Below are positions 1-64,000 of a DNA stretch of 64,000 bases, piece by piece; positions within the stretch are counted from its first letter, which is position 1; the number at the start of each line of letters is the position of its first letter. A program made the position numbers and the translations under genes. The notes beneath the pieces are model-generated. The model made no database searches. It had not been told where the DNA came from and saw only the letters and a program-made list of their open reading frames with translations. The stretch is from Bacteroidota bacterium (GTDB lineage: Bacteria > Bacteroidota > Bacteroidia > Bacteroidales > FEN-979): assembly GCA_026391835.1 (NCBI GenBank), contig JAPLDF010000068.1, positions 62,001 through 126,000 of the forward strand, given 5' to 3'.

Positions 1-1853
1 ACTTTACCCGTACCGTTGGTTCCATTGGGGAATCAGTTGCCGCAGGTGCCATTTTCACGCTGCCGGCTTTTTTCGTTTCCGGCATCTGGTCCGAGTTTTT
101 CACGATGGGACATTACATTACCTCCTCGCTCATCCTCATTGCAGGTGGTGTGCTCGGCATCATGTTTGTCGCACTTCTTCGCCGGGTAATGGTTGAAGAT
201 GCTGAACTTCCCTTTCCCGAATCAGTTGCTGCCGCCGAAATCCACAAGGCAGGCCAGGGCGGTTCAGGCGGATCAAAATTCCTCTTCTGGTCAATGGGAC
301 TTGGCGGATTGATTAAAATACTTGGTGAACTCCAGCTGTTTCAATATCTCTGGGAAAAATTCGTGGTCTTTGGAAGGCAAACCATCACCGGTACGGTATT
401 CACCGGCCAGGGTGGCATGTTGCTCAGTTCACCGGGCGTAAGTCCCGCCTACATGGGCGTTGGATACATTATCGGCCCGAAACTGGGTGCGCTCAACTTC
501 AGCGGCGGAATCCTTGCCTGGGGTTTGATGGCTCCCATGATCATGTATTTCCTCATTCCCAGCATCAACTTCCAGGATTGGGCGGCCTTTCTCATGGCCA
601 AGGATCCTACCATGACGCTCGACGCAGCCATGGCCAAGGTTACAAACCCTGCCTACGAGATCACCCAGATATGGAAATTCATCATCCGCCCCATCGCCAT
701 CGGCGGCATGCTTGTGAGTGCGGCCTTCACCCTCTTTAAAATGAGGAAAAGCCTTACAACCGGTATCGCACGGTCCGTGAAAGATGTAAAAAAAGCCGCC
801 ACCGGGATCGAACACAATGTTCCAAGAAATGAAAAAGATATCAGTTTCGGCTGGATCATGGTCGGCATCGCTGCAGTAGCAGTACTTACCTTCTGCATCA
901 CCTTCTTCATCTTCGAGACAAACGTGCTTATCGCCGCTGTTGCTTCAACCGTGATGATCATTCTTGCATTCTTCTTTGCCTCTGTTTCAGGGTACCTCGT
1001 CGGTATCATGGGATCTTCCAACAACCCCATCAGCGGACTGACGCTCACAGCTTTGGTTGTGACCGCCCTTATCCTCGTCGCACTTGGCGTGAAGGGAGAT
1101 GCCGGTGTGGCAACCGTTCTGGGTGTTGCAGCCATCGTTTGCGTGTCGGCGGCAGTTGCCGGGGAAATGCTCCAGGACTTAAAAGCCGGGCATATCCTTG
1201 GTGGTACCCCTTGGCGCATGCAGATCGGTGACATCCTCGGTGTGATCCTCGCAGGTGCGGTGATGTTTGTCGTACTGGCCTTCCTGAACGACGGCGACAT
1301 CGCCAGCGGAAAAAACCTGGGCTACCAGGGTGGTTTTGGCAGTAAAAACCTCTCCGCCCCCCAGGCAAGCCTGATGGCCATTCTCTCCCGCGGCATCGTC
1401 CAGGGACAAATGGCCTGGCCGCTTATCATTGCAGGGATGCTCATGGGCGTTGCCTTTATCCTCATGCAGGTTAAAAGCCCCATGCTCGTCAGCGTCGGGA
1501 TGTATCTTCCCATCGAAACAACCTTTGCTATTTTCGTAGGCGGCCTGATCAAGGGAGCTGTTGAAATGTATTCTGAAAAACGCAAACACAACGATGCGCA
1601 GAAGGTGCGGGTCGAAAACACCGGCGTGCTGCTGGCATCGGGAATGATTGCGGGAGAAGCGCTCATGGGGCTGCTCATAGCGATCTTCGCGGTGTTCAAC
1701 ATCTTCCTGTACAACTATTTCAGTTTCTTCAAAACCCCTACCTTCTATATCAGTTTCGTGGTCCTGGCGATTATTGCCTATGTGCTGATCCAGATACCAT
1801 TGAAAAACGCAGGAAAACCTGACGATCCGGCACCGCCCGCTTCAGGGATGTAA
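1..1853 (+). CDS. OPT family oligopeptide transporter (5' partial)
   Basis: Proton-coupled transporter of the OPT (oligopeptide/YSL) superfamily, expected to import small peptides or metal chelates across the inner membrane. The reading frame is open from base 3, before the first internal ATG at 105, and the upstream residues include the OPT signature-like stretch TVGSIGESVAAGAIFTLP, so the gene begins outside the window. About 617 residues are visible with many hydrophobic helices; prokaryotic OPT proteins are about 600-700 residues, so little is missing. Further family-like segments are the NPISGLT stretch and the conserved C-terminal region with LPIETTFAIFVGG. A terminator follows directly. 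The downstream PepD dipeptidase gives a coherent picture of peptide uptake and intracellular hydrolysis. The exact substrate cannot be read from sequence. Confidence 0.93.
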   Translation, partial: FTRTVGSIGESVAAGAIFTLPAFFVSGIWSEFFTMGHYITSSLILIAGGVLGIMFVALLRRVMVEDAELPFPESVAAAEIHKAGQGGSGGSKFLFWSMGLGGLIKILGELQLFQYLWEKFVVFGRQTITGTVFTGQGGMLLSSPGVSPAYMGVGYIIGPKLGALNFSGGILAWGLMAPMIMYFLIPSINFQDWAAFLMAKDPTMTLDAAMAKVTNPAYEITQIWKFIIRPIAIGGMLVSAAFTLFKMRKSLTTGIARSVKDVKKAATGIEHNVPRNEKDISFGWIMVGIAAVAVLTFCITFFIFETNVLIAAVASTVMIILAFFFASVSGYLVGIMGSSNNPISGLTLTALVVTALILVALGVKGDAGVATVLGVAAIVCVSAAVAGEMLQDLKAGHILGGTPWRMQIGDILGVILAGAVMFVVLAFLNDGDIASGKNLGYQGGFGSKNLSAPQASLMAILSRGIVQGQMAWPLIIAGMLMGVAFILMQVKSPMLVSVGMYLPIETTFAIFVGGLIKGAVEMYSEKRKHNDAQKVRVENTGVLLASGMIAGEALMGLLIAIFAVFNIFLYNYFSFFKTPTFYISFVVLAIIAYVLIQIPLKNAGKPDDPAPPASGM

Positions 1854-1871
1854 ACTTTACCTGTCATACAA

Positions 1872-1910
1872 AAGAGAGCTGTTTCAACTTTTCGGGACAG
1901 CTCTTTTTTT
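1872..1910 (+). terminator. Rho-independent terminator after OPT gene
   Basis: An 8-bp perfect stem, AGAGCTGT (1875-1882) with ACAGCTCT (1897-1904), encloses a 14-base loop and runs straight into a T tract ending at 1910. It lies between the OPT stop and the PqqD-like gene. Confidence 0.85.
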
Positions 1911-1939
1911 ACACAAATAATGAAATAAGGAACCAACCC

Positions 1940-2338
1940 ATGAACTTTTTCCAACGCCGGCGAATATTCAAAAAGGCCAACTTTCTCGACCTCAGGCCCA
2001 TGCGGGTGCTCGGGCATGAGGTCCGCGACGACGGAGGGATCACCCTGCTGATGCCCCGCTTTAAAAACCGCATCAATTCCGCCCTTTTCCAGCCTAATTC
2101 AAAGGAAAAATTTATCTTTATCCGGCTCGACCGGTTTGGCGGGCATACCTGGCTGATGATTGACGGGCACGATACGGTTGCCGGGATCTGTGAAAGGCTG
2201 AAAGAACAGTTTCTAGAAGAACTGCAGCCTGTCGAAGAGACCGAAACCAGGGTAACCCAGTTCCTCTCCATGCTATACCAGCAACGGTACATTACTTTCC
2301 GGGAAATTCAGGATAAATCGGAACAACAAGCCAAATAA
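1940..2338 (+). CDS. PqqD family peptide-binding protein (orphan)
   Basis: A 132-residue protein resembling the PqqD family, small winged-helix-like chaperones that bind ribosomal peptides for radical-SAM or other RiPP-modifying enzymes. The recognisable part is about residues 30-120: a start resembling NRINSALFQP, then FIFIRLDRFGGHTWLMIDG and the helix DTVAGICERLKEQF, matching the PqqD pattern of a strand pair followed by a helix in which a threshold of ligand is 'G-T-V-x-[DE]-I'. No radical-SAM enzyme, precursor peptide or PQQ gene is adjacent; the neighbours are an OPT transporter and PepD. The ATG is the only sensible start, 30 bases after the upstream terminator. Family assignment is fairly secure, function unknown here. 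Confidence 0.72.
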   Translation: MNFFQRRRIFKKANFLDLRPMRVLGHEVRDDGGITLLMPRFKNRINSALFQPNSKEKFIFIRLDRFGGHTWLMIDGHDTVAGICERLKEQFLEELQPVEETETRVTQFLSMLYQQRYITFREIQDKSEQQAK

Positions 2339-2343
2339 TTTTT

Positions 2344-2351
2344 TAATTTTG
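2344..2351 (+). promoter_or_regulatory. Candidate -7 promoter box upstream of pepD
   Basis: TAATTTTG fits the Bacteroidota -7 consensus TAnnTTTG and lies 54 bases before the pepD ATG, just after the PqqD-like stop. No clear -33 TTG is seen at the right spacing, so it is a weak call. Confidence 0.4.
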
Positions 2352-2404
2352 ACGTTATAAAGGAAACGAATAATTAATTCCATAATATTTAAAGAAACCT
2401 GATC

Positions 2405-3865
2405 ATGAGCAACGAAATCCTACAACTGGATCCAAAAGCGCTGTGGAAAAATTTTCACAGCCTTACCCAAATTCCCCGGCCTTCCAAAAAAGAAGACCAG
2501 ATCAGGGAATTTATTTACAATTTCGGCAAAAACCTTGGATTGGAAACCATCCAGGATGAAGTTGGAAACGTCATCATCCGGAAACCTGCCACCCCGGGAA
2601 TGGAAAACCGCAAGGGAGTCGTACTCCAGGGACACCTTGACATGGTTCCCCAAAAGAACAGTGACAAAGTGCACGACTTTGAGAAAGATCCCATCGAGAC
2701 CATCGTCGACGGCGAATGGGTGCGCGCCAACGGAACCACCCTGGGTGCCGACAATGGCATGGGCGTTGCAGCCGCCATGGCAGTTCTTGAATCGAAGGAC
2801 CTCCAGCATGGCCCGGTTGAAGCGCTTTTCACATCGGATGAGGAAACCGGCATGACCGGGGCCACCGGTCTTAAACCCGGTGTGCTGAAAGGAGACATCC
2901 TGGTAAACATGGATTCGGAAGATGAAGGCGAACTCTACATCGGTTGCGCCGGCGGAACCAACGGTACGATTACATTCACCTATGATGAACAGCCTTTAAC
3001 GGGCGACTTCAAAGGATTCAAAATCAATGTAACCGGTTTAAAAGGCGGTCACAGCGGCGTTGACATCCATCTCGGCCGTGGCAATGCCAACAAGATCATG
3101 AACCGGGTGCTTTACCATGGCTTTAAAAAACACGGACTGCAGGTTTCGTCCATCGATGGTGGCAGCCTCCGCAATGCAATCCCGCGTGAATCCTTTGCAA
3201 TTGTTGCCGTTCCTGCAGGAAATGTGGACGCATTCCTTCAATGCGTGGCAAAACAGACTGTGAAAATTAAAAATGAACTCTCCGCCGTCGAACCCACGCT
3301 GAAGATCGAAGCAGTGGCAGCCGACGCGCCTAAAACAGTGATCACCCCTGCAGTGCTTCTCAGTTGCATGAATGCAATCTATGCCTGCCCGAACGGGGTG
3401 ATGCGCATGAGCAACGAAATGACCGGCCTCGTTGAAACCTCCAACAACCTTGCCATCGTCAAGGCTGAAAATGGAACCATCAGGATCATGAACCTGCTGC
3501 GCAGTTCTGTTGACTCAGCCAAAGATGAACTTCAGCAAATGATCCAGAGCGTGTTTGACCTGGCCGGCGCCGTATCGGTATTCGATGGCAGCTACCCTGG
3601 CTGGAAGCCAAATCCCGGCTCCCCGATCCTGAAAACCATGCAGGAAGTGTACAACAGGAAATATGGCAACATTCCCGAAATAAAAGCCATCCACGCCGGT
3701 CTTGAATGCGGTATTTTAGGCGGTGCATATCCCAACTGGGACATGATCTCCTTTGGACCGACCATCAGGTTCCCCCATTCACCGGATGAAAAAGTGAACA
3801 TTGCCACCGTAAAAAAGTTCTGGGACTTCCTGGTTGAAACCCTCAAGAATATTCCTGTAAAATAA
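2405..3865 (+). CDS. pepD: Aminoacyl-histidine dipeptidase (peptidase M20C, PepD)
   Basis: Cytosolic di-zinc aminopeptidase that hydrolyses Xaa-His and other dipeptides, freeing amino acids from imported peptides. At 486 residues it has the usual PepD length. Metal-site motifs are visible in order: GHLDMVPQ (His77, Asp79), GADNGMG (bridging Asp116), and SDEETGMTG with the catalytic Glu pair at about 146-147; a later LKGGHSGVDIHLGRGNA stretch is typical of the lid/dimerisation domain, and the C terminus has HAGLECG and SFGPTIRFPHSPDE, which supply the last metal ligands. The start ATG is followed at once by the family-like N terminus. It lies downstream of the OPT transporter, consistent with a peptide-scavenging role. 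Confidence 0.95.
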   Translation: MSNEILQLDPKALWKNFHSLTQIPRPSKKEDQIREFIYNFGKNLGLETIQDEVGNVIIRKPATPGMENRKGVVLQGHLDMVPQKNSDKVHDFEKDPIETIVDGEWVRANGTTLGADNGMGVAAAMAVLESKDLQHGPVEALFTSDEETGMTGATGLKPGVLKGDILVNMDSEDEGELYIGCAGGTNGTITFTYDEQPLTGDFKGFKINVTGLKGGHSGVDIHLGRGNANKIMNRVLYHGFKKHGLQVSSIDGGSLRNAIPRESFAIVAVPAGNVDAFLQCVAKQTVKIKNELSAVEPTLKIEAVAADAPKTVITPAVLLSCMNAIYACPNGVMRMSNEMTGLVETSNNLAIVKAENGTIRIMNLLRSSVDSAKDELQQMIQSVFDLAGAVSVFDGSYPGWKPNPGSPILKTMQEVYNRKYGNIPEIKAIHAGLECGILGGAYPNWDMISFGPTIRFPHSPDEKVNIATVKKFWDFLVETLKNIPVK

Positions 3866-3868
3866 ATT

Positions 3869-3898
3869 TTGGTTATAAATTATTATTTCTTACTTTTG
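3869..3898 (+). promoter_or_regulatory. rpmH promoter (-33 / -7, Bacteroidota type)
   Basis: TTG at 3869-3871, a 19-base spacer, and TACTTTTG at 3891-3898 match the phylum's housekeeping consensus (TTTG, 19-21 bases, TAnnTTTG) closely. The rpmH ATG is 22 bases after the box. It is one of the best promoter matches in the window. Confidence 0.8.
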
Positions 3899-3920
3899 CA
3901 GTCCCAAAAAATAATGTGAG

Positions 3921-4082
3921 ATGACAAAGAGAACGTATCAGCCCTCGAATAGGAAAAGAAAAAACAAACATGGTTTCCGTGAACGTATGGCAACCGCCAA
4001 TGGACGTAAAGTATTGGCTGCCAGAAGGGCTAAAGGAAGGAAAAAACTGACCGTTTCCGATGAAAAATTGGACAAGGAATAA
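3921..4082 (+). CDS. rpmH: 50S ribosomal protein bL34
   Basis: A 53-residue, strongly basic protein beginning [20 protein letters not shown], the invariant start of bL34, followed by [21 protein letters not shown], which packs against 23S rRNA in the large subunit. The acidic tail (about eight extra residues after the basic core) is common in Bacteroidota. It is a single-gene transcription unit with its own strong promoter and a terminator at 4135. The common neighbours rnpA and dnaA are absent, and the RNase P RNA gene lies about 5 kb further on. Confidence 0.98.
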
Positions 4083-4134
4083 TAATTCTTTACTTGATTG
4101 ACAGGATCAATCCGAATTTTACGCAATTTTGTAC

Positions 4135-4170
4135 AAAAAAGAAGATAACATCAGTTTATCTTCTTTTTTT
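4135..4170 (+). terminator. Rho-independent terminator after rpmH
   Basis: GAAGATAA (4141-4148) pairs with TTATCTTC (4156-4163), flanked by an A tract on the left and a seven-T tract on the right, so it could work in both directions. Confidence 0.85.
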
Positions 4171-4206
4171 ATTTTCATTGGTTCCCTGATATTCTAAGCG
4201 CCTGAC

Positions 4207-6687
4207 ATGAAAAACATTGAATTTAAAAAACTTCTGCCCTACCTGGCTGCAATCGTGATATTCCTGGTAGTTACCATTGCCTATTTCAGCCCGTTGCTTG
4301 AAGGGAAAAAGATCCTGCAAAGCGATATCGTTAATTTCAGGGGGATGTCGAAGGAGATTGTCGACTTCAGGGCAAAAACCGGGCAGGAGCCGCTCTGGAC
4401 AAACTCCATGTTCGGCGGGATGCCGGCTTACCAGATCTCGGCAAACTATACCTCAAACCTCATCGGGCATCTTGACAAAGTGCTTACACTTGGATTGCCC
4501 CACCCTGCCAGCCTGGTATTCCTCTATTTTATCGGTTTCTTTATCCTGCTGCTTGTTATGGGCGTCGACCCCTGGCTTTCCATCGCAGGAGCGACCGCAT
4601 TTGCCTTTTCATCCTATTTTTTCATCATCATCGATGCCGGGCATAACTCGAAAGCCCACGCCATCGCCTACATGGCGCCGGTAATGGCAGGTATCATCCT
4701 CACCATGAAGAAGAAATACCTTTGGGGCGGAATCATGACTGCTGTATTCCTGTCGCTCGAAGTCAAGGCAAACCATCCGCAAATCACCTACTACCTCGCC
4801 ATGACCGCCATGCTGTTCGGGTTGTTTCAACTTATCCAATCCATTCGCATCAAAGAACTTACACCCTTTTTTAAATCGGTAGGTGTCCTGCTCATCGCGC
4901 TGGTGTTTGCCGTACTCACCAACATCACAAGCCTCTGGGCGACCTGGGAATACGGGAAATACACCATCCGCGGACAATCGGAGCTTACCTCGGACAAAGG
5001 GAACAGGACCACCGGCCTCGACAAAGATTACGCAACCCAGTGGAGCTATGGTATCGGTGAAACCATGACCCTGCTGATCCCCGATTTCTGCGGGGGCTCA
5101 TCCAGCGCAAAGATCAGCGGGAATTCGAAAATAGTGGAAGCCATGAAAACCAATGGCGTCCCTGATGGAACCATTGCCCAATTTACCAGCCAGCCAATGC
5201 CCTTCCTTTACTGGGGCGCACAGCCATTCACTTCAGGCCCCGTTTATGTGGGTGCCATGATGATCTTCCTCTTCGTGCTTGGACTCATCATTGTGAAAGG
5301 TCCGTTAAAATGGTGGCTGCTGGCTGCGACAGTCCTCTCCATCCTGCTCTCCTGGGGACATAACCTGATGCCGCTTACCGACTTTTTCCTGAACTACCTG
5401 CCGGGATACAATAAGTTCCGCGCCGTTTCAATGATCCTGGTGATCGCAGAATTTACCATTCCCCTGCTGGGAATTCTTGCACTGAAAGAGATATCTGACA
5501 AGCGGCAGGATCAGAAACATTTGTTTAAAGGCCTGCAAATCGCATTTGTCATATCTGCCGGGGTTGCGCTCTTCTTTGCACTGTTACCCGGAATGTTCCT
5601 TGATTTCGCAGGTGCCGGAGACCGCTACATGCAGCAGCAATACCAGCTCCCCGACTGGCTGATGCAGGCCATCCGCGACGAGCGTTTACGGCTCCTGCGC
5701 ATGGATGCCATCAGGTCCTTCGTGTTTATAGTGCTTGCCGGCGGTATTGGGTGGGGTGTCCTGTTCGGTAAAATCAAAAAAGAATATGCCTTCATCGTAT
5801 TAACCGTGCTCATGCTTGCGGATATGTTCACGGTGAACAAACGCTATCTCAACAACGACAGCTTCACATCCGCTTCACGCGTTGAAAACCCGTTCGAGCC
5901 CACTGCTGCCGACAGCCAGATTCTGCAGGACACCCTGCCCGACTACCGGGTGCTGAACCTGACCTCAAATACCTTCAATGATGCAGGCACGTCTTACTAC
6001 CATAAGTCGATTGGCGGCTATCACGGGGCAAAACTCCGGCGGTACCAGGAGCTCATCGACCATGGAATTCAAAGAGATATACAAACATTTGCAAAAACCA
6101 TGAGCACCGACAGCACACCTGTCCTGAATATGCTCAACACCAGGTATTTCATCCTGCCGAACAACGACAAACAACCTGTGGCCTTCCCTAATCCCGGCGC
6201 ACTTGGCAATGCCTGGTTTGTTTCTGCTGCACAGATGGTTGACAATGCCGATGCCGAAATCAGGGCTTTGAATAACTTCAAACCTGATTCTGTTGCTGTC
6301 GTGGACAAAATGTTTGCGGAAAATCTCAAATCCTACACACCTTCAAGGGATTCCGGGGACTTCATTAAACTCAAAACCTACACGGCAAACGAACTTGTTT
6401 ATCAGTACAAGTCGAAAAATACCGGTCTTGCCGTATTCTCCGAAATTTACTATCCGAAAGGCTGGAATGCCTATGTTGACGGGCAGGTTACGCCACATTT
6501 CAGGGCCGATTATGTGCTGCGTGCCATGGTTCTCCCGGCAGGCGAACACAATGTCCGCTTTAAATTTGAGCCCGGCGTATTTATCATCGGTGAAAAGATT
6601 TCTCTGATCAGCTCCGTGCTCCTGATCGTCATTGTTTTGGTCATGGCGGCCCTGGAGTTCTGGAAATCGCGGAAACCACAGGTATGA
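4207..6687 (+). CDS. YfhO family polytopic membrane protein
   Basis: An 826-residue integral membrane protein of the YfhO family, predicted GT-C type glycosyltransferases; the Bacillus member decorates lipoteichoic acid, the Bacteroidota substrate is unknown. About a dozen hydrophobic helices precede a large C-terminal non-cytoplasmic domain (about residues 560-790) with alpha/beta character, then a final helix. An early loop, LLEGKKILQSDIVNFRGMSK with a WTNSMFGGMPAYQ stretch, is typical of the family. It overlaps the next glycosyltransferase gene by four bases (ATGA), so the two are translationally coupled and probably act on the same surface glycan. Start chosen at the first ATG after the terminator. 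Confidence 0.85.
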   Translation: MKNIEFKKLLPYLAAIVIFLVVTIAYFSPLLEGKKILQSDIVNFRGMSKEIVDFRAKTGQEPLWTNSMFGGMPAYQISANYTSNLIGHLDKVLTLGLPHPASLVFLYFIGFFILLLVMGVDPWLSIAGATAFAFSSYFFIIIDAGHNSKAHAIAYMAPVMAGIILTMKKKYLWGGIMTAVFLSLEVKANHPQITYYLAMTAMLFGLFQLIQSIRIKELTPFFKSVGVLLIALVFAVLTNITSLWATWEYGKYTIRGQSELTSDKGNRTTGLDKDYATQWSYGIGETMTLLIPDFCGGSSSAKISGNSKIVEAMKTNGVPDGTIAQFTSQPMPFLYWGAQPFTSGPVYVGAMMIFLFVLGLIIVKGPLKWWLLAATVLSILLSWGHNLMPLTDFFLNYLPGYNKFRAVSMILVIAEFTIPLLGILALKEISDKRQDQKHLFKGLQIAFVISAGVALFFALLPGMFLDFAGAGDRYMQQQYQLPDWLMQAIRDERLRLLRMDAIRSFVFIVLAGGIGWGVLFGKIKKEYAFIVLTVLMLADMFTVNKRYLNNDSFTSASRVENPFEPTAADSQILQDTLPDYRVLNLTSNTFNDAGTSYYHKSIGGYHGAKLRRYQELIDHGIQRDIQTFAKTMSTDSTPVLNMLNTRYFILPNNDKQPVAFPNPGALGNAWFVSAAQMVDNADAEIRALNNFKPDSVAVVDKMFAENLKSYTPSRDSGDFIKLKTYTANELVYQYKSKNTGLAVFSEIYYPKGWNAYVDGQVTPHFRADYVLRAMVLPAGEHNVRFKFEPGVFIIGEKISLISSVLLIVIVLVMAALEFWKSRKPQV

Positions 6688-7991
6688 AAAAAGCGCTGAT
6701 CATCAGTTATTACTGGCCTCCCAGCGGGGGAGCCGGTGTACAACGGTGGTTGAAGTTTGTTAAATACCTTCGCAATTTCGGGTGGGAACCGGTGGTTTAC
6801 TGCCCCGAAAATCCGGAATATCCCGAAACTGACTTTTCGCTTTTCAAAGACATTCCCGTCAACGTGGAAATTTTGAAATCGCCGATCTGGGAGCCTTACC
6901 ATGTGTATAAAAAACTCCTAGGCCAGAAGAAGGAGGAGAAAATCAACGCGGCTTTCCTTTCCGAAAATAAAAAGAACAAAACCCTGGAAGACATTTCGGT
7001 ATGGATCCGCGGTAATTTTTTCATTCCCGATGCGAGGAAATTCTGGATCCGTCCTTCGGTTAAGTTCCTGATGAAACACCTTGACAGCCACCCTGTGGAT
7101 GTGATCATCTCAACCGGACCTCCCCACAGCACCCATATGATTGCCATGCAGCTCGCAGCTAAATCAAGCCTCCCGTGGCTGGCCGATTTCCGCGATCCAT
7201 GGACCAACATTGATTTTTACAAGGACCTCAAACTAACTTCGCGGGCCGATGCAAAACATCGGAAACTTGAGCTGGATGTTCTCCGGGAAGCCAGTGCGGT
7301 TTCGGTGATCAGCAACTCAATGGCCGATGATTTTGATAAAATTTTCCACAGGTCCTACGATGTGATCACCAACGGATTTGACACGGCCGACACCGACCAT
7401 CCCGTACCGGAAACAGATAAAAAATTCTCCATAGCGCATATCGGGACACTCGTCAGTTCACGCAACCCGGTTACCCTGTGGGAGGCACTGAAAAGTTTGC
7501 TTGCCGCCAACCCCGGCCTGGCCCGCGACCTGGAAATCAAATTGGTCGGAAAGGTCGATTTCACAGTGACAACCTCACTGGAAGCGTTTGGACTAAGTAA
7601 ATTTGTGCGGAAGATTGATTACATGCCCCACGATGAGGTGGTTGAATGCCAGCAGCAATCACAACTTCTGCTGCTGATCATCAACAACACGCCCAATGCA
7701 AAAATGATCCTTACAGGGAAGTTTTTTGAATACCTTGCAGCCCGCCGGCCTGTTTTATGCCTTGGGCCCGAAGACGGTGATGCGGCAGGAATTCTTCACG
7801 AAACAAAAGCGGGGTTGCTGGCCGGTTTCGGCGATGTTGAAACAATGAAGTCGCACATCCTTCACTTTTACGAGGAGTTTAAAAAAGGGAGTCTCTCCGT
7901 AAACAGCCAGGAGATTGAACAATATTCCAGGAAAGAGTTAACCCGGAAATTGGCGCTGGTGCTGGATAGAATTGTTTCAGGAAAAAATTAA
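6684..7991 (+). CDS. Glycosyltransferase family 4 protein
   Basis: A 435-residue GT-B fold retaining glycosyltransferase. The N terminus KKALIISYYWPPSGGAGVQR is the donor-independent GT4 start with a glycine-rich turn; the middle has ADFRDPWTN, common in this subgroup; and the C-terminal nucleotide-sugar domain shows LTGKFFEYLAARRPVLCLG, which carries the EX7E-like motif region. It is expected at the cytoplasmic face of the inner membrane, assembling a polysaccharide or glycolipid. It is coupled to the YfhO gene by an ATGA overlap and ends convergently with the MATE gene, sharing four bases. Confidence 0.88.
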   Translation: MKKALIISYYWPPSGGAGVQRWLKFVKYLRNFGWEPVVYCPENPEYPETDFSLFKDIPVNVEILKSPIWEPYHVYKKLLGQKKEEKINAAFLSENKKNKTLEDISVWIRGNFFIPDARKFWIRPSVKFLMKHLDSHPVDVIISTGPPHSTHMIAMQLAAKSSLPWLADFRDPWTNIDFYKDLKLTSRADAKHRKLELDVLREASAVSVISNSMADDFDKIFHRSYDVITNGFDTADTDHPVPETDKKFSIAHIGTLVSSRNPVTLWEALKSLLAANPGLARDLEIKLVGKVDFTVTTSLEAFGLSKFVRKIDYMPHDEVVECQQQSQLLLLIINNTPNAKMILTGKFFEYLAARRPVLCLGPEDGDAAGILHETKAGLLAGFGDVETMKSHILHFYEEFKKGSLSVNSQEIEQYSRKELTRKLALVLDRIVSGKN

Positions 7992-9352
7992 AGATCTTTG
8001 TCCTCCCCGGGTTTATATTTTACAACCGCTTTCTTTTTCCAGTATCCCATCCTGTAATAAGTATAATACAGGATGACGCCTGAAAACCATCCGATCGGTA
8101 TGGACCACCATATGCCGTGAACCCCGATGGCGGGATTGTTGGCAAGCAGCCAGGCCACCGGGATCCGGATGATCCACAGTGAAAAGAGGCTGATGAACAT
8201 CGGGATCAGCGTATCCCCCGCCCCCCGCAAAACGCCGTTTATCACGAACATCAGCGAAAACAGGATGTAAAAAGAGCCGATAATGCGCAAATAGTCTCCC
8301 CCCATTTTGATCACCACTTCATCATCGGTGAACATGCGCATCAGGAATTTGCCGAACAGGACGGTAACCAGGGAGATAAATACCGAGATGACGCTGGTCA
8401 TGATGAGGGTGGCCCGCAGGCCCGCTTTTACGCGGTCGGGGCGGTTGGCCCCCATGTTCTGCCCTACAAATGTCGATAATGCAACGGCAAAACTCATGGC
8501 GGGCAGGGCGGCGAAATTATCAATCCTCCCGGCTGCACTGTATGCAGCATTCGCATCCACCCCGAACTGGTTGACAATCCAGTACAACGCAACCATTCCT
8601 GCAGCAACAAAGGTTTGCTGAAACCCGGTCGGCAACCCGATCCTGATGCTTTTTTTAAAGATTTCCTGGTCAAAGGTAAGGTCCCTGAAAGAGAACTTTA
8701 CCACCTTGTGGTACCGGTTGAGGTAGATGATCTGTGAAATAAAGGCACAGGCTTCCGAAATTACCGTTGCTATGGCCACTCCCGCAACGCCCCAGTGGAA
8801 AATGGGAACAAAGATCAGGTCGAGGATAATGTTCAACCCCACTGAACCTATTAAAAAATAGAGGGGGGTTTTGGAATCCCCGAGCCCCCGCAAAATCGCG
8901 CTGGTGCCATTGTATCCGAAGAGGAAGATCAGTCCGGAGAGGAAGATATTCAAAAACAGCATTGCATCCGGAACGATCGCAGGGTCAAGGTCGATGATCC
9001 TGAAGATAAACCCGCTCAGCATGATCCCGCCTGCACTCACGACAAGCGAAGTAAAAAACATGAAGATATACAGGGTATTGATCGCTTTTTTGACGTTGTC
9101 GAGCTGCTTGGCCCCGAAATACTGCGAAACAACAATGGTAAATCCCATGGTCACCCCGATGATGAACGACACGAGCAGAAATATGATGGGCCCTGATGTT
9201 CCAACCGCGGCAAGGGCCGCCTTCCCGATGTACTTCCCGACCACGATGCTGTCGATGATGTTGTACATCTGCTGAAAAACATTGCCCAGCAGCATGGGAA
9301 TCGCAAACTTCAGGATTAATCTGCCTTCATTGCCGTAGCTGAGATCCTTCAT
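7988..9352 (-). CDS. MATE family efflux transporter
   Basis: Twelve-helix multidrug/organic cation antiporter driven by Na+ or H+. The protein opens GRLILKFAIPMLLGNVFQQM followed by YNIIDSIVVGKYIG, the MATE N-terminal signature, and repeats similar features in the second half. I place the start at 9352 (454 residues) rather than at an ATG at 9370, because a TAnnTTTG box (9358-9365) lies between them and the upstream ATG would be outside the transcript. The box ends five bases before the ATG, which implies a leaderless mRNA. The gene is divergent from rnpB. Confidence 0.92.
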   Translation of the reverse strand: MKDLSYGNEGRLILKFAIPMLLGNVFQQMYNIIDSIVVGKYIGKAALAAVGTSGPIIFLLVSFIIGVTMGFTIVVSQYFGAKQLDNVKKAINTLYIFMFFTSLVVSAGGIMLSGFIFRIIDLDPAIVPDAMLFLNIFLSGLIFLFGYNGTSAILRGLGDSKTPLYFLIGSVGLNIILDLIFVPIFHWGVAGVAIATVISEACAFISQIIYLNRYHKVVKFSFRDLTFDQEIFKKSIRIGLPTGFQQTFVAAGMVALYWIVNQFGVDANAAYSAAGRIDNFAALPAMSFAVALSTFVGQNMGANRPDRVKAGLRATLIMTSVISVFISLVTVLFGKFLMRMFTDDEVVIKMGGDYLRIIGSFYILFSLMFVINGVLRGAGDTLIPMFISLFSLWIIRIPVAWLLANNPAIGVHGIWWSIPIGWFSGVILYYTYYRMGYWKKKAVVKYKPGEDKDL

Positions 9353-9357
9353 GGGCG

Positions 9358-9365
9358 CAAAGATA
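9358..9365 (-). promoter_or_regulatory. Candidate -7 box for the MATE gene
   Basis: Read on the minus strand the sequence is TATCTTTG, an exact TAnnTTTG match, ending five bases before the MATE ATG. No convincing -33 element is visible. Confidence 0.55.
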
Positions 9366-9388
9366 GCCACAATTCACGGATAATCCCT

Positions 9389-9396
9389 ATCTTTGC
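9389..9396 (+). promoter_or_regulatory. Candidate -7 box for rnpB
   Basis: TATCTTTG, an exact TAnnTTTG match, ends four bases before the 5' strand of the RNase P RNA P1 helix, which puts the expected transcription start right at the RNA's 5' end. It is divergent from the MATE box 23 bp away. Confidence 0.7.
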
Positions 9397-9400
9397 GGAG

Positions 9401-9795
9401 ACAACAGTTCGTTCTGTCGCTGGCAAAGACGCCGCATGCGGCGTCTCCACCAGAGGAAAGTCGGGACAACACAGAGCACCATGCTTCCTAACGGGAAGGA
9501 TCCCGGGATATAAAGGCCCGGGAGACAGAAAGTGCCACAGAAAATGACTACCTCCGGGAAAAGATGCACCCCGGTGCATCACCCCGGCAGGAAAAGGTGA
9601 AAACGCGGTGTAAGAGACCACGGTCCGGCCGGGTGATCGGCCGGAGGGGTAAACCTCATGGGTTGAAAGACCAAGTATACCGGCTGTTAAGGGTTGCTCG
9701 CCCGATGCCGGAGGGTAGGTCGCTAAAGCCTGCCGGCGACGGCAGGCTCAGATAAATGACAGAATTAAACAAAATCCTGCTTACAGAACTGTTGT
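9401..9795 (+). ncRNA. rnpB: RNase P RNA (class A)
   Basis: Catalytic RNA of RNase P, which trims the 5' leaders of pre-tRNAs. The 5' bases ACAACAGTTC (9401-9410) pair perfectly with GAACTGTTGT (9786-9795), forming helix P1, and a T tract follows at once as terminator. Conserved core sequences are present in order: CAGAGGAAAGTC (CR-I, near 9450), GACAGAAA and CACAGAAAA (CR-II/III area, 9520-9545), GGTGAAAACGCGGTGTAAGAG (near 9597), GGTAAACC with a following GAAAGACCAAGTATACC, and AGATAAATGAC (CR-V, near 9751). The length of about 395 bases fits bacterial class A. Exact ends come from the P1 pairing and the upstream promoter. Several apparent open frames on both strands here are spurious. Confidence 0.95.
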
Positions 9796-9819
9796 TTCTT
9801 TTTTTTGTAAACGTGTATC

Positions 9820-10875
9820 ATGAAGATTGTCTCTGTAGTAGGCGCCCGCCCCCAATTCATCAAGGCAGCCACCGTATCGAGGGTTATCAGGGCGAACCCC
9901 TCAGTAAATGAAATCCTGCTGCACACAGGCCAGCATTACGACGAAAACATGTCGGATGTTTTTTTCAGGGAACTCAACATCCCTGAACCCGACTACAACC
10001 TGGAAGCCGGTTCGGGAAGCCATGCAGAACAAACCGGCATGATGCTGAAGGGCATTGAGGACGTGTTGCTGAAAGAAAAACCCGACTGCACGCTCGTATA
10101 TGGAGATACCAACTCAACCCTGGCAGGTGCGCTTGCGGCAGCAAAACTTCATATTCCGGTGGCGCATGTCGAGGCCGGGCTGCGTAGTTTTAACCGTTTC
10201 ATGCCCGAAGAGATCAACCGCATTGTGACCGACCGCATTTCCGATCTCCTCTTTGCGCCCACCAAAACAGCCATCGATAACCTCACCCGCGAAGGACTTG
10301 CAGATATTACCTGTTTCACCGGCGACGTGATGTACGACTCGGTGTTGTATTACCGGGAATGGATCCTGCAGGATCCCGGAAAATATAAAATTCCGGGGAT
10401 CCCCGCGAACTATCTCCTCGCCACAATTCACCGGGCCGAAAATACCGACAACCCTGAAAATCTTAAAAACATTTTCCGGGCATTCTCCAGGCTTGACCAG
10501 GTCATCGTTTTGCCCATCCACCCGCGCCTGCGTAAGATTCTGCAATCATCGGTCGCCCTTCCCGAAAATGTATTCATCATCGAACCTGTCGGATACCTCA
10601 GGATGCTGAAACTGACCATGGATGCTGCCAAGGTACTCACCGACTCCGGAGGTTTGCAGAAGGAGGCATATTTCCTGCAAAAGCAATGCATTACATTGCG
10701 AACTGAGACAGAATGGATTGAAACCCTCCACGATCAATGGAACATCGTTGCCGGAAGCGATCCTGAAATAATTGAAAAAGCTGTTCAATGTGCTCCGCCA
10801 GCAGCCCCCCTGCTGCCAGGTTTCGGGAACGGTAAATCAGCTGAAATCATACTTGAAAAACTGCTCAGTTTTTAA
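9820..10875 (+). CDS. wecB: UDP-N-acetylglucosamine 2-epimerase (non-hydrolysing)
   Basis: Interconverts UDP-GlcNAc and UDP-ManNAc in the cytosol, supplying ManNAc-derived sugars for capsule, O-antigen or other surface glycans. The 351-residue protein has the expected GT-B-like motifs: GARPQFIKAA at the N terminus, HTGQHYDENMSD, GDTNSTLAGALAA, HVEAGLRSF, EEINRIVTD, and TDSGGLQKEAYFL near the C terminus. The start ATG is 24 bases downstream of the rnpB T tract; no clear -7 box was found, so read-through from rnpB or an atypical promoter is possible. No other UDP-ManNAc gene is adjacent, so the glycan served is unknown. Confidence 0.95.
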   Translation: MKIVSVVGARPQFIKAATVSRVIRANPSVNEILLHTGQHYDENMSDVFFRELNIPEPDYNLEAGSGSHAEQTGMMLKGIEDVLLKEKPDCTLVYGDTNSTLAGALAAAKLHIPVAHVEAGLRSFNRFMPEEINRIVTDRISDLLFAPTKTAIDNLTREGLADITCFTGDVMYDSVLYYREWILQDPGKYKIPGIPANYLLATIHRAENTDNPENLKNIFRAFSRLDQVIVLPIHPRLRKILQSSVALPENVFIIEPVGYLRMLKLTMDAAKVLTDSGGLQKEAYFLQKQCITLRTETEWIETLHDQWNIVAGSDPEIIEKAVQCAPPAAPLLPGFGNGKSAEIILEKLLSF

Positions 10876-10943
10876 CCCCGGATTGTTAATAAAATCATTG
10901 GTTTTACGGTTGTTTTCATACCTTCCGGTAAAGGAATATTTCG

Positions 10944-10951
10944 TACCTTTG
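10944..10951 (+). promoter_or_regulatory. Candidate -7 box for gyrB
   Basis: TACCTTTG matches TAnnTTTG, 32 bases before the gyrB ATG. The -33 region is poor. Confidence 0.55.
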
Positions 10952-10959
10952 CTATATAG

Positions 10960-12942
<1,983 letters not shown>

Positions 12943-12949
12943 AATACAG

Positions 12950-12985
12950 AATGGTTGAGTTTGCCGATGTGCAAACTCAACCATT
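12950..12985 (+). terminator. Hairpin terminator after gyrB
   Basis: A perfect 15-bp stem (12950-12964 with 12971-12985) and a six-base loop start eight bases after the gyrB stop. The following T content is modest, so termination may be partial. Confidence 0.7.
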
Positions 12986-13018
12986 TTCAATATTATTGTT
13001 GACCAAATCACCATCAAC

Positions 13019-14368
13019 ATGACCCGAAAAAAGTATATTTACCTGATTGCTTCCGTGTTATTGCTGGCGATCATTGCCTATTTTTTCTTTGGAAAGAACA
13101 ACAAAGGTGAACAGATCACTGCCACGGTCAAAAAGGGCAACTTCCCCATCGAAGTGACCACCACCGGCGAACTTATCGCCAAAAGTGCGGATAAAATCAA
13201 TGGTCCCCAGGCACTTGGCCAGTTATTCAGGATATGGAATGTTAAAATCCAGGACATTATCGCCGATGGAACCGTTGTCGACTCGGGCCAGTACGTTGCC
13301 CAACTCGACCTGTCGGAAACTACCAACAAGATTAAAGATGAAGAGCTGAACCAGGAAAAACTGGAAACCTCACTTACCAAAACACGCCTCGATACTTCAC
13401 TGGAACTAAGGGCCCTCCGGGATGACCTGATCAACCTGAAATATTCCCTTGAAGAAAAAAAAATCACCCTCGACCAGTCTAAATATGAACCGCCGGCAAC
13501 CATCAGGCAGGTTGAAATGGAACTCGAAAAATCGCAAAGGACCCTGGAACAGGCTGAGAAAAACTATAAACTGAGATACCAGAAAGCCGTCGCAAACATG
13601 CAGGAAGTGATGACCTCCTACAACCAGGGACAACGGAAGCTGGAACAGATGCACGATGTGTTGAAACAGATGACCATCCACGCGCCAAAATCAGGAATGG
13701 TCATTTATAAACGCAACTACGACGGGAGCAAAATGGGGGTGAATGCCATGATGAACACCTGGGAGAACATTGTTGCGGAACTGCCCGACCTCTCTGAAAT
13801 GATTTCGAAAACCTACATCAATGAAATAGATATCAGCAAGGTGAAGGTTGGCCAAAAGGTGCAAATCGGCATAGACGCTTTCCCCGAAAAAAAATTCTCA
13901 GGAACCGTAACAGCGGTCGCCAACATCGGCGAACAGGTGCAGAATGCCAAGGTCTACGAAGTTAAGATCGTTGTCAATGAATTTGATTCGATTCTCAGGC
14001 CGGCCATGACCACCAAAAACAAGATCCTTACAAACATCGTCGAGAATGTGGTTTTCATCCCCATCGAAGCAATTTTCAACAATGACTCGGTGACTTTTGT
14101 ATATAAAAAAGAGGGGAATTCTGCCGCCAAAAAACAGGTAATAGTCGGACAATCCAATGAAAATGAAATAATTATCAAGGCCGGGCTTCAAAAAGACGAC
14201 ATTGTGCTGCTTGTGCCGCCTGAAAAGTCGGACAAACTTGCCATCGACATGCTTCCAAAGGAGACCATCGCCAAATATAATGAAAAACCAGCGCCGGTAA
14301 CACCACGTAAACAATCTGCCAAAGATTCAGGAAAAGCATTGAATTCGCCCCCGGTCATCCTTAAATAA
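13019..14368 (+). CDS. HlyD/MacA-type periplasmic adaptor protein
   Basis: Membrane-fusion subunit of a tripartite efflux pump, linking an inner-membrane permease to a TolC-like channel. The 449-residue protein has an N-terminal membrane anchor (about residues 5-24), a first beta/lipoyl half, a long alpha-helical hairpin rich in Glu, Lys and Gln (about residues 100-215), the second lipoyl half (HAPKSGMVIYKRN) and beta-barrel domains with FSGTVTAVANIG. It is followed by a MacB-like permease and a TolC-like gene in the same direction (57-base gap, then an overlap), so the three form an efflux or lipoprotein/peptide export operon. Confidence 0.9.
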   Translation: MTRKKYIYLIASVLLLAIIAYFFFGKNNKGEQITATVKKGNFPIEVTTTGELIAKSADKINGPQALGQLFRIWNVKIQDIIADGTVVDSGQYVAQLDLSETTNKIKDEELNQEKLETSLTKTRLDTSLELRALRDDLINLKYSLEEKKITLDQSKYEPPATIRQVEMELEKSQRTLEQAEKNYKLRYQKAVANMQEVMTSYNQGQRKLEQMHDVLKQMTIHAPKSGMVIYKRNYDGSKMGVNAMMNTWENIVAELPDLSEMISKTYINEIDISKVKVGQKVQIGIDAFPEKKFSGTVTAVANIGEQVQNAKVYEVKIVVNEFDSILRPAMTTKNKILTNIVENVVFIPIEAIFNNDSVTFVYKKEGNSAAKKQVIVGQSNENEIIIKAGLQKDDIVLLVPPEKSDKLAIDMLPKETIAKYNEKPAPVTPRKQSAKDSGKALNSPPVILK

Positions 14369-14425
14369 TAGTTCCAGATGCATAACCCTGTAATTTTTAA
14401 TCTTTAATTTTTAATTACTCCCCTG

Positions 14426-15802
14426 ATGCTGGAACGCTATAAATACATTTTCAACATCGCCCTTGAAGCCGTATTTCTGAACAAGTTCAGATCAGTGCTT
14501 ACTTCGTTGGGAATCATCTTCGGTGTTGCAGCGGTCATCACCATGATGGCCATCGGAAACGGTGCCAAAAAAGTGATCCTCGATCAAATGAAACTGGTTG
14601 GGGTAAACAATATCCTCATCGCCCCTAAATCAGACAAGCAAAACAACAGTACCACCAAATCGGGAGATCAGGGCACACAATCGAACGACCAGAAGGAGGA
14701 GAAAAATAAGGGAAAATTTTCTCCGGGGTTAAGCCTGAAAGATGCAGAGGCCATTAAAACAATCATTCCTACTGTCTCAAGGGTAAGCCCCGAGGTGATT
14801 TATGAAACCGACATCGTCAAGGACGGCATTAAGAAAAACGCAAAAACAGCAGGTGTCACACCCGAATTCTTTCATGTTTTTGCACTGGAACTGCAGGAAG
14901 GCCAGATGTTCAATGATGAACAGCTTAAGGAAGGCAAACCCGTATGCATCATTGGCCCGGTGATTAAATCCAAATTTTTCCCTGCCGAAAACGCGGTTGG
15001 CAAAGACATTAAATGCGGCCCCATCTGGCTCAGGGTTATCGGCGTGTTGAAAAAAAGGGAAATAAGCCAGTCAAGCATCGACAACCTGGGTGTTTCCGAC
15101 TACAACAATACCATTTATGCGCCTATTCAGACAATGCTGCGCCGTTTCAAGGACCGGTCGCTGATCACAGAAGCATCGCTCCGTGGCAACCAGGGACAGG
15201 GGGATGAAGATTCATACATGGCAACCCCGGCGATCGAGACCGAAAACACAAGAGACCAGATCGACAAAATCGTTGTCCAGGTCAAAGAGAGCACGCAGAT
15301 CGGGCCGACTGTTGAAGTTTTGAAAAAAATGATGCTTCGCCGCCATGCCGGGGTGGACGATTTTGAAATTATCGTCCCCGAACTTCTCCTCAAGCAGGAA
15401 CAACGTGCAAAAGATGTCTTCAACATCGTTCTTGGCGCCATTGCCAGCATTTCGTTGCTGGTTGGTGGCATCGGCATCATGAACATCATGCTCGCCTCCG
15501 TAATGGAACGAATCAAGGAGATCGGCATCCGCCAGGCCATCGGGGCCACCAAACGCGACATCGTGCTGCAATTCCTGATGGAAGCCACCTTGCTCAGCCT
15601 CAGCGGCGGACTGATCGGGATCATCCTGGGCCTGGCATTGTCAAAAATCATTATGGAACTTACGGATATCCTTACCATTGTATCTCCGTTGTCTGTCATT
15701 ATTTCCTTTGGGGTTTCCGCCTCCGTGGGGATTATTTTCGGATATATGCCTTCCCAGAGGGCTGCCCGGCAGGATCCTGTTGAGTCTCTGCGGCATGAAT
15801 AA
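14426..15802 (+). CDS. MacB-like ABC transporter permease (FtsX domain)
   Basis: Inner-membrane permease of the MacB/FtsX type VII ABC family; these act as mechanotransmitters driving substrate from the periplasm through the adaptor and TolC channel. The 458-residue protein has TM1 at about residues 20-42, a periplasmic domain containing a low-complexity Asn/Gln/Lys insert (about 75-100), and three C-terminal helices with GGIGIMNIMLASVMER and EIGIRQAIGATKRDI, which is diagnostic of the FtsX domain. The C terminus PVESLRHE is also typical. It contains no nucleotide-binding domain, and no ATPase gene lies in the operon, so the ATPase must be encoded elsewhere. Confidence 0.92.
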   Translation: MLERYKYIFNIALEAVFLNKFRSVLTSLGIIFGVAAVITMMAIGNGAKKVILDQMKLVGVNNILIAPKSDKQNNSTTKSGDQGTQSNDQKEEKNKGKFSPGLSLKDAEAIKTIIPTVSRVSPEVIYETDIVKDGIKKNAKTAGVTPEFFHVFALELQEGQMFNDEQLKEGKPVCIIGPVIKSKFFPAENAVGKDIKCGPIWLRVIGVLKKREISQSSIDNLGVSDYNNTIYAPIQTMLRRFKDRSLITEASLRGNQGQGDEDSYMATPAIETENTRDQIDKIVVQVKESTQIGPTVEVLKKMMLRRHAGVDDFEIIVPELLLKQEQRAKDVFNIVLGAIASISLLVGGIGIMNIMLASVMERIKEIGIRQAIGATKRDIVLQFLMEATLLSLSGGLIGIILGLALSKIIMELTDILTIVSPLSVIISFGVSASVGIIFGYMPSQRAARQDPVESLRHE

Positions 15803-15812
15803 CCAAAAGACC

Positions 15813-17300
15813 ATGCGTATGAAACAGCTAATCCTCATCTGTGTCGCCTTTGTGTTTGGTTGCAGCCTCAATGTATCCGGCCAGGGAAAGGTCCGCTTCA
15901 TTACGCTCAGCGAAGCCATTGAGATCGCAAAAGCCAACTCCCCCGATGCCCTGAATGCAAAACAGAATTTCAGGACAAGTTACTGGGAGTTCAGATCCTA
16001 CCAGGCTTCCAATCTGCCTGCCCTGGGCCTTACCTCAACGCTTCCCAATCTGAACCAGGGATTTTCGACCTACCAGGACAGCACTGGTAACCGGACCTAC
16101 GTGCGCTCCCAGTATATCACCACAAAAATGACACTTGGACTGACGCAGCAAATTGGCATCACGGGTGGCTCGATATCGGTCAACTCCTCTTTGGAAGGAA
16201 GTTGGAACCAGGAAGGCTACAATCCCTATCCGTTTCTTAGTGTACCTGTTAATGTGGTATTTAACCAGCCTCTTTTTACGTTCAACAAATTCAGGTGGGA
16301 CCGGAAGATCCAGCCCCTGAAATATTCCCAGGCGAAACGTAAATACCTTGAAGACATTGAGCAGATCTCGATTACCACCATCATCCATTTTTTCACCCTT
16401 TTACAGGCCCAGGTCGACCAAAAGATAGCCAGGGTGAACCTGTCCAACTACGATACCATGTATCGCATTGCAAAGGGCCGGTTCCAGCTCGGAAAAATCG
16501 CGGAGAACGACCTGCTTCAAATGGAACTCAATTTCCTGAAAGAACAGGCTGCCGTTGAAAATGCCGACCTCAACCTTGAAAATGCCCAGTTCCGGTTAAA
16601 ATCCTACCTCCGGATCCAGGATACCTCGCATGTGCGGTTGGTGGCCCCCGACGAAATCGGGTTTTTCACCATTGATCCTTCGGCATCGGTGGCACTGGCT
16701 GTCGAATACTCTTCAACTTCCCTGGACTTTAAAAAACGGCTGCTTGAAGCTGCACGGACTGTGAATATCGCCAGGATGCAGGACCGGTTTGACGCGAATA
16801 TCCATGTGGAAGTCGGGCTCACAAAATCCGGCACAACCGTTCCTGATGCCTATGTCAAGCCACTCGACAACAGGATCCTTGGCGTGGATATCTCGATCCC
16901 CATCCTCGACTGGGGTGTGGCTCGTGGCAAAATAAAAATGGCTCAATCGGAGGATGAAGTGGTTAAGAATTCTGTCGAACAGGAAAGCCTCGATTTCCGG
17001 CAGAATGTATATCTCAAAGCAGTTCAGTTCAACATGCAAAAGAACCAGGTACGGATCGCAGCCAAATCGGACACTGTTGCCAGGAAGAGTTTTGAAGTCA
17101 TCAAGGGCCGCTACCTGATAGGAAAAATAAACGGCATCCTTGACCTGAATAACGCCCAGCTTGAAACGGACGGAGCCGAAAAATCCTACTATACGGCATT
17201 GCAGACATACTGGCTCAACTACTACGAAATCCGCAAACTTACCCTGTTCGACTTCCGTGCCAGCAAACCCCTTGAATTCGACTTTACCGATGTTAAATAA
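15813..17300 (+). CDS. TolC family outer-membrane efflux protein
   Basis: Outer-membrane channel component of the tripartite pump. After a signal peptide (ILICVAFVFGCSLNVSG) the mature protein shows the TolC repeat pattern, beginning ITLSEAIEIAKANSPDALNAK and continuing with long amphipathic helices and a second half that repeats it. The longest open frame begins at 15678 inside the permease gene, but those residues are not signal-like; in-frame ATGs at 15795, 15813 and 15819 give a proper signal peptide, and the exact choice among the three is uncertain. The first of these overlaps the permease stop, so translation is coupled. Confidence 0.9.
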   Translation: MRMKQLILICVAFVFGCSLNVSGQGKVRFITLSEAIEIAKANSPDALNAKQNFRTSYWEFRSYQASNLPALGLTSTLPNLNQGFSTYQDSTGNRTYVRSQYITTKMTLGLTQQIGITGGSISVNSSLEGSWNQEGYNPYPFLSVPVNVVFNQPLFTFNKFRWDRKIQPLKYSQAKRKYLEDIEQISITTIIHFFTLLQAQVDQKIARVNLSNYDTMYRIAKGRFQLGKIAENDLLQMELNFLKEQAAVENADLNLENAQFRLKSYLRIQDTSHVRLVAPDEIGFFTIDPSASVALAVEYSSTSLDFKKRLLEAARTVNIARMQDRFDANIHVEVGLTKSGTTVPDAYVKPLDNRILGVDISIPILDWGVARGKIKMAQSEDEVVKNSVEQESLDFRQNVYLKAVQFNMQKNQVRIAAKSDTVARKSFEVIKGRYLIGKINGILDLNNAQLETDGAEKSYYTALQTYWLNYYEIRKLTLFDFRASKPLEFDFTDVK

Positions 17301-17346
17301 TCGTTAACTCGCCCCTCTATTATCCATACTGCTTCTAAATAATCTT

Positions 17347-17354
17347 TATCTTTG
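17347..17354 (+). promoter_or_regulatory. Candidate -7 box for the peroxiredoxin gene
   Basis: TATCTTTG matches TAnnTTTG exactly, 34 bases before the ATG. No strong -33 element is visible. Confidence 0.6.
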
Positions 17355-17388
17355 CAAAAAACCATTATTAACCTTAAACATCATTATT

Positions 17389-18021
17389 ATGGCAGTATTA
17401 GTTGGGAAAAAAGCTCCCTTATTTGAAGCAGAAGCCGTTATCAATGGCGGTGAATTTGTCGACAAGTTTTCACTTGCACAGTACATTGGCAAGAAGCATG
17501 TGGTTTTCTTCTTTTACCCGCTTGACTTCACCTTTGTATGTCCTACGGAAATCATTGCTTTCCAGGATAAGCTGGCTGAATTCGAAGCAAGAAATGTGGC
17601 GGTGGTCGGATGCTCGGTCGATTCGAAATTTTCACATTGGGCCTGGTTGAATACCGAACTTAAAAATGGCGGGATCAAAGGCGTGAGATTTCCAATTGTT
17701 TCTGATTTGTCTAAAACTATCTCAGCAAACTTCGATGTGCTGGCCGGCGAATATGTATACACCGAAGACGGCATCATGGAATTCGAAGGCGGACCGGTTG
17801 CTTTCCGCGGCCTGTTTCTCATCGACAAACAGGGTATCGTCCGTCACCAGGTGGTGAACGACCTGCCCCTCGGCAGAAGTGTTGATGAGGCGCTCCGTAT
17901 GGTTGATGCACTCCAGTTCTTTGAAGAAAATGGCGAAGTTTGCCCCGCCAACTGGCACAAAGGCGATGCCGGTATGAAAGCCACCGCCGAAGGTGTAGCC
18001 GATTACCTCAGCAAACACTGA
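17389..18021 (+). CDS. 2-Cys peroxiredoxin (AhpC/Prx1 type)
   Basis: Thiol peroxidase reducing H2O2, organic peroxides and peroxynitrite in the cytosol, recycled by AhpF or thioredoxin. The peroxidatic site is FTFVCPTE with Cys51, and the resolving Cys185 lies in GEVCPANW; both are present, so it is a typical 2-Cys enzyme. At 210 residues it is slightly longer than AhpC (about 187) and closer to the Prx1 group. An intermediate Arg is in SVDEALRMVDAL. It has its own promoter and a strong bidirectional hairpin behind it, so it is monocistronic. No ahpF is adjacent. AhpC naming would be plausible, but I leave the symbol open. Confidence 0.95.
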   Translation: MAVLVGKKAPLFEAEAVINGGEFVDKFSLAQYIGKKHVVFFFYPLDFTFVCPTEIIAFQDKLAEFEARNVAVVGCSVDSKFSHWAWLNTELKNGGIKGVRFPIVSDLSKTISANFDVLAGEYVYTEDGIMEFEGGPVAFRGLFLIDKQGIVRHQVVNDLPLGRSVDEALRMVDALQFFEENGEVCPANWHKGDAGMKATAEGVADYLSKH

Positions 18022-18077
18022 TCCCTCCTTCCGGACCATTAAAGAGGTTATTTCAAAACCTGAAATTTTCTCTTTAC

Positions 18078-18146
18078 CGCAAAAACGCCAGGGCGCAAAC
18101 AGATGAATATCAAGGATATTCCTGGAAGCACCCTGGCGTTTTTGCG
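18078..18146. terminator. Large palindrome / bidirectional terminator
   Basis: Arms 18078-18093 and 18131-18146 are perfect 16-bp reverse complements (CGCAAAAACGCCAGGG), separated by 37 bases. It lies between the convergent peroxiredoxin and GT39 genes, with A and T tracts inside the arms, so it can terminate both. The arm sequence resembles the CGCAAAGACGC repeat seen at 30681, suggesting it derives from the same dispersed palindromic element. Confidence 0.65.
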
Positions 18147-18174
18147 TTTAGGGTGACTTTTCCTACCCCCCGTA

Positions 18175-19620
18175 TCACTTTATATACTGGTGAACCTTGA
18201 AATTTTCGTAAAAGCTGGTTGTTTTCTGAAACCGAAATTCACGGTTAAGAAAGTTGAAAAGGGTATGCCCCGGATCTGTCAGGGATGACCATTCTTCAAA
18301 CAGCAATACCTGGTCGGCAGTTTTTATTTTATTGGTATCAAGGAGTGAAATATTGTTAACAGGATAAATGCCGTCCTGGTTCAGCAACAGGCGCATTCGC
18401 CTGTAATCACGGAATATCCGTTGATCATAATGATACGAAAACCCGTACTCAAACCATTGCGGACAGATGATCACACTGGTCCGCGGGCCTTTGTGGCGCG
18501 ATATGTAACTTACAGCCTCCTTTAAATGCCGCTTGTTGTCGACATGGGGATGGAAGGTGAAAGCCATCGTGATAATAAAACATGACATCATGATCAGTGA
18601 TGGCTTTGTTCGTTGAACGAGCGAATTTAATGCAATGGCTGCCAATAAATAAAACCCGGCTGAAATATAAACAGTGTACCTGTCAAGAAACATCGGGGTG
18701 TAAAAGGATACCAGGAACATGAACAAATAAGGCACAGCAAACCAGATAACAACCGTCAGGTTTCTGCTGTTCCAGCCCGATGACCCTTTCATGACGCCAA
18801 CGATAAATTGCACCAAAGCCGCTGCAAGAATACAGAGCACCGCCACTGTAACCACCGGGGCGTTCAGGTACCTCCAAACCATTGTGTACAGGTCGGAAAT
18901 TACAGGGGGTTGTACCCAGGTTCCACTCGCGGCAGACTGGAAAAAACGATGAAAAAAGATCGGGAAATAAGGTATGTAGGCAACCATGCACAAGGCCATT
19001 GACCCCAGGTAGAATTTCAGGGCTGTCTTACGGTACGCGGGAATGATCACAACCGAAAGTCCCTGGATGAGAAAGATAAAAAAACCAAAGAAATGCGAAT
19101 AGATCAGTAAAACGTTTGCCAGCGCCAGCAGCAGCATGTACCTTGTCTTCTTGGTCCGGGATGTTAAAGCAAGAAAAAAATACATGGAAACCACTGTCAG
19201 TAGTGCGAAAAACGAATACATCCGTGCTTCGTGCGCAAACAACTGGTGATAATCGGAAAGTGTGAAGAGGGCTGCAGCAAAAAAACCAACACGGTCTGAA
19301 AAGAAATTTTTTCCTGTTTTATACAGCATGACCGCTGTCAAAATACTGAAAATACAGGGTAAGAACCTGATCGAAAGTGGTCCAATGCCGAACCAACTGA
19401 CCCAGTAGTGCATTAAAATAAAAAACAGGGGAGGGTTATTTCCCTGTGAAAGCACCCCAAACAATGTATGGAAATCAGCCTGTGCGAAAAACACGGTAAA
19501 AGGCTCGTCCATCGCCACATCATTCGAAGAAATGAACAGGAAGCGGATTACGGTTACCGCCAGCAGGCCTGCAGCCGGCAACCAGGACCGCAGTAATTCA
19601 ATCGTTTTTCTTGGCTTCAT
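18175..19620 (-). CDS. Glycosyltransferase family 39 (ArnT/PMT-like) membrane protein
   Basis: Polytopic GT-C glycosyltransferase using a polyprenyl-phosphate sugar donor, with its active site on the periplasmic face. The first loop carries the catalytic acidic motif VAMDEPFTVFFAQAD, then NNPPLFFILMHYWVSWFG and LSIRFLPCIFS, a pattern seen in GT39 and related Bacteroidota proteins. About ten to twelve hydrophobic helices are followed by a small soluble C-terminal domain (about residues 395-480). I use the ATG at 19620; an ATG four codons upstream at 19632 is possible. The start overlaps the end of mazG by 23 bases, so the two are coupled, although no functional link is evident. The acceptor is unknown. 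Confidence 0.82.
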   Translation of the reverse strand: MKPRKTIELLRSWLPAAGLLAVTVIRFLFISSNDVAMDEPFTVFFAQADFHTLFGVLSQGNNPPLFFILMHYWVSWFGIGPLSIRFLPCIFSILTAVMLYKTGKNFFSDRVGFFAAALFTLSDYHQLFAHEARMYSFFALLTVVSMYFFLALTSRTKKTRYMLLLALANVLLIYSHFFGFFIFLIQGLSVVIIPAYRKTALKFYLGSMALCMVAYIPYFPIFFHRFFQSAASGTWVQPPVISDLYTMVWRYLNAPVVTVAVLCILAAALVQFIVGVMKGSSGWNSRNLTVVIWFAVPYLFMFLVSFYTPMFLDRYTVYISAGFYLLAAIALNSLVQRTKPSLIMMSCFIITMAFTFHPHVDNKRHLKEAVSYISRHKGPRTSVIICPQWFEYGFSYHYDQRIFRDYRRMRLLLNQDGIYPVNNISLLDTNKIKTADQVLLFEEWSSLTDPGHTLFNFLNREFRFQKTTSFYENFKVHQYIK

Positions 19621-20371
19621 TCCAAAAAACATCCATTTCGCTGAGTGTCATCTCATGCATTGGTCTGTTCAACGCCCTGGCACTTTCTTCAAGATACCTG
19701 AACCGTTTCATGAATTTCCGGTTGGTACGTTCAAGTGCATCTTCGGGATTTACATCGATGAACCTCGCATAGTTGACCACGGCAAAAATGAGGTCACCCA
19801 GTTCATCTTCCTTTCTTTGATGCGCCGCCCCGGTCTCAACCATTTCCTTAAGTTCATTCAACTCTTCAATTACCTTATCCCAGACCTGTTCAGGTTTGTC
19901 CCAGTCAAAACCTACTCCACTGGCTTTTTCCTGGATCCGGTATGCCTTTACCATGGCAGGAAGACCTGCCGGGACACCTGACAACACCGATTTGTTTCCC
20001 TTCTCCTTAAGCTTGATCCGTTCCCAGTTGTCATGAACCTCTTTGGCATCTTTCACCACCACATCGCCAAAAATATGCGGATGCCTGTGGATAAGTTTTT
20101 CAGTGATGCTTTCAAGTACATCCTTGATATCGAATGTATTGCTTTCCGATGCAATTTTTGAATAAAAAACAAGGTGCAGCATCAGGTCCCCCAACTCCTT
20201 CTTCAGGGAATCCATGTCATTTTGCAAAATGGATTCAGACAGTTCATAGGTCTCCTCGATGGTCAGGTATCGCAATGAGGCAACAGTTTGTTTCTTGTCC
20301 CAGGGACACTTGGCCCGCAATTCGTCCATAATTTCCAGCAATCTCTGAAATGCGGCTACTTTTTCCTCCAT
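19598..20371 (-). CDS. mazG: Nucleoside triphosphate pyrophosphohydrolase MazG
   Basis: House-cleaning all-alpha NTP pyrophosphatase that hydrolyses NTPs/dNTPs to NMP and PPi. Two MazG domains are visible. The first has CPWDKKQTVASLRYLTIEE, then EETYELSE and ELGDLMLHLVFYSKIA (the EExxE ... ExxD metal site); the second has WDKVIEELNELKEMV and DELGDLIFAVVNYARF. I start at ATG 20371 (257 residues, beginning MEEKVAAFQRLLEIM), not at 20461, because family members start here and a -7 box at 20387-20394 lies just upstream, inside the longer frame. A GT39 gene follows with overlap. Confidence 0.95.
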   Translation of the reverse strand: MEEKVAAFQRLLEIMDELRAKCPWDKKQTVASLRYLTIEETYELSESILQNDMDSLKKELGDLMLHLVFYSKIASESNTFDIKDVLESITEKLIHRHPHIFGDVVVKDAKEVHDNWERIKLKEKGNKSVLSGVPAGLPAMVKAYRIQEKASGVGFDWDKPEQVWDKVIEELNELKEMVETGAAHQRKEDELGDLIFAVVNYARFIDVNPEDALERTNRKFMKRFRYLEESARALNRPMHEMTLSEMDVFWNEAKKND

Positions 20372-20386
20372 AAAATAAATTTTACA

Positions 20387-20394
20387 CAAAAATA
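20387..20394 (-). promoter_or_regulatory. Candidate -7 box for mazG-GT39
   Basis: On the minus strand the sequence reads TATTTTTG, a TAnnTTTG match, 15 bases before the mazG ATG; this leaves a short leader and supports the downstream start. Confidence 0.5.
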
Positions 20395-20468
20395 AGCATT
20401 TCATTTCGGCTGCGTTATTAATTAACAGATCAGATAGGCGAATATGAAAGAAAACAAACAATTCGCCA

Positions 20469-20476
20469 TAAATTTG
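20469..20476 (+). promoter_or_regulatory. Candidate -7 box for the PagL-like gene
   Basis: TAAATTTG matches TAnnTTTG and lies 25 bases before the TTG start used for the next gene. Confidence 0.45.
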
Positions 20477-20501
20477 CCACTCATTACATAGCGCACTATA
20501 C

Positions 20502-21680
20502 TTGGATCATTTTGTAATAAAGATTTCCCTGTTCCTGAAAATTGCGGGTATTATCCTGGTAATAATGGCTGAAGCGACCCTTGCTTCAGCCCAATTTGAG
20601 CACAAACTGGTTTCTCCGAATCTGATCCTTGAAGGTAAAGTACATTATGGTTTTATTTATGCACAACATCTTGAACTGGAATTATTTAACGCCCATTTCC
20701 CGGCATTTGAGGTCATTGTTCAGAAAATGACTTACGGAAAACATCAATGGGAACGCGATTACAACTACCCGCTCATTGGTGTTTCAATGCTCTATTCCGG
20801 ATTGGGCAACAATCCCTCATTGGGCAGTGGCTATGCCCTGATGCCATTTATCAACTTTCCCCTGTATAAAAGCAAAAAATTCACAGGGGGATTCAGGCTC
20901 GCCCTGGGGGTTGGTTTCATTTCGAAACCGTTCGACCGGATTTCGAATTACAAGAACCTGGCCATAGGGTCTCATCTGAATGCCGCGGTGAACCTGCTGT
21001 TTGAGGCACGCTACCGGATCAACTATTTCCTCACCCTCACGACTGGTATAAGTCTTCAGCATTTTTCAAACGGGTCCCTGAAACTGCCAAATTACGGAAT
21101 CAATGTCTTTATGGTTAACCTGGGAGTCGCATACCGGCCGTTCAGGGAAAACCACAACATCAACGACCGGTTCTTTGCTCCTACCCGCCCCTATTCAGCC
21201 ATTATACGAAGGTCCCTTGAAATTGACATTGGTGTCCTGGCTGGGTATAAAAACATGCAGGCCATCTACGGAAAAAACTATTGGGTTACGCATTTTTACA
21301 CAAATACATTTCTCCAGGTCAGCCCGAAAAGCAAATTCGGGATCGGTCTTGATTGCTCCTACGATCCTTCACAGATCACCACCCTTGAAATGAAAAGTAT
21401 CCCGGTTGATAACAAGTTAAGTGTCATCCGCCCGGGCATCAACGGGGCATACCAGCTGGTTATGTCACGGCTGGGATTCCTCTTTAACCTGGGCTGTTAT
21501 CTCGGAGGTAAAGAAAAAAGCAATGGCCCGCTGTATGAGAAAATATCCGTGCAATACAATTTTGCGAAAAATATTTTTGCCGCTGTAATGATAAAAGTCC
21601 ACTGGGGCAGGGCTGATTACATCGGCTGGGGCCTCGGATACAGATTTGATGTGGTATATGGTAAAAAAACAGTAAAATGA
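20502..21680 (+). CDS. PagL-like lipid A 3-O-deacylase (acyloxyacyl hydrolase family)
   Basis: Outer-membrane beta-barrel enzyme predicted to remove an ester-linked acyl chain from lipid A. A signal peptide ends near residue 30 (ATLASAQ). The barrel carries the PagL catalytic motif in LQHFSNGSLKLPNYGIN, with His187 and Ser189 as dyad candidates. At 392 residues it is about twice the size of Pseudomonas PagL; the second half (about 235-392) continues with amphipathic strands and could be a second barrel-like part, as is common in Bacteroidota members. The start is a TTG at 20502, needed to include the full signal peptide; the next in-frame ATG would cut it. The next gene overlaps by four bases (ATGA). 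Confidence 0.8.
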   Translation: MDHFVIKISLFLKIAGIILVIMAEATLASAQFEHKLVSPNLILEGKVHYGFIYAQHLELELFNAHFPAFEVIVQKMTYGKHQWERDYNYPLIGVSMLYSGLGNNPSLGSGYALMPFINFPLYKSKKFTGGFRLALGVGFISKPFDRISNYKNLAIGSHLNAAVNLLFEARYRINYFLTLTTGISLQHFSNGSLKLPNYGINVFMVNLGVAYRPFRENHNINDRFFAPTRPYSAIIRRSLEIDIGVLAGYKNMQAIYGKNYWVTHFYTNTFLQVSPKSKFGIGLDCSYDPSQITTLEMKSIPVDNKLSVIRPGINGAYQLVMSRLGFLFNLGCYLGGKEKSNGPLYEKISVQYNFAKNIFAAVMIKVHWGRADYIGWGLGYRFDVVYGKKTVK

Positions 21681-22420
21681 AACATCATATAAATTCTGTC
21701 CTGTTATTTCTATGTCTCCCCTGGATACTACTCAGTGGTTGCGGAAAAGACGGGGGTAAATGTGTTTCCTCCACAGGGACGATTGTTCGCCAGGATCGCG
21801 GGATCTCAGCGTTTGACAGCATACGGGTGCTTGACAACGTGAATGTTATCCTTTTGCAGGACTCCGTCAATCATGTAACAGCTGAAGCAGGAGAGAACAT
21901 TGTCGGGGGAATTGTTACCGAATTATCAGGAAGAGAACTGGTGCTGCGGAATACCAACAGGTGCAACTGGCTCAGAAGTTACTCCAAGCCGGTGAATGTA
22001 TATGTTTCGGTAAAGAACCTGCTGAAAATCCACTATGAATCCTCCGGGGATATCAGCTGTACCGACACGTTGCGTTCGGGCTATCTTAAAATCGACATGT
22101 GGGGAGGGTGCGGCACAATCGACCTGAACATCCATGTGGGTGACGGTTTTTTCATTCAGCATATGGGAACGGCCACCCTGGTGCTGCATGGCGTATGCAA
22201 TATCAGCAGCGTGTTTGCGGGTGATTATGGATTGCTTCAGCTCAGCGGCCTGAAGACAGGGTTCACGTTTGTGACCAACAGCGGGTCCAACAACTGTTAC
22301 GTCAATGCCAACCAATCACTGGAAGCCACAATTACCTCAATCGGCAATATATACTATTCAGGGAACCCCTGGAACATCAAATCGGAGATCACCGGCGCCG
22401 GCAGGTTAATTGCCTACTGA
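21677..22420 (+). CDS. Lipoprotein with putative auto-transporter adhesin head GIN domain (DUF2807)
   Basis: A 247-residue predicted lipoprotein: the signal peptide ends in the lipobox LLSGC with Cys at about residue 22. The mature part follows the DUF2807 pattern: FDSIRVLDNVNVILLQDS, a short right-handed beta-helix of repeated strands rich in Gly, Ser and Asn, with the signature ISGxG-like turns (SSGDISC, GCGTIDLNI, HMGTATLVLHG, GAGRLIAY). DUF2807 proteins are common surface or periplasmic proteins in Bacteroidota with no established function. It is translationally coupled by ATGA to the PagL-like gene, suggesting joint expression at the outer membrane. Confidence 0.85.
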   Translation: MKHHINSVLLFLCLPWILLSGCGKDGGKCVSSTGTIVRQDRGISAFDSIRVLDNVNVILLQDSVNHVTAEAGENIVGGIVTELSGRELVLRNTNRCNWLRSYSKPVNVYVSVKNLLKIHYESSGDISCTDTLRSGYLKIDMWGGCGTIDLNIHVGDGFFIQHMGTATLVLHGVCNISSVFAGDYGLLQLSGLKTGFTFVTNSGSNNCYVNANQSLEATITSIGNIYYSGNPWNIKSEITGAGRLIAY

Positions 22421-22432
22421 TCCTGTAACAGG

Positions 22433-23908
22433 TTAATACGCCCTGGCAAATATCACACGCTGATCAGAAGGTTTTCCCGAGTAGATGCATTTTCCTGCTT
22501 CCAGGGGATTGTCAAGGGGTATTACCCTGATCGTGGCTTTTGTCTCCTCTTTGATCTTCTCTTCTGTCTCGGCGGTTCCATCCCAGTGTGCGGATATAAA
22601 TCCACCCTTGTCATCCAATACCTGCTTGAATTCATCCCAGGTATCAACCCTGAAGGTGTTGTTCTCACGGAACGACAGTGCACGGTCGTAAAGGTTCTTC
22701 TGGATATGATCCAGAAGGTGAACAATCTTGTTTTCAATATCGGTAATCTGGAGCACCTCTTTTTCGAGGGTATCCCTGCGGGCAACTTCCACTGTTCCCT
22801 GTTCGATATCTCTCGGGCCAATTGTCAGGCGCACGGGAACACCTTTAAATTCATACTCCGAGAACTTCCACCCCGGCTTGTGTGTATCCCGGTCATCATA
22901 TTTAACCGTGATCCCACGTGCCTCCAGGGCGTTTTTAATCGGAAGGACGGTAGCGGAAATCTGCGCCAGCTGTTCTTCATTTTTAAATACAGGAACAATG
23001 GCAACCTGGATCGGCGCCAGTTTTGGAGGAAGTACCAGCCCGTGGTCATCCGAATGCGACATGATCAGGGCACCCATCAGCCGTGTGGAGACACCCCAGG
23101 AGGTGGCCCAGACATAGTCAAGCTGATTTTCACGGTTCAGGTATTTTACATCAAATGCTTTGGCAAAATTCTGGCCCAGAAAATGGGATGTGCCAGCCTG
23201 GAGGGCCTTTCCATCCTGCATCAACGCTTCAATGGCATACGTTTCAATTGCCCCTGCAAACCGTTCGGCCGGCGACTTTGTCCCTTTGATCACAGGAATA
23301 GCCATCCAGTTTTCAGCAAAATCAGCATATACATTCAGCATGGTTTCAGCTTCCTGTACAGCCTCTTCCCGGGTTGCATGTGCCGTATGTCCTTCCTGCC
23401 ATAAAAACTCCGTAGTGCGCAGAAACAGGCGTGTCCGCATCTCCCAGCGAACTACGTTGGCCCACTGGTTGATCAGAATCGGGAGGTCGCGGTATGATTT
23501 GATCCAGTTCCGGTAGGTAGCCCAGATGATTGTTTCAGAGGTCGGCCGTACAATCAACTCTTCCTCGAGCCTGGCATCTTCATCCACAACTATTCCTTTG
23601 CCATCGGGAGAGTTCTTTAACCGGTAATGGGTCACAACAGCGCACTCTTTGGCAAACCCTTCCACATGGTTCGCCTCTTTGCTGAAAAAGGATTTTGGAA
23701 TAAATATCGGGAAATAGGCATTCGAATGCCCCGTGTCTTTGAATTTCTTGTCAAGTATTGCCTGGATCCGCTCCCAGATGGCATAACCATAAGGTTTGAT
23801 GACCATGCATCCACGTACTGCTGAGTTTTCAGCCAGATCGGCTTTGATAACCAGATCGTTGTACCACTGGGAATAATTTTCTGCCCTCGAAGGAAAATCT
23901 TTAGCCAT
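22433..23908 (-). CDS. proS: Prolyl-tRNA synthetase (short archaeal/eukaryotic-type)
   Basis: Class II aminoacyl-tRNA synthetase that charges tRNA-Pro in the cytosol. The 491-residue length and the motifs mark the eukaryote/archaea-like form that lacks the INS editing domain, as usual in Bacteroidota: motif 1 region [13 protein letters not shown], motif 2 [20 protein letters not shown], then [18 protein letters not shown] and motif 3 [20 protein letters not shown]. The anticodon-binding domain follows ([10 protein letters not shown]), and the C terminus ends FARAY, the terminal Tyr conserved in this subgroup. It is a single gene, converging with the DUF2807 lipoprotein gene. Confidence 0.97.
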
Positions 23909-23960
23909 TTTAAAAGTTTGGTATGGGATTTGTTAATTTGTGACTTGCATTTGTTCATGG

Positions 23961-23968
23961 CAAAAATA
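23961..23968 (-). promoter_or_regulatory. Candidate -7 box for proS
   Basis: Minus-strand TATTTTTG fits TAnnTTTG, 52 bases before the proS ATG. Confidence 0.4.
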
Positions 23969-24029
23969 CGAAATTATCCTGACCCTGCAGATGCAAACCA
24001 TACATGACTTATTTAAAAGAGAACGCCTT

Positions 24030-25403
24030 ATGAAAAAATCAGCCTGGATTATCGTGATGATCGCACTGGCAATCAGCGCATGCACTTCCCAGAAGCAAGC
24101 AACCTCCTATGTAAATGATGATGTTTACAGCTCTCCCCGTCATCAGCAAGTGGCTGTCACCCCGTCTCCTTCAGCCAGCCAGGGTGCTACGGTGATTACC
24201 TCTCCCGACAATGCAAAGGTTCAAAAACCAGCTTCTTCGACACTTGAGGATGATTACAACGACTACTCTTACTCAAGCCGCATCAACCGCTTCAGCAACA
24301 AGGACACAACGGTGGGATATTTTGATGAATCAAATTCAGGTTACGCTTCCGGCGGAAACCAGGGCAGCAATGAGCCGAACGTCAATGTATACCTCGGAAC
24401 CGGCATCGGCTACGGTGGCTATTACGGATCATCCTTTTCGGTTGGCATGGGATGGGGTTATCCCTATTCAAACTGGGGATGGGATTATGGCTGGGGTTAC
24501 CCGTACTATGGAGGTTATTATGGCTGGGGGTATCCCTATTACGGAGGATATTATTCCTGGTATAACCCATGGTATTCACCCTGTTGTTATTGCTACGGAT
24601 ACAATGACTATTATACGCCCTACTACGCTGACAACTATTATTATGGCGCCAGGAGACCTACCTACAGTTCAACCGGACGTACCTCAGCCCCCTTTTTACG
24701 GAACACCGGTACTTCGGCCTACAATACATTCAGCCGCACCACGAATAACAGGAATCCTTTACCTAGAACAACATCTCAAACTGCCCGCACCACACCTGTA
24801 AACCAGGAACAATACAGGTACACCCGGCCCACCAGTGACAGGCAAACAGGGTACCAGAGAAGTACGCAGCAGAGAACGGGCCAGGGACAGAACCAGACTT
24901 CCCGTCAGCAGCCTGCTCCAAGATATACCAGGCCGGAAAATGTAAATCCTTCACAGCGTTCGGAACCGGTTCAAAGTTACTCTTCCCCGGTTTACAGGCA
25001 ACCGAAATCGAGCCAGGAGTATCTTGCACCCCGGTCGCAAAACCCCGGAACCACCCGGACAGCAAATCAAAACCCTGAAGTCAGAAGTGGATCAGGTTCG
25101 TCCAACAGTGCAACACGGCAGACTGTATCACCAGGCAGCAACAGAACCAACAGCACCCCGTCGAGAACTGGTTCGTCCGGGTACACCACCCCGGTTCGCA
25201 CCAACACCAACTCTGCAACCCCCGCCCGAACAGGCAACAGCGGTTCTTATTCAACACCCGCCAGGTCGGGCAACAGCGGTTCCTATACACCACCCACGAA
25301 CACAAACAGCGGCGGGAACTATTCTGCTCCATCAAGGTCAGGCGGAAACAGCGGCTCATCACCTGCAGGCAGCGGAAGCAGCGGCAGCGGCAGGCGCAGG
25401 TAA
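24030..25403 (+). CDS. Low-complexity Gly/Tyr/Trp-rich lipoprotein
   Basis: No family recognised with confidence. The start at ATG 24030 (457 residues) is chosen because it opens a lipoprotein signal peptide with lipobox ISAC (Cys at about residue 17); the open frame extends 90 bases upstream without signal character. Three regions follow. Residues about 18-115 are polar and Ser/Asn/Asp-rich. About 118-205 are extremely Gly/Tyr/Trp-rich, with the unit GWGYPYYGGYY repeated. About 210-457 are disordered, rich in Thr, Arg, Ser, Gln and Pro, with repeated segments of the form TPARTGNSGSYSTPA near the end. Similar YG-rich lipoproteins occur next to outer-membrane proteins in Bacteroidota. The next gene, a FadL-like porin, starts 29 bases downstream, suggesting co-transcription. 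Confidence 0.75.
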   Translation: MKKSAWIIVMIALAISACTSQKQATSYVNDDVYSSPRHQQVAVTPSPSASQGATVITSPDNAKVQKPASSTLEDDYNDYSYSSRINRFSNKDTTVGYFDESNSGYASGGNQGSNEPNVNVYLGTGIGYGGYYGSSFSVGMGWGYPYSNWGWDYGWGYPYYGGYYGWGYPYYGGYYSWYNPWYSPCCYCYGYNDYYTPYYADNYYYGARRPTYSSTGRTSAPFLRNTGTSAYNTFSRTTNNRNPLPRTTSQTARTTPVNQEQYRYTRPTSDRQTGYQRSTQQRTGQGQNQTSRQQPAPRYTRPENVNPSQRSEPVQSYSSPVYRQPKSSQEYLAPRSQNPGTTRTANQNPEVRSGSGSSNSATRQTVSPGSNRTNSTPSRTGSSGYTTPVRTNTNSATPARTGNSGSYSTPARSGNSGSYTPPTNTNSGGNYSAPSRSGGNSGSSPAGSGSSGSGRRR

Positions 25404-25432
25404 TTTGTTTCCAATTTAACACTTAGACTACC

Positions 25433-26923
25433 ATGAAAAAAGCGTCCATCATCATCCTGATAATTACCTTGTCATCCTCCTTCATGTTTTCCCAGACTGC
25501 CGAAGATGCATTGCGTTTTTCGCGTGTTTTTTACAGCGGTACAGCCAGGTTTAACGGATTAAGCGGAGCATTTGGCGCTGTTGGCGCCGACTTTTCCACC
25601 ATGGCCACAAATCCTGCAGGGATCGGGTTATACACCGGTTCGGAAACGACTTTTACCCTTGCCCCCACTGTCGGCTATTCAACTGCCGATTACAATATGT
25701 CAACTGCCACCGATTACCGTGTCAATGTTGGTGTCGGGAATTTCGGAGTAATCTTCAACATCAACCCATATCAAAAAACAAAAACAGGGACATTAAAAAG
25801 CATCAATTTTGGTATCGGTGTTAACCGGCAGAACGATTTCAACAACCGCGTGGTCATCAACGGGGTAAACACCAGGAACTCCATGATGCAAAGCTATGCG
25901 AACACCCTGAATGGCATCCGGATACAACCTGCTTATGTACAGGATAGTTTCCCCTTTGATATCGGGCTTGCATTCAGGACCGACGGGACCGGACTCGTAT
26001 ATTACAATTCAGACTCAAACAAATACTACTGTGATGCCGCATATGGAGGAGTTCTCCAGAATAAACGCATCAATACTTCCGGTTCGATGAATGAAGTCGA
26101 CTTTTCGGTCGGAGCCAACTTTTCGGATAAGCTGTTTGTTGGATTTACCTTCGGAATACCAACCATCAACTACTACGAAAACAGCGTTTATACCGAAACC
26201 AGGACGAAAGATACCATTCCGAATTTCATATCACTCAGCTACCGGTATGATCTTCATACCCGCGGCACCGGGATCAATTTTAAACTGGGTGCCATCTACA
26301 AGCCTGCCGACTGGTTCAGAATCGGGGCAAGCATCCACACACCAACCTGGTATCCCTCCATGAGGGATCAGTGGTCGAGCAGCATGCAATCGACATTTAC
26401 CAACTCCAGCTGGAACGGTACCCAATACTCTCCGCTGGGTGATTTTGACTACCAGTTGACCACTCCGTTTCGTGCAATGGGCGGCCTGGCATTTATCATC
26501 GGGCAGTATGGACTGATCAGCGCCGATTATGAATATGTCAACTATTCACAGGCACGCTTTCATGCATCATATGAAAGTTATTCAAGTGTGAACGAGCAAA
26601 TTAAATACAGTTACAAATCCTGGGGAAACATCCGTGTCGGGACCGAATGGAGGATAGCCGACTTTCGGATAAGGGGAGGTTTCGGATACTTCAGCAACCC
26701 ATCAACCGTAGTCAACCCATATACGGGTAAGACCAACAACAGTGAGCGTTTCCAGGCATCGGGCGGACTTGGCTACAGGACGAAACATTTTTTCGCCGAC
26801 GTCACATATGTATGGTCAAAGATGAACCAGGATTATTACCTGTATGATGCAAGCATGGTGAACCCGGCAACCATCAGTTACTATACCAGCACTGTTTCCA
26901 CCACGATCGGTTTCAGGTTTTAG
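25433..26923 (+). CDS. OmpP1/FadL family outer-membrane protein
   Basis: Predicted 14-stranded outer-membrane barrel for hydrophobic substrate uptake. After a signal peptide (about residues 1-20) the N terminus AEDALRFSRVFYSGTARFNG is followed by LSGAFGAVGADFSTMATNPAGIGLYTGSE; the NPAG box is the hallmark of this family in Bacteroidota. The remainder alternates aromatic-rich amphipathic strands and ends in a Phe (STTIGFRF), the usual C-terminal barrel signature. The stop overlaps the end of the convergent TPR gene by 11 bases, with no terminator space. Confidence 0.88.
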   Translation: MKKASIIILIITLSSSFMFSQTAEDALRFSRVFYSGTARFNGLSGAFGAVGADFSTMATNPAGIGLYTGSETTFTLAPTVGYSTADYNMSTATDYRVNVGVGNFGVIFNINPYQKTKTGTLKSINFGIGVNRQNDFNNRVVINGVNTRNSMMQSYANTLNGIRIQPAYVQDSFPFDIGLAFRTDGTGLVYYNSDSNKYYCDAAYGGVLQNKRINTSGSMNEVDFSVGANFSDKLFVGFTFGIPTINYYENSVYTETRTKDTIPNFISLSYRYDLHTRGTGINFKLGAIYKPADWFRIGASIHTPTWYPSMRDQWSSSMQSTFTNSSWNGTQYSPLGDFDYQLTTPFRAMGGLAFIIGQYGLISADYEYVNYSQARFHASYESYSSVNEQIKYSYKSWGNIRVGTEWRIADFRIRGGFGYFSNPSTVVNPYTGKTNNSERFQASGGLGYRTKHFFADVTYVWSKMNQDYYLYDASMVNPATISYYTSTVSTTIGFRF

Positions 26924-28466
26924 ACTGTCTTACCATTTTAAGCCTGTTCAAACCAGCCTTTGCCTTTTGGTGAAGGCTGGTTTTGTATTCAGGCGATTTG
27001 ATAGAAAGGCAAAGACGATATGCACTGTCGGCTTTGCCCCATGCACCCTTGTTTTCGTATAGCAAACCCATCTGGTAGGCAGCGCTTGCAGCATAATAGT
27101 ATGGTTCTGTTTTGCCACGAATCACTGTTTGCTGATAGTTCTCAATCGCCCTGGGCACATTGCCTGTTTCATGGTAAATCCGGCCAAGCCTGTAGGTGTA
27201 CTCAACCAGGTCACGTTTTGATTTAACGGCTGTTTTGACAGAATTGTTGAGCAATTCATTCATCGAAAGGTTGTAATACCCGCCATCAAACAACAACCGG
27301 GCACGCAGCAAAACAATGTTCGGCGCAATGCCTTTTAAGGCTTCCGAGCCTGCCTGTTTGTCCTCGTCAACAGCAGATGCACCCTTTGCCGCTGCCAGGC
27401 GGATCATCCGGTTATATGTGGCTGAATCTCCACGCAACAACCCGATCCACGCCAATTTCTGGAATGCCGAACGGATATAGTTCTGTCCCCTGAAATTGGC
27501 AATAAAACGGTCAAAACAGGCGGAGGCACTATAATCCAGCTTGTTAAGCTTCGCCATTCCTTCGAGGTAATCAAGATAATAAAAATTGAATGTTTGCGGC
27601 GCAGGTGCCCGCTGCTGAAGGATTGCCAGCGCTTCATCATTGTAACCGTTTTTCATCAGGATGGTCACCCTGGCAAAAACCAGCAAGGGACTTTTCCATT
27701 GGGGATCATCGGGTTGAGCGTTGTTAAACAGTTCGAGGACCTGTAAAGCATCCTTCTTGTTTTTTTGGAGGTTCAGGGCCAGGAATGCAAGGAAAAAAGT
27801 CGCCTGCGGCTGATACATCCGGGTAATTTTATCGGGGCCGTCGTATTCCGCCACCTGCCGGATCTCGCTTAATCCAAGTTCCATCGATCCGCTTAGCCCG
27901 GCCATGGTGCTTATCCACCTGTAGTTGTCGGGGACCAGGCTAACCATGACATGCACCACCCCCAATCCAATTTTATTGATAAGAAACGTGGGATACCTGG
28001 TTTCGTTGGCTGAAAACAGGGCAGAAGCCTTGCGGATTTCAAAGGCTGCGGCCGTATAGTCCCCGAATTTTATCCGTGCCAGCGCCCATTGCAGGTGAAC
28101 CTCTCCCAGGCAAAAATTGTAATAGGGGGAGTCATCCCTGCCAGTTTCAAGGGCCGACACCCTTGCACTTTTATTGTCTTTTAACTGGTCATAAACTTTA
28201 TGTTCTTCACCAATGATCAGTGTTAAAAAATCGATATAGTTATCAAGGTACAACGGGAGCAGGTTCCCTGGTTCCGTCTTTTTTTCGGCCAGGATCAGGG
28301 TTCGGGCTTCTGAAAACCGTAATTCCAGGATGGCTTTGTAAGCCAGCTGGCAATTCGCATCAAAGGTGTATTGCGACCGGGTGGATGGTATAAAAAGCAG
28401 AAAGGCACCCGCGACCAGGAGAAACCTGGCCCATGGTGCCTTCCATGGTGTGACAGTTATAAGCAT
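26913..28466 (-). CDS. Secreted tetratricopeptide-repeat protein
   Basis: A 517-residue protein with an N-terminal signal peptide or anchor (FLLVAGAFLLFIPSTRSQ), then helix pairs throughout. Clear TPR units lie near the C terminus (about residues 425-500): VEYTYRLGRIYHETGNVPRAI, then YYAASAAYQMGLLYENKGAWG. Earlier helices (YYNFCLGEVHLQWALARI) are more diverged. It is probably periplasmic, perhaps a scaffold; no specific function is recognised. The ATG at 28466 overlaps the previous stop by one base (TGATG), so it is coupled to the zinc-ribbon gene, although the two products are expected in different compartments. A TTG one codon upstream is possible. Confidence 0.8.
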   Translation of the reverse strand: MLITVTPWKAPWARFLLVAGAFLLFIPSTRSQYTFDANCQLAYKAILELRFSEARTLILAEKKTEPGNLLPLYLDNYIDFLTLIIGEEHKVYDQLKDNKSARVSALETGRDDSPYYNFCLGEVHLQWALARIKFGDYTAAAFEIRKASALFSANETRYPTFLINKIGLGVVHVMVSLVPDNYRWISTMAGLSGSMELGLSEIRQVAEYDGPDKITRMYQPQATFFLAFLALNLQKNKKDALQVLELFNNAQPDDPQWKSPLLVFARVTILMKNGYNDEALAILQQRAPAPQTFNFYYLDYLEGMAKLNKLDYSASACFDRFIANFRGQNYIRSAFQKLAWIGLLRGDSATYNRMIRLAAAKGASAVDEDKQAGSEALKGIAPNIVLLRARLLFDGGYYNLSMNELLNNSVKTAVKSKRDLVEYTYRLGRIYHETGNVPRAIENYQQTVIRGKTEPYYYAASAAYQMGLLYENKGAWGKADSAYRLCLSIKSPEYKTSLHQKAKAGLNRLKMVRQSKT

Positions 28467-29383
28467 CAATGCATGGCGTTCACGATCCCGTCGTCAACCA
28501 GGATCCGGCCACAGTATTCGCAAACAATGATTTTCTTATGCATCCTGATATCCAGCTGGTGTTGCGGGGGTATTTTGTTGAAACAACCACCGCAGGCATC
28601 CCGTTCAATCTGAACCACGGCAAGCCCGTTGCGGGCATTTTTCCGGATTCTTGAATAAGCTGTCAGCAGCCGCTCCTCGATGAATTGCTTGTTGTTTTCG
28701 GAGTTGATGATCAGGTCGTTTTCCTCCTTTTCCGTCTCGGCAATGATATCATCCAATTCATTGCGTTTGATTTCGAGGTCATTTTTACGATCCTGCAGCA
28801 ATTTCTGATACCGGTCGATCTCCTCCTTTTTAAGTTCGAGGGTTGCCTGGAACTCCTTGGCTCGTTTTTCAGACAATTGAATTTCAAGATTCTGGTATTC
28901 AATCTCCTTGGTCAGTGAGTCGTACTCGCGGTTGTTGCGGACGTTCATCTGCTGGTCTTCATATTTTTTAATCAGCGCGAGGGCATCTTTCACCGATGTT
29001 TTCTTTTCTGCAATGGACTTCTCCATTACCAGGGTTTCCTGGATATGGTTGTCAACCCGTGTCTCCAGTCCTGCGATTTCATCTTCAAGGTCCTGCACTT
29101 CCAAAGGCAGTTCACCCCGGATAATCCGGATTTTATCCACCTGAGAATCAACTTGCTGCAAACTATATAGCGCGATCAACTTTTTTTCGATGGTAATTTC
29201 TCCCTTGTCATCCGCACCCTCTGGTTTGGCCTTCGGAGCAACCTTTGCCACTACAGTTTCTTCGATCACCTCTTCCGTTTTTTCATCCACCGGACTTGCC
29301 GCAACAGCCTCTTTTACAGGTTGTTTGGTGGCTAATTTTGATGGCTTGGAGGTAGCGATTGGCTTGCTTGTTGTTTTTGCCAT
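28466..29383 (-). CDS. Coiled-coil protein with C-terminal C4 zinc ribbon (CT398/CdsZ-like)
   Basis: A 305-residue cytosolic protein. The first ~70 residues are Lys/Ala/Pro/Glu-rich and low complexity, an extension beyond the usual ~240-residue family length. Residues about 75-250 form a long coiled coil with the family pattern (LQQVDSQVDKIRIIRGELP). The C terminus carries the zinc ribbon: CGGC at about residue 269, then CEYCGR about 25 residues later. Chlamydial and related members have been linked to flagellar or type III secretion components and sigma-54, but in Bacteroidota, which usually lack these, the role is unknown. It sits between nif3 and a TPR gene in one strand-consistent run, 11 bases after the Nif3 stop. 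Confidence 0.88.
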   Translation of the reverse strand: MAKTTSKPIATSKPSKLATKQPVKEAVAASPVDEKTEEVIEETVVAKVAPKAKPEGADDKGEITIEKKLIALYSLQQVDSQVDKIRIIRGELPLEVQDLEDEIAGLETRVDNHIQETLVMEKSIAEKKTSVKDALALIKKYEDQQMNVRNNREYDSLTKEIEYQNLEIQLSEKRAKEFQATLELKKEEIDRYQKLLQDRKNDLEIKRNELDDIIAETEKEENDLIINSENNKQFIEERLLTAYSRIRKNARNGLAVVQIERDACGGCFNKIPPQHQLDIRMHKKIIVCEYCGRILVDDGIVNAMH

Positions 29384-29393
29384 AAACTCTTTT

Positions 29394-30488
29394 TTAAAAA
29401 TAATGAACAGGATTGGTATTTACTTCTGAAATAAGGAATGCAAAGTTAGGAAATTTTTCTATAAGCACAGCATGAAGCCATTCTTTTACCCATTTCTCAC
29501 TTTCATAATGGCCAATATCAGCAAGTAACATATTGTTCTCCATCCCAAAAAAGTCGTGATACTTCAAATCAGCTGTGAGGTAGGCATCTGCTTTTGAGCT
29601 GATGGCCTCCCTGATCAGAAAACTGCCTGAACCTGTGCACAATGCTACACGCCTGACCGGTTTTAAACGAAAAGAGGAATGCCTGATCACCGGGATGTCA
29701 AGGGCCAGCCTGATGCGTTCCAGGAATCCGGCTTCATCGCAGGGCTCATCAAGTTCGCCGATCAACCCGGCACCGGCATCCGGCCGGGTATTGTGCAGCG
29801 GATAAAGGTCATAGGCCACTTCTTCATATGGATGCACAGCCATCAATGCTGCAAGAATTTTGCTTTCATGGTACCGGGGAACGATTACCTCGACCCGCGT
29901 TTCAAGTTCCACATGGAGCATGTTTTTTTCACCGACGAAAGGATTGGCCTGGTCAGAAGCGCGGAAAGTGCCCTTGCCGTGCATGTTGTAACTGCAGCAA
30001 TCATAGTTGCCGATATGACCGGCGCCGGCATCAAAAAGGGCCTGCCTGACCTTGCCGGCATGGTCGGCCGGGCAAAAGACAGCCAGTTTGGACAACATCC
30101 CTGCTTTTGGGCTCAGTATCCGGTACTTTGATATTCCGATTTTTGAAAGCACCAGCGCGTTGAGCCCGTGAAGTGTATTGTCAAGGTTGGTATGGATGGC
30201 GTAGATGGCAATGTCGTGTTTGATTGCCATGGTAATGATCGCCGTCTCAGGCTGACCGGGTGTGAGTTTTTTCAATCCCCTGAAAATGAAGGGATGGTGG
30301 GAAATCACGAGGTCACATTGATTTTTGATGGCCTCGGTCATAACTTCACAGGTGAGATCAAGACACAGCAATGCTTTATGAAATTCACCACCCGGGTCAC
30401 CCAGTAGCAATCCGCAATTGTCATACTCTTCCTGCAATGCCAGCGGGGAGATAGATTCGAGGCATGAGGCTATTTCAGCAATTTTCAT
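29394..30488 (-). CDS. Nif3-like dinuclear metal centre protein (GTP cyclohydrolase I type 2/DUF34 family)
   Basis: A 364-residue member of the NIF3/DUF34 family, hexameric di-metal proteins of uncertain function with reported GTP cyclohydrolase-like or metal-chaperone activity. Metal ligands are visible: VISHHPFIFRGLK (paired His), YAIHTNLDN, and near the C terminus ADIGHYESEK. A PII/CutA-like insert domain occupies about residues 130-235 (LAVFCPADHAGKVRQALFDA, then HPYEEVAYDLYPL), as in the longer family members. I start at ATG 30488, whose product begins MKIAEIASCLESISP, like other members; the ATG at 30512 lies inside the promoter box. Confidence 0.93.
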   Translation of the reverse strand: MKIAEIASCLESISPLALQEEYDNCGLLLGDPGGEFHKALLCLDLTCEVMTEAIKNQCDLVISHHPFIFRGLKKLTPGQPETAIITMAIKHDIAIYAIHTNLDNTLHGLNALVLSKIGISKYRILSPKAGMLSKLAVFCPADHAGKVRQALFDAGAGHIGNYDCCSYNMHGKGTFRASDQANPFVGEKNMLHVELETRVEVIVPRYHESKILAALMAVHPYEEVAYDLYPLHNTRPDAGAGLIGELDEPCDEAGFLERIRLALDIPVIRHSSFRLKPVRRVALCTGSGSFLIREAISSKADAYLTADLKYHDFFGMENNMLLADIGHYESEKWVKEWLHAVLIEKFPNFAFLISEVNTNPVHYF

Positions 30489-30509
30489 GGGTGTGCATTT
30501 TTCAAAAAT

Positions 30510-30517
30510 CAAAGGTA
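30510..30517 (-). promoter_or_regulatory. Candidate -7 box for the nif3 gene cluster
   Basis: Minus-strand TACCTTTG matches TAnnTTTG, 21 bases before the chosen ATG; a TTG lies 17 bases upstream (30535-30537), slightly closer than ideal. Confidence 0.5.
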
Positions 30518-30680
30518 CACATTTTTGACCTGTTCAATCCGGGATGATCATAACATCGCAACAGGATTGAATTATGTTTCTGATTATCAGTATTAAAGGA
30601 TTGTAAAACCAGCCAATAACCCATTTTAAAAGGGGGGTGGTTAAAATATGCAGAGAGGCCGTATTAAACGTTAAATTTTA

Positions 30681-30754
30681 CCGCAAAGACGCAAAGACGC
30701 GAAAAATAAAATCATTGATATTCAATCACCTGAGTCTTTTCGTCTTCGCAGTGA
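30681..30754. repeat. Degenerate palindromic CGCAAAGACGC element
   Basis: The left arm (30681-30704) contains two tandem copies of GCAAAGACGC; the right arm (about 30732-30754) is an imperfect reverse complement. It sits in the 560-base gap between the nif3 and SLATT genes and resembles the perfect palindrome at 18078. The rest of the gap holds the promoter at 30836 and the second palindrome at 30934; no gene was found in it. Confidence 0.5.
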
Positions 30755-30835
30755 AGATACGTTTCCAGGCTTTTCAGTCAACCTCCCCGCGGTCGCAGGA
30801 GGTTCCCTGAAAATTGAATGGCAATTATTTTTCGG

Positions 30836-30865
30836 TTGAAAGTTAACAATTCTGTTATATATTTG
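30836..30865 (+). promoter_or_regulatory. Promoter for the SLATT-DUF4062 pair
   Basis: TTG at 30836-30838, exactly 19 bases, then TATATTTG at 30858-30865: a full match to the Bacteroidota -33/-7 consensus. It would give a long leader of about 200 bases before the SLATT ATG, which contains the palindrome at 30934-31027. Confidence 0.6.
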
Positions 30866-30933
30866 TTACATATTTTATCAGCACATAAAAATTCAAATCC
30901 TGAGGCTGCTCCGAAAAACTATCAAACATAAAA

Positions 30934-31027
30934 ATGCCACAAAGTCACAAGGACACCAATAAGCACAAAGTATTAGATATCTGGGACATATACCTGGTGA
31001 AACCTCGTGACTTTGTGACCTTGTGGC
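30934..31027. repeat. Imperfect palindrome built of CACAAAGT/CACAAGG units
   Basis: The left arm (30934-30956) begins TGCCACAAAGTCACAAGG; the right arm (31003-31027) is the reverse complement of a variant in which the AAGT and AAGG units are swapped. Arms of about 23 bases flank about 46 bases. If transcribed from the 30836 promoter it would fold into a large hairpin in the leader of the SLATT gene. Confidence 0.55.
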
Positions 31028-31077
31028 AAAAAAACACTTTCCGGAGTGGACTCAATCATCAATACTAAATCAGCGAC

Positions 31078-31935
31078 ATGGAAGATTTAAAGCCGTCAGC
31101 ATTAAACATAACTGTGGATAAAGGATTATCCAGTACCCCCGAGGAGGCTGCACAAGACCTTGTATCATTGTATAATTATGTCACCGACAAGGCGAAGAAA
31201 GCCATTGAATGGTATTATGTGAAAAGGAACCCGAAACGCTTTTACGGATTAATCCTGAGGTACAGTGCCATCGTGCTTATTGCCCTGGCAGGTATTTTGC
31301 CCGTGATCACCACCATGTACCCTGACAGCCCCGTACCTGCCGCCTGGGCATCGGTTGCCGTAGCCCTTGCAGCACTGATGATTGCCATCGACAGGTTCGG
31401 CGGATTCACCAGCGGATGGATCCGTTATGTGGTAGCAGCTCAAAAGCTGGATGAGGCGCTGGAAGAATTTCGGTTTACATGGGAGAGCAATAAACACAAG
31501 CTGGCGGGGAGTGCGCTGAGTCCTGAAGAGCTGCAGGCCGTCGTGAACAATTGCAAAGATTTTTTACAAAAAGTCCAGGCAATTGTTTCTGAAGAAACCC
31601 AAAAATGGGTGGCGGAATTTCAGAGCGCGATCAATGACATCGAAGCATCGGCAAAGGTCGCAGCAGAAACGGCAAAAGCTTCGGTCAAAGCAAAAGAAGA
31701 AGGGGCTGTTGCAATATCGGTAACCAATGGAAAGGATTGGGACAGGCCCTGGTCGGTTGCGCTTGAGGATACCCCGGCAGGCACTTATACTGGTAATACG
31801 GCCGCCCTGACAAATCTTAAACCTGGTATTGTGAAGATAAAGATTACCGGCGTCATCAAAGGTGCCCCTTTTGAACATGAACAGCCGGTTATCATTAAAG
31901 GCGGTGAAATAACATCCCTTACGTTTACTTTGTAA
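31078..31935 (+). CDS. SLATT-domain two-helix membrane protein with C-terminal beta domain
   Basis: A 285-residue protein. Residues about 38-135 match the SLATT pattern (SMODS and SLOG-associating two-TM effector): a basic lead-in YYVKRNPKRFYGLILRYSA, TM1 at about 59-80, TM2 at about 88-105, then the post-TM motif IDRFGGFTSGWIRYVVAAQK. SLATT proteins are predicted pore-forming effectors in nucleotide-signal-activated bacterial conflict systems (Burroughs and Aravind's work on SMODS/SLOG networks). A helical, coiled-coil-like stretch (about 145-208) follows, then a small beta domain (about 209-285) resembling PEGA or carboxypeptidase regulatory-like folds, not common in SLATT proteins as far as I know. 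It lies 40 bases upstream of the DUF4062 gene. Effector function is inference. Confidence 0.75.
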   Translation: MEDLKPSALNITVDKGLSSTPEEAAQDLVSLYNYVTDKAKKAIEWYYVKRNPKRFYGLILRYSAIVLIALAGILPVITTMYPDSPVPAAWASVAVALAALMIAIDRFGGFTSGWIRYVVAAQKLDEALEEFRFTWESNKHKLAGSALSPEELQAVVNNCKDFLQKVQAIVSEETQKWVAEFQSAINDIEASAKVAAETAKASVKAKEEGAVAISVTNGKDWDRPWSVALEDTPAGTYTGNTAALTNLKPGIVKIKITGVIKGAPFEHEQPVIIKGGEITSLTFTL

Positions 31936-31975
31936 TAAGGAGAAAAACCAACCCGTTCAATTAAAACCCATACCC

Positions 31976-33094
31976 ATGAAATTCAAAGTTTTTATTTCAA
32001 GCCGCAATGTCGACAATATTGTGGTTAACAAGGCACCGGGAAAGCAGCTCTCCGAAATCAGGATCTGGCTCAAAGATCAACTTGAAGCGATCGGGTTTTT
32101 GGATCAGCAATTCTTTGATATCAGGATCAATGAATCATTCGCGGCTGACGCTACGCTCGACAGCTACAATGCCTGTTTGCAGGAAGTACGGGAGTCGGAC
32201 CTGCTGATCTCTTTGTTTACCGGTGCTGCAGGGTGGGCGCCGGACGGTTTTGACCAGGGGATTTGCCATGCGGAACTATCAGAAGCGATGGACATTTCGA
32301 CCAAAAAAACCGCAATCATCGACATTACCAAATTTTTCAACATCGTCACCACGAATCCGGGGGAGCTGGAACGAAACGATAAGTTTGCAGTTTATATCAA
32401 ACAGGTCAATCGTTTTTCGAACCCCTTGAAACTTACCCCGTCCGCCCTGCCTGATGATTTTGAAACACAACTCCTGGCGATGATCAAGGCCGTCATATAC
32501 CGCTCGCTCCTCGACCGCATCAAAACCTCAAACTATTACTATAATATATCAAACAATGCCGGGAAGACCCTTGACTGGAAAAAAATGAAATACGATGAAA
32601 GAGACCGGCAAATCAGGGATATCCTGAATAAACTGGTCACGGCATCTCCCGAGTTTTCCAAATTTATCCGGAAAGTGCACTCCATCCCTGACAACATGTC
32701 TGTGGATGACGCAAAAGCGTTTACCGGCCGGCCATTCCTGAAGGACCAGGACAACCTCCCCGCCGCACCGTTGAATCCTGAAGAATTAATGGGACCAATC
32801 CATTTTGTCGGTGTTGTTGGAAATGCAACCGAAATCCAGGTAAAAAACCTGATCGGTTACCCGGATATCAGTGTCATCAAGGGTGACTACGGGGTTTACG
32901 TCTGGGAACAGAACAACCATATCCAGATGGTGTTCCTGACAGAATGCATCAGCCCGGAAGCTGTACGGACTAAATTTTTGCTCTTTGATACCTGGTGCCA
33001 ATCAACAAAAGAGCTGGAGAACATCGAAAAACGGGGCAGGGCTAGGCTGCATGTTCTTAAAGCAATCATTGAAGCACAGCGGATTTCACAGTAA
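31976..33094 (+). CDS. DUF4062 domain protein without NTPase module
   Basis: A 372-residue soluble protein. The N terminus (about 1-110) is DUF4062: KFKVFISSRNVDN, then LSEIRIWLKDQLEAIGF, INESFAADATLDSYNACL, VRESDLLISLFTGAAGWAP and GICHAELSEAM. DUF4062 usually forms the N-terminal domain of large STAND-type NTPases and related immune-like proteins; it has a Rossmann-like alternation of strands and helices. Here it is not followed by a P-loop; residues about 160-372 match nothing I recognise but contain a second alpha/beta segment (about 273-345, PIHFVGVVGNATEIQVKNLI). No signal peptide or TM helix. The adjacent SLATT gene in the same direction suggests a sensor/effector pair. Confidence 0.75.
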   Translation: MKFKVFISSRNVDNIVVNKAPGKQLSEIRIWLKDQLEAIGFLDQQFFDIRINESFAADATLDSYNACLQEVRESDLLISLFTGAAGWAPDGFDQGICHAELSEAMDISTKKTAIIDITKFFNIVTTNPGELERNDKFAVYIKQVNRFSNPLKLTPSALPDDFETQLLAMIKAVIYRSLLDRIKTSNYYYNISNNAGKTLDWKKMKYDERDRQIRDILNKLVTASPEFSKFIRKVHSIPDNMSVDDAKAFTGRPFLKDQDNLPAAPLNPEELMGPIHFVGVVGNATEIQVKNLIGYPDISVIKGDYGVYVWEQNNHIQMVFLTECISPEAVRTKFLLFDTWCQSTKELENIEKRGRARLHVLKAIIEAQRISQ

Positions 33095-33208
33095 ACACCC
33101 TTTCCGTTGGTGCTGTTCATAACATTATGAAAAGTTTACGGCGCGGGCCTGTTTTGACATGTCAGAAATTGCAATTTTTGAAGTCAGAATATGTACCAAC
33201 TATAAAGT

Positions 33209-33613
33209 ATGAAAACGTCTGTAATTTTCATTGTTGACATCAATCCGATCCACCGGAACCTGATCAGGTATCATATCGGGCTCAACAAGTTTACAAATGT
33301 TTACGCCTTTCCTACCGGGGAGGAGTGCTTGTTCCGCATGCAAAAAAACGCTCATCCCGATTTTTTAATAACCAGCTACTTTACAGGGAATTACACAGGG
33401 TTTGATTTTTTACGCAGCGTACTTGAAATTTCCCCGTCCTCGCAGGTTATTTTCTTCGATACGTTTGAGGATCCGCACCTGGCCGGAAAGCTGCTGGACG
33501 CCGGCGCCAGCGATTATGTTGTCAAAACCAGGAACCCGGATGCCGGGATTTCAGAACTTCTTAAGAATGTGATTTATTTAGCCAGGGAAAAAGCCATGAA
33601 TGACGTGCAATAA
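33209..33613 (+). CDS. Stand-alone receiver domain lacking the phosphoacceptor Asp
   Basis: A 134-residue CheY-like receiver domain without an output domain. The fold pattern is clear: VIFIVDINPIHR (beta1), YAFPTGEECL, FLITSYF (beta3), VIFFDTFED (beta4), DYVVKTRN (beta5 with the conserved Lys106). However, the position of the phosphorylated Asp at the end of beta3 is Ser56 (ITSYF), and the second acidic residue after beta1 is Ile11 (VDI rather than VDD). It therefore looks like a pseudo-receiver that cannot be phosphorylated normally. It starts 115 bases after the DUF4062 gene and 27 bases before lpxK; co-transcription with either is possible. No obvious promoter. Confidence 0.82.
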   Translation: MKTSVIFIVDINPIHRNLIRYHIGLNKFTNVYAFPTGEECLFRMQKNAHPDFLITSYFTGNYTGFDFLRSVLEISPSSQVIFFDTFEDPHLAGKLLDAGASDYVVKTRNPDAGISELLKNVIYLAREKAMNDVQ

Positions 33614-33639
33614 TTTTTCCTAATTTAGGAGCTTCAATT

Positions 33640-34716
33640 ATGACACGGATACTCCAGGTTATATTGCTTCCCGTTTCGCTTCTCTATGGCCTTGCCATGC
33701 TGTTCAGGAATTTGCTGTTCGACCTGCACATCCTGCCTTCCAAAACATTCGGCACACCTGTTATTTCCGTTGGCAACCTCACTTTTGGCGGAACCGGCAA
33801 GACCCCGCACATTGAGTACCTGATCCGGCTATTGACGCCGGGTATGTTCCTGGCTACCCTGAGCAGGGGATATGGCCGGAAAACAAATGGTTTCATCCTG
33901 GCTTCCAAACGTTCGAATGTCAAATATATCGGGGATGAGCCGCTGCAATTCTTAAAAAAGTTTGAAACTGTCAAGGTTGCGGTTGATGAAAAACGAAGCC
34001 GTGGCATACAGCTCCTGCTTGAGAAGTACCCGGATCTGGATGTCATCCTCCTGGATGATGCTTTCCAGCATCGTTATGTCAAGCCGGGGTTGTCGATCCT
34101 GCTAACCGATTACCATCGCCTTTATGCCGAAGACCTGGTCCTCCCTTCGGGGACATTGCGTGAATTCAGCAGTGGTGCCGCGCGGGCCGACATCATCGTG
34201 GTAACCAAAACACCAAAGATCTTCTCCCCCATCACCCGCCGGAGAATTATTGAAGAGTTGAAACCGAAGAGCCACCAGCGCGTATATTTCTCATACATCA
34301 AATATGTGGAGCCGGTGCCTGTTTTTGACTCGCCGGACCTCCTCTTCCCGGCCAGGGCGACCAACATCTTTCTCTTCACCGGCATCGCCAATGATTACCC
34401 GCTCAGGGAGCACCTTGAACGGATCTGCAGCGAACTGGTCGTAATGAAATTTGCCGACCATCACCCTTATAATGTCAAAGATATTGAAGAGATTACACGG
34501 AGGTTCAACGATCTGCCCACCCAGAAAAAGATCATCGTCACCACCGAAAAGGATGTGATGCGGCTGAAAACTCCGGAACTTAGCGCTTATTTGAAAAATT
34601 TACCGTTATTTTGCGTTCCCATGGAAATCGATTTCCATGGCACCGATAAAGAAAAATTTGATAACGAGATTTTACGCTATGTTAAACAAAATCAAAGAAA
34701 CAGTCGAATACCTTGA
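33640..34716 (+). CDS. lpxK: Tetraacyldisaccharide 4'-kinase
   Basis: Inner-membrane-associated kinase that phosphorylates the 4' position of the lipid A disaccharide precursor, the sixth step of the Raetz pathway. An N-terminal hydrophobic helix (about residues 5-24) precedes the P-loop GGTGKT (Gly50-Thr55), within SVGNLTFGGTGKTPHIEYLI; downstream are LSRGYGRKTNG, DDAFQHRYVKPGLSILLTDY and TTEKDVMRLK, all family motifs. At 358 residues the length is usual. The 3' end overlaps the purine nucleoside phosphorylase start by 38 bases. It shows the cell has lipid A, consistent with the PagL- and LpxR-like deacylases in this window. Confidence 0.95.
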   Translation: MTRILQVILLPVSLLYGLAMLFRNLLFDLHILPSKTFGTPVISVGNLTFGGTGKTPHIEYLIRLLTPGMFLATLSRGYGRKTNGFILASKRSNVKYIGDEPLQFLKKFETVKVAVDEKRSRGIQLLLEKYPDLDVILLDDAFQHRYVKPGLSILLTDYHRLYAEDLVLPSGTLREFSSGAARADIIVVTKTPKIFSPITRRRIIEELKPKSHQRVYFSYIKYVEPVPVFDSPDLLFPARATNIFLFTGIANDYPLREHLERICSELVVMKFADHHPYNVKDIEEITRRFNDLPTQKKIIVTTEKDVMRLKTPELSAYLKNLPLFCVPMEIDFHGTDKEKFDNEILRYVKQNQRNSRIP

Positions 34717-35488
34717 ATCCAGGATATCCCAAAAGCCTGAAGTTGGTATCATCCTTGGGACCGGCTTGGGAGGCCTCGTCAACGAAATCAACATCCAGCA
34801 TACCATTCCATACGAATTAATCCCAAATTTCCCGGTTTCAACGGTTGCCGGGCATCATGGCCAGCTGATCTTCGGTACCATGAGCGGGAAAAACATCATC
34901 GCCATGCAGGGGCGGTTTCACTATTACGAGGGTTATACGATGCAGGAGATCTCGTTTCCCGTTGTCGTGATGAAATTCCTGGGTATCAAGCTCCTGGTGC
35001 TCTCGAATGCCAGCGGCGGTGTGAACCCCGATTTTGAAGTCGGCGACATCATGGTGATCAGCGATCACATAAACCTCATGAAAGACAACCCGCTGATCGG
35101 GAAAAATGAGGATGAGGTTGGCACCCGGTTCCCGGATATGGGAAACGCATACGATCCGATCCTGATTGAAAAGGCCTTTAAAATAGCTGGAAAACATGGA
35201 ATAAAACTGCAGCGGGGCGTCTATGCCGCTGTTTCCGGCCCCACCTATGAAACGCCTGCCGAATACCGTTATATCCGGACCATCGGGGCGGATGCCGTGG
35301 GCATGTCGACCGTTCCCGAGGTGATCTCGGCCCGCCACATGGGATTGAAGTGTTTTGCAGTTTCAATCATTTCCGACCTGGGTGTGCCCGGGAAGATCGT
35401 TGAAATCACCCACAAACACGTGATCGATGCCGCCAGCGCCGTTGAACCTCTTATGACAAGCATCATCAAAGAGATGATTGAAGAATAA
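34679..35488 (+). CDS. Purine nucleoside phosphorylase (PNP family I, trimeric)
   Basis: Cytosolic enzyme that phosphorolyses inosine and guanosine to base plus ribose-1-phosphate in purine salvage. The 269-residue product begins MLNKIKETVEYLESRISQKP and shows ILGTGLGGL, VAGHHGQLIFG, GRFHYYEGY, SNASGGVN and GPTYETPAEYR, the phosphate and base sites of the mammalian-type trimeric PNP/MTAP family. I chose ATG 34679 over an in-frame ATG at 34637, which lies deeper in lpxK and adds non-conserved residues. The overlap with lpxK implies translational coupling. Confidence 0.94.
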   Translation: MLNKIKETVEYLESRISQKPEVGIILGTGLGGLVNEINIQHTIPYELIPNFPVSTVAGHHGQLIFGTMSGKNIIAMQGRFHYYEGYTMQEISFPVVVMKFLGIKLLVLSNASGGVNPDFEVGDIMVISDHINLMKDNPLIGKNEDEVGTRFPDMGNAYDPILIEKAFKIAGKHGIKLQRGVYAAVSGPTYETPAEYRYIRTIGADAVGMSTVPEVISARHMGLKCFAVSIISDLGVPGKIVEITHKHVIDAASAVEPLMTSIIKEMIEE

Positions 35489-35497
35489 CCTTCGCGG

Positions 35498-35986
35498 TTA
35501 TTTGACCTTAATATTCAGGACTTTAACCTTCCACCCATGGTCAGTGCGGCATCGTTTCTGACTAAGGGACAGCGATATAAGACCCGCACCAACCATTGAG
35601 CCTGAAATGATCAACATATCGGGGGAAAAGAGCGGTTCATTGTTGAGGAGGTGGTTGATCCCGATGATTCCGAAAATAACACCACCTCCGATCATTATAT
35701 AGCGGCCGAATTTATTCGGAAAAGCAAATTGCTTGTACACAGAACCAATATCACCGAGGCGAACGTCGAAGGGACGAAGTTCCTCCACTGAAATGACACT
35801 GTCGTGGATGGACCAGAGCCTGCCTTTGAGCAGGGTATCCTGTTTGGATACCCTCAGTTTCAGGTAGTCCCCGGTATGATAATAGTACCTTTGCGAACCC
35901 CCGATTTTCTCAACCAGCATGGTTTTCTGGGCACATACGAAGCCTGTTGCAAAAAGCAGGAGAATGATACCAAGGATTTTTTTCAT
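35498..35986 (-). CDS. Hypothetical exported membrane protein
   Basis: Not recognised. The 162-residue product has a clear signal peptide (MKKILGIILLLFATGFVCAQ), then a polar beta-rich part (about 20-90) with the phrase GDYLKLRVSKQDTLLKGRL and IHDSVISVEELRPFDVRLGDI, then two hydrophobic stretches (about 97-113 and 124-142). Small proteins of this kind, with a short SH3-like beta domain and two helices, are frequent in Bacteroidota. It converges with the PNP gene 9 bases away and has no partner gene on its own strand nearby. Confidence 0.7.
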   Translation of the reverse strand: MKKILGIILLLFATGFVCAQKTMLVEKIGGSQRYYYHTGDYLKLRVSKQDTLLKGRLWSIHDSVISVEELRPFDVRLGDIGSVYKQFAFPNKFGRYIMIGGGVIFGIIGINHLLNNEPLFSPDMLIISGSMVGAGLISLSLSQKRCRTDHGWKVKVLNIKVK

Positions 35987-35993
35987 CTGTTGT

Positions 35994-36260
35994 TTATTGC
36001 CATAAAAGCATGTTGTTTTTTATGAAGATTACGAGGCTGTCTAAATTTTTGATTAATCGGAATTGTAAGAGCCCTTCCTGATTTGTCGAGGATGGATGCA
36101 CCAAGTGCAGGGCCCTGAAAGGGCTGATGGTCGCGGCTGTCCTTATTCCACGGGTTTCACCCTTGGTTATTGAGATGATGCCGCTTCGCGGCAAAAAGAT
36201 GAACATACTATTAATTACCGCCATTGGCGCGATTGTGATCAACCAATAAATTTTCCTCAA
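35994..36260 (-). other. Possible degenerate intergenic repeat fragment (88-codon open frame)
   Basis: The 350-base gap between the hypothetical gene and the T9SS FG-GAP gene has an open frame on the minus strand with no recognisable product and no RBS or promoter. The segment 36110-36200 contains short self-complementary pieces (GGGCCCTGAAAGGGC, GCCGCTTCGCGGC) reminiscent of decayed intergenic repeats in Bacteroidales. I do not support it as a gene. Confidence 0.3.
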
Positions 36261-36334
36261 ATTTCTGATTTAAAAACAAAGTATATCATTTATTTATAGA
36301 TCAGAACCCGTAAACTAAGAAAATCAGACAACTT

Positions 36335-37816
36335 CTAAAACCTGATTAATTTTACTGCCTGGCGGACCGTTCCATTTACTTTTATGCAACCTAAATACGC
36401 ACCGGATTCGCAGGCATTCATCCTGTTATCAAAACCCTGCCAGGAAATCGAATATTGTCCGCTTTTGAGTTTTTCTTTGGTCAGGCACCGGATTAAGTTA
36501 CCCCGGAGGTCGTAAACATCCAACTCCACAAGCGCCGGTTGTTCAATGTCGAATGTAAAAGTTGCTGATCCGTGGAATGGGTTCGGGAAGCATGTTAATC
36601 CCGCATCCTGATTTTTGTTTGTTTGGCCGTTGATGCCGACCGGGGTTCCCACGAAATTTCCATTGCCATCGTTGAACAACAATTCAAGGGTACTCGTTTG
36701 GTTTGTAAGTGCCCTTATAACAGCAAAATCCTTATACCCGTTCCCGTCAAAATCGGCAACATGAAAATTCCGCCAGCTTTCATCATAATTGGTTAGACTG
36801 ACAAACTGAGGGGTTGAAAGTTGAAAATTGCCAAGGTTGTAGAAAATATTAATCCCGCCAATGGTATAGGTGATACCCGTCCCGCTAGTGTCCGGATACA
36901 TTGTCAGGAATGCAATATCCGGCAGGTTGTCGTTGTTGAAATCAACAGTGGCTAAATTCATTGAAGATATTTGCGTGCTTACCCAGGGTAATGCCTGAAG
37001 TGCAGAGTCATTGATGTTTCGATACATTACAAGTCTGTTTGCGAAGGTTGCCGTAAGGAGGTCGTTGTCCCCGTCCCCGTCAAAATCCACAATCGCCAGC
37101 ATATCTTTATAATCATTCGATTCCAGAACCACTTGCTGGAAACCGGACGGCAAACTATAGAAAACCTCTGTAATTTGCCCGCTTAAAACCACATCATCAC
37201 GTCCATCACCATTTAAATCGCCACATGCGATATTTGAAGGATAAGTTCCTATTACATTATGGAATTCGGGTGGTGAAAAATTACGATAACCATAATTGTA
37301 AAACACCCCCCAATACCGCTTAGCATTACAATAAAAAGCTATGTCTTTGAACCCGTTGCCATCAATGTCTCCAGAGGTAATGCCCTCAATTCCATCATAT
37401 TTGTTCGTATTTAGAAAAAGAGAATCAGCGCAATTATTATTATACAAAATACCAATGTATTCAGTGTTAGTAGTCTCTTTTTTCATAATTATCTCCGGTA
37501 GTGAATCATTATCCAGTTGTTCACAAAGGACTGCTTGCCAACCAAAAAAATAAAGAGTGTCTTCCAGATTGAAATATCCATAACCGCTGTTTAAAATTAT
37601 GGAGATTCCGCCCCAGTGTGTTTGCGAATTATAGTTGTGTCCTGTTACAATGTCAACATCACCATCCATGTCAAGATCTGCAGAACTTATTGAATAAGCA
37701 GCAATTGGAATAATGTATTGATTAAGCGGAGCATCGGATTGAAACGAGACCAGGAACGGAAGCAGGAGCAATATCCTGATTCCAGGGAAAGTTGGAATGA
37801 TGTTCATTTTCATCAT
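36335..37816 (-). CDS. FG-GAP/VCBS repeat protein with T9SS type A sorting domain
   Basis: A 493-residue secreted protein: signal peptide (about residues 1-27), then about six to seven FG-GAP/VCBS-like repeats forming a predicted integrin-type beta-propeller, each with a calcium-binding acidic loop such as DLDMDGDVDIVTG, DIDGNGFKDIAF, DLNGDGRDDVVL, DFDGDGDNDLL and DFNNDNLPDIAF. The C-terminal ~80 residues are a T9SS type A sorting domain: CFPNPFHGSATFTF, then ELDVYDLRGNLI, LKSGQYSISWQG and a basic end. The product should be exported across the outer membrane and attached to the surface or released. Base composition looks AT-richer than the neighbours. No adjacent partner gene. Confidence 0.85.
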   Translation of the reverse strand: MMKMNIIPTFPGIRILLLLPFLVSFQSDAPLNQYIIPIAAYSISSADLDMDGDVDIVTGHNYNSQTHWGGISIILNSGYGYFNLEDTLYFFGWQAVLCEQLDNDSLPEIIMKKETTNTEYIGILYNNNCADSLFLNTNKYDGIEGITSGDIDGNGFKDIAFYCNAKRYWGVFYNYGYRNFSPPEFHNVIGTYPSNIACGDLNGDGRDDVVLSGQITEVFYSLPSGFQQVVLESNDYKDMLAIVDFDGDGDNDLLTATFANRLVMYRNINDSALQALPWVSTQISSMNLATVDFNNDNLPDIAFLTMYPDTSGTGITYTIGGINIFYNLGNFQLSTPQFVSLTNYDESWRNFHVADFDGNGYKDFAVIRALTNQTSTLELLFNDGNGNFVGTPVGINGQTNKNQDAGLTCFPNPFHGSATFTFDIEQPALVELDVYDLRGNLIRCLTKEKLKSGQYSISWQGFDNRMNACESGAYLGCIKVNGTVRQAVKLIRF

Positions 37817-37889
37817 ATTCCTTTTGCACCGGTTTCAACAGGCAGCACCAAAAGGTCAGGTAAAGTTAAGAAAAAAAACAGTAATTGAT

Positions 37890-37897
37890 TACCTTTG
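37890..37897 (+). promoter_or_regulatory. Candidate -7 box for the LpxR-like gene
   Basis: TACCTTTG matches TAnnTTTG; the ATG at 37906 is only eight bases after it, so the transcript would be almost leaderless. Confidence 0.5.
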
Positions 37898-37905
37898 TTG
37901 CCAGC

Positions 37906-39204
37906 ATGAAAAAAAGTCTGCCGTTTTTTCTTATTCTCCTGTTGTTCAGCCAATGTGATCGAGTCGAAAATACCCCACCGGCCATCACCCACGCCATCGG
38001 ACAGCATAAAAACGTGGATCCCGCGCACCGGGGTGCAGGCAGTTTCCCGGGCAGTGTTGCTCCACCAGCTTTATCCGTAAAGGCGAACAGGGAGGAAAAA
38101 AAACGGACCAGGAGGAGTAGAACTCAACCAATCACCACGGAACCAAATGTACCGGTAACTTCCAGAAATCCGGATTCCCTGTTTGTCAGCCGGCTGAAAT
38201 ACCTGCGGTCGAACAGGATCGAACCCGACCTGAATGAGCGGGTGAGTAGAAACTATCTTTTCTCACCCGTCGGCAACCGGCAGTTTCAGTCGATGATCAC
38301 CCTTGGGCGTGAATCTTATTTAAGGATAAATTTTGACAACGACATCCTCGACTACACCGACCGTTTTTACACGAACGGGATCAAGATCGAGATCATCTCT
38401 CCCGGGCTGCAGGTGAATCCCCTGAGCCGTTTAACGCTCCCCTACTGGAATTCAGGGACAAATTATTACGGCATTTCGCTGGTACAGAACATGTTCACCC
38501 CGTCGACCACCAAAATGGGGGGAATTTTGCATGGTGACCGCCCCTATGCTGCCTACCTCTACGTGGGCAGTTTTAAAATCACGAATGATTCCGTTCACAA
38601 ATTCAGGCTTGCCAGTGAGCTGGATGCGGGGATTATCGGGCCGAACTCATACGGCGAATGGGTGCAGCGTTCGTTTCACAACGCAGTTCCAACCAACAAC
38701 GAGCCACTCGGCTGGGAGTACCAGGTTAAAAACGACCTGGTGCTGAACTATACAATCTCTTTTGAAAAAGGCATCGTAAGCACCAGGAATTTCGAGTTCC
38801 TGCTCTCTTCCGCAGGAAATGCCGGAACGCTCTACACCAACCTGACCGGCGGGGGCCAGCTGAGAACAGGATGGTTCAACCCCTTCTTTGCCAACCTTGG
38901 CGTGGCAAAAAAGCAGGCGCTTGGCGATGCCGGGCTAAGAAAGATCCAGGTCTTCCTGTTCATCAAAGGAGCAGGAAAACTGGTGGGGTACGACGCAACC
39001 CTCCAGGGGGGGATTTTTGATAAATCGAGTATTTACACTTTGCCTGCCGGTGAGATTTCAAGGGTGGTATTCCAGGGAAGCGGGGGAATCTCCTTTTCGT
39101 GCAACGGGATCAGGCTCGACCTCGAACAGTTTATGCTCAGCCCTGAATTCCACAACGGGTGGTGGCATAAATGGGTGCATGTGGGGCTGACATTCAGTTT
39201 GTAG
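37906..39204 (+). CDS. LpxR-like lipid A deacylase (DUF2219 family)
   Basis: Predicted outer-membrane, Ca2+-dependent barrel enzyme that removes 3'-acyloxyacyl groups from lipid A. The family motif is complete: LRINFDNDILDYTDRFYTNG, with the Asn/Asp and Thr-Asp-Arg residues near the catalytic site, followed by GDRPYAAYLYVG and EWVQRSFHN (other LpxR-like segments). The first ~20 residues are a signal peptide with a possible lipobox (LFSQC). A Pro/Arg-rich polar linker of about 80 residues precedes the barrel. I start at ATG 37906 (432 residues), since a longer frame from 37885 overlaps the promoter box. The barrel ends GLTFSL with an aromatic near the terminus. Confidence 0.85.
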   Translation: MKKSLPFFLILLLFSQCDRVENTPPAITHAIGQHKNVDPAHRGAGSFPGSVAPPALSVKANREEKKRTRRSRTQPITTEPNVPVTSRNPDSLFVSRLKYLRSNRIEPDLNERVSRNYLFSPVGNRQFQSMITLGRESYLRINFDNDILDYTDRFYTNGIKIEIISPGLQVNPLSRLTLPYWNSGTNYYGISLVQNMFTPSTTKMGGILHGDRPYAAYLYVGSFKITNDSVHKFRLASELDAGIIGPNSYGEWVQRSFHNAVPTNNEPLGWEYQVKNDLVLNYTISFEKGIVSTRNFEFLLSSAGNAGTLYTNLTGGGQLRTGWFNPFFANLGVAKKQALGDAGLRKIQVFLFIKGAGKLVGYDATLQGGIFDKSSIYTLPAGEISRVVFQGSGGISFSCNGIRLDLEQFMLSPEFHNGWWHKWVHVGLTFSL

Positions 39205-39238
39205 AACCTTTGGATTTCGGGATTTTTTGGGATTTTCC

Positions 39239-39375
39239 TTTTTTTTTTGGGGGGGATGGGGGGACAAGGGGACAAGGGGACAAGGTGACAAGGTAACAAA
39301 GTGACAAGTGACAAGGGGACAAGGTGACAAGGTAACAAAGTGACAAGTGACAAGTGACAAGTGACAAGTGACGGG
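39239..39375 (+). repeat. Heptamer GTGACAA tandem repeat array with T10G7 run
   Basis: A run of ten T and seven G (39239-39255) is followed by about fifteen copies of a 7-8-base unit, GTGACAA or GGTGACAA, with variants GGGGACAA and GGTAACAA. A 39-base block (39276-39314) is duplicated perfectly and directly at 39315-39353. It lies in the 285-base gap between the LpxR-like gene and dnaB. The open frames read through it on the minus strand encode only repeated Leu/Ser/Pro/Cys/His strings and are rejected. Confidence 0.85.
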
Positions 39376-39476
39376 TGAAAAGGGAGTAGTGAGGTATGTC
39401 GGGTTGCAGTGATCGGAAATAGTTATTGTTGAAAAATAAAGTCCGGGCGGGGAGGTAAACCAAACCCGAATAGCGC

Positions 39477-39484
39477 TATTTTTG
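39477..39484 (+). promoter_or_regulatory. Candidate -7 box for dnaB
   Basis: TATTTTTG matches TAnnTTTG and ends four bases before the dnaB ATG at 39489, which implies a leaderless mRNA. No -33 element is evident. Confidence 0.45.
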
Positions 39485-39488
39485 CCCC

Positions 39489-40997
39489 ATGGAAGATAAG
39501 AATTTCAAGAAGCGTACCCGTAAGCCCGGATTGAATGAAGTGGTTTTTGAACACGGAAAAATCCCTCCCCAGGCGCTCGACCTTGAAGAGGCCGTTCTCG
39601 GGGCGATGATGCTTGAAAGCAACCGGCTGGCGGAAGTGATTGAAGTGCTCAAGCCCGACGCATTTTACAAGGAGAGCCACCAGATCATCTTTTCGGCCAT
39701 CATGCGCCTTTTCGCACAGAATGAGCCGGTCGACATCCTTACCGTAACGGAAGAACTGCGAAAAACGGGCGAGCTGGAGGTGGCAGGCGGCCCCTACTTC
39801 ATCACCATGCTCACAAACCGCATCGCCTCAACCGCCAACATTGAATTTCATGCCCGGATCATCCTGCAGAAATTTATCCAGCGCGAGCTGATCAGGGTTT
39901 CCTCCGAGATCATCAAGGATGCCTACGAAGATACCACCGACGTGTTCGACTTGCTGGACAAGGCTGAAAACGGCCTGTTTTCGATCAGTGAAGGCAGCAT
40001 CGGCAAATCGTACATGAACATGCAGTCGATCATTGCCGAAGCGATCAAGGAGATCAGCGCAGGCCGGAACCAGGAAGGAAAACTGAGGGGCGTCGGATCG
40101 GGATTTACCGAGCTTGACCGGATCACCTCCGGCTGGCAGAGATCGGACCTGATCATCATAGCCTCACGCCCGGGGATGGGAAAGACCGCGTTCGCCCTCA
40201 CCATGGCACGGAATGCCGCCATTGATTTCAAGAAACCTGTGGCTGTTTTCTCACTTGAAATGTCGTCGATCCAGCTCGTCACCCGGCTTATGTCGAGTGA
40301 AACTGAAATTCCGCAGGAGAAACTCCGCAAGGGCACCATGGAAGACCATGAGTGGGCCCAGCTGAACGCGCGCATCACGCCCCTCATCGAAGCGCCCCTC
40401 TTTATTGATGATACCGCGGCGCTGTCCATCTTCGACCTCCGTGCAAAGTGCCGCCGGCTGAAGGCCCATCACGACATCCAGATGATCATCGTCGACTACC
40501 TGCAGCTGATGCAGGGCAGCCAGGATACCAGGGGCAACCGCGAGCAGGAGATCAGCAGCATCTCAAGGGCGCTGAAAACCCTGGCAAAAGAACTGGATGT
40601 GCCGGTTATAGCCCTGTCGCAGCTGAGCCGTGCCTCGGAAAAGCGTTCGGCGGCTGCCAAACCAATCCTCTCCGACCTGCGTGAGTCCGGCTCCATCGAG
40701 CAGGATGCCGACATGGTCATGTTTATCTACCGGCCGGAGTACTACAAGATCGATGTGGATGAAAGCGGCGACTCCACCGCAGGCGTGGCCGATATCATCA
40801 TTGCGAAGAACAGGAACGGCCCGCTGAAGGATGTCAGGATACGGTTTGTTTCGAAATACGCCAAATTTGTCGATGCCGAAATGGACTACCAGCCTGCCAA
40901 TAATATTCAACCCAATTCATCGTTTGAAGGTTCAATGCGAACACGAACCGTGATGTCAAAAATGAATGATGATGAACACCATGATGCGCCGTTTTAA
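39489..40997 (+). CDS. dnaB: Replicative DNA helicase DnaB
   Basis: Hexameric 5'-3' helicase that unwinds DNA at the replication fork and recruits primase. The 502-residue protein has the N-terminal helical collar domain (about 25-130; PPQALDLEEAVLGAMMLESN) and the RecA-fold C-terminal domain with Walker A SRPGMGKTAFAL (Lys232, Thr233), FSLEMSSIQLVTRLM, Walker B region IIVDYLQLMQG and DLRESGSIEQDADMVMFIYR. No intein is present, a point to check in dnaB genes. A short polar tail follows. The secreted AsnB-like gene begins within its last codons. Confidence 0.97.
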   Translation: MEDKNFKKRTRKPGLNEVVFEHGKIPPQALDLEEAVLGAMMLESNRLAEVIEVLKPDAFYKESHQIIFSAIMRLFAQNEPVDILTVTEELRKTGELEVAGGPYFITMLTNRIASTANIEFHARIILQKFIQRELIRVSSEIIKDAYEDTTDVFDLLDKAENGLFSISEGSIGKSYMNMQSIIAEAIKEISAGRNQEGKLRGVGSGFTELDRITSGWQRSDLIIIASRPGMGKTAFALTMARNAAIDFKKPVAVFSLEMSSIQLVTRLMSSETEIPQEKLRKGTMEDHEWAQLNARITPLIEAPLFIDDTAALSIFDLRAKCRRLKAHHDIQMIIVDYLQLMQGSQDTRGNREQEISSISRALKTLAKELDVPVIALSQLSRASEKRSAAAKPILSDLRESGSIEQDADMVMFIYRPEYYKIDVDESGDSTAGVADIIIAKNRNGPLKDVRIRFVSKYAKFVDAEMDYQPANNIQPNSSFEGSMRTRTVMSKMNDDEHHDAPF

Positions 40998-42261
40998 CCT
41001 TCAGGGTTTTCTGATCGTTTTTTTCCTGCTCTGCATGTTCCGGCCGGCCCATGCAGCCTACCTGCTAGTGCCCATGGATGAATCGCAGAAGAACCATCTG
41101 AAGGCCTACGGAATTGCCTATTGGGTGCTTAAAAAGGATGTCGAGGTAAGCTGGCTGCTGAATTACCGTGGCGGGAGTTTCATGTTTCAGTATGCCAAGC
41201 CGATTGAAGAAGAGTGCACCATCCGCGGGGTTACCTGCCAGATCATTGCCGATGCGCAGGCGGCAGCCATTCTCGAGGAGATCTCCGATCCGCAGGTGAA
41301 TATGGAAAATATCAAGCTGCACAAACCTCCGAGGGTCGCCGTCTATTCTCCCAAGAACAAGCTTCCATGGGATGATGCCGTTACCCTGGTGCTGACCTAT
41401 GCCGAGATCCCCTATGATGTGCTGTATGACGAAGAGATCATTTCGGGGTTGCTCCCGATGTATGACTGGCTGCATCTTCATCACGAGGACTTTACGGGCC
41501 AGTATGGCAAATTCTGGTCGGCCTATAAGGGTTTTCCGTGGTACCAGGAAGATGTGAATGCACAGGAGGAAACCGCTAAAAAGCTGGGTTTTTCGAAGGT
41601 GTCACAGATGAAACTGACCGTTGCAAAAAAAATCAGGGACTTCGTGGCAGGCGGGGGTTATCTTTTTTCAATGTGCTCGGCACCCGATAGTTACGACGTC
41701 GCCTTGTCGGCCGACGGTGTTGACATTTGCGATGTGATGTTTGACGGTGACCCTCCCGACCAGGGTGCGCAGTCAAAATTGAATTTTGGCAACTGCTTTG
41801 CCTTTGAAAATTTCACCCTGGTCACCAATCCATACCAGTATGAGATTTCTTCGATCGATGTCACTGAAACCCGGCCCAAGAGCGTCACCAGGGAGAATGA
41901 TTTCTTTACCCTGTTTGACTTTTCTGCAAAATGGGATCCGATTCCCACCATGCTCTGCCAGGACCATGAAACCATCATCCATGGCTTTATGGGACAAACC
42001 ACGGCATTCAACAAAAAATGCATCAAATCGAATGTACTCCTGCTGGGTGAAGCCAAGTCGCTGAACGAAGCCCGTTACATTCACGGGGATTTCGGGAAAG
42101 GAACCTGGACGTTCCTTGGCGGTCATGATCCCGAAGACTACCAGCATCTTGTCGGCGACCCTCCCACCGACCTCAACCTGCACCCAAATTCACCGGGTTA
42201 CCGGCTGATCCTGAACAACATTCTGTTCCCAGCAGCCAAGAAGCAAAAGCGCAAAACCTGA
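40981..42261 (+). CDS. Secreted protein annotated as 'asparagine synthetase B' in Bacteroidota
   Basis: A 426-residue protein with a signal peptide (MMRRFNLQGFLIVFFLLCMF, cut near AHA). Databases often label such proteins asparagine synthetase B, but I see no PP-loop ATP pyrophosphatase motif and the N-terminal nucleophile Cys is absent, so that name is doubtful. The central part has a Rossmann-like layout typical of class I glutamine amidotransferase-like (GATase1) proteins: RVAVYSPKNKLPWDDAVTLV, and GGGYLFSMCSAPDSYDVAL, in which Cys could sit at a nucleophile elbow. Function unknown; probably periplasmic. Several in-frame ATGs exist (40966-40984); I use 40981. It overlaps dnaB by 17 bases. 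Confidence 0.75.
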   Translation: MMRRFNLQGFLIVFFLLCMFRPAHAAYLLVPMDESQKNHLKAYGIAYWVLKKDVEVSWLLNYRGGSFMFQYAKPIEEECTIRGVTCQIIADAQAAAILEEISDPQVNMENIKLHKPPRVAVYSPKNKLPWDDAVTLVLTYAEIPYDVLYDEEIISGLLPMYDWLHLHHEDFTGQYGKFWSAYKGFPWYQEDVNAQEETAKKLGFSKVSQMKLTVAKKIRDFVAGGGYLFSMCSAPDSYDVALSADGVDICDVMFDGDPPDQGAQSKLNFGNCFAFENFTLVTNPYQYEISSIDVTETRPKSVTRENDFFTLFDFSAKWDPIPTMLCQDHETIIHGFMGQTTAFNKKCIKSNVLLLGEAKSLNEARYIHGDFGKGTWTFLGGHDPEDYQHLVGDPPTDLNLHPNSPGYRLILNNILFPAAKKQKRKT

Positions 42262-42265
42262 TCAA

Positions 42266-42751
42266 TCAGATCCTGTCGTAGGTCTCATTTGAATAGGAAA
42301 AATCATTTACTTCATCAGGCTGAAAATCCTCCTTTGAGACGAGTTTCCACTGGCTGAAATCGATTTCCGGGAAGAATACATCGGCATCGAATGAATTCCT
42401 AACAAGGGTGAGGTAGAGCCTGTCGGCATGCGGCAAAAACTGCCGGTAGACCGAAGCGCCCCCGATGATGAAATTCTCTTCATCCGGGCTGCACCTGGCG
42501 ATCGCCTCCTCAATCGAATAGGCCATTTCACAACCCTCTACCTGTTCGCCCGGGATGTCGGTGATCACGATGTTCCTGCGGTTTGGCAACGGGCGGCGCG
42601 GCAGGGATTCCCAGGTGCGCTTTCCCATGATCACCGGGTGTCCGCTGGTGATGGATTTAAATCTTTTCATGTCGGCCGGGATGTGCCAGAGCAGGTCGTT
42701 GTTTTTCCCGATGGCCATGTTTTCGGCAATGGCAACAATTATGGATATCAT
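42266..42751 (-). CDS. folA: Dihydrofolate reductase
   Basis: Cytosolic NADPH-dependent reduction of dihydrofolate to tetrahydrofolate, needed after thymidylate synthesis. The 161-residue length and motifs fit: ISIIVAIAENMAIGKNNDLL, then WHIPADMKRFKSITSGHPVIMGKRTWESLP, the adenosine-binding NRRNIVITD, and FIIGGASVYRQFLPHADRLYLT. It lies downstream of thyA on the same strand, with a repeat-filled gap of 96 bases between them; the pair is a classic thymidylate-folate unit. Confidence 0.96.
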   Translation of the reverse strand: MISIIVAIAENMAIGKNNDLLWHIPADMKRFKSITSGHPVIMGKRTWESLPRRPLPNRRNIVITDIPGEQVEGCEMAYSIEEAIARCSPDEENFIIGGASVYRQFLPHADRLYLTLVRNSFDADVFFPEIDFSQWKLVSKEDFQPDEVNDFSYSNETYDRI

Positions 42752-42754
42752 AGT

Positions 42755-42830
42755 TCAAGGTGCAAAGTGCAAAGTCAAAATGCAAAATTAAAATCAAAGT
42801 GCAAAGTGCAAAGTTAAAATGCAAAATTAA
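42755..42830 (-). repeat. GTGCAAA heptamer repeat between thyA and folA
   Basis: Tandem, slightly degenerate copies of a GTGCAAA/TGCAAAAT-type heptamer fill almost the whole thyA-folA gap, with variants such as TCAAAAT. It is the same period as, but a different unit from, the GTGACAA arrays at 39239, 43655 and 48233. Strand is nominal. Confidence 0.75.
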
Positions 42831-42847
42831 TGAAATACTGACGGGTA

Positions 42848-43642
42848 TTATACGGCGATGTCGGCTTTGATGTGAGGATGCGACTGGTAGTTTACCAGCT
42901 GAAAGTCATCAAACCGGAAGTCATCGATATTTTTCACCCCAGGATTCAGGACCATCGTTGGCGGGGGCAAGGGTTCGCGCGAAAGCTGCAGCCGGGCCTG
43001 GTCCAGGTGGTTCAGGTAGATATGCGCGTCGCCCAGTGTATGGATGAATTCGCCGGGTTTAAGCCCGGTTGCCCGGGCCATCATCATGGTCAGCAGGGCA
43101 TAGGAGGCGATGTTGAACGGAACACCCAGGAAGATGTCGCAGCTTCGCTGGTACATCTGGCATGAGAGTTCGCCGTTGGCCACATAAAACTGGAATAACA
43201 GGTGACAGGGGGGCAGGGCCATGCGGTCGAGATCGCCGACATTCCATGCGCTGACAATGTGCCGGCGGGAATCGGGATTGTTTTTGATTGAATCAACCAC
43301 CTGTTTCACCTGGTCGACATGCGAACCATCCGGTTTTGGCCAGGAGCGCCACTGATACCCGTAGACCGGCCCGAGGTTGCCTTCGGAGTCGGCCCATTCG
43401 TTCCAGATGGAAACATTGTTATCGGTAAGGTACCTGGTATTGGTGGATCCCTGTAAAAACCAGAGCAGTTCATGGATGATCGACCTCAGGTGCAATTTCT
43501 TGGTGGTTAACAACGGAAAACTCTCCCGAAGATTGAACCGCATCTGGTAGCCAAAAACACTGATTGTGCCGGTACCGGTGCGGTCGGGCTTTTGTACACC
43601 GTTTTTCAGGACAAAATCAAGAAGGTCGAGATATTGTTTCAT
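42848..43642 (-). CDS. thyA: Thymidylate synthase (folate-dependent)
   Basis: Methylates dUMP to dTMP using methylene-tetrahydrofolate, producing dihydrofolate for FolA. The 264-residue protein is the size of the E. coli enzyme, and the catalytic Cys146 lies in [11 protein letters not shown] at the same position; other motifs are [38 protein letters not shown], and [19 protein letters not shown]. The start ATG is the only credible one. The neighbouring nucleoside permease and the upstream repeats are on the same strand. Confidence 0.97.
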
Positions 43643-43654
43643 TTATCAAGGTGC

Positions 43655-43733
43655 AAAATGTGAAGAAGGGACAAGGGACAAGTGACGAGGGACAAGTGAC
43701 GAGTGACGGGTGACAAGTGACAAGTGACAAATT
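43655..43733 (-). repeat. GTGACAA/GTGACGA repeat upstream of thyA
   Basis: About nine copies of a 7-base unit (GTGACAA, with GTGACGA, GTGACGG and GGGACAA variants) occupy the 97-base gap between the nucleoside permease and thyA, with one GTGCAAA unit at the thyA-proximal edge. Strand is nominal. Confidence 0.8.
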
Positions 43734-43738
43734 AATGG

Positions 43739-44995
43739 TTAGTGAAGCGGGGTTGGGGAAAAGGATTTCGGGTCGTGTTTGTGTTTGAACAGGATGGCAA
43801 ATGCAACTCCCACAATCAAGGCATAGATTGCAAAAGCAAGCCAGATTCCATGCCAGTCCTTACCCTGAGGGTGCGTATAAAACCTGTCAATAATGAATCC
43901 GCTTATTTTGCTGCCTGAGTATGCGCCAAAACCATTGGTCATCATCATAAAAAGACCCTGGGCACTCGATCTTATTTTAGAATCGGTAGTGCTTTCAACA
44001 AATAATGAACCAGAGATGTTGAAAAAATCGAAAGCCATACCATAAACAATACAAGACAAAATTATCATCCATAAACCGCCGGCAGGATTTCCAAAAGAGA
44101 ATAATCCAAACCGAAGAACCCAGGCGATCATACTGAAAAGCATGACTTTTTTAATTCCAAACCGCCGCAGGAAGAAAGGTATCGTGAGAATAAACAGGGT
44201 CTCGGACATCTGGGAAATCGACATTATAATCGTTGAATATTTTACAACAAACGATTCGGCGTATTCCGGAACATTCCTGAAATCATCCAGGAAAGAATCA
44301 CCATACATATTGGTTAGTTGCAATGCGGCGCCCAGGAACATGGCGAAAATAAAGAACAACGCCATTTTGTAATTCAAAAAAAGTTTAAACGCGTTTAAAC
44401 CTAATTGTTCAATAATGGAAGCGTTTTTTGATATTGATTTCTGTGGCAGACATTTTGGTAATGTAAATGAATAGATACCCAAAACAATAGCTGCAACTGC
44501 TCCAATAATGAACTGATTGGCATTGGCCTTACTGCCGGATAAATTGGTGCACCACATGGCGATAATGAAACCGATGGTTCCCCAAACCCGAATCGGAGGG
44601 TATGCCTTCACAACTTCAAAATTGTTGCTTTTCAGGATTGAATAGGAAATAGAGTTAGAAAGTGATATGGTTGGCATATAAAAAATCATTGCCAATAATA
44701 TCACGTAGTACAGGGTTTCAGGATCATTGACCTGGGGTACAAAGAACAATACACATCCATATAGAATGTGCAGGGTTCCATAAAGTTTTTCAGTATTTAT
44801 CCATTTGTCGGCAATTATCCCGGTAAGTGCCGGCATAAAGATTGAAGCAATTGCAAGTGTTGAAAATATTGCTCCAAACTGAGCTCCTGTCCAACCTTTA
44901 GCATTAAAACAATAGGTTCCAATAGTTATGAGCCAGGCTCCCCATACAAAGAACTGGAAAAAATTCATTAGGATTAAACGAAGTCTTATTCCCAT
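43739..44995 (-). CDS. Nucleoside permease (MFS, NupG/XapB type)
   Basis: A 418-residue, twelve-helix major facilitator of the nucleoside:H+ symporter family. The N terminus, IRLRLILMNFFQFFVWGAW then LITIGTY, is the NupG start; later segments are FGAIFSTLAIASIFMPALTGIIADKW, SLSNSISYSILKS with PPIRVWGTIGFI, and a C-terminal FMMMTNGFGAYSGSKISGFI. It should import purine and pyrimidine nucleosides, feeding the phosphorylase at 34679 and possibly pyrimidine salvage. The base composition is visibly AT-richer than that of thyA and the following gene. The start ATG is the only suitable one. Confidence 0.9.
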   Translation of the reverse strand: MGIRLRLILMNFFQFFVWGAWLITIGTYCFNAKGWTGAQFGAIFSTLAIASIFMPALTGIIADKWINTEKLYGTLHILYGCVLFFVPQVNDPETLYYVILLAMIFYMPTISLSNSISYSILKSNNFEVVKAYPPIRVWGTIGFIIAMWCTNLSGSKANANQFIIGAVAAIVLGIYSFTLPKCLPQKSISKNASIIEQLGLNAFKLFLNYKMALFFIFAMFLGAALQLTNMYGDSFLDDFRNVPEYAESFVVKYSTIIMSISQMSETLFILTIPFFLRRFGIKKVMLFSMIAWVLRFGLFSFGNPAGGLWMIILSCIVYGMAFDFFNISGSLFVESTTDSKIRSSAQGLFMMMTNGFGAYSGSKISGFIIDRFYTHPQGKDWHGIWLAFAIYALIVGVAFAILFKHKHDPKSFSPTPLH

Positions 44996-45036
44996 CAGGA
45001 TTTTCTTTTAAGTGTTATAAGTCAGGTTCAGGAAAT

Positions 45037-45621
45037 TTATTTTCGCTTGTTGAGTTCATCCCTGATTTTGGATGCTTTTTCATACTCTTCATTTTCGATG
45101 GCACTTTGGAGCATCTCCTTCAGTTCAGCCAGCGTGGTATCGGCATATGAAACAATCTCCCCGGGATCTTCTTCGGGGGCGGGTTCTTCCTGTTTGAGCA
45201 TCTCGGCCTCTTCTTCCATCAAAATCCCGGCGGCAGCCATGATGCTTTCGTAGGTGAACACCGGGCAGCCAAACCTCAATGCCAGGGCGATGGCATCGGA
45301 GGTGCGGGAATCGACCTCCTCTGTTTTAATGCCATCGGAACAAACCAGTTTGGCATAAAAAACGCCTTCGCTGAATTTGCTGATCACAACCTCGGTAATT
45401 TCAATGTTGTAGGCATCGGCAAAGGCCTTAAAAAGGTCATGTGTAAGGGGGCGCGGTGTCCTGATTTTTTCAAGTTCGATGGCGATGGACTGGGCCTCGA
45501 ATCCTCCGATGATGATCGGCAAACGCCGGTTCCCGTCCCGTTCACCGAGGATGAGTGCATACGCCCCGCTTTGCGATTGACTGTATGACATCCCGATGAT
45601 ATCCAACCTGATTTTCTCCAT
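45037..45621 (-). CDS. Bifunctional nuclease family protein with UVR motif
   Basis: A 194-residue cytosolic protein: DUF151/BFN domain at about 1-135 (IGMSYSQSQSGAYALILGE, IIIGGFEAQSIAIELE, PRPLTHDLFKAFADAY, DSRTSDAIALALRFGCPV), an acidic linker rich in Glu and Pro, and a C-terminal UvrB/UvrC-like motif (about 170-190, LKEMLQSAIENEEYEKASKI). The arrangement is common in Bacteroidota; the thermophile and plant homologues have reported RNase/DNase activity. I start at ATG 45621; a TTG two codons earlier is less likely. The promoter on the minus strand is good, divergent from hppA. Confidence 0.92.
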   Translation of the reverse strand: MEKIRLDIIGMSYSQSQSGAYALILGERDGNRRLPIIIGGFEAQSIAIELEKIRTPRPLTHDLFKAFADAYNIEITEVVISKFSEGVFYAKLVCSDGIKTEEVDSRTSDAIALALRFGCPVFTYESIMAAAGILMEEEAEMLKQEEPAPEEDPGEIVSYADTTLAELKEMLQSAIENEEYEKASKIRDELNKRK

Positions 45622-45646
45622 TTTCAATAACGGCTTTTACCATTTA

Positions 45647-45678
45647 CAAACCTACGGGAATTTTCCCTAACAGACAAA
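45647..45678 (-). promoter_or_regulatory. Promoter of the bifunctional nuclease gene
   Basis: On the minus strand: TTTG (45675-45678), 20 bases, then TAGGTTTG (45647-45654), a good -33/-7 match. The ATG is 25 bases downstream. Confidence 0.65.
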
Positions 45679-45714
45679 AGAAGTTAAAAAATTTTATTTT
45701 CTCGAAATTCTTGC

Positions 45715-45722
45715 TATTTTTG
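45715..45722 (+). promoter_or_regulatory. Candidate -7 box for hppA
   Basis: TATTTTTG matches TAnnTTTG, 30 bases before the hppA ATG, in a strongly AT-rich spacer; the -33 side is unclear. It is divergent from the nuclease promoter. Confidence 0.5.
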
Positions 45723-45752
45723 TGAACAGTTCAAATAACTAAATAGGTAAAT

Positions 45753-48173
45753 ATGAAAAGAGCCATTACATTTCTTACGGCTTTGCTATTGCCATTTCTG
45801 ACAATGGCTGGCGAAGCAAACCTGATAATTCCTGCAGGTATCAGGGATCAGTCTATTCTTTACTGGGGATTTTTGATCACCATTGCGGGCTTTATGTTCG
45901 GGTTGTTTCAATTTCTTAAAGTAAAAAAAATCGGTGCGCATAAATCCATGCTGGATGTTGCACAGGTAATTTTCGAGACGTCGAAGACCTATCTCATACA
46001 GCAGGGAAAATTTTTAGTAATTCTTTTTATTTTCATCGGTTCTGCCGTGGCATTTTATTTCGGATGGCTCTCAGATGCCAGTTTTGGAATCGGTGGGGTA
46101 TTGATGATTTTAGGATGGACGATCATCGGCATCCTTGGCTCATACAGTGTTGCCTGGTTTGGTATCAGGATGAACACCCTGGCAAATGCCCGGATGGCCT
46201 TTGCATCGCTCGAACGGAAACCGATCAAGCTGCTGAATATTCCGCTTAACGCAGGAATGAGCATCGGCGTCGTGCTGATTTCGCTGGAGCTGATCATGAT
46301 GCTCATCATTTTGATGTTTGTTCCCGGGGAGTATGCCGGAGCAAGTTTTATCGGGTTTGCCATTGGCGAATCGCTGGGTGCTTCGGCCTTGAGAATTGCC
46401 GGAGGTATCTTTACCAAAATCGCCGACATCGGCTCCGACCTGATGAAGGTAATCTTCAAGATCGGCGAAGATGACCCGAGAAACCCCGGCACCATTGCCG
46501 ACTGTGTTGGCGACAATGCCGGCGACAGCGTCGGCCCGACGGCCGATGGTTTTGAGACCTACGGCGTAACAGGTGTTGCATTGATTTCGTTTATCGTACT
46601 GGCAGTTGCTGATCCGGCACTCCAGGTTCAGTTGCTGACATGGATTTTTGTGATGCGTATCTTTATGATCATCACTTCCATCGTATCATTCTGGATCAAC
46701 GCCGCCATCAGCAAGGCAAAATACAGCCATGTGGATGACCTTGATTTCGAAAAACCGCTTACATCGCTGGTATGGATCACGTCACTCCTCTCCATTGCCG
46801 TAACGTTTGTGATCAGCTACATGACCATCAGCAATCTTCCCAACGACCTTTGGATCACCTTATCGGTCATCATCAGTGCCGGAACGCTCGGCGCTGCGCT
46901 GATCCCCGAGTTTACAAAACTTTTCACCAGCCCCAAATCGACCCACGTCAACGAAGTGGTTGTTGCTTCGCAGGAGGGTGGTGCTTCACTCAACATCCTT
47001 TCAGGACTTGTTGCCGGCAATTTCAGCGCATTCTGGCAGGGCATGGTTTTTTTCCTGCTCATGTTTGTCGCCTATTTTGCGAGCACATTCGGGCTCAGCA
47101 ACTTTATGATCTACCCGTCCATTTTTGCTTTCGGACTGGTGGCTTTCGGGATGCTGGGCATGGGACCTGTCACCATTGCCGTTGACAGTTACGGCCCTGT
47201 AACCGACAATGCGCAGTCCATCTATGAATTGTCGCTGATCGAAGAGATCCCCGGCATTTCTGCTGAAATTGAACGTGATTTCGGGTTCAAACCGGATTTT
47301 GAAAAATCAAAACATTATCTCGAAGCCAACGACGGCGCAGGAAACACCTTTAAAGCCACCGCCAAACCGGTATTGATCGGAACTGCTGTTGTGGGGGCCA
47401 CCACCATGATCTTTTCGCTGATCCTGGTTATTAAAAAATCGCTGGGCATCGAACCCGAGCAGATCCTAAACCTTCTGAATCCCTATACCATTTTAGGTTT
47501 CCTCCTTGGCGGAGCCGTCATTTACTGGTTCAGCGGCGCATCCATCCAGGCTGTTACCACGGGTGCCAGCCGGGCCGTTGCATACATCAAGGAAAACATC
47601 AACCTTGATCCGAATGCACCTAAAAAAGCGGATACCGCTAAATCAAAAGAGGTCGTCCAGATCTGTACGGTTTATGCCCAGAAGGGCATGCTGAACATCT
47701 TCATCGCCATCTTCTCGTTTGCACTTGCCTTTGCATTTCTTTCTTCGCCAACCGGTTTAACCGAATCGATGACCGGTGAAGAAAAGCTGAGTTATGCATT
47801 GCCTGTCTCACTTTTCGTCAGCTACCTGATCTCCATTGCATTCTTCGGCCTGTACCAGGCGATTTTCATGGCCAATGCCGGCGGAGCCTGGGACAATGCA
47901 AAAAAGGTGATTGAAGTTGACATGAAAGAAAAGGGAACTGAACTTCATGCTGCATCTGTTGTAGGTGATACCGTGGGCGATCCTTTCAAGGATACCTCAT
48001 CGGTGGCCATGAACCCGATCATCAAGTTTACCACCCTGTTCGGGTTGCTGGCAATGGAAATCGCCCTGTCGGTGCATTTCAGGCCAATGGCTCATTATAT
48101 CGGACTTGCATTTTTTGCCGTTGCTTTATATTTCGTTTACCGCTCATTTTACAAAATGCGTATCAGAGACTAA
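45753..48173 (+). CDS. hppA: Membrane-bound ion-translocating pyrophosphatase
   Basis: Integral-membrane pyrophosphatase that couples PPi hydrolysis to H+ and/or Na+ export across the inner membrane. The 806-residue protein has about 16 helices and conserved elements: KIADIGSDLM, EDDPRNPGTIADCVGDNAGD, NAGGAWDNAKKVIE and VGDTVGDPFKDTS. Several otherwise near-invariant stretches differ from the common type: the first signature continues SVGPTADGFETYGVTG instead of the usual GMxADLFxSY form, and VDSYGPVTDNAQSI replaces VDAYGPIxDNAGGI. The K+-site motif reads GNTFKAT with Lys where K+-dependent enzymes have Ala, which points to a K+-independent enzyme. I suspect the divergent Na+-regulated subfamily. 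A terminator follows. Confidence 0.93.
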   Translation: MKRAITFLTALLLPFLTMAGEANLIIPAGIRDQSILYWGFLITIAGFMFGLFQFLKVKKIGAHKSMLDVAQVIFETSKTYLIQQGKFLVILFIFIGSAVAFYFGWLSDASFGIGGVLMILGWTIIGILGSYSVAWFGIRMNTLANARMAFASLERKPIKLLNIPLNAGMSIGVVLISLELIMMLIILMFVPGEYAGASFIGFAIGESLGASALRIAGGIFTKIADIGSDLMKVIFKIGEDDPRNPGTIADCVGDNAGDSVGPTADGFETYGVTGVALISFIVLAVADPALQVQLLTWIFVMRIFMIITSIVSFWINAAISKAKYSHVDDLDFEKPLTSLVWITSLLSIAVTFVISYMTISNLPNDLWITLSVIISAGTLGAALIPEFTKLFTSPKSTHVNEVVVASQEGGASLNILSGLVAGNFSAFWQGMVFFLLMFVAYFASTFGLSNFMIYPSIFAFGLVAFGMLGMGPVTIAVDSYGPVTDNAQSIYELSLIEEIPGISAEIERDFGFKPDFEKSKHYLEANDGAGNTFKATAKPVLIGTAVVGATTMIFSLILVIKKSLGIEPEQILNLLNPYTILGFLLGGAVIYWFSGASIQAVTTGASRAVAYIKENINLDPNAPKKADTAKSKEVVQICTVYAQKGMLNIFIAIFSFALAFAFLSSPTGLTESMTGEEKLSYALPVSLFVSYLISIAFFGLYQAIFMANAGGAWDNAKKVIEVDMKEKGTELHAASVVGDTVGDPFKDTSSVAMNPIIKFTTLFGLLAMEIALSVHFRPMAHYIGLAFFAVALYFVYRSFYKMRIRD

Positions 48174-48191
48174 CTTTCAACTACTTGCAGG

Positions 48192-48230
48192 AAAGAGGTT
48201 GCGGGAATAGTTCCGGCAGCCTCTTTTTTT
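48192..48230 (+). terminator. Rho-independent terminator after hppA
   Basis: The left arm AAAGAGGTTGCGGGAA (48192-48207) pairs with TTCCGGCAGCCTCTTT (48211-48226), with one G-U pair and one mismatch, followed by a T tract. Confidence 0.8.
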
Positions 48231-48232
48231 TG

Positions 48233-48265
48233 ACAAATGACAAGTGACAAGTGACAAGTGACAAA
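48233..48265 (+). repeat. GTGACAA heptamer repeat after hppA
   Basis: Four to five copies of GTGACAA (first one ATGACAA) follow the hppA terminator directly and end 22 bases before the GGCAACC promoter element of the sigma factor gene. Confidence 0.8.
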
Positions 48266-48286
48266 TAAAAAAACATGGTTTTTCGA

Positions 48287-48312
48287 GGCAACCATTGGGA
48301 ACAGTTGTGTTA
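48287..48312 (+). promoter_or_regulatory. ECF-type promoter element upstream of the sigma factor gene
   Basis: GGCAACC (48287-48293), 14 bases, then TGTTA (48308-48312). The same arrangement is found before three T9SS cargo genes (50304, 55390, 57848). It does not fit TAnnTTTG; a nearby TACCTTTA (48311-48318) is a possible overlapping weak -7 box. The sigma GTG start is 25 bases after the element. Confidence 0.6.
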
Positions 48313-48337
48313 CCTTTATGCAGGATATTGAAAACGC

Positions 48338-48922
48338 GTGGAGGAAGACCTTATCAGAAAAGCAATCGCCAGGGATATCAGCGCCATTGAAGCGTTGTAT
48401 GACCGCCATGCGCCCACACTGCTGAGCGTTTGCTTCCGTTACTGCGGCAACCGCAATGATGCCGAAGACATTCTACATGACGGTTTCATCAAGATCATCC
48501 AGAAGATCCACACCTTTAAAGTAAGATCTGAAGGCAGCCTGGAGGCATGGATGCGGCGGATCATGGTCAATACCGCCCTCAATTTTTTGCGTGACCGCAT
48601 GAAAGAGAAGGCCTTCATCGACATTGCCCCCATCCTTGATAAAATCGACATGCACGATGAGGAGGATGTTGATCCGGAAGCAGTTTACCTGCAGGTTGAA
48701 CGGGAAAAAATCATGGAGATGATCTGTGAGCTGCCCGCCGGGTACCGGACCGTTTTCAACCTTTATGTTTTTGAACAATACGGGCACCGTGAGATCGCAG
48801 AACTGCTCAGGTGTTCCGAAAATACATCCAAGTCACAGCTTTCAAAAGCGCGTGCCCTGTTGAGAAAAAAAATGAATCAACTGGTCAATGTTAAACCATC
48901 ACCGACCTATGAAAAAGTATAA
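48338..48922 (+). CDS. ECF-type RNA polymerase sigma factor
   Basis: A 194-residue extracytoplasmic-function sigma factor with only regions 2 and 4. Region 2: LYDRHAPTLLSVCFRYCGNR, then DAEDILHDGFIKIIQKIHTF and AWMRRIMVNTALNFLRDRM (promoter -10 recognition). Region 4: LPAGYRTVFNLYVFEQYGHR, then EIAELLRCSENTSKSQLSKA (-35 recognition helix-turn-helix). The start is GTG 48338; no in-frame ATG is near. Its 3' end overlaps the start of the next gene by 14 bases, so it is coupled to the predicted anti-sigma. It carries the same upstream element as its presumed targets, suggesting autoregulation. Confidence 0.92.
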   Translation: MEEDLIRKAIARDISAIEALYDRHAPTLLSVCFRYCGNRNDAEDILHDGFIKIIQKIHTFKVRSEGSLEAWMRRIMVNTALNFLRDRMKEKAFIDIAPILDKIDMHDEEDVDPEAVYLQVEREKIMEMICELPAGYRTVFNLYVFEQYGHREIAELLRCSENTSKSQLSKARALLRKKMNQLVNVKPSPTYEKV

Positions 48923-50285
48923 TCATCCGATCGATGATCTCTTCAGTGAGGCCCTGAAGGATCACCAGATGGCACCCCGGGACGAAGCCAAAAAGGCGTT
49001 CCTGCGCGATGTCATACAGGCTGCCCCGGCAGAAAAGAAAGGCAGAAGAGGGCTGATCCTTCTTTCTGTTCTGCTGGCACTGCTGAGCGCAGGAATAGTC
49101 TTGTGGATCAATGCCTCCGATAAAGCCTCCTCCCATCCCCGGGAGAAATCAACCTCCACCCCGCATCAACTGCAGTTCGCCGACAAACAAACCAGCAATG
49201 CAGGTAAAAGCAATACGAATACCTCTGGAAATTCATCCAAAACAAACACCACGACCAATTTTTCCAATAAACAGCCTGTCCGTAGCCAGCCAGGACAGCA
49301 ACCACTTTCAATCGGCATTGCCTCACAATCGCAAAAAACCAGGAACCCCGGCAGGGCAACAAACCATCAAAACCCTCCGAAAGCTGCTCCGGCAGCATCA
49401 CGCCAGCACGAGAACGTTCAGGCACAGGCCCGGGAATCAACTGAAACTTTAACCAATACGGAAACTGCACCGGTGTTGAATGCAGTAAAACCAGATACCG
49501 GTTCGGTTCCCGTGGTTAAGCGGTCAGATTCTGTTGTGAATCCAGCCGTACCTGCCAAACAACATGGCTCTGGCAAGGAAGCAGGGAAACACAGCAACCG
49601 GGTCCCCGAAATCGGGGTTTATTACACACCTGAATGGATGTTCGGTACGCTTGAAGGGACAAAATTCGTGAACAATTTCGGCCTGGAGGGAACCTTCCAT
49701 TTTGGCAGGTTTTCGGTGCGGACCGGGGCCGGTATATCAGTTGCCAAAGGAACCAATGAACTTGTTGTGGCGTACAATGATTTCCTTGGCACCTACAATA
49801 AACTGGACTCCATGAATTTCACCTGGAATGATCCGGCACACAATTATATCCCCACCATGTACACCTCCAAAAAAGATGTCTGGGACAGCCTGATGAAACT
49901 CGAGAATGCCAGGATCGTCAAGCGATACACCTACCTGCAGATCCCCATGATCATGGGGTATGACTTCTGGCAGACAGAACGGGTTTCGGTGGGGGTGCGT
50001 GCAGGACCTATCCTGTCGCTCCTCCTCACATCAAAGCAGTTATCGGCTGCCTATGACCCGGGGAGCAAACGAATTATCAGCATCAATGACATCGCACCCG
50101 AACAGGTCAGCCTTAACTGGCAGGTGATGGCAGGCATCAACACTTCCATTGTCCTGACCCGCAAACTGAAGTTTGAAATTGAACCGGAGGTGAGGTACTA
50201 CTTTAACTCGGTTTATGAAAAACCGGTAAACAATACCAAGCCATGGTCCATCGGTGTGCGTGCAGCATTTGTTGTGGAATTATAA
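48909..50285 (+). CDS. Predicted anti-sigma factor/outer-membrane beta-barrel fusion
   Basis: A 458-residue protein coupled to the sigma gene. The first ~45 residues (MKKYNHPIDDLFSEALKDHQ) are soluble and short, as expected for an anti-sigma peptide; one TM helix follows at about 48-68. Residues about 70-235 form a disordered linker rich in Asn, Gln, Ser, Thr, Pro and Lys. The C-terminal ~220 residues look like an outer-membrane PorT-type/OmpA-like barrel: FGLEGTFHFGRFSVRTGAGI, YLQIPMIMGYDFW, VGVRAGPILSLLLTSKQL, FEIEPEVRYYFNSV, ending AFVVEL. The start is ATG 48909; an ATG at 48888 is earlier but adds no anti-sigma-like residues. The layout implies a protein spanning the envelope. The anti-sigma role is inferred from position. 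Confidence 0.75.
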   Translation: MKKYNHPIDDLFSEALKDHQMAPRDEAKKAFLRDVIQAAPAEKKGRRGLILLSVLLALLSAGIVLWINASDKASSHPREKSTSTPHQLQFADKQTSNAGKSNTNTSGNSSKTNTTTNFSNKQPVRSQPGQQPLSIGIASQSQKTRNPGRATNHQNPPKAAPAASRQHENVQAQARESTETLTNTETAPVLNAVKPDTGSVPVVKRSDSVVNPAVPAKQHGSGKEAGKHSNRVPEIGVYYTPEWMFGTLEGTKFVNNFGLEGTFHFGRFSVRTGAGISVAKGTNELVVAYNDFLGTYNKLDSMNFTWNDPAHNYIPTMYTSKKDVWDSLMKLENARIVKRYTYLQIPMIMGYDFWQTERVSVGVRAGPILSLLLTSKQLSAAYDPGSKRIISINDIAPEQVSLNWQVMAGINTSIVLTRKLKFEIEPEVRYYFNSVYEKPVNNTKPWSIGVRAAFVVEL

Positions 50286-50303
50286 TTTTTTAGCCTTTTT
50301 TTT

Positions 50304-50329
50304 GGCAACCTTTTGAGGCGAACGGGTTA
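50304..50329 (+). promoter_or_regulatory. ECF-type element upstream of the first PKD protein gene
   Basis: GGCAACC (50304-50310), 14 bases, GGTTA (50325-50329). The ATG lies 75 bases after the second box, exactly the distance found at 55411-55486, and the leaders are similar in sequence. Confidence 0.6.
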
Positions 50330-50399
50330 TATTATCACAGAACATCCGGAACCAGGTTCTTAAACATTTACGATTCAATAATATATTAAAACATATCCC

Positions 50400-53171
50400 A
50401 TGAAAAAGTTACTCCTCCCGTTTTTGTTCCTTCTGCTGGTGCTGCCCGCAATGTCGCAGGGAATCGTTAACATTACCGGAACCGTAACTGATACGGCGAC
50501 CGGCAATCCCATCCCGAACCATGCCGTTACCATCACCAACGATTCCACTTCGGTATGGTTTTATAACCACATCGTTTATACAGACAACAGCGGCGTATAC
50601 CGGGATACGGTTGTGACGGCAGCTCCGGGCGGAAGCCCGGGTGTGCTGTTTGTACGCACAATCGATTGCCAGAACTACCAGCACCAGGCCGTATTGAATT
50701 ATAATCCTGCAAATTTCAACTTCACTGCCAATTTCTCCATTTGCTATTCAAATATTCCCTGCTCTGCAAATTTCACGACCCTGCAACAGCAATCACTCAC
50801 TCTTCAGTTTACCGATGCTTCTATAGGCGGCGGCACATCACACGCATGGATGTTCGGAGACGGCGCAACCTCGGGGGAGATGAACCCGGTGCATACCTAC
50901 GGCATGCCTGGTTATTACACGGTTTCCCTGACCATCGGGGCCCTGGGAACAACCTGTTACAATACGATCACGAAACCAGTATATGTCTGGGATTCGACTG
51001 CGGGAAGCTGTCATGCTGATTTTCAGGTAGTTGCCGGTGTAAACACCACGTATATCTTTTATGATCAGTCGGGCGGCAATATCATGTACTGGGAATGGAA
51101 TTTTGATGATCCGGCGAGCGGATCAAACAACGTTTCCACGTTGCAAAATTCCTCACACGCCTATACGCATACAGGTACCTACACACCATGCCTGACGGTT
51201 CGCGGCGCCGACAGCACCTGTTTTGATATCAATTGCAAACCGGTGGTTGTCGGGTCAGCTACCCCGGTATACCTCTGCCTCAGCGGCACCGTAATAAACC
51301 AGGTCACCAGCCTGCCGATGCCCAACCATGCCGTGACCTGGAACTTTGTCGACACCTTGTACGGCCCCCGTACGGTTTTTACGAACAGCAACGGCGTATA
51401 CGCAGACTCAGTGATGCTTCCGCCGGGTATAAACAGCGGAACTTATTATGCATGGACACAGGATTGCGAGCTGTTCGCACAATTCACATCAACCTTTAAC
51501 GCCCCGTTCTTACACCCTGTCCAAAATTTTAACCTCAGTTGTGAAACGATCCTTCCCTGCCAGGCTAAAATGAAGGTCTCAGCGGCCGGCATTCTGACTG
51601 CCCGGTTTGAAGATAAATCAACAGGTGGTGTCAGCTCAAGAACCTGGGATTTTGGCGACGGCTTTACCTCCACCTTAGAGAACCCGGTCCACACATACAG
51701 TTCGCAGGGTGATTTCCTGGTGACGCTTTCCACGGTCAACAACATCACCGGGTGTACCAGTACCAAATTAAAAAGTATCACTTTTGCCGATTCACTGCTC
51801 TGCAACGCCAGTTTCACTTTTTCAAACACCCAGAATCCCAGGACAATCCAATTCCAGGATCAGTCCAGCGGGGCAAATGGCGTCCGCACGTGGTCTTTTG
51901 GGGACGGGGATCTGTCTACCCTGGCCAACCCGCAGCATACTTACCGGTATCCCGGGTTATACATGGTGACACTATCAGTCGGAAATTACACCTTAACCTG
52001 CTGGACGGCTGCTTCCGCAGCTGTGCTCATCACCGATTCGATTGTCCCGTGCCAGTCGAACTTCACCTATATTACCAGTCCTGCCACCGGCCCGAAGATG
52101 GTTCAATTCACCGACCTTTCAACCGGCAACCCTTCACAATGGCAATGGGATTTCGGCGACGGCGACTCATCTGTACAACGCTACCCGATCCATTCCTATG
52201 CTGCCCCAGGCACCTATCATGTTTGCCTGGCCATTGCCGGTGATTATTGCACCAGCACTTTTTGCCAGGACCTGGTCATCCAGGACAGCCTTGTTTTCCA
52301 CCAGGTTTACGGACAGGTATTTTCAGGCAACTTCCCGCTTTCTGCCGGCCTTGCCATGATCATTTCCATGGATACCACCGGCACCTACCAGCCATTTGTA
52401 GATGTTTTCCCGGTCGATTCCAACGGCGTCTATTATTTCACCATGGTTCCGAACGGGAGCTATTACATCCTGGCCACCCCTTCCGATTCAACAGGATACC
52501 TGCCAACCTACTACGGAAATTCGATCAACTGGCAGCAAGCCACGCTCCTGACATTCGGAACTCCAAGCAATCCATACAATATCAGCCTTGCACAGTCGGA
52601 CCAGGTACCTTCCGGCCCCGGGTCAGCCTCCGGGCAGATCAACCTGGGCAAGGTGAACAACTCGCTCACCGACAAGATCAACATGCTGCTGCTGAATGCG
52701 CAGGCCATACCGATCGGGTTTACCCCGGTTTCCGCTTCAGGTGCGTTCAGTTTCCCTGCCATGGCCTATGGCACCTATTACCTGCATGCTGAAATGCCCG
52801 GAATTACGAGCGACGATGTCATGATAACCATCACCCCTGAAAAACCACATGCGGATGTTGTGATGACATTTACCGGGAACAGGATTATTGGCATCGGTGA
52901 AGAGGCAAACCCGGTGAACCACTGGTCCGCATACCCGAATCCCGTCGCTGACCGGCTTTCAATAAACATCGACCTGAAACATGCTTCAATGGCCGAGATT
53001 GGGATTTATAATGTTACCGGTAAAATGGTCTCGGGCATGCAGGCACCGCTGAATGCCGGGCCCAACAGCATCGGGATATCAACTGCCGGCCTGCCACAGG
53101 GGGTCTATGCGCTGCGCATCTCTTCCCGCGATGGATTACTGCTTACCACCAAACTGGTCAAGACCAGGTAA
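50400..53171 (+). CDS. Multi-PKD-domain T9SS cargo protein (923 aa)
   Basis: A large secreted surface protein, probably an adhesin or matrix component. Signal peptide (about 1-19), a carboxypeptidase regulatory-like beta-sandwich (22-105), PKD1 (about 118-197) and PKD2 (203-287), a second regulatory-like domain (291-380) that repeats the first, then PKD3 (385-460), PKD4 (463-540) and PKD5 (545-625), recognised by FGDG motifs and NPVHTY-like segments. A module of about 210 residues (632-840, beginning HQVYGQVFSGNFPL) shared with two other proteins here precedes the T9SS type A sorting domain (about 848-923, YPNPVADRL ... LPQGVYALRI). No catalytic motif is seen. Confidence 0.88.
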   Translation: MKKLLLPFLFLLLVLPAMSQGIVNITGTVTDTATGNPIPNHAVTITNDSTSVWFYNHIVYTDNSGVYRDTVVTAAPGGSPGVLFVRTIDCQNYQHQAVLNYNPANFNFTANFSICYSNIPCSANFTTLQQQSLTLQFTDASIGGGTSHAWMFGDGATSGEMNPVHTYGMPGYYTVSLTIGALGTTCYNTITKPVYVWDSTAGSCHADFQVVAGVNTTYIFYDQSGGNIMYWEWNFDDPASGSNNVSTLQNSSHAYTHTGTYTPCLTVRGADSTCFDINCKPVVVGSATPVYLCLSGTVINQVTSLPMPNHAVTWNFVDTLYGPRTVFTNSNGVYADSVMLPPGINSGTYYAWTQDCELFAQFTSTFNAPFLHPVQNFNLSCETILPCQAKMKVSAAGILTARFEDKSTGGVSSRTWDFGDGFTSTLENPVHTYSSQGDFLVTLSTVNNITGCTSTKLKSITFADSLLCNASFTFSNTQNPRTIQFQDQSSGANGVRTWSFGDGDLSTLANPQHTYRYPGLYMVTLSVGNYTLTCWTAASAAVLITDSIVPCQSNFTYITSPATGPKMVQFTDLSTGNPSQWQWDFGDGDSSVQRYPIHSYAAPGTYHVCLAIAGDYCTSTFCQDLVIQDSLVFHQVYGQVFSGNFPLSAGLAMIISMDTTGTYQPFVDVFPVDSNGVYYFTMVPNGSYYILATPSDSTGYLPTYYGNSINWQQATLLTFGTPSNPYNISLAQSDQVPSGPGSASGQINLGKVNNSLTDKINMLLLNAQAIPIGFTPVSASGAFSFPAMAYGTYYLHAEMPGITSDDVMITITPEKPHADVVMTFTGNRIIGIGEEANPVNHWSAYPNPVADRLSINIDLKHASMAEIGIYNVTGKMVSGMQAPLNAGPNSIGISTAGLPQGVYALRISSRDGLLLTTKLVKTR

Positions 53172-53240
53172 ATTCAAAAAATACGAGGTTTATATCCGAC
53201 AGTCATAAAAACCATTATTTAAAATAAAGGAGGCCGTTAT

Positions 53241-55358
53241 ATGAAAAAAAATGTATCAGCTTTAAACACCGTTCTTGGAATTATTCTGCTGACAATCACC
53301 TGTTTTCCGTCATTCTCCCAGACAGGCACCCTCCGGGCCATGAACGACACCATTGATCTGTACCCGGGAATTCCGCAGGTTTACGATATCCTGGCCAACG
53401 ATACCATTCCTGCGGGAGATACCATCAGATTGGTTAATTTAACCACGGGAAATTACATATCCTGCCAGAAAATCCACGACTCAAACTGGAAATGGACATT
53501 TACCTTTAATGTTCCCCAATGGGGAAGCGGCGGTGAAGTCCAGGGTTCATACAGGATCTTTACCCTGTCGATGGATACCAGTTCTGCAAAAATCCTGTTC
53601 AGGATCCACGACAAAAGCTTTGGTTATCTCGAAATCAACAATGTGAGGGCAAGATTTTGTGCATCCGGCCCCCATTTCTTTTTCGATTCTTCCCAGTATG
53701 AAGTTCCCAAAGGGAGCGGCAAGACATCCATATTTTCAAATTCATTGTGGATCGGGGGGAAAGACGGCCAGGGGCAGCTTCATTTTGCCGGCGAACGGTA
53801 TCGCCAGGGACCTCTGCCAGGGCCTGCCGGGACACATCCTGACTGGTATGCCGGTCCGGTGATGGATTCAGCAAAATACTCGGTTTATATGGATACATTG
53901 TGGAATTACGTGTGGAACCTGAAGAAGAGCGACATCGACTTTCACAAGGCCCATTTCTCCGATCCGGGATATACCCCAATTCATGATATCGTGTCATGGC
54001 CGGGCAACGGCAATACAGCAGCAGGCCAGTCGCTTATCCTTGCCCCCTTTTATGATGTAAACGGAGATCAGACCTACGATCCGTTCTCCGGCGACTACCC
54101 GATAATAAGGGGAGACCAGGCCTTGTTCTTCATTTTCAACGATGACCGGGGGCCCCACCTTGAATCGGAAGGGGCCAAACTCAGGGTTGAGGTTCATGGA
54201 ATGGCTTACGCCTTTGACATGCCCGAAGATTCGGCCATGAAGAATACGGTATTTTTAAACTACAAGCTCTTCAATCGTTCTCAAAACACCTATGACAGCG
54301 CGATGCTGGGCAATTTCACAGATATTGACCTGGGGTACCCGAATGACGATTACATTGGCTGCGATGTTGAACGGAACATGTATTTCGGATACAACGGAAC
54401 ACCAATAGATGGCACCGGTCAGCCTTACGCCTACGGTGAAAATCCTCCCGTTCAGTCGGTTACTTTGCTTGCCGGGCCTTACATGAATCCTGACGGAGCC
54501 GACAATCCACGTTTCAGCAATACCGGGGCACAGTTGTGCGATTTCAGTGTCAACGGGTTAAACTTCGGCGATACCATTGTTGACAATGAGCGTTACGGAT
54601 TGCAGGGATTCATGTACTTCAACAACGGAGTCTCCGGGGTTCCGGCCTATATGACCGATCCGGCCTATGCAGCGGATTATTACCAGATGCTTTGCGGGAA
54701 ATGGAGAGACGGTACAACCATGATGTACGGCGGAAACGGTCATGCCGGGACAGGAGCATACGGACCTGCCTGCCGGTTTATGTTCCCGGGAGAATCAGAC
54801 ACCCTGAACTGGGGAGTTGGCTGTACGCCTCCCAACGGACCGGTAAACTGGACGGAGGAGACCGCGATGAACAATCCACAGGACCGCAGGGGACTGGGTT
54901 CTACCGGGCCTTTCACCTTCAAACCCGGGGATGTGCAGGAGCTGGACATTGCCTTCTCATGGGCCAGGGATTATGGCGGCCGGTCGCCTTTAAGTTCGCT
55001 TGCCAAGCTGCGGCTGCTGACCGATCAAATCAACAAGGCTTTTACCACGAACAAGTTGTCAAACGGCAACCAGTTCTATGGGATCGGTGACCCCGGGCAT
55101 TCTTCGGACCTGCTGGTGAACGTTTATCCAAATCCGGCCGCAGATCATGTCAATATTGAATTTGCAAAGTCAAATCCGCCGGCTGACATAACCATCGATC
55201 TGCTTACAAGCCAGGGGAATTCCATCCAAAGGATCAGCCTTGCTGAATGCCGGAACCCGGTCCGCTTCGATATTTTCCGGCTCCCTTCAGGTTTTTATTA
55301 TATCAAGGTAACCACGAAGGAATCCATGACAGTTAAAAAACTGGTTATCATGCACTGA
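53241..55358 (+). CDS. T9SS type A sorting domain surface protein (705 aa)
   Basis: A secreted protein with a signal peptide (about 1-26) and a T9SS type A sorting domain at the C terminus (about 627-705; VYPNPAADHVNIEF, then LPSGFYYIKV and a basic KKLVIMH end). The ~600-residue middle matches no enzyme family I know but is a recurring Bacteroidota T9SS type with phrases such as DVNGDQTYDPFSGDYPIIRG, RGDQALFFIFND and MLGNFTDIDLGYPNDDYIGC, resembling acidic, calcium-loop-rich beta-domains. It starts after AAGGAGG, an unusually strong Shine-Dalgarno sequence for this phylum. It lacks the GGCAACC element and is probably cotranscribed with the preceding gene (70-base gap). Confidence 0.85.
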   Translation: MKKNVSALNTVLGIILLTITCFPSFSQTGTLRAMNDTIDLYPGIPQVYDILANDTIPAGDTIRLVNLTTGNYISCQKIHDSNWKWTFTFNVPQWGSGGEVQGSYRIFTLSMDTSSAKILFRIHDKSFGYLEINNVRARFCASGPHFFFDSSQYEVPKGSGKTSIFSNSLWIGGKDGQGQLHFAGERYRQGPLPGPAGTHPDWYAGPVMDSAKYSVYMDTLWNYVWNLKKSDIDFHKAHFSDPGYTPIHDIVSWPGNGNTAAGQSLILAPFYDVNGDQTYDPFSGDYPIIRGDQALFFIFNDDRGPHLESEGAKLRVEVHGMAYAFDMPEDSAMKNTVFLNYKLFNRSQNTYDSAMLGNFTDIDLGYPNDDYIGCDVERNMYFGYNGTPIDGTGQPYAYGENPPVQSVTLLAGPYMNPDGADNPRFSNTGAQLCDFSVNGLNFGDTIVDNERYGLQGFMYFNNGVSGVPAYMTDPAYAADYYQMLCGKWRDGTTMMYGGNGHAGTGAYGPACRFMFPGESDTLNWGVGCTPPNGPVNWTEETAMNNPQDRRGLGSTGPFTFKPGDVQELDIAFSWARDYGGRSPLSSLAKLRLLTDQINKAFTTNKLSNGNQFYGIGDPGHSSDLLVNVYPNPAADHVNIEFAKSNPPADITIDLLTSQGNSIQRISLAECRNPVRFDIFRLPSGFYYIKVTTKESMTVKKLVIMH

Positions 55359-55389
55359 ACTCATTAATCGCATTTTTCGCGTATCTTTG

Positions 55390-55415
55390 AGCAACCATTT
55401 GAAATAATCGTGTTA
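55390..55415 (+). promoter_or_regulatory. ECF-type element upstream of the second PKD protein gene
   Basis: AGCAACC (55390-55396), 14 bases, TGTTA (55411-55415), 75 bases before the ATG. The leader contains GAACCAGGTTC, also present in the same place in the leader of the 50400 gene, so promoter and leader were duplicated with the gene. Confidence 0.6.
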
Positions 55416-55485
55416 TTACATCATAGACTTCTGAACCAGGTTCAATAAAATTCACATATTCATCAATCATAAACCGACAATTATC

Positions 55486-57729
55486 ATGAAAAAGCTACTT
55501 CTACAGATTTTGTTCCTGATGCTGATGCTGCCTGCCATTTCGCAGAACTATGCATCCATCACCGGCACTGTTACCGATATTTCAACAGGTAACCCTATTC
55601 CCAACCAGGCTGTGACCATTTCAAGCGACTCCTCCGCCGGCTGGTTCTATTACCAGACCGTATATACCAACAACAGCGGCTTTTATATTGATACAGTTCC
55701 CGTTCCGCCCAGCGTCCAGGGAGTCCTGTTTGTGCGTACCATCGACTGCCAGAACTATATGCACCAGGTGGTGCTGACCCTGGCGCCCCCGGTACTCAAC
55801 TTCACTGCTGATTTCATAATCTGCTATAACAGCAACCCCTGCCAGGCAAACTTCACTTCCCAGCAACAGCAGCCACTCACAGTTCAGTTCATGGATGCTT
55901 CTGTTGGTGGCGGGACCACAAGGCAATGGATGTTCGGCGACGGTGCGAACTCCAGCCAGATGAACCCGGTACACGCGTACGGCATGCCAGGTTATTACAA
56001 TGTGACGCTCACTATCGGAGCCCTTGGAACCACCTGTTACCAGGTCACCACACAAACAATATATGTGTGGGATTCGGTCAGCCCTGGCTGCCATGCAGCC
56101 TTTATGATCATCCCCGACAGCATGAACACGTTGAATACATACCATTTTTTCAACCAGTCAACCGGAAACATCTCGACCTATATATGGTCTTTTGGGGATG
56201 GTTCTTCGCAGACAGTTACCCTTCCCGGCAACCCGAATGTAATCCATACCTATGCACAGGCGGGAATCTACAATGCCTGCTTAAGCATTCAGTCGGCCGA
56301 CAGCAGTTGTTTCGATGTGACCTGTGATACCCTGGTGGTTGGCACACCGCCGGCCTGTCATGCCGCTTTTACCTACTACACAGATTCAGTCAATACCAGC
56401 AATACTATCCACTTCATTGACCTTTCGGCCGGGAATAATTTAACATGGAACTGGAACTTTGGCGACGGCACCTATTCAACGTTGCAAAACCCTGTTCATA
56501 CTTATACCACACCCGGTTACTTTGTTGTTGAGCTCAGCATTGCCAGCCAGAATCCATCCTGTTCCGATGTGGTCAGCGGAGCCATTTATATCGGATCCGG
56601 CCCCGGATGCCAGGCACATTTTTCCTACAGCATTGATCCCGTCGTCGGAAATCATACTGTTAATTTCACCGACCAGTCAACCGGAAATCCGACAACCTGG
56701 CTTTGGAGTTTCGGCGACGGGTCTGCCGGTAATGTACAGAATCCTACCCATGCGTACAATGCCCCCGGCAACTATGCGGTATGCCTCACCATTACAGGCG
56801 ACAGTTGCACCAGCACTTTCTGCAGTGATGTGGTAATCATTGACAGTGTGACCAGCCACCAGGTCTATGGATTCGTTTCGGAAGGCAATATTCCGCTTGC
56901 CCTGGGAATGGCCATGATCTTCTCGGTTGATACCAGTGCCAACTACCAGCCTTATGTTGCTGTATGCCCCATCGATTCGGCAGGAATGTACTATTTCTCA
57001 CTGGTTCCTGATGGAAACTATTATATTATGGCGATTCCTTTTGATTCAAACAACTACCTTCCAACTTATTACGGCAACACCATCAACTGGGAACAGGCTA
57101 CGGTCATTGCCCTGGGAACAGCAAACAACCCTTACAACATCAACCTGGTTCAATCAGACCAGATGACACCGGGACCAGGTTCTGCCGGCGGCCAGATCAG
57201 CATGACCGGGCTGAAAACCTCCATGATGGATAAGATCAACATGATCCTGATGAATGAGCAGGGCAAGCCGATCGGGTTTACCAAAGTTTCATCATCCGGG
57301 GTATTCAGTTTCCCGTCGATGGCATATGGCACCTATTACCTACACCCTGAGATGCCGGGCATTTCGGGCGACCAGGTCAAGATCACCCTTTCTCCAGCCA
57401 TACCTCATGCCGATGTGATCATGACCTTTAACGGTAACAGGATCATGGGAACCACAGATAAAGTTGCCCTCGCAAACCGCTGGGCAGTTTACCCAAATCC
57501 AGTAAGCGACAAACTCACGGTAACCATCGACATGAAGCAGGGAACCAGGGCCGAAGCCGGCATCACCGATATGAAAGGCCAGGTGGTCGTGAATGTGCAG
57601 GTATCATTGAATGCGGGAGCCAACAGCGTTGAAATAAACACAACCGCACTGCCATCCGGGATCTACTCCCTGCGGATTTACTCCGCCGAAGGCGTGATCC
57701 TCACAACCAAACTGGTAAAAACCAGGTAA
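55486..57729 (+). CDS. Multi-PKD-domain T9SS cargo protein (747 aa), paralogue of the 923-aa protein
   Basis: Same architecture as the 50400 product but shorter: signal peptide (1-19), regulatory-like domain (22-105), four PKD domains (about 117-460, each with an FGDG core), the shared C-terminal module (about 462-675), and a T9SS type A sorting domain (about 678-747; YPNPVSDKLTVTI, LPSGIYSLRI). It lacks the second regulatory-like domain and one PKD repeat, so one gene is either an expansion or a contraction of the other. The N termini (KKLLL...LP...SQ, TGNPIPN) align closely. It is followed by a strong terminator. Confidence 0.88.
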   Translation: MKKLLLQILFLMLMLPAISQNYASITGTVTDISTGNPIPNQAVTISSDSSAGWFYYQTVYTNNSGFYIDTVPVPPSVQGVLFVRTIDCQNYMHQVVLTLAPPVLNFTADFIICYNSNPCQANFTSQQQQPLTVQFMDASVGGGTTRQWMFGDGANSSQMNPVHAYGMPGYYNVTLTIGALGTTCYQVTTQTIYVWDSVSPGCHAAFMIIPDSMNTLNTYHFFNQSTGNISTYIWSFGDGSSQTVTLPGNPNVIHTYAQAGIYNACLSIQSADSSCFDVTCDTLVVGTPPACHAAFTYYTDSVNTSNTIHFIDLSAGNNLTWNWNFGDGTYSTLQNPVHTYTTPGYFVVELSIASQNPSCSDVVSGAIYIGSGPGCQAHFSYSIDPVVGNHTVNFTDQSTGNPTTWLWSFGDGSAGNVQNPTHAYNAPGNYAVCLTITGDSCTSTFCSDVVIIDSVTSHQVYGFVSEGNIPLALGMAMIFSVDTSANYQPYVAVCPIDSAGMYYFSLVPDGNYYIMAIPFDSNNYLPTYYGNTINWEQATVIALGTANNPYNINLVQSDQMTPGPGSAGGQISMTGLKTSMMDKINMILMNEQGKPIGFTKVSSSGVFSFPSMAYGTYYLHPEMPGISGDQVKITLSPAIPHADVIMTFNGNRIMGTTDKVALANRWAVYPNPVSDKLTVTIDMKQGTRAEAGITDMKGQVVVNVQVSLNAGANSVEINTTALPSGIYSLRIYSAEGVILTTKLVKTR

Positions 57730-57749
57730 CTTCATCCTGAATTATGCAA

Positions 57750-57785
57750 TAAAAACGCCGTTCCCTGCCGGGAACGGCGTTTTTA
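57750..57785 (+). terminator. Rho-independent terminator after the 747-aa PKD protein
   Basis: A perfect 15-bp stem (57751-57765 with 57770-57784, AAAAACGCCGTTCCC) and a four-base loop, with the T run inside and after the right arm. It can work in both directions. Confidence 0.9.
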
Positions 57786-57847
57786 TTGTTATTTTTATCC
57801 GTTCAGGCTTGAATTTGGGCTTTCGGTTGAAAAATTGAGCATTTTGA

Positions 57848-57875
57848 GGCAACCTTCTGAGCCGCAGCGTGTCTA
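57848..57875 (+). promoter_or_regulatory. ECF-type element upstream of the 1365-aa protein gene
   Basis: GGCAACC (57848-57854), 15 bases, TGTCTA (57870-57875). This is the least exact of the four at its second box and has one base more in the spacer. It lies about 58 bases before the ATG at 57934. Confidence 0.5.
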
Positions 57876-57933
57876 ATTCATGAAACTTCATCATATCTCC
57901 CGTTCCCTTTTTACTCCCTTCAATATCAAACGT

Positions 57934-60900
57934 ATGAAAAAAACTTTACAACGCTTCAGCTTATGGGGAATTGTTCTCCTGGTTGCATTGGCAACAGCCC
58001 GCCAGGGAGCTGGCCAGACAGTTCTCCTGACCGAAAACTGGGAAACCGCCCCAATAGGTCAAACCCCTCCGCCGGGATGGGGTGTCGACCTTGTATCAGG
58101 CGCCAATTACACCTATTTCCTCCAGGCCGGCACGTTCCCGACAAGCTATCCGTTTAATGGCAGCAGGATGGTTGAATTCAGGTCGTTTAATGGTCTGCCC
58201 GGAGTATCCAACCGCCTCAAACGGACGACCCCTGTTTCCACGACAGGATTTGCTGCTGTTTCAGTTGATTTTGAGTGGTATACGAGCACAGGCTACCCTG
58301 GAATCGACGACAATGTAGCCGTTCAGTGGTCAACCAACGGAACCACCTGGACAACCGCTGCCACCTTTCAACGGTCTGCAAACTTAACCATCTGGCAGTA
58401 TGAGGTGGTAACATTGCCTGCAATCGCGGCCAATCAACCTGCACTATATGTTGCGCTCCTATTCACTTCAGGTTATGGAGACAACTGTCACCTCGACCTG
58501 TTAAACATCACCGGGTATGCAACGCTTCCTTCCCCACCGGCCGTTGCAACACTGGCACCATCGTGGGTCGGGTCAAAAAATGCTTACCTTGCCGGCACCG
58601 TGAATGCTAACGGAAATCCCACAAATGCATCCTTTCAGTTCGGCCTGACAACCTCCTACGGAACCACCCTTTCGGCCGGAACGATCACGGGAAATACCTT
58701 GTCCTACATCAACGGGAATGCTTACCCGCTGATCCCCGGGCACCTGTATCATTACAGGGCTGTTGGCACCAATGCCGGCGGAACCACATACGGAAATGAT
58801 GTGACATTCACCACGAATGACACCTTACCAGAGGTGTTTACTTACCAGGCCACCGATGTCACCTCCACATCGGCCACCCTGAACGGGATGGTATATCCCA
58901 ACGGTTCCGCAACTGCCGTCACCTTTGATTATGGCCTTACCGAGAGTTATGGCTCAACGGTTACCGCCAATCCTGCAACCGTTTCGGGTGATTCCACCCA
59001 CACACATGCCAGTGCGCTCCTCACGGGGCTGCCCCCCGGAACCTCTTACCACTACCGGATTAAAGGCGTGAATGCCGCCGGGGCCGGGTACGGGATAGAC
59101 ACAGTATTTACAACCAATGGCGTCCTGCCCCCCACCGTGGTTACAACACATGCCACTGCCATCACATCAACCTCGGCAATGCTGAATGGCAATGTGAATG
59201 CAAATGGAACGCCGACGAATGTTACATTTCAATACGGGCTGACCCCGGCTTACGGATCAACCGTTACATTCGGAATGGTATATGGAAACTTTTCAAACCT
59301 GGTAAACCATGCCATCACGGGACTGACCCCGGGAACCTTGTATCATTTCAGGGCTGTTGGCGAAAATGCCAACGGCACCACCTACGGAAACGACAGTGTG
59401 TTTACAACCACCATCATTTTGCCGCCGACTGTCACCACCAACCCATCACCACTTACCGGTGCAACCTACTCCATTCTTTCAGGGACATTTAATGCCAACG
59501 GGAACCAGGCGACCGCCTCCTTCGAATACGGTCTAACAACCTCCTACGGGCTGGAGGTCCAGGCAGGTTATGTTTCAGGAAACACACCCTCCACGCGTGA
59601 AATTGCCAGCTATTTCCTGCTTCCCAGCCATGTTTACCACTACAGGGCCAGGGGAACCAATGCAGGCGGCACTACCTATGGAAATGACGTAACATTCACT
59701 ACTGCAGATACCTTACCGGCAGTATTCACCTACCACGCCACAAACATCGGCCTGACGACAGCCACACTGAACGGGAGGGTGTACCCCATGGGTTCCACGA
59801 CGGCCATCACGTTTGAATATGGTCACACAACAAGCTATGGTTCAACCATCACTGCAAGCCCGGCCACCATCCCGGGTGATTCCGTAACCACATGGGCGAG
59901 TGCAGCATTATCGGGGCTGACCATGAATACCTTGTATCATTTCAGGATCAAGGGCGTGAATGCCACCGGTTCCTCGTACGGACTGGACTCCGTGTTTACC
60001 ACAGCCGGCACGCTGCCGCCTATAGTGATCACCACCCATGCAACTTCCATCACCACCTCGGGGGCGACATTGAATGGGAGCGTCAATGCCAACGGAACTG
60101 ATGCTACCGTTTCTTTTCAATATGGGTTGACGCCTTCATACGGATCGACCGTGGCCTATGGTACAGTTTCAGGAAACAGCATGACCCCGGTCAGCGCGAC
60201 AGTTAACGGGCTGGCACCATCCACCTTGTACCATTACAGGACGGTGGGGGTAAATGCCAATGGCACTGCATTTGGAAACGACACCACCTTCATCACTTCA
60301 CCACCTGCTGCGATGCCCCCATCTGTCTACACCCAGGGAGCAGATTCAGTGACTTCAACCAAAGCAACCCTGAACGCGCACGTCAATGCCAACGGGTATC
60401 TGACAACAGTAACCTTTGAATATGGTTTGACACTTTCCTACGGGAACACTGTCACATACGGAACCGTCGCAGGGAATAATTACGTATATGTAAGCAAACC
60501 CATCGCAGGATTAAGTCCTGCCACACTGTATCATTTCAGGGTAGCCGGAACGAATTTATATGGAACAACCTACGGGGCTGATGTTACTTTCACAACATCC
60601 CCTGCAGGAACAATTCTTCCGACTGTCATAACCACGGCGGCCACAGATTATTCTGCCAGCAGTGCTGTACTCCACGGGTATGCCAACGCAAACAATTCTG
60701 CAACCCATATCTTATTCGAATATGGGTTGACTTCAGCCTACGGATCATCTGTTTCGTATGGCATGGTATACGGAAATACCATGAACCCGGTCATGTACCA
60801 GGTAATGAACCTGTTGCCGGCCTCTGAATATCACTACCGGATTGTTGGTACCAATGACATTGGAACATCATATGGCCGTGATACCACATTTACAACAAAC

Positions 60901-62031
60901 GACAGCATCTCCTGCGATGCTGCGATGACCTATGAAAGTTCAGGACCATTCACAATCCAGTTCCATGATGTTTCGACAGGGGGAGGGCACATATGTTACT
61001 GGCACTTTGGTGACGGGGTATTTTCACAGGATCCAAACCCGGTGCATACCTATGCCGCTGCAGGAGAATATGGAATTTACCTGCGCATCGAAGGCTACGC
61101 CCCTTATTATTGCTACGATTCGACGATACAGTTCATTACGGTATCCGGTTCGCCGTACCACCATATTTATGGACAGGTCTTCGCCGACGGCGTGCCAATT
61201 CCCACCGGCATTGTGAACCTCTTTTCCGTCGATACGATTCCCCCTTATAATCCCTATATGGACATCACCGCCATTGATTCCAACGGGATGTACAATTTCG
61301 ACATGATCCCCGACGGAGATTATTACGTGGAAGCCATGCCTGTCAACGTGCCGGGATATATGCCGACCTTCTACGGTGATGAGCTCTTCTGGGAAGATGC
61401 AACCATCATCCACCTCGGAGCACCGGCCAATCCGTATGACATCAACCTGGTCGCCGGAGCCCCCTCGATGCCCGGGAATGGGTCCATCAACGGGCAGATC
61501 AACACCACCGGGTTGAAAACCAGCTATGTCGATCAAATCACGATGCTGCTGCTGAACGCAAACGGGCGTGCCATTTTCTACGACCGTGTGGAATCCGCTG
61601 GCGCTTTTTCATTTGCGTCACTGGCTTTTGGAACATATTATCTTAAAGCAGAAATGGCCGGGATCCGGAGTGAACTGATCAAAGTGGTCATCTCAGAGGC
61701 AAACCCGGATCCGAATGTCATCCTTACCTTTACGGGGAACAGTATTTCCGGGATAAAGAATAATTCCTCCGGAACCATCTCTCTGGCAGTTTACCCGAAT
61801 CCAGTGACCGATCATGTTTCGGTCAGCATCAGCATGACGCAGGAAGTCCGGGTTACCGCCCAGATCCTTGACCTTGCCGGTCGGGTGCTTTCAGGCAATA
61901 CATTCGTTTTACACAACGGAGCCAACCTGTTTTCTCTTTCAACATCCCTTTTACCGGCCGGGGTCTACACCCTGCGGGTATTTTCACCGGAAGGGTTTGA
62001 CACGCATAACAGACTGGTCAAAACCCGGTAG
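57934..62031 (+). CDS. Giant FnIII-like repeat T9SS cargo protein (1365 aa)
   Basis: Signal peptide (FSLWGIVLLVALATARQGAG), an N-terminal cleaved-adhesin/MAM-like beta domain (about residues 25-185; LLTENWETAPIGQTPPPGWG), then eight fibronectin III-like repeats of about 100 residues (about 195-985) with the signature [TS]ATLNGxVxxNG, FxYGLTxSYGS, YHYRxxGxNxxGTTYGxDxxFTT. A PKD domain (about 988-1065), the C-terminal module shared with the two PKD proteins (1070-1285) and a T9SS type A sorting domain (about 1290-1365) follow. I start at ATG 57934, which opens the signal peptide, instead of 57880. It is a likely cell-surface adhesin; no enzymatic motif was seen. Confidence 0.88.
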   Translation: MKKTLQRFSLWGIVLLVALATARQGAGQTVLLTENWETAPIGQTPPPGWGVDLVSGANYTYFLQAGTFPTSYPFNGSRMVEFRSFNGLPGVSNRLKRTTPVSTTGFAAVSVDFEWYTSTGYPGIDDNVAVQWSTNGTTWTTAATFQRSANLTIWQYEVVTLPAIAANQPALYVALLFTSGYGDNCHLDLLNITGYATLPSPPAVATLAPSWVGSKNAYLAGTVNANGNPTNASFQFGLTTSYGTTLSAGTITGNTLSYINGNAYPLIPGHLYHYRAVGTNAGGTTYGNDVTFTTNDTLPEVFTYQATDVTSTSATLNGMVYPNGSATAVTFDYGLTESYGSTVTANPATVSGDSTHTHASALLTGLPPGTSYHYRIKGVNAAGAGYGIDTVFTTNGVLPPTVVTTHATAITSTSAMLNGNVNANGTPTNVTFQYGLTPAYGSTVTFGMVYGNFSNLVNHAITGLTPGTLYHFRAVGENANGTTYGNDSVFTTTIILPPTVTTNPSPLTGATYSILSGTFNANGNQATASFEYGLTTSYGLEVQAGYVSGNTPSTREIASYFLLPSHVYHYRARGTNAGGTTYGNDVTFTTADTLPAVFTYHATNIGLTTATLNGRVYPMGSTTAITFEYGHTTSYGSTITASPATIPGDSVTTWASAALSGLTMNTLYHFRIKGVNATGSSYGLDSVFTTAGTLPPIVITTHATSITTSGATLNGSVNANGTDATVSFQYGLTPSYGSTVAYGTVSGNSMTPVSATVNGLAPSTLYHYRTVGVNANGTAFGNDTTFITSPPAAMPPSVYTQGADSVTSTKATLNAHVNANGYLTTVTFEYGLTLSYGNTVTYGTVAGNNYVYVSKPIAGLSPATLYHFRVAGTNLYGTTYGADVTFTTSPAGTILPTVITTAATDYSASSAVLHGYANANNSATHILFEYGLTSAYGSSVSYGMVYGNTMNPVMYQVMNLLPASEYHYRIVGTNDIGTSYGRDTTFTTNDSISCDAAMTYESSGPFTIQFHDVSTGGGHICYWHFGDGVFSQDPNPVHTYAAAGEYGIYLRIEGYAPYYCYDSTIQFITVSGSPYHHIYGQVFADGVPIPTGIVNLFSVDTIPPYNPYMDITAIDSNGMYNFDMIPDGDYYVEAMPVNVPGYMPTFYGDELFWEDATIIHLGAPANPYDINLVAGAPSMPGNGSINGQINTTGLKTSYVDQITMLLLNANGRAIFYDRVESAGAFSFASLAFGTYYLKAEMAGIRSELIKVVISEANPDPNVILTFTGNSISGIKNNSSGTISLAVYPNPVTDHVSVSISMTQEVRVTAQILDLAGRVLSGNTFVLHNGANLFSLSTSLLPAGVYTLRVFSPEGFDTHNRLVKTR
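58549..60900 (+). repeat. Eight tandem FnIII-like coding repeats with a three-repeat block duplication
   Basis: Repeats begin near 58549, 58831, 59134, 59428, 59719, 60021, 60322 and 60621 (period about 280-303 bases). Repeats 1, 2 and 3 resemble repeats 4, 5 and 6 respectively more than their neighbours, judged by features peculiar to each: repeats 1/4 carry GTNAGGTTYGNDVTFTT, 2/5 carry VYP and RIKGVNA, 3/6 carry VTTHAT or ITTHAT. Confidence 0.8.
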
Positions 62032-62050
62032 CATAAATAAAAACTGATGG

Positions 62051-62086
62051 AAAAGCCGTTCTGAATTTAAGGAACGGCTTTTTTTC
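62051..62086 (+). terminator. Rho-independent terminator after the 1365-aa protein
   Basis: AAAAGCCGTTC (62051-62061) pairs with GAACGGCTTTT (62072-62082), followed by a T tract to 62086. Confidence 0.85.
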
Positions 62087-62168
62087 TTTTCACCCCGGCA
62101 GGGTGGCATCCCTGACAGACCTGATAACATTGGCAGGGTTATTTGTTTATTTTTTAACAAAGTTTTGG

Positions 62169-62176
62169 TACTTTTG
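62169..62176 (+). promoter_or_regulatory. Candidate -7 box for gcvP
   Basis: TACTTTTG matches TAnnTTTG, 33 bases before the gcvP ATG; a TTTG at 62143-62146 is 22 bases upstream, slightly long but possible as -33. I see no glycine riboswitch fold in the 180-base gap. Confidence 0.55.
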
Positions 62177-62209
62177 CGACACATTCGATAATCCTCAAAA
62201 ACCTTCCAT

Positions 62210-64000
62210 ATGATCAACAACAACTTTGCACGAAGACATAACGGCCCGTTTGGTGATGAGATCAACCAGATGCTTGAAAAAATCGGGGTTAAATCAATGG
62301 ATCAGCTCATTGACCAGACGGTTCCATCCTCCATCCGCATGAAAGCACCGCTGGATCTTCCGGCCGGGATGAATGAATACCAGTATCTCGGCCACATCAA
62401 GGGCATCGGCGCAAAAAACAAACTTTACAGGAGTTTCATCGGCATGGGGTATTACGACACCATCGTTCCTGCGGTGATATTGAGGAATATCCTGGAGAAC
62501 CCGGGATGGTATACAGCCTACACCCCATACCAGGCAGAGATTTCGCAGGGAAGGCTTGAAGCGCTGCTGAATTTCCAGACCATGGTGTGCGACCTCACTG
62601 CGATGCCCATCGCAAACGCTTCACTGCTGGATGAAGGGACAGCAGCGTCGGAAGCCATGATCATGCTGTTCAACAGCCGTTCGCGCGATGCGGTTAAACG
62701 CGGTGCCAACCAGTTCTTTGTATCCGAAAATCTCTTCCCGCAATCGATCGATGTCATCCGCACCCGTGCCATCCCCCTTGGCATCCAGCTGATCATCGGG
62801 AAACAGGATGAATTTACCTTCAACGACATGGTTTTCGGATGTGTGATCCAGTACCCCAACCAGCACGGGGCCGTGTGTGATTATACCGAAATCGTTGCAA
62901 AGGCGCATGCAGCAGGTGCCATGGTGGCAGTTGCAGCCGACCTGCTCAGCCTTACGCTTCTTTCTCCCCCGGGAGAGTGGGGAGCCGATATCGTCTTCGG
63001 ATCGACGCAGCGCTTTGGTATCCCGATGGGTTATGGCGGCCCCCATGCAGCCTATTTTGCCACCCGGGATGAATACAAGCGCCAGATGCCCGGCCGGATC
63101 ATCGGTGTGTCGGTGGATGCCAACGGCAACCGCGCACTCAGGATGGCACTGCAAACCCGCGAACAGCATATCAAGCGTGAAAAAGCCACCTCCAACATCT
63201 GCACATCCCAGGTACTCCTTGCTGTGATGGCCGGGATGTACGCGGTGTACCACGGTCCGAAAGGACTTCGCCAGATCGCCCGCCACATCAACATTCTCAC
63301 GGGTGTCCTGTCGCAGGAGGTTCAGAAATATGGCTACCAGCAATTGAACAGCTATTTCTTCGATACCGTGCTGATCGGGTTACCTGATGGTGTATCAGCC
63401 GATTCAATCCGGAAAGCCGCCCTCGAACATGAGATGAACCTCAGGTACATCGGCGAAAAGCAGATTGGAGTGAGTATTGACGAAACCACCTCATTGTCCG
63501 ACATCAACACCCTTGTCGGAATCCTGGCTGCCGCAAATGGAAAAACGTATACAGAATTTGTCTGCGATCCGAAGGAGTGTGAGCTGATCACCACCATTCC
63601 GCAGCAACTGGCGCGCACAACGGATTATCTCACCCATAAGGTGTTTAACAGCTATCATTCCGAAACGGAAATGATGCGCTATATCAAAAAACTCGAGATC
63701 AAGGACCTGGCATTGAACCGTTCCATGATCCCGCTGGGCTCCTGTACCATGAAACTGAACGCCGCATCTGAATTGTTCGCGCTCAGTTACCCGGAATTCG
63801 GCGGAATCCATCCCTTCGTGCCGAAAGACCAGGCTGCCGGGTACCAGTTCATGATCAGTGAACTTGCAAAAGACCTTGCAACAATTACCGGTTTCGATGC
63901 CGTGTCATTCATGCCCAACTCCGGTGCTGCCGGGGAATATGCCGGTTTGATGGTCATCCGCCAGTACCATATTTCGCAGGGGCAGGAGCACCGCAATGTG
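62210..64000 (+). CDS. gcvP: Glycine dehydrogenase (decarboxylating), P protein (3' partial)
   Basis: PLP-dependent P protein of the glycine cleavage system, decarboxylating glycine and passing the aminomethyl group to lipoyl-H protein. The frame is open from ATG 62210 to the window end (597 codons; the full protein is about 950 residues). The N terminus NFARRHNGPFGDEINQML is typical (xRHxGP), followed by GMGYYDTIVPAVILRNILEN, PGWYTAYTPYQAEISQGRLE, LLDEGTAASEAM, FGSTQRFGIPMGYGGPHAAY, KREKATSNICTSQVLLA, then the start of the second half with LGSCTMKLNAASEL and HPFVPKDQA. Both homologous halves are thus fused in one chain. The catalytic PLP lysine lies beyond the window. It has its own promoter; the gcvT or gcvH genes are not visible. 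Confidence 0.97.
   Translation, partial: MINNNFARRHNGPFGDEINQMLEKIGVKSMDQLIDQTVPSSIRMKAPLDLPAGMNEYQYLGHIKGIGAKNKLYRSFIGMGYYDTIVPAVILRNILENPGWYTAYTPYQAEISQGRLEALLNFQTMVCDLTAMPIANASLLDEGTAASEAMIMLFNSRSRDAVKRGANQFFVSENLFPQSIDVIRTRAIPLGIQLIIGKQDEFTFNDMVFGCVIQYPNQHGAVCDYTEIVAKAHAAGAMVAVAADLLSLTLLSPPGEWGADIVFGSTQRFGIPMGYGGPHAAYFATRDEYKRQMPGRIIGVSVDANGNRALRMALQTREQHIKREKATSNICTSQVLLAVMAGMYAVYHGPKGLRQIARHINILTGVLSQEVQKYGYQQLNSYFFDTVLIGLPDGVSADSIRKAALEHEMNLRYIGEKQIGVSIDETTSLSDINTLVGILAAANGKTYTEFVCDPKECELITTIPQQLARTTDYLTHKVFNSYHSETEMMRYIKKLEIKDLALNRSMIPLGSCTMKLNAASELFALSYPEFGGIHPFVPKDQAAGYQFMISELAKDLATITGFDAVSFMPNSGAAGEYAGLMVIRQYHISQGQEHRNV

Follow-up and report, generated by a model that had tools for sequence, protein, structure and literature searches.

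A nearly private ECF-type promoter element probably links a sigma factor gene, its candidate Dma-like anti-sigma factor and neighbouring T9SS adhesin genes in a Bacteroidota genome

Introduction

How a single T9SS adhesin is switched on is hardly known, though the genome considered here encodes at least 150 T9SS cargoes. A sequence-only reading of one of its loci had described a repeated two-box element upstream of an ECF sigma factor gene and of three T9SS protein genes, and had proposed that the sigma factor drives itself and a local surface-protein regulon. The locus raises the question of whether this element is the promoter through which the sigma factor acts on its neighbours, and of what would control the sigma factor in turn. 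An outer-membrane signal that is passed to an ECF sigma factor, which then drives surface proteins, is known from cell-surface signalling of the FecI/FecR type, where the receptor is TonB-dependent and the anti-sigma factor is a protein distinct from it.

Surface signalling through Dma proteins and ECF sigma factors is already known, and so are ECF promoters near T9SS genes, as described in the portions of PMC13088901, PMC9723704 and PMC4800418 on which we draw. Our literature search, which did not extend to the 2024 PNAS paper on Dma1 and the 2021 ECF re-classification, returned no report of a T9SS adhesin as the output, of this promoter, of the gene trio or of the protein module described below.

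Four elements in the window

The window, that is, the whole stretch of DNA analysed, comprises 64,000 nt of a Bacteroidota bacterium (GCA_026391835.1, contig JAPLDF010000068.1). Its relevant features are the following, PWM being the score with the two-box matrix explained after the list:

45753-48173, + strand: H+-pyrophosphatase gene, before the sigma gene
48287..48312, + strand: element 1, candidate ECF-type promoter of the sigma gene; GGCAACC, 14 bp, TGTTA; PWM 30.4, the highest in the window
48338..48922, + strand: ECF sigma factor, 194 aa, GTG start; Pfam Sigma70_r2 5e-18, Sigma70_r4_2 1.7e-15
48909..50285, + strand: Dma-like candidate anti-sigma factor, 458 aa from MKKYN (465-aa ORF from 48888); AlphaFold2, Foldseek and an 18-sequence alignment
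50304..50329, + strand: element 2, candidate ECF-type promoter of the 923-aa cargo gene; GGCAACC, 14 bp, GGTTA; PWM 22.8
50349..50359, + strand: palindrome GAACCAGGTTC in the leader of the 923-aa cargo
50400..53171, + strand: cargo 1, 923 aa; Pfam PKD_4 and Por_Secre_tail; module at residues 634-841
53241..55358, + strand: T9SS protein, 705 aa, without element and without module; Por_Secre_tail 6.5e-13
55390..55415, + strand: element 3, candidate ECF-type promoter of the 747-aa cargo gene; AGCAACC, 14 bp, TGTTA; PWM 22.5
55433..55443, + strand: second copy of the palindrome GAACCAGGTTC
55486..57729, + strand: cargo 2, 747 aa, with module (Pfam); paralogue of cargo 1, 55% identical in alignment
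57746..57789, + strand: terminator-like hairpin, 20 pairs and a T run, between cargo 2 and element 4
57848..57875, + strand: element 4, candidate ECF-type promoter of the 1365-aa cargo gene; GGCAACC, 15 bp, TGTCTA; PWM 17.9
57934..62031, + strand: cargo 3, 1365 aa; Pfam fn3-like repeats, PKD and C-terminal sorting domain; with module

The four elements are present letter for letter where they had been reported (48287, 50304, 55390 and 57848), each directly upstream of the gene assigned to it, namely the sigma gene and the 923-, 747- and 1365-aa genes. They occupy three gaps around the + strand gene cluster and one gap within it. The statement that no other gene in the window is preceded by the element also holds: a lax regular expression gave one extra match on the + strand, which lies within the 465-aa ORF (49593), and no match on the - strand of the window. 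The length of 1365 aa previously given for the last protein corresponds to a start at 57934, which must be the right one because the ORF start at 57880 lies only 4 bases downstream of the second box.

Judged by its sequence, the element is a predicted ECF-type promoter with the consensus AGGCAACC-WTY-N10-GKGTTA, in which the W-T-Y after the first box and the G-K before GTT are informative beyond the bare motif. A two-box matrix (PWM) was trained on the promoters of sigma-gene relatives, with the cargo promoters and the own genome left out; the four elements take the first four places in the window and the next best position scores 13.9. With a matrix from 12 sigma promoters of other genera only, the scores were 28.7, 22.6, 22.0 and 17.9, followed by 16.0. 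Dinucleotide shuffling of the window, repeated 60 times, gave on average 0.13 sites of 17.8 or more per shuffle and never two in the same one. Furthermore, a sequence-only covariance model, built from 30 sigma promoters including that of the own genome, ranks the four elements at the top of 22 matches on both strands of the window.

Conservation of the element and of the gene order

Relatives of the sigma factor are present in 57 of 61 genomes, and the 30 best sigma loci were taken for the promoter comparison. In all 30 the element stands upstream of the sigma gene, as GGCAAC[C/T]-W-T-Y followed by KGTT after 14 bp, or after 15 bp in a single relative (L039), which offers a parallel for the spacing of element 4. 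Longer flanks were compared for 21 loci, the own one and 20 relatives. Gene order is the same in all of them, a second element lies between the 465-aa-type gene and the next gene in 21/21, and this next gene encodes a T9SS sorting domain in 19; the remaining two are cut off by the end of a contig. These counts, 30/30 for the sigma gene and 21/21 for the first cargo, give computational support to the earlier proposal that the sigma factor drives itself and the neighbouring T9SS cargo.

Conservation is concentrated in the boxes. Mean pairwise identity among 29 sigma promoters was 0.89 in the -35 box and 0.89 in the -10 box, compared with 0.33 in the spacer, 0.30 in the upstream flank and 0.39 downstream, and the corresponding values for 21 cargo promoters were 0.81, 0.85, 0.30, 0.34 and 0.44; the rows were aligned on the motif match, which favours box identity. 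Instead of promoters, the repeats might be sites bound by a conventional regulator or remnants of a duplication of cargo genes, and cargoes 1 and 2 are in fact paralogues (55% identical) that have leader DNA in common, the palindrome GAACCAGGTTC included. Two boxes at a fixed spacing around a diverged spacer, found also before the unrelated sigma gene and with start codons 25 to 70 bp downstream, argue against such an origin. An AAC-type first box is moreover a general trait of ECF promoters, which also counts against it, and we regard this explanation as very improbable.

The element outside the locus

A genome-wide scan had been suggested, and for the motif as originally written it was negative: in the own genome, GGCAACC-N14..16-GTTA has 14 matches against 10 for the reversed pattern and the GTCTA form has 3 against 2, so that neither is enriched. 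The extended motif was therefore used instead. The PWM score alone does not isolate the elements in the genome, since an intragenic position on contig C73 reaches 24.4; an intragenic match is also present in a relative, G013 (17.8). A covariance-model search of the whole genome, in which 150 of 2739 candidates were scored, gave nine matches with elements 1 and 3 as the highest, seven others inside ORFs, and elements 2 and 4 missing; for these reasons it was not taken as a census. It is their intergenic position and their conservation, not their score, that set the elements apart.

A census with a looser motif, with ORFs taken from a simple longest-ORF caller, gave 48 matches in the own genome against 9 for the control, 40 of them inside ORFs and 8 outside. 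Four of these eight are the elements of the window. Elsewhere, one precedes a CTD gene (PWM 6.5), one precedes a gene for a PKD protein of more than 2800 aa (11.2), and the remaining two have no gene downstream in the stretch examined; the scored intergenic matches outside the window are all low (5.2 to 11.2). The enrichment that had been predicted upstream of other T9SS cargo genes did not appear, as Por_Secre_tail matches number at least 150 in the own genome, where 150 of 342 candidates were scored, and the census has only four intergenic sites outside the window. Many scattered copies unlinked to genes, the outcome held to speak against a promoter, were not seen for the extended motif either.

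In 19 congeneric genomes the strict form, GGCAACYWTYN10GKGTTW, has 33 matches, 30 at the sigma locus and 3 inside ORFs, and its reversed pattern has none. It is present in the 17/17 congeners whose sigma ortholog is at least 57% identical, and in neither of the two whose best sigma match is 40-44% identical (one of these genomes is only 81% complete). When 149 genomes were drawn evenly from the order, 6 had strict matches; besides the own genome there are 8 matches, and the reversed pattern has 2 in the 149 genomes. Four of the eight lie directly upstream of a sigma/anti-sigma pair, two inside ORFs, and two just downstream of cargoes with the module described below, 4 kb from a sigma site. The element that follows module cargoes in L288 and L289 had no match in Rfam, and the idea that it drives a known RNA was dropped.

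The predicted regulon would consist of the sigma locus itself, nearly private to it, and not of T9SS cargo at large. From the local surface-protein regulon proposed earlier, a private unit at the locus is retained, and a general regulator of T9SS cargoes is not.

The sigma factor and its paralogues

The 194-aa protein has regions sigma2 and sigma4 only, both above the Pfam cut-off, as in ECF sigma factors, and matches the NCBIfam sigma70-ECF superfamily above cut-off. On a first look, the own genome has 21 sigma matches, three of them at E <= 1e-20, and the elements could be ECF promoters for which another of these sigma factors, for instance the paralogue on contig C5, is fully or in part responsible. 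The promoter of this paralogue, with AGGCAACTTAATTTCCTGATTTACGTCTG, is conserved between G000 and G003 and has the AGGCAAC -35 in common with the element, which makes cross-recognition possible on sequence grounds; overlapping ECF regulons have been suggested in the portion of PMC9723704 that deals with Flavobacterium psychrophilum. However, the second boxes differ (CGTCTG in the C5 promoter, GKGTTA in the element), and in the 19 congeners the element tracks the presence or absence of the ortholog of the locus sigma factor and not that of the paralogue. We consider a reading by another sigma factor unlikely. Among the best 80 sigma loci of the named genomes, GGCAAC lies within 150 bp upstream of 64/77 sigma relatives, and the second box varies.

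A candidate Dma-like anti-sigma factor

The gene in the middle of the locus adjoins the sigma gene and overlaps it. The AlphaFold2 prediction of its product (18 relatives, model m517e7e143ced) comprises helices at residues 10-16 and 25-36, a TM helix at 46-69, a disordered region at 72-228 and a beta-barrel at 233-458. Mean pLDDT is 57.1 and pTM 0.40, with about 53-63 for the N-terminal helices and mostly 55-90 for the barrel blocks; the low overall confidence is due to the disordered tether. Model and alignment agree on a single hydrophobic inner-membrane helix (46-69). Residues 72-228 have a pLDDT below 50, are unaligned and vary in length among the 18 relatives, as a tether would, and the predicted strands at 233-458 form an outer-membrane type of barrel for which Foldseek returned OmpA, NspA, Ail and OmpX barrels. 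With Pfam OMP_b-brl_2 the 458-aa protein stays below cut-off (18.1 of 27 bits) and its C5 paralogue is above it (40.1). The N-terminal segment before the TM helix has no family match; D9, P23 and F31 are conserved in it across the 18-sequence alignment.

From this architecture and the gene order we infer that the middle protein is a Dma-type anti-sigma factor that would span both membranes and inhibit the sigma factor.

T9SS cargoes and their common module

The anti-sigma gene and the module common to the cargoes are additions to the sequence-only reading. Por_Secre_tail is above cut-off in the 923-, 705-, 747- and 1383-aa ORFs, which thus carry T9SS type A sorting domains. Just before the sorting domain, the 923-, 747- and 1365-aa cargoes have a module of about 208 residues, for which no match was found in the 705-aa protein. 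Its predicted fold (pLDDT 89.3) consists of two sandwiches of the prealbumin-like kind that is known from Gram-positive pilins and SdrD/CnaB domains. There are 11 matches to it in the genome at E 0.001 or better, and the five below 1e-40 are the three window cargoes, the cargo of a trio on C5 and one orphan. The module was rejected as an invariable mark of element-bearing genes, as a 677-aa protein on C86 (E 1.8e-52) has neither the element nor a nearby sigma gene.

No terminator-like site was found between the 923- and 705-aa genes in a scan that gave 17 sites overall, against 15.3 in shuffles, and the 705-aa gene is probably read through from element 2. A TAnnTTTG-like housekeeping box, TATCTTTG, abuts element 3 on its upstream side (55382-55389), and the promoter there could be dual, with a housekeeping box beside the ECF-type boxes. 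For cargoes 2 and 3 of relative G001 no element of their own was found.

A recurring trio of genes

Among the best 80 sigma loci of the named genomes, 73 have at least two genes after the sigma gene. A trio of sigma gene, barrel protein gene and T9SS cargo, with a sorting domain or the module in the third gene, is present in 39 of these 73; eight are near-relative loci already counted above and 31 are distant. Of these 39 trios, 37 have a middle gene that fits the anti-sigma profile (the exceptions being L216 and L220) and 38 a cargo with the module. The idea of a trio at every distant sigma relative was rejected, since 34 of the 73 loci have none, for example in Hymenobacter, Rufibacter and Flavobacteriales. 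The own genome has a second trio, compact, on contig C5, which is followed by another sigma gene and the gene of a 192-aa protein.

In the distant trios of this set, the second element is present in 9 of the 14 with a cargo gap of at least 30 bp and in 1 of the 17 with a shorter one (Fisher p 0.0012). Such a gap pattern would follow if either read-through or a promoter of its own keeps the cargo under the control of that sigma factor: compact operons would need one promoter, and spaced ones would tend to have two. The many distant relatives in which a compact trio lacks the second element, together with the housekeeping-type TATCTTTG beside element 3, would also suit a reading in which only element 1 matters, elements 2-4 being weak and the cargoes transcribed by read-through or from housekeeping promoters. 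The second element is nevertheless kept in 21/21 near-relative loci, and a strong hairpin parts element 4 from the preceding gene. We find it quite improbable that element 1 acts alone.

Proposed mechanism

We favour the explanation, with a probability of about 0.77, that elements 1-4 are read by the ECF sigma factor of the locus, with the Dma-type barrel protein as its anti-sigma factor and the adhesins as its output. The N-terminal cytoplasmic segment of the barrel protein would hold the sigma factor, and the inner-membrane helix and the disordered periplasmic tether would link this segment to the outer-membrane barrel. A signal, presumably perceived at the outer membrane, would free the sigma factor, which would then raise its own operon via element 1 and, via elements 2-4, the neighbouring PKD adhesins exported by the T9SS. 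As in FecI/FecR systems, an outer-membrane signal would reach an ECF sigma factor that drives surface proteins, and we propose that here one polypeptide carries both parts. Our confidence is held at this level because the second element was not recognised in 5 of the 14 distant trios with long gaps (among the best 80 loci), and because of cargoes 2 and 3 of G001, the housekeeping box at element 3 and the first box of the paralogous sigma promoter.

A further conjecture, which we regard as somewhat unlikely, is that the T9SS adhesin is what its own regulator senses, the two-domain module docking to the barrel that the candidate anti-sigma factor has in the outer membrane, which would close a loop at the cell surface. 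It was suggested by a module domain common to the cargoes and to an anti-sigma-like protein on C5. The seventh-best module match in the genome (E 2e-10, first half only) is the 192-aa protein beside the C5 trio, in which an anti-sigma-like N-terminus is followed by a TM-like segment and then by the first half of the module as its periplasmic part. Consistent with the conjecture are also the module in 38 of the 39 trio cargoes (among the best 80 loci) and its presence in the three element-bearing cargoes and not in the element-less 705-aa one. If true, the cell would count displayed adhesin, or sense the bound partner of the adhesin, via one polypeptide from the outer membrane to the cytoplasm.

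Comparison with known systems

This locus shows side by side a nearly private sigma factor, its promoter sequence, a probable trans-envelope anti-sigma factor and the cargo, and the trio is found again in other Bacteroidota. With the GGCAAC box upstream of 64/77 sigma relatives (among the best 80 loci) there is a usable promoter signature for a sigma clade that is large and for the most part uncultured, and the signal for Dma-type proteins becomes a directly testable question.

As in the Dma/Das systems described in PMC13088901, the sigma gene adjoins a gene for a protein with a predicted TM helix, a long disordered tether and a C-terminal beta-barrel, and with an N-terminal segment that may correspond to the anti-sigma part of Dma proteins. 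The Dma definition includes an adjacent sigma gene of family ECF21; what adjoins and overlaps the middle gene here is a sigma gene assigned to the ECF sigma factors at large. The outputs described for Bacteroides thetaiotaomicron are NigD1, vesiculation and PULs, whereas here a T9SS adhesin is the conserved neighbour and apparent target. The main text of that paper does not contain the word "motif".

The SigP/PorXY system of Porphyromonas gingivalis, as partly covered in PMC4800418 and PMC7712824, likewise ties an ECF sigma factor to the T9SS, but under two-component control and with T9SS components as its targets. The proposed SigP motif, C(T)AAA(G/C/T)A(T)A(C)T(A/G)A, is A-rich (PMC4800418), and GGCAACC-N14-KGTTA compared by eye with the form given there has no resemblance to it. 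In the SM6 set of F. psychrophilum, ECF-type promoters with CGT as the -10 precede both an ECF/anti-sigma pair and T9SS genes, according to the description in PMC9723704. The SM6 genes include T9SS machinery (GldN, PorU) and scattered others, unlike the nearly private locus with cargo found here. Compared with the SM6 CGT as described in the text, CGTGT is present in elements 3 and 4 and not in elements 1 and 2.

Palindrome in the cargo leaders

Cargoes 1 and 2 (the T9SS proteins of 923 and 747 aa) share a palindrome in their leaders; in both cases it lies about 20 nt downstream of the second box of the putative ECF-type promoter element:

Window 50349-50359: palindrome GAACCAGGTTC, leader of cargo 1
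Window 55433-55443: second copy of GAACCAGGTTC, leader of cargo 2

When the flanking NNWWA was included, these two leader sites were the only ones found genome-wide (control, 0), and the exact 11-mer was found in loci of 5 of 20 relatives (G002, G017, G014, G009 and G016).

Other sequences are observed beside the elements. Tandem GACAAGT repeats (window 48236-48266) are located close 5' of element 1, which precedes the sigma gene. At 55382-55389, TATCTTTG fits the TAnnTTTG pattern of the housekeeping box and stands immediately next to element 3, upstream of cargo 2.

The cargo module outside the window

Two further genes of the same genome encode all or part of the module, the two-domain region of about 208 aa that precedes the sorting domain in cargoes 1-3:

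L267, contig C5, about C5:186869-187447, reverse strand: gene of a 192-aa protein
L281, contig C86, about 231,700-233,800: 677-aa protein, module and sorting domain

The gene of the 192-aa protein adjoins a second sigma gene, and its product presents an anti-sigma-like N-terminus, a TM-like segment and then the first half of the module (E 2e-10); a similar gene is present in the relative G003 (L268). Neither a sigma gene nor the element was found in the vicinity of the 677-aa protein.

In two relatives (L288 in G169 and L289 in G056), a full element was found 3' of a module cargo, followed by a structured-looking stretch, with no match in Rfam, and a doubtful small ORF. This downstream element may drive an undescribed small RNA or gene.

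One RNA gene of the window was assigned through Rfam:

Window 9401-9799: class A RNase P RNA (RF00010, E 1.9e-75)
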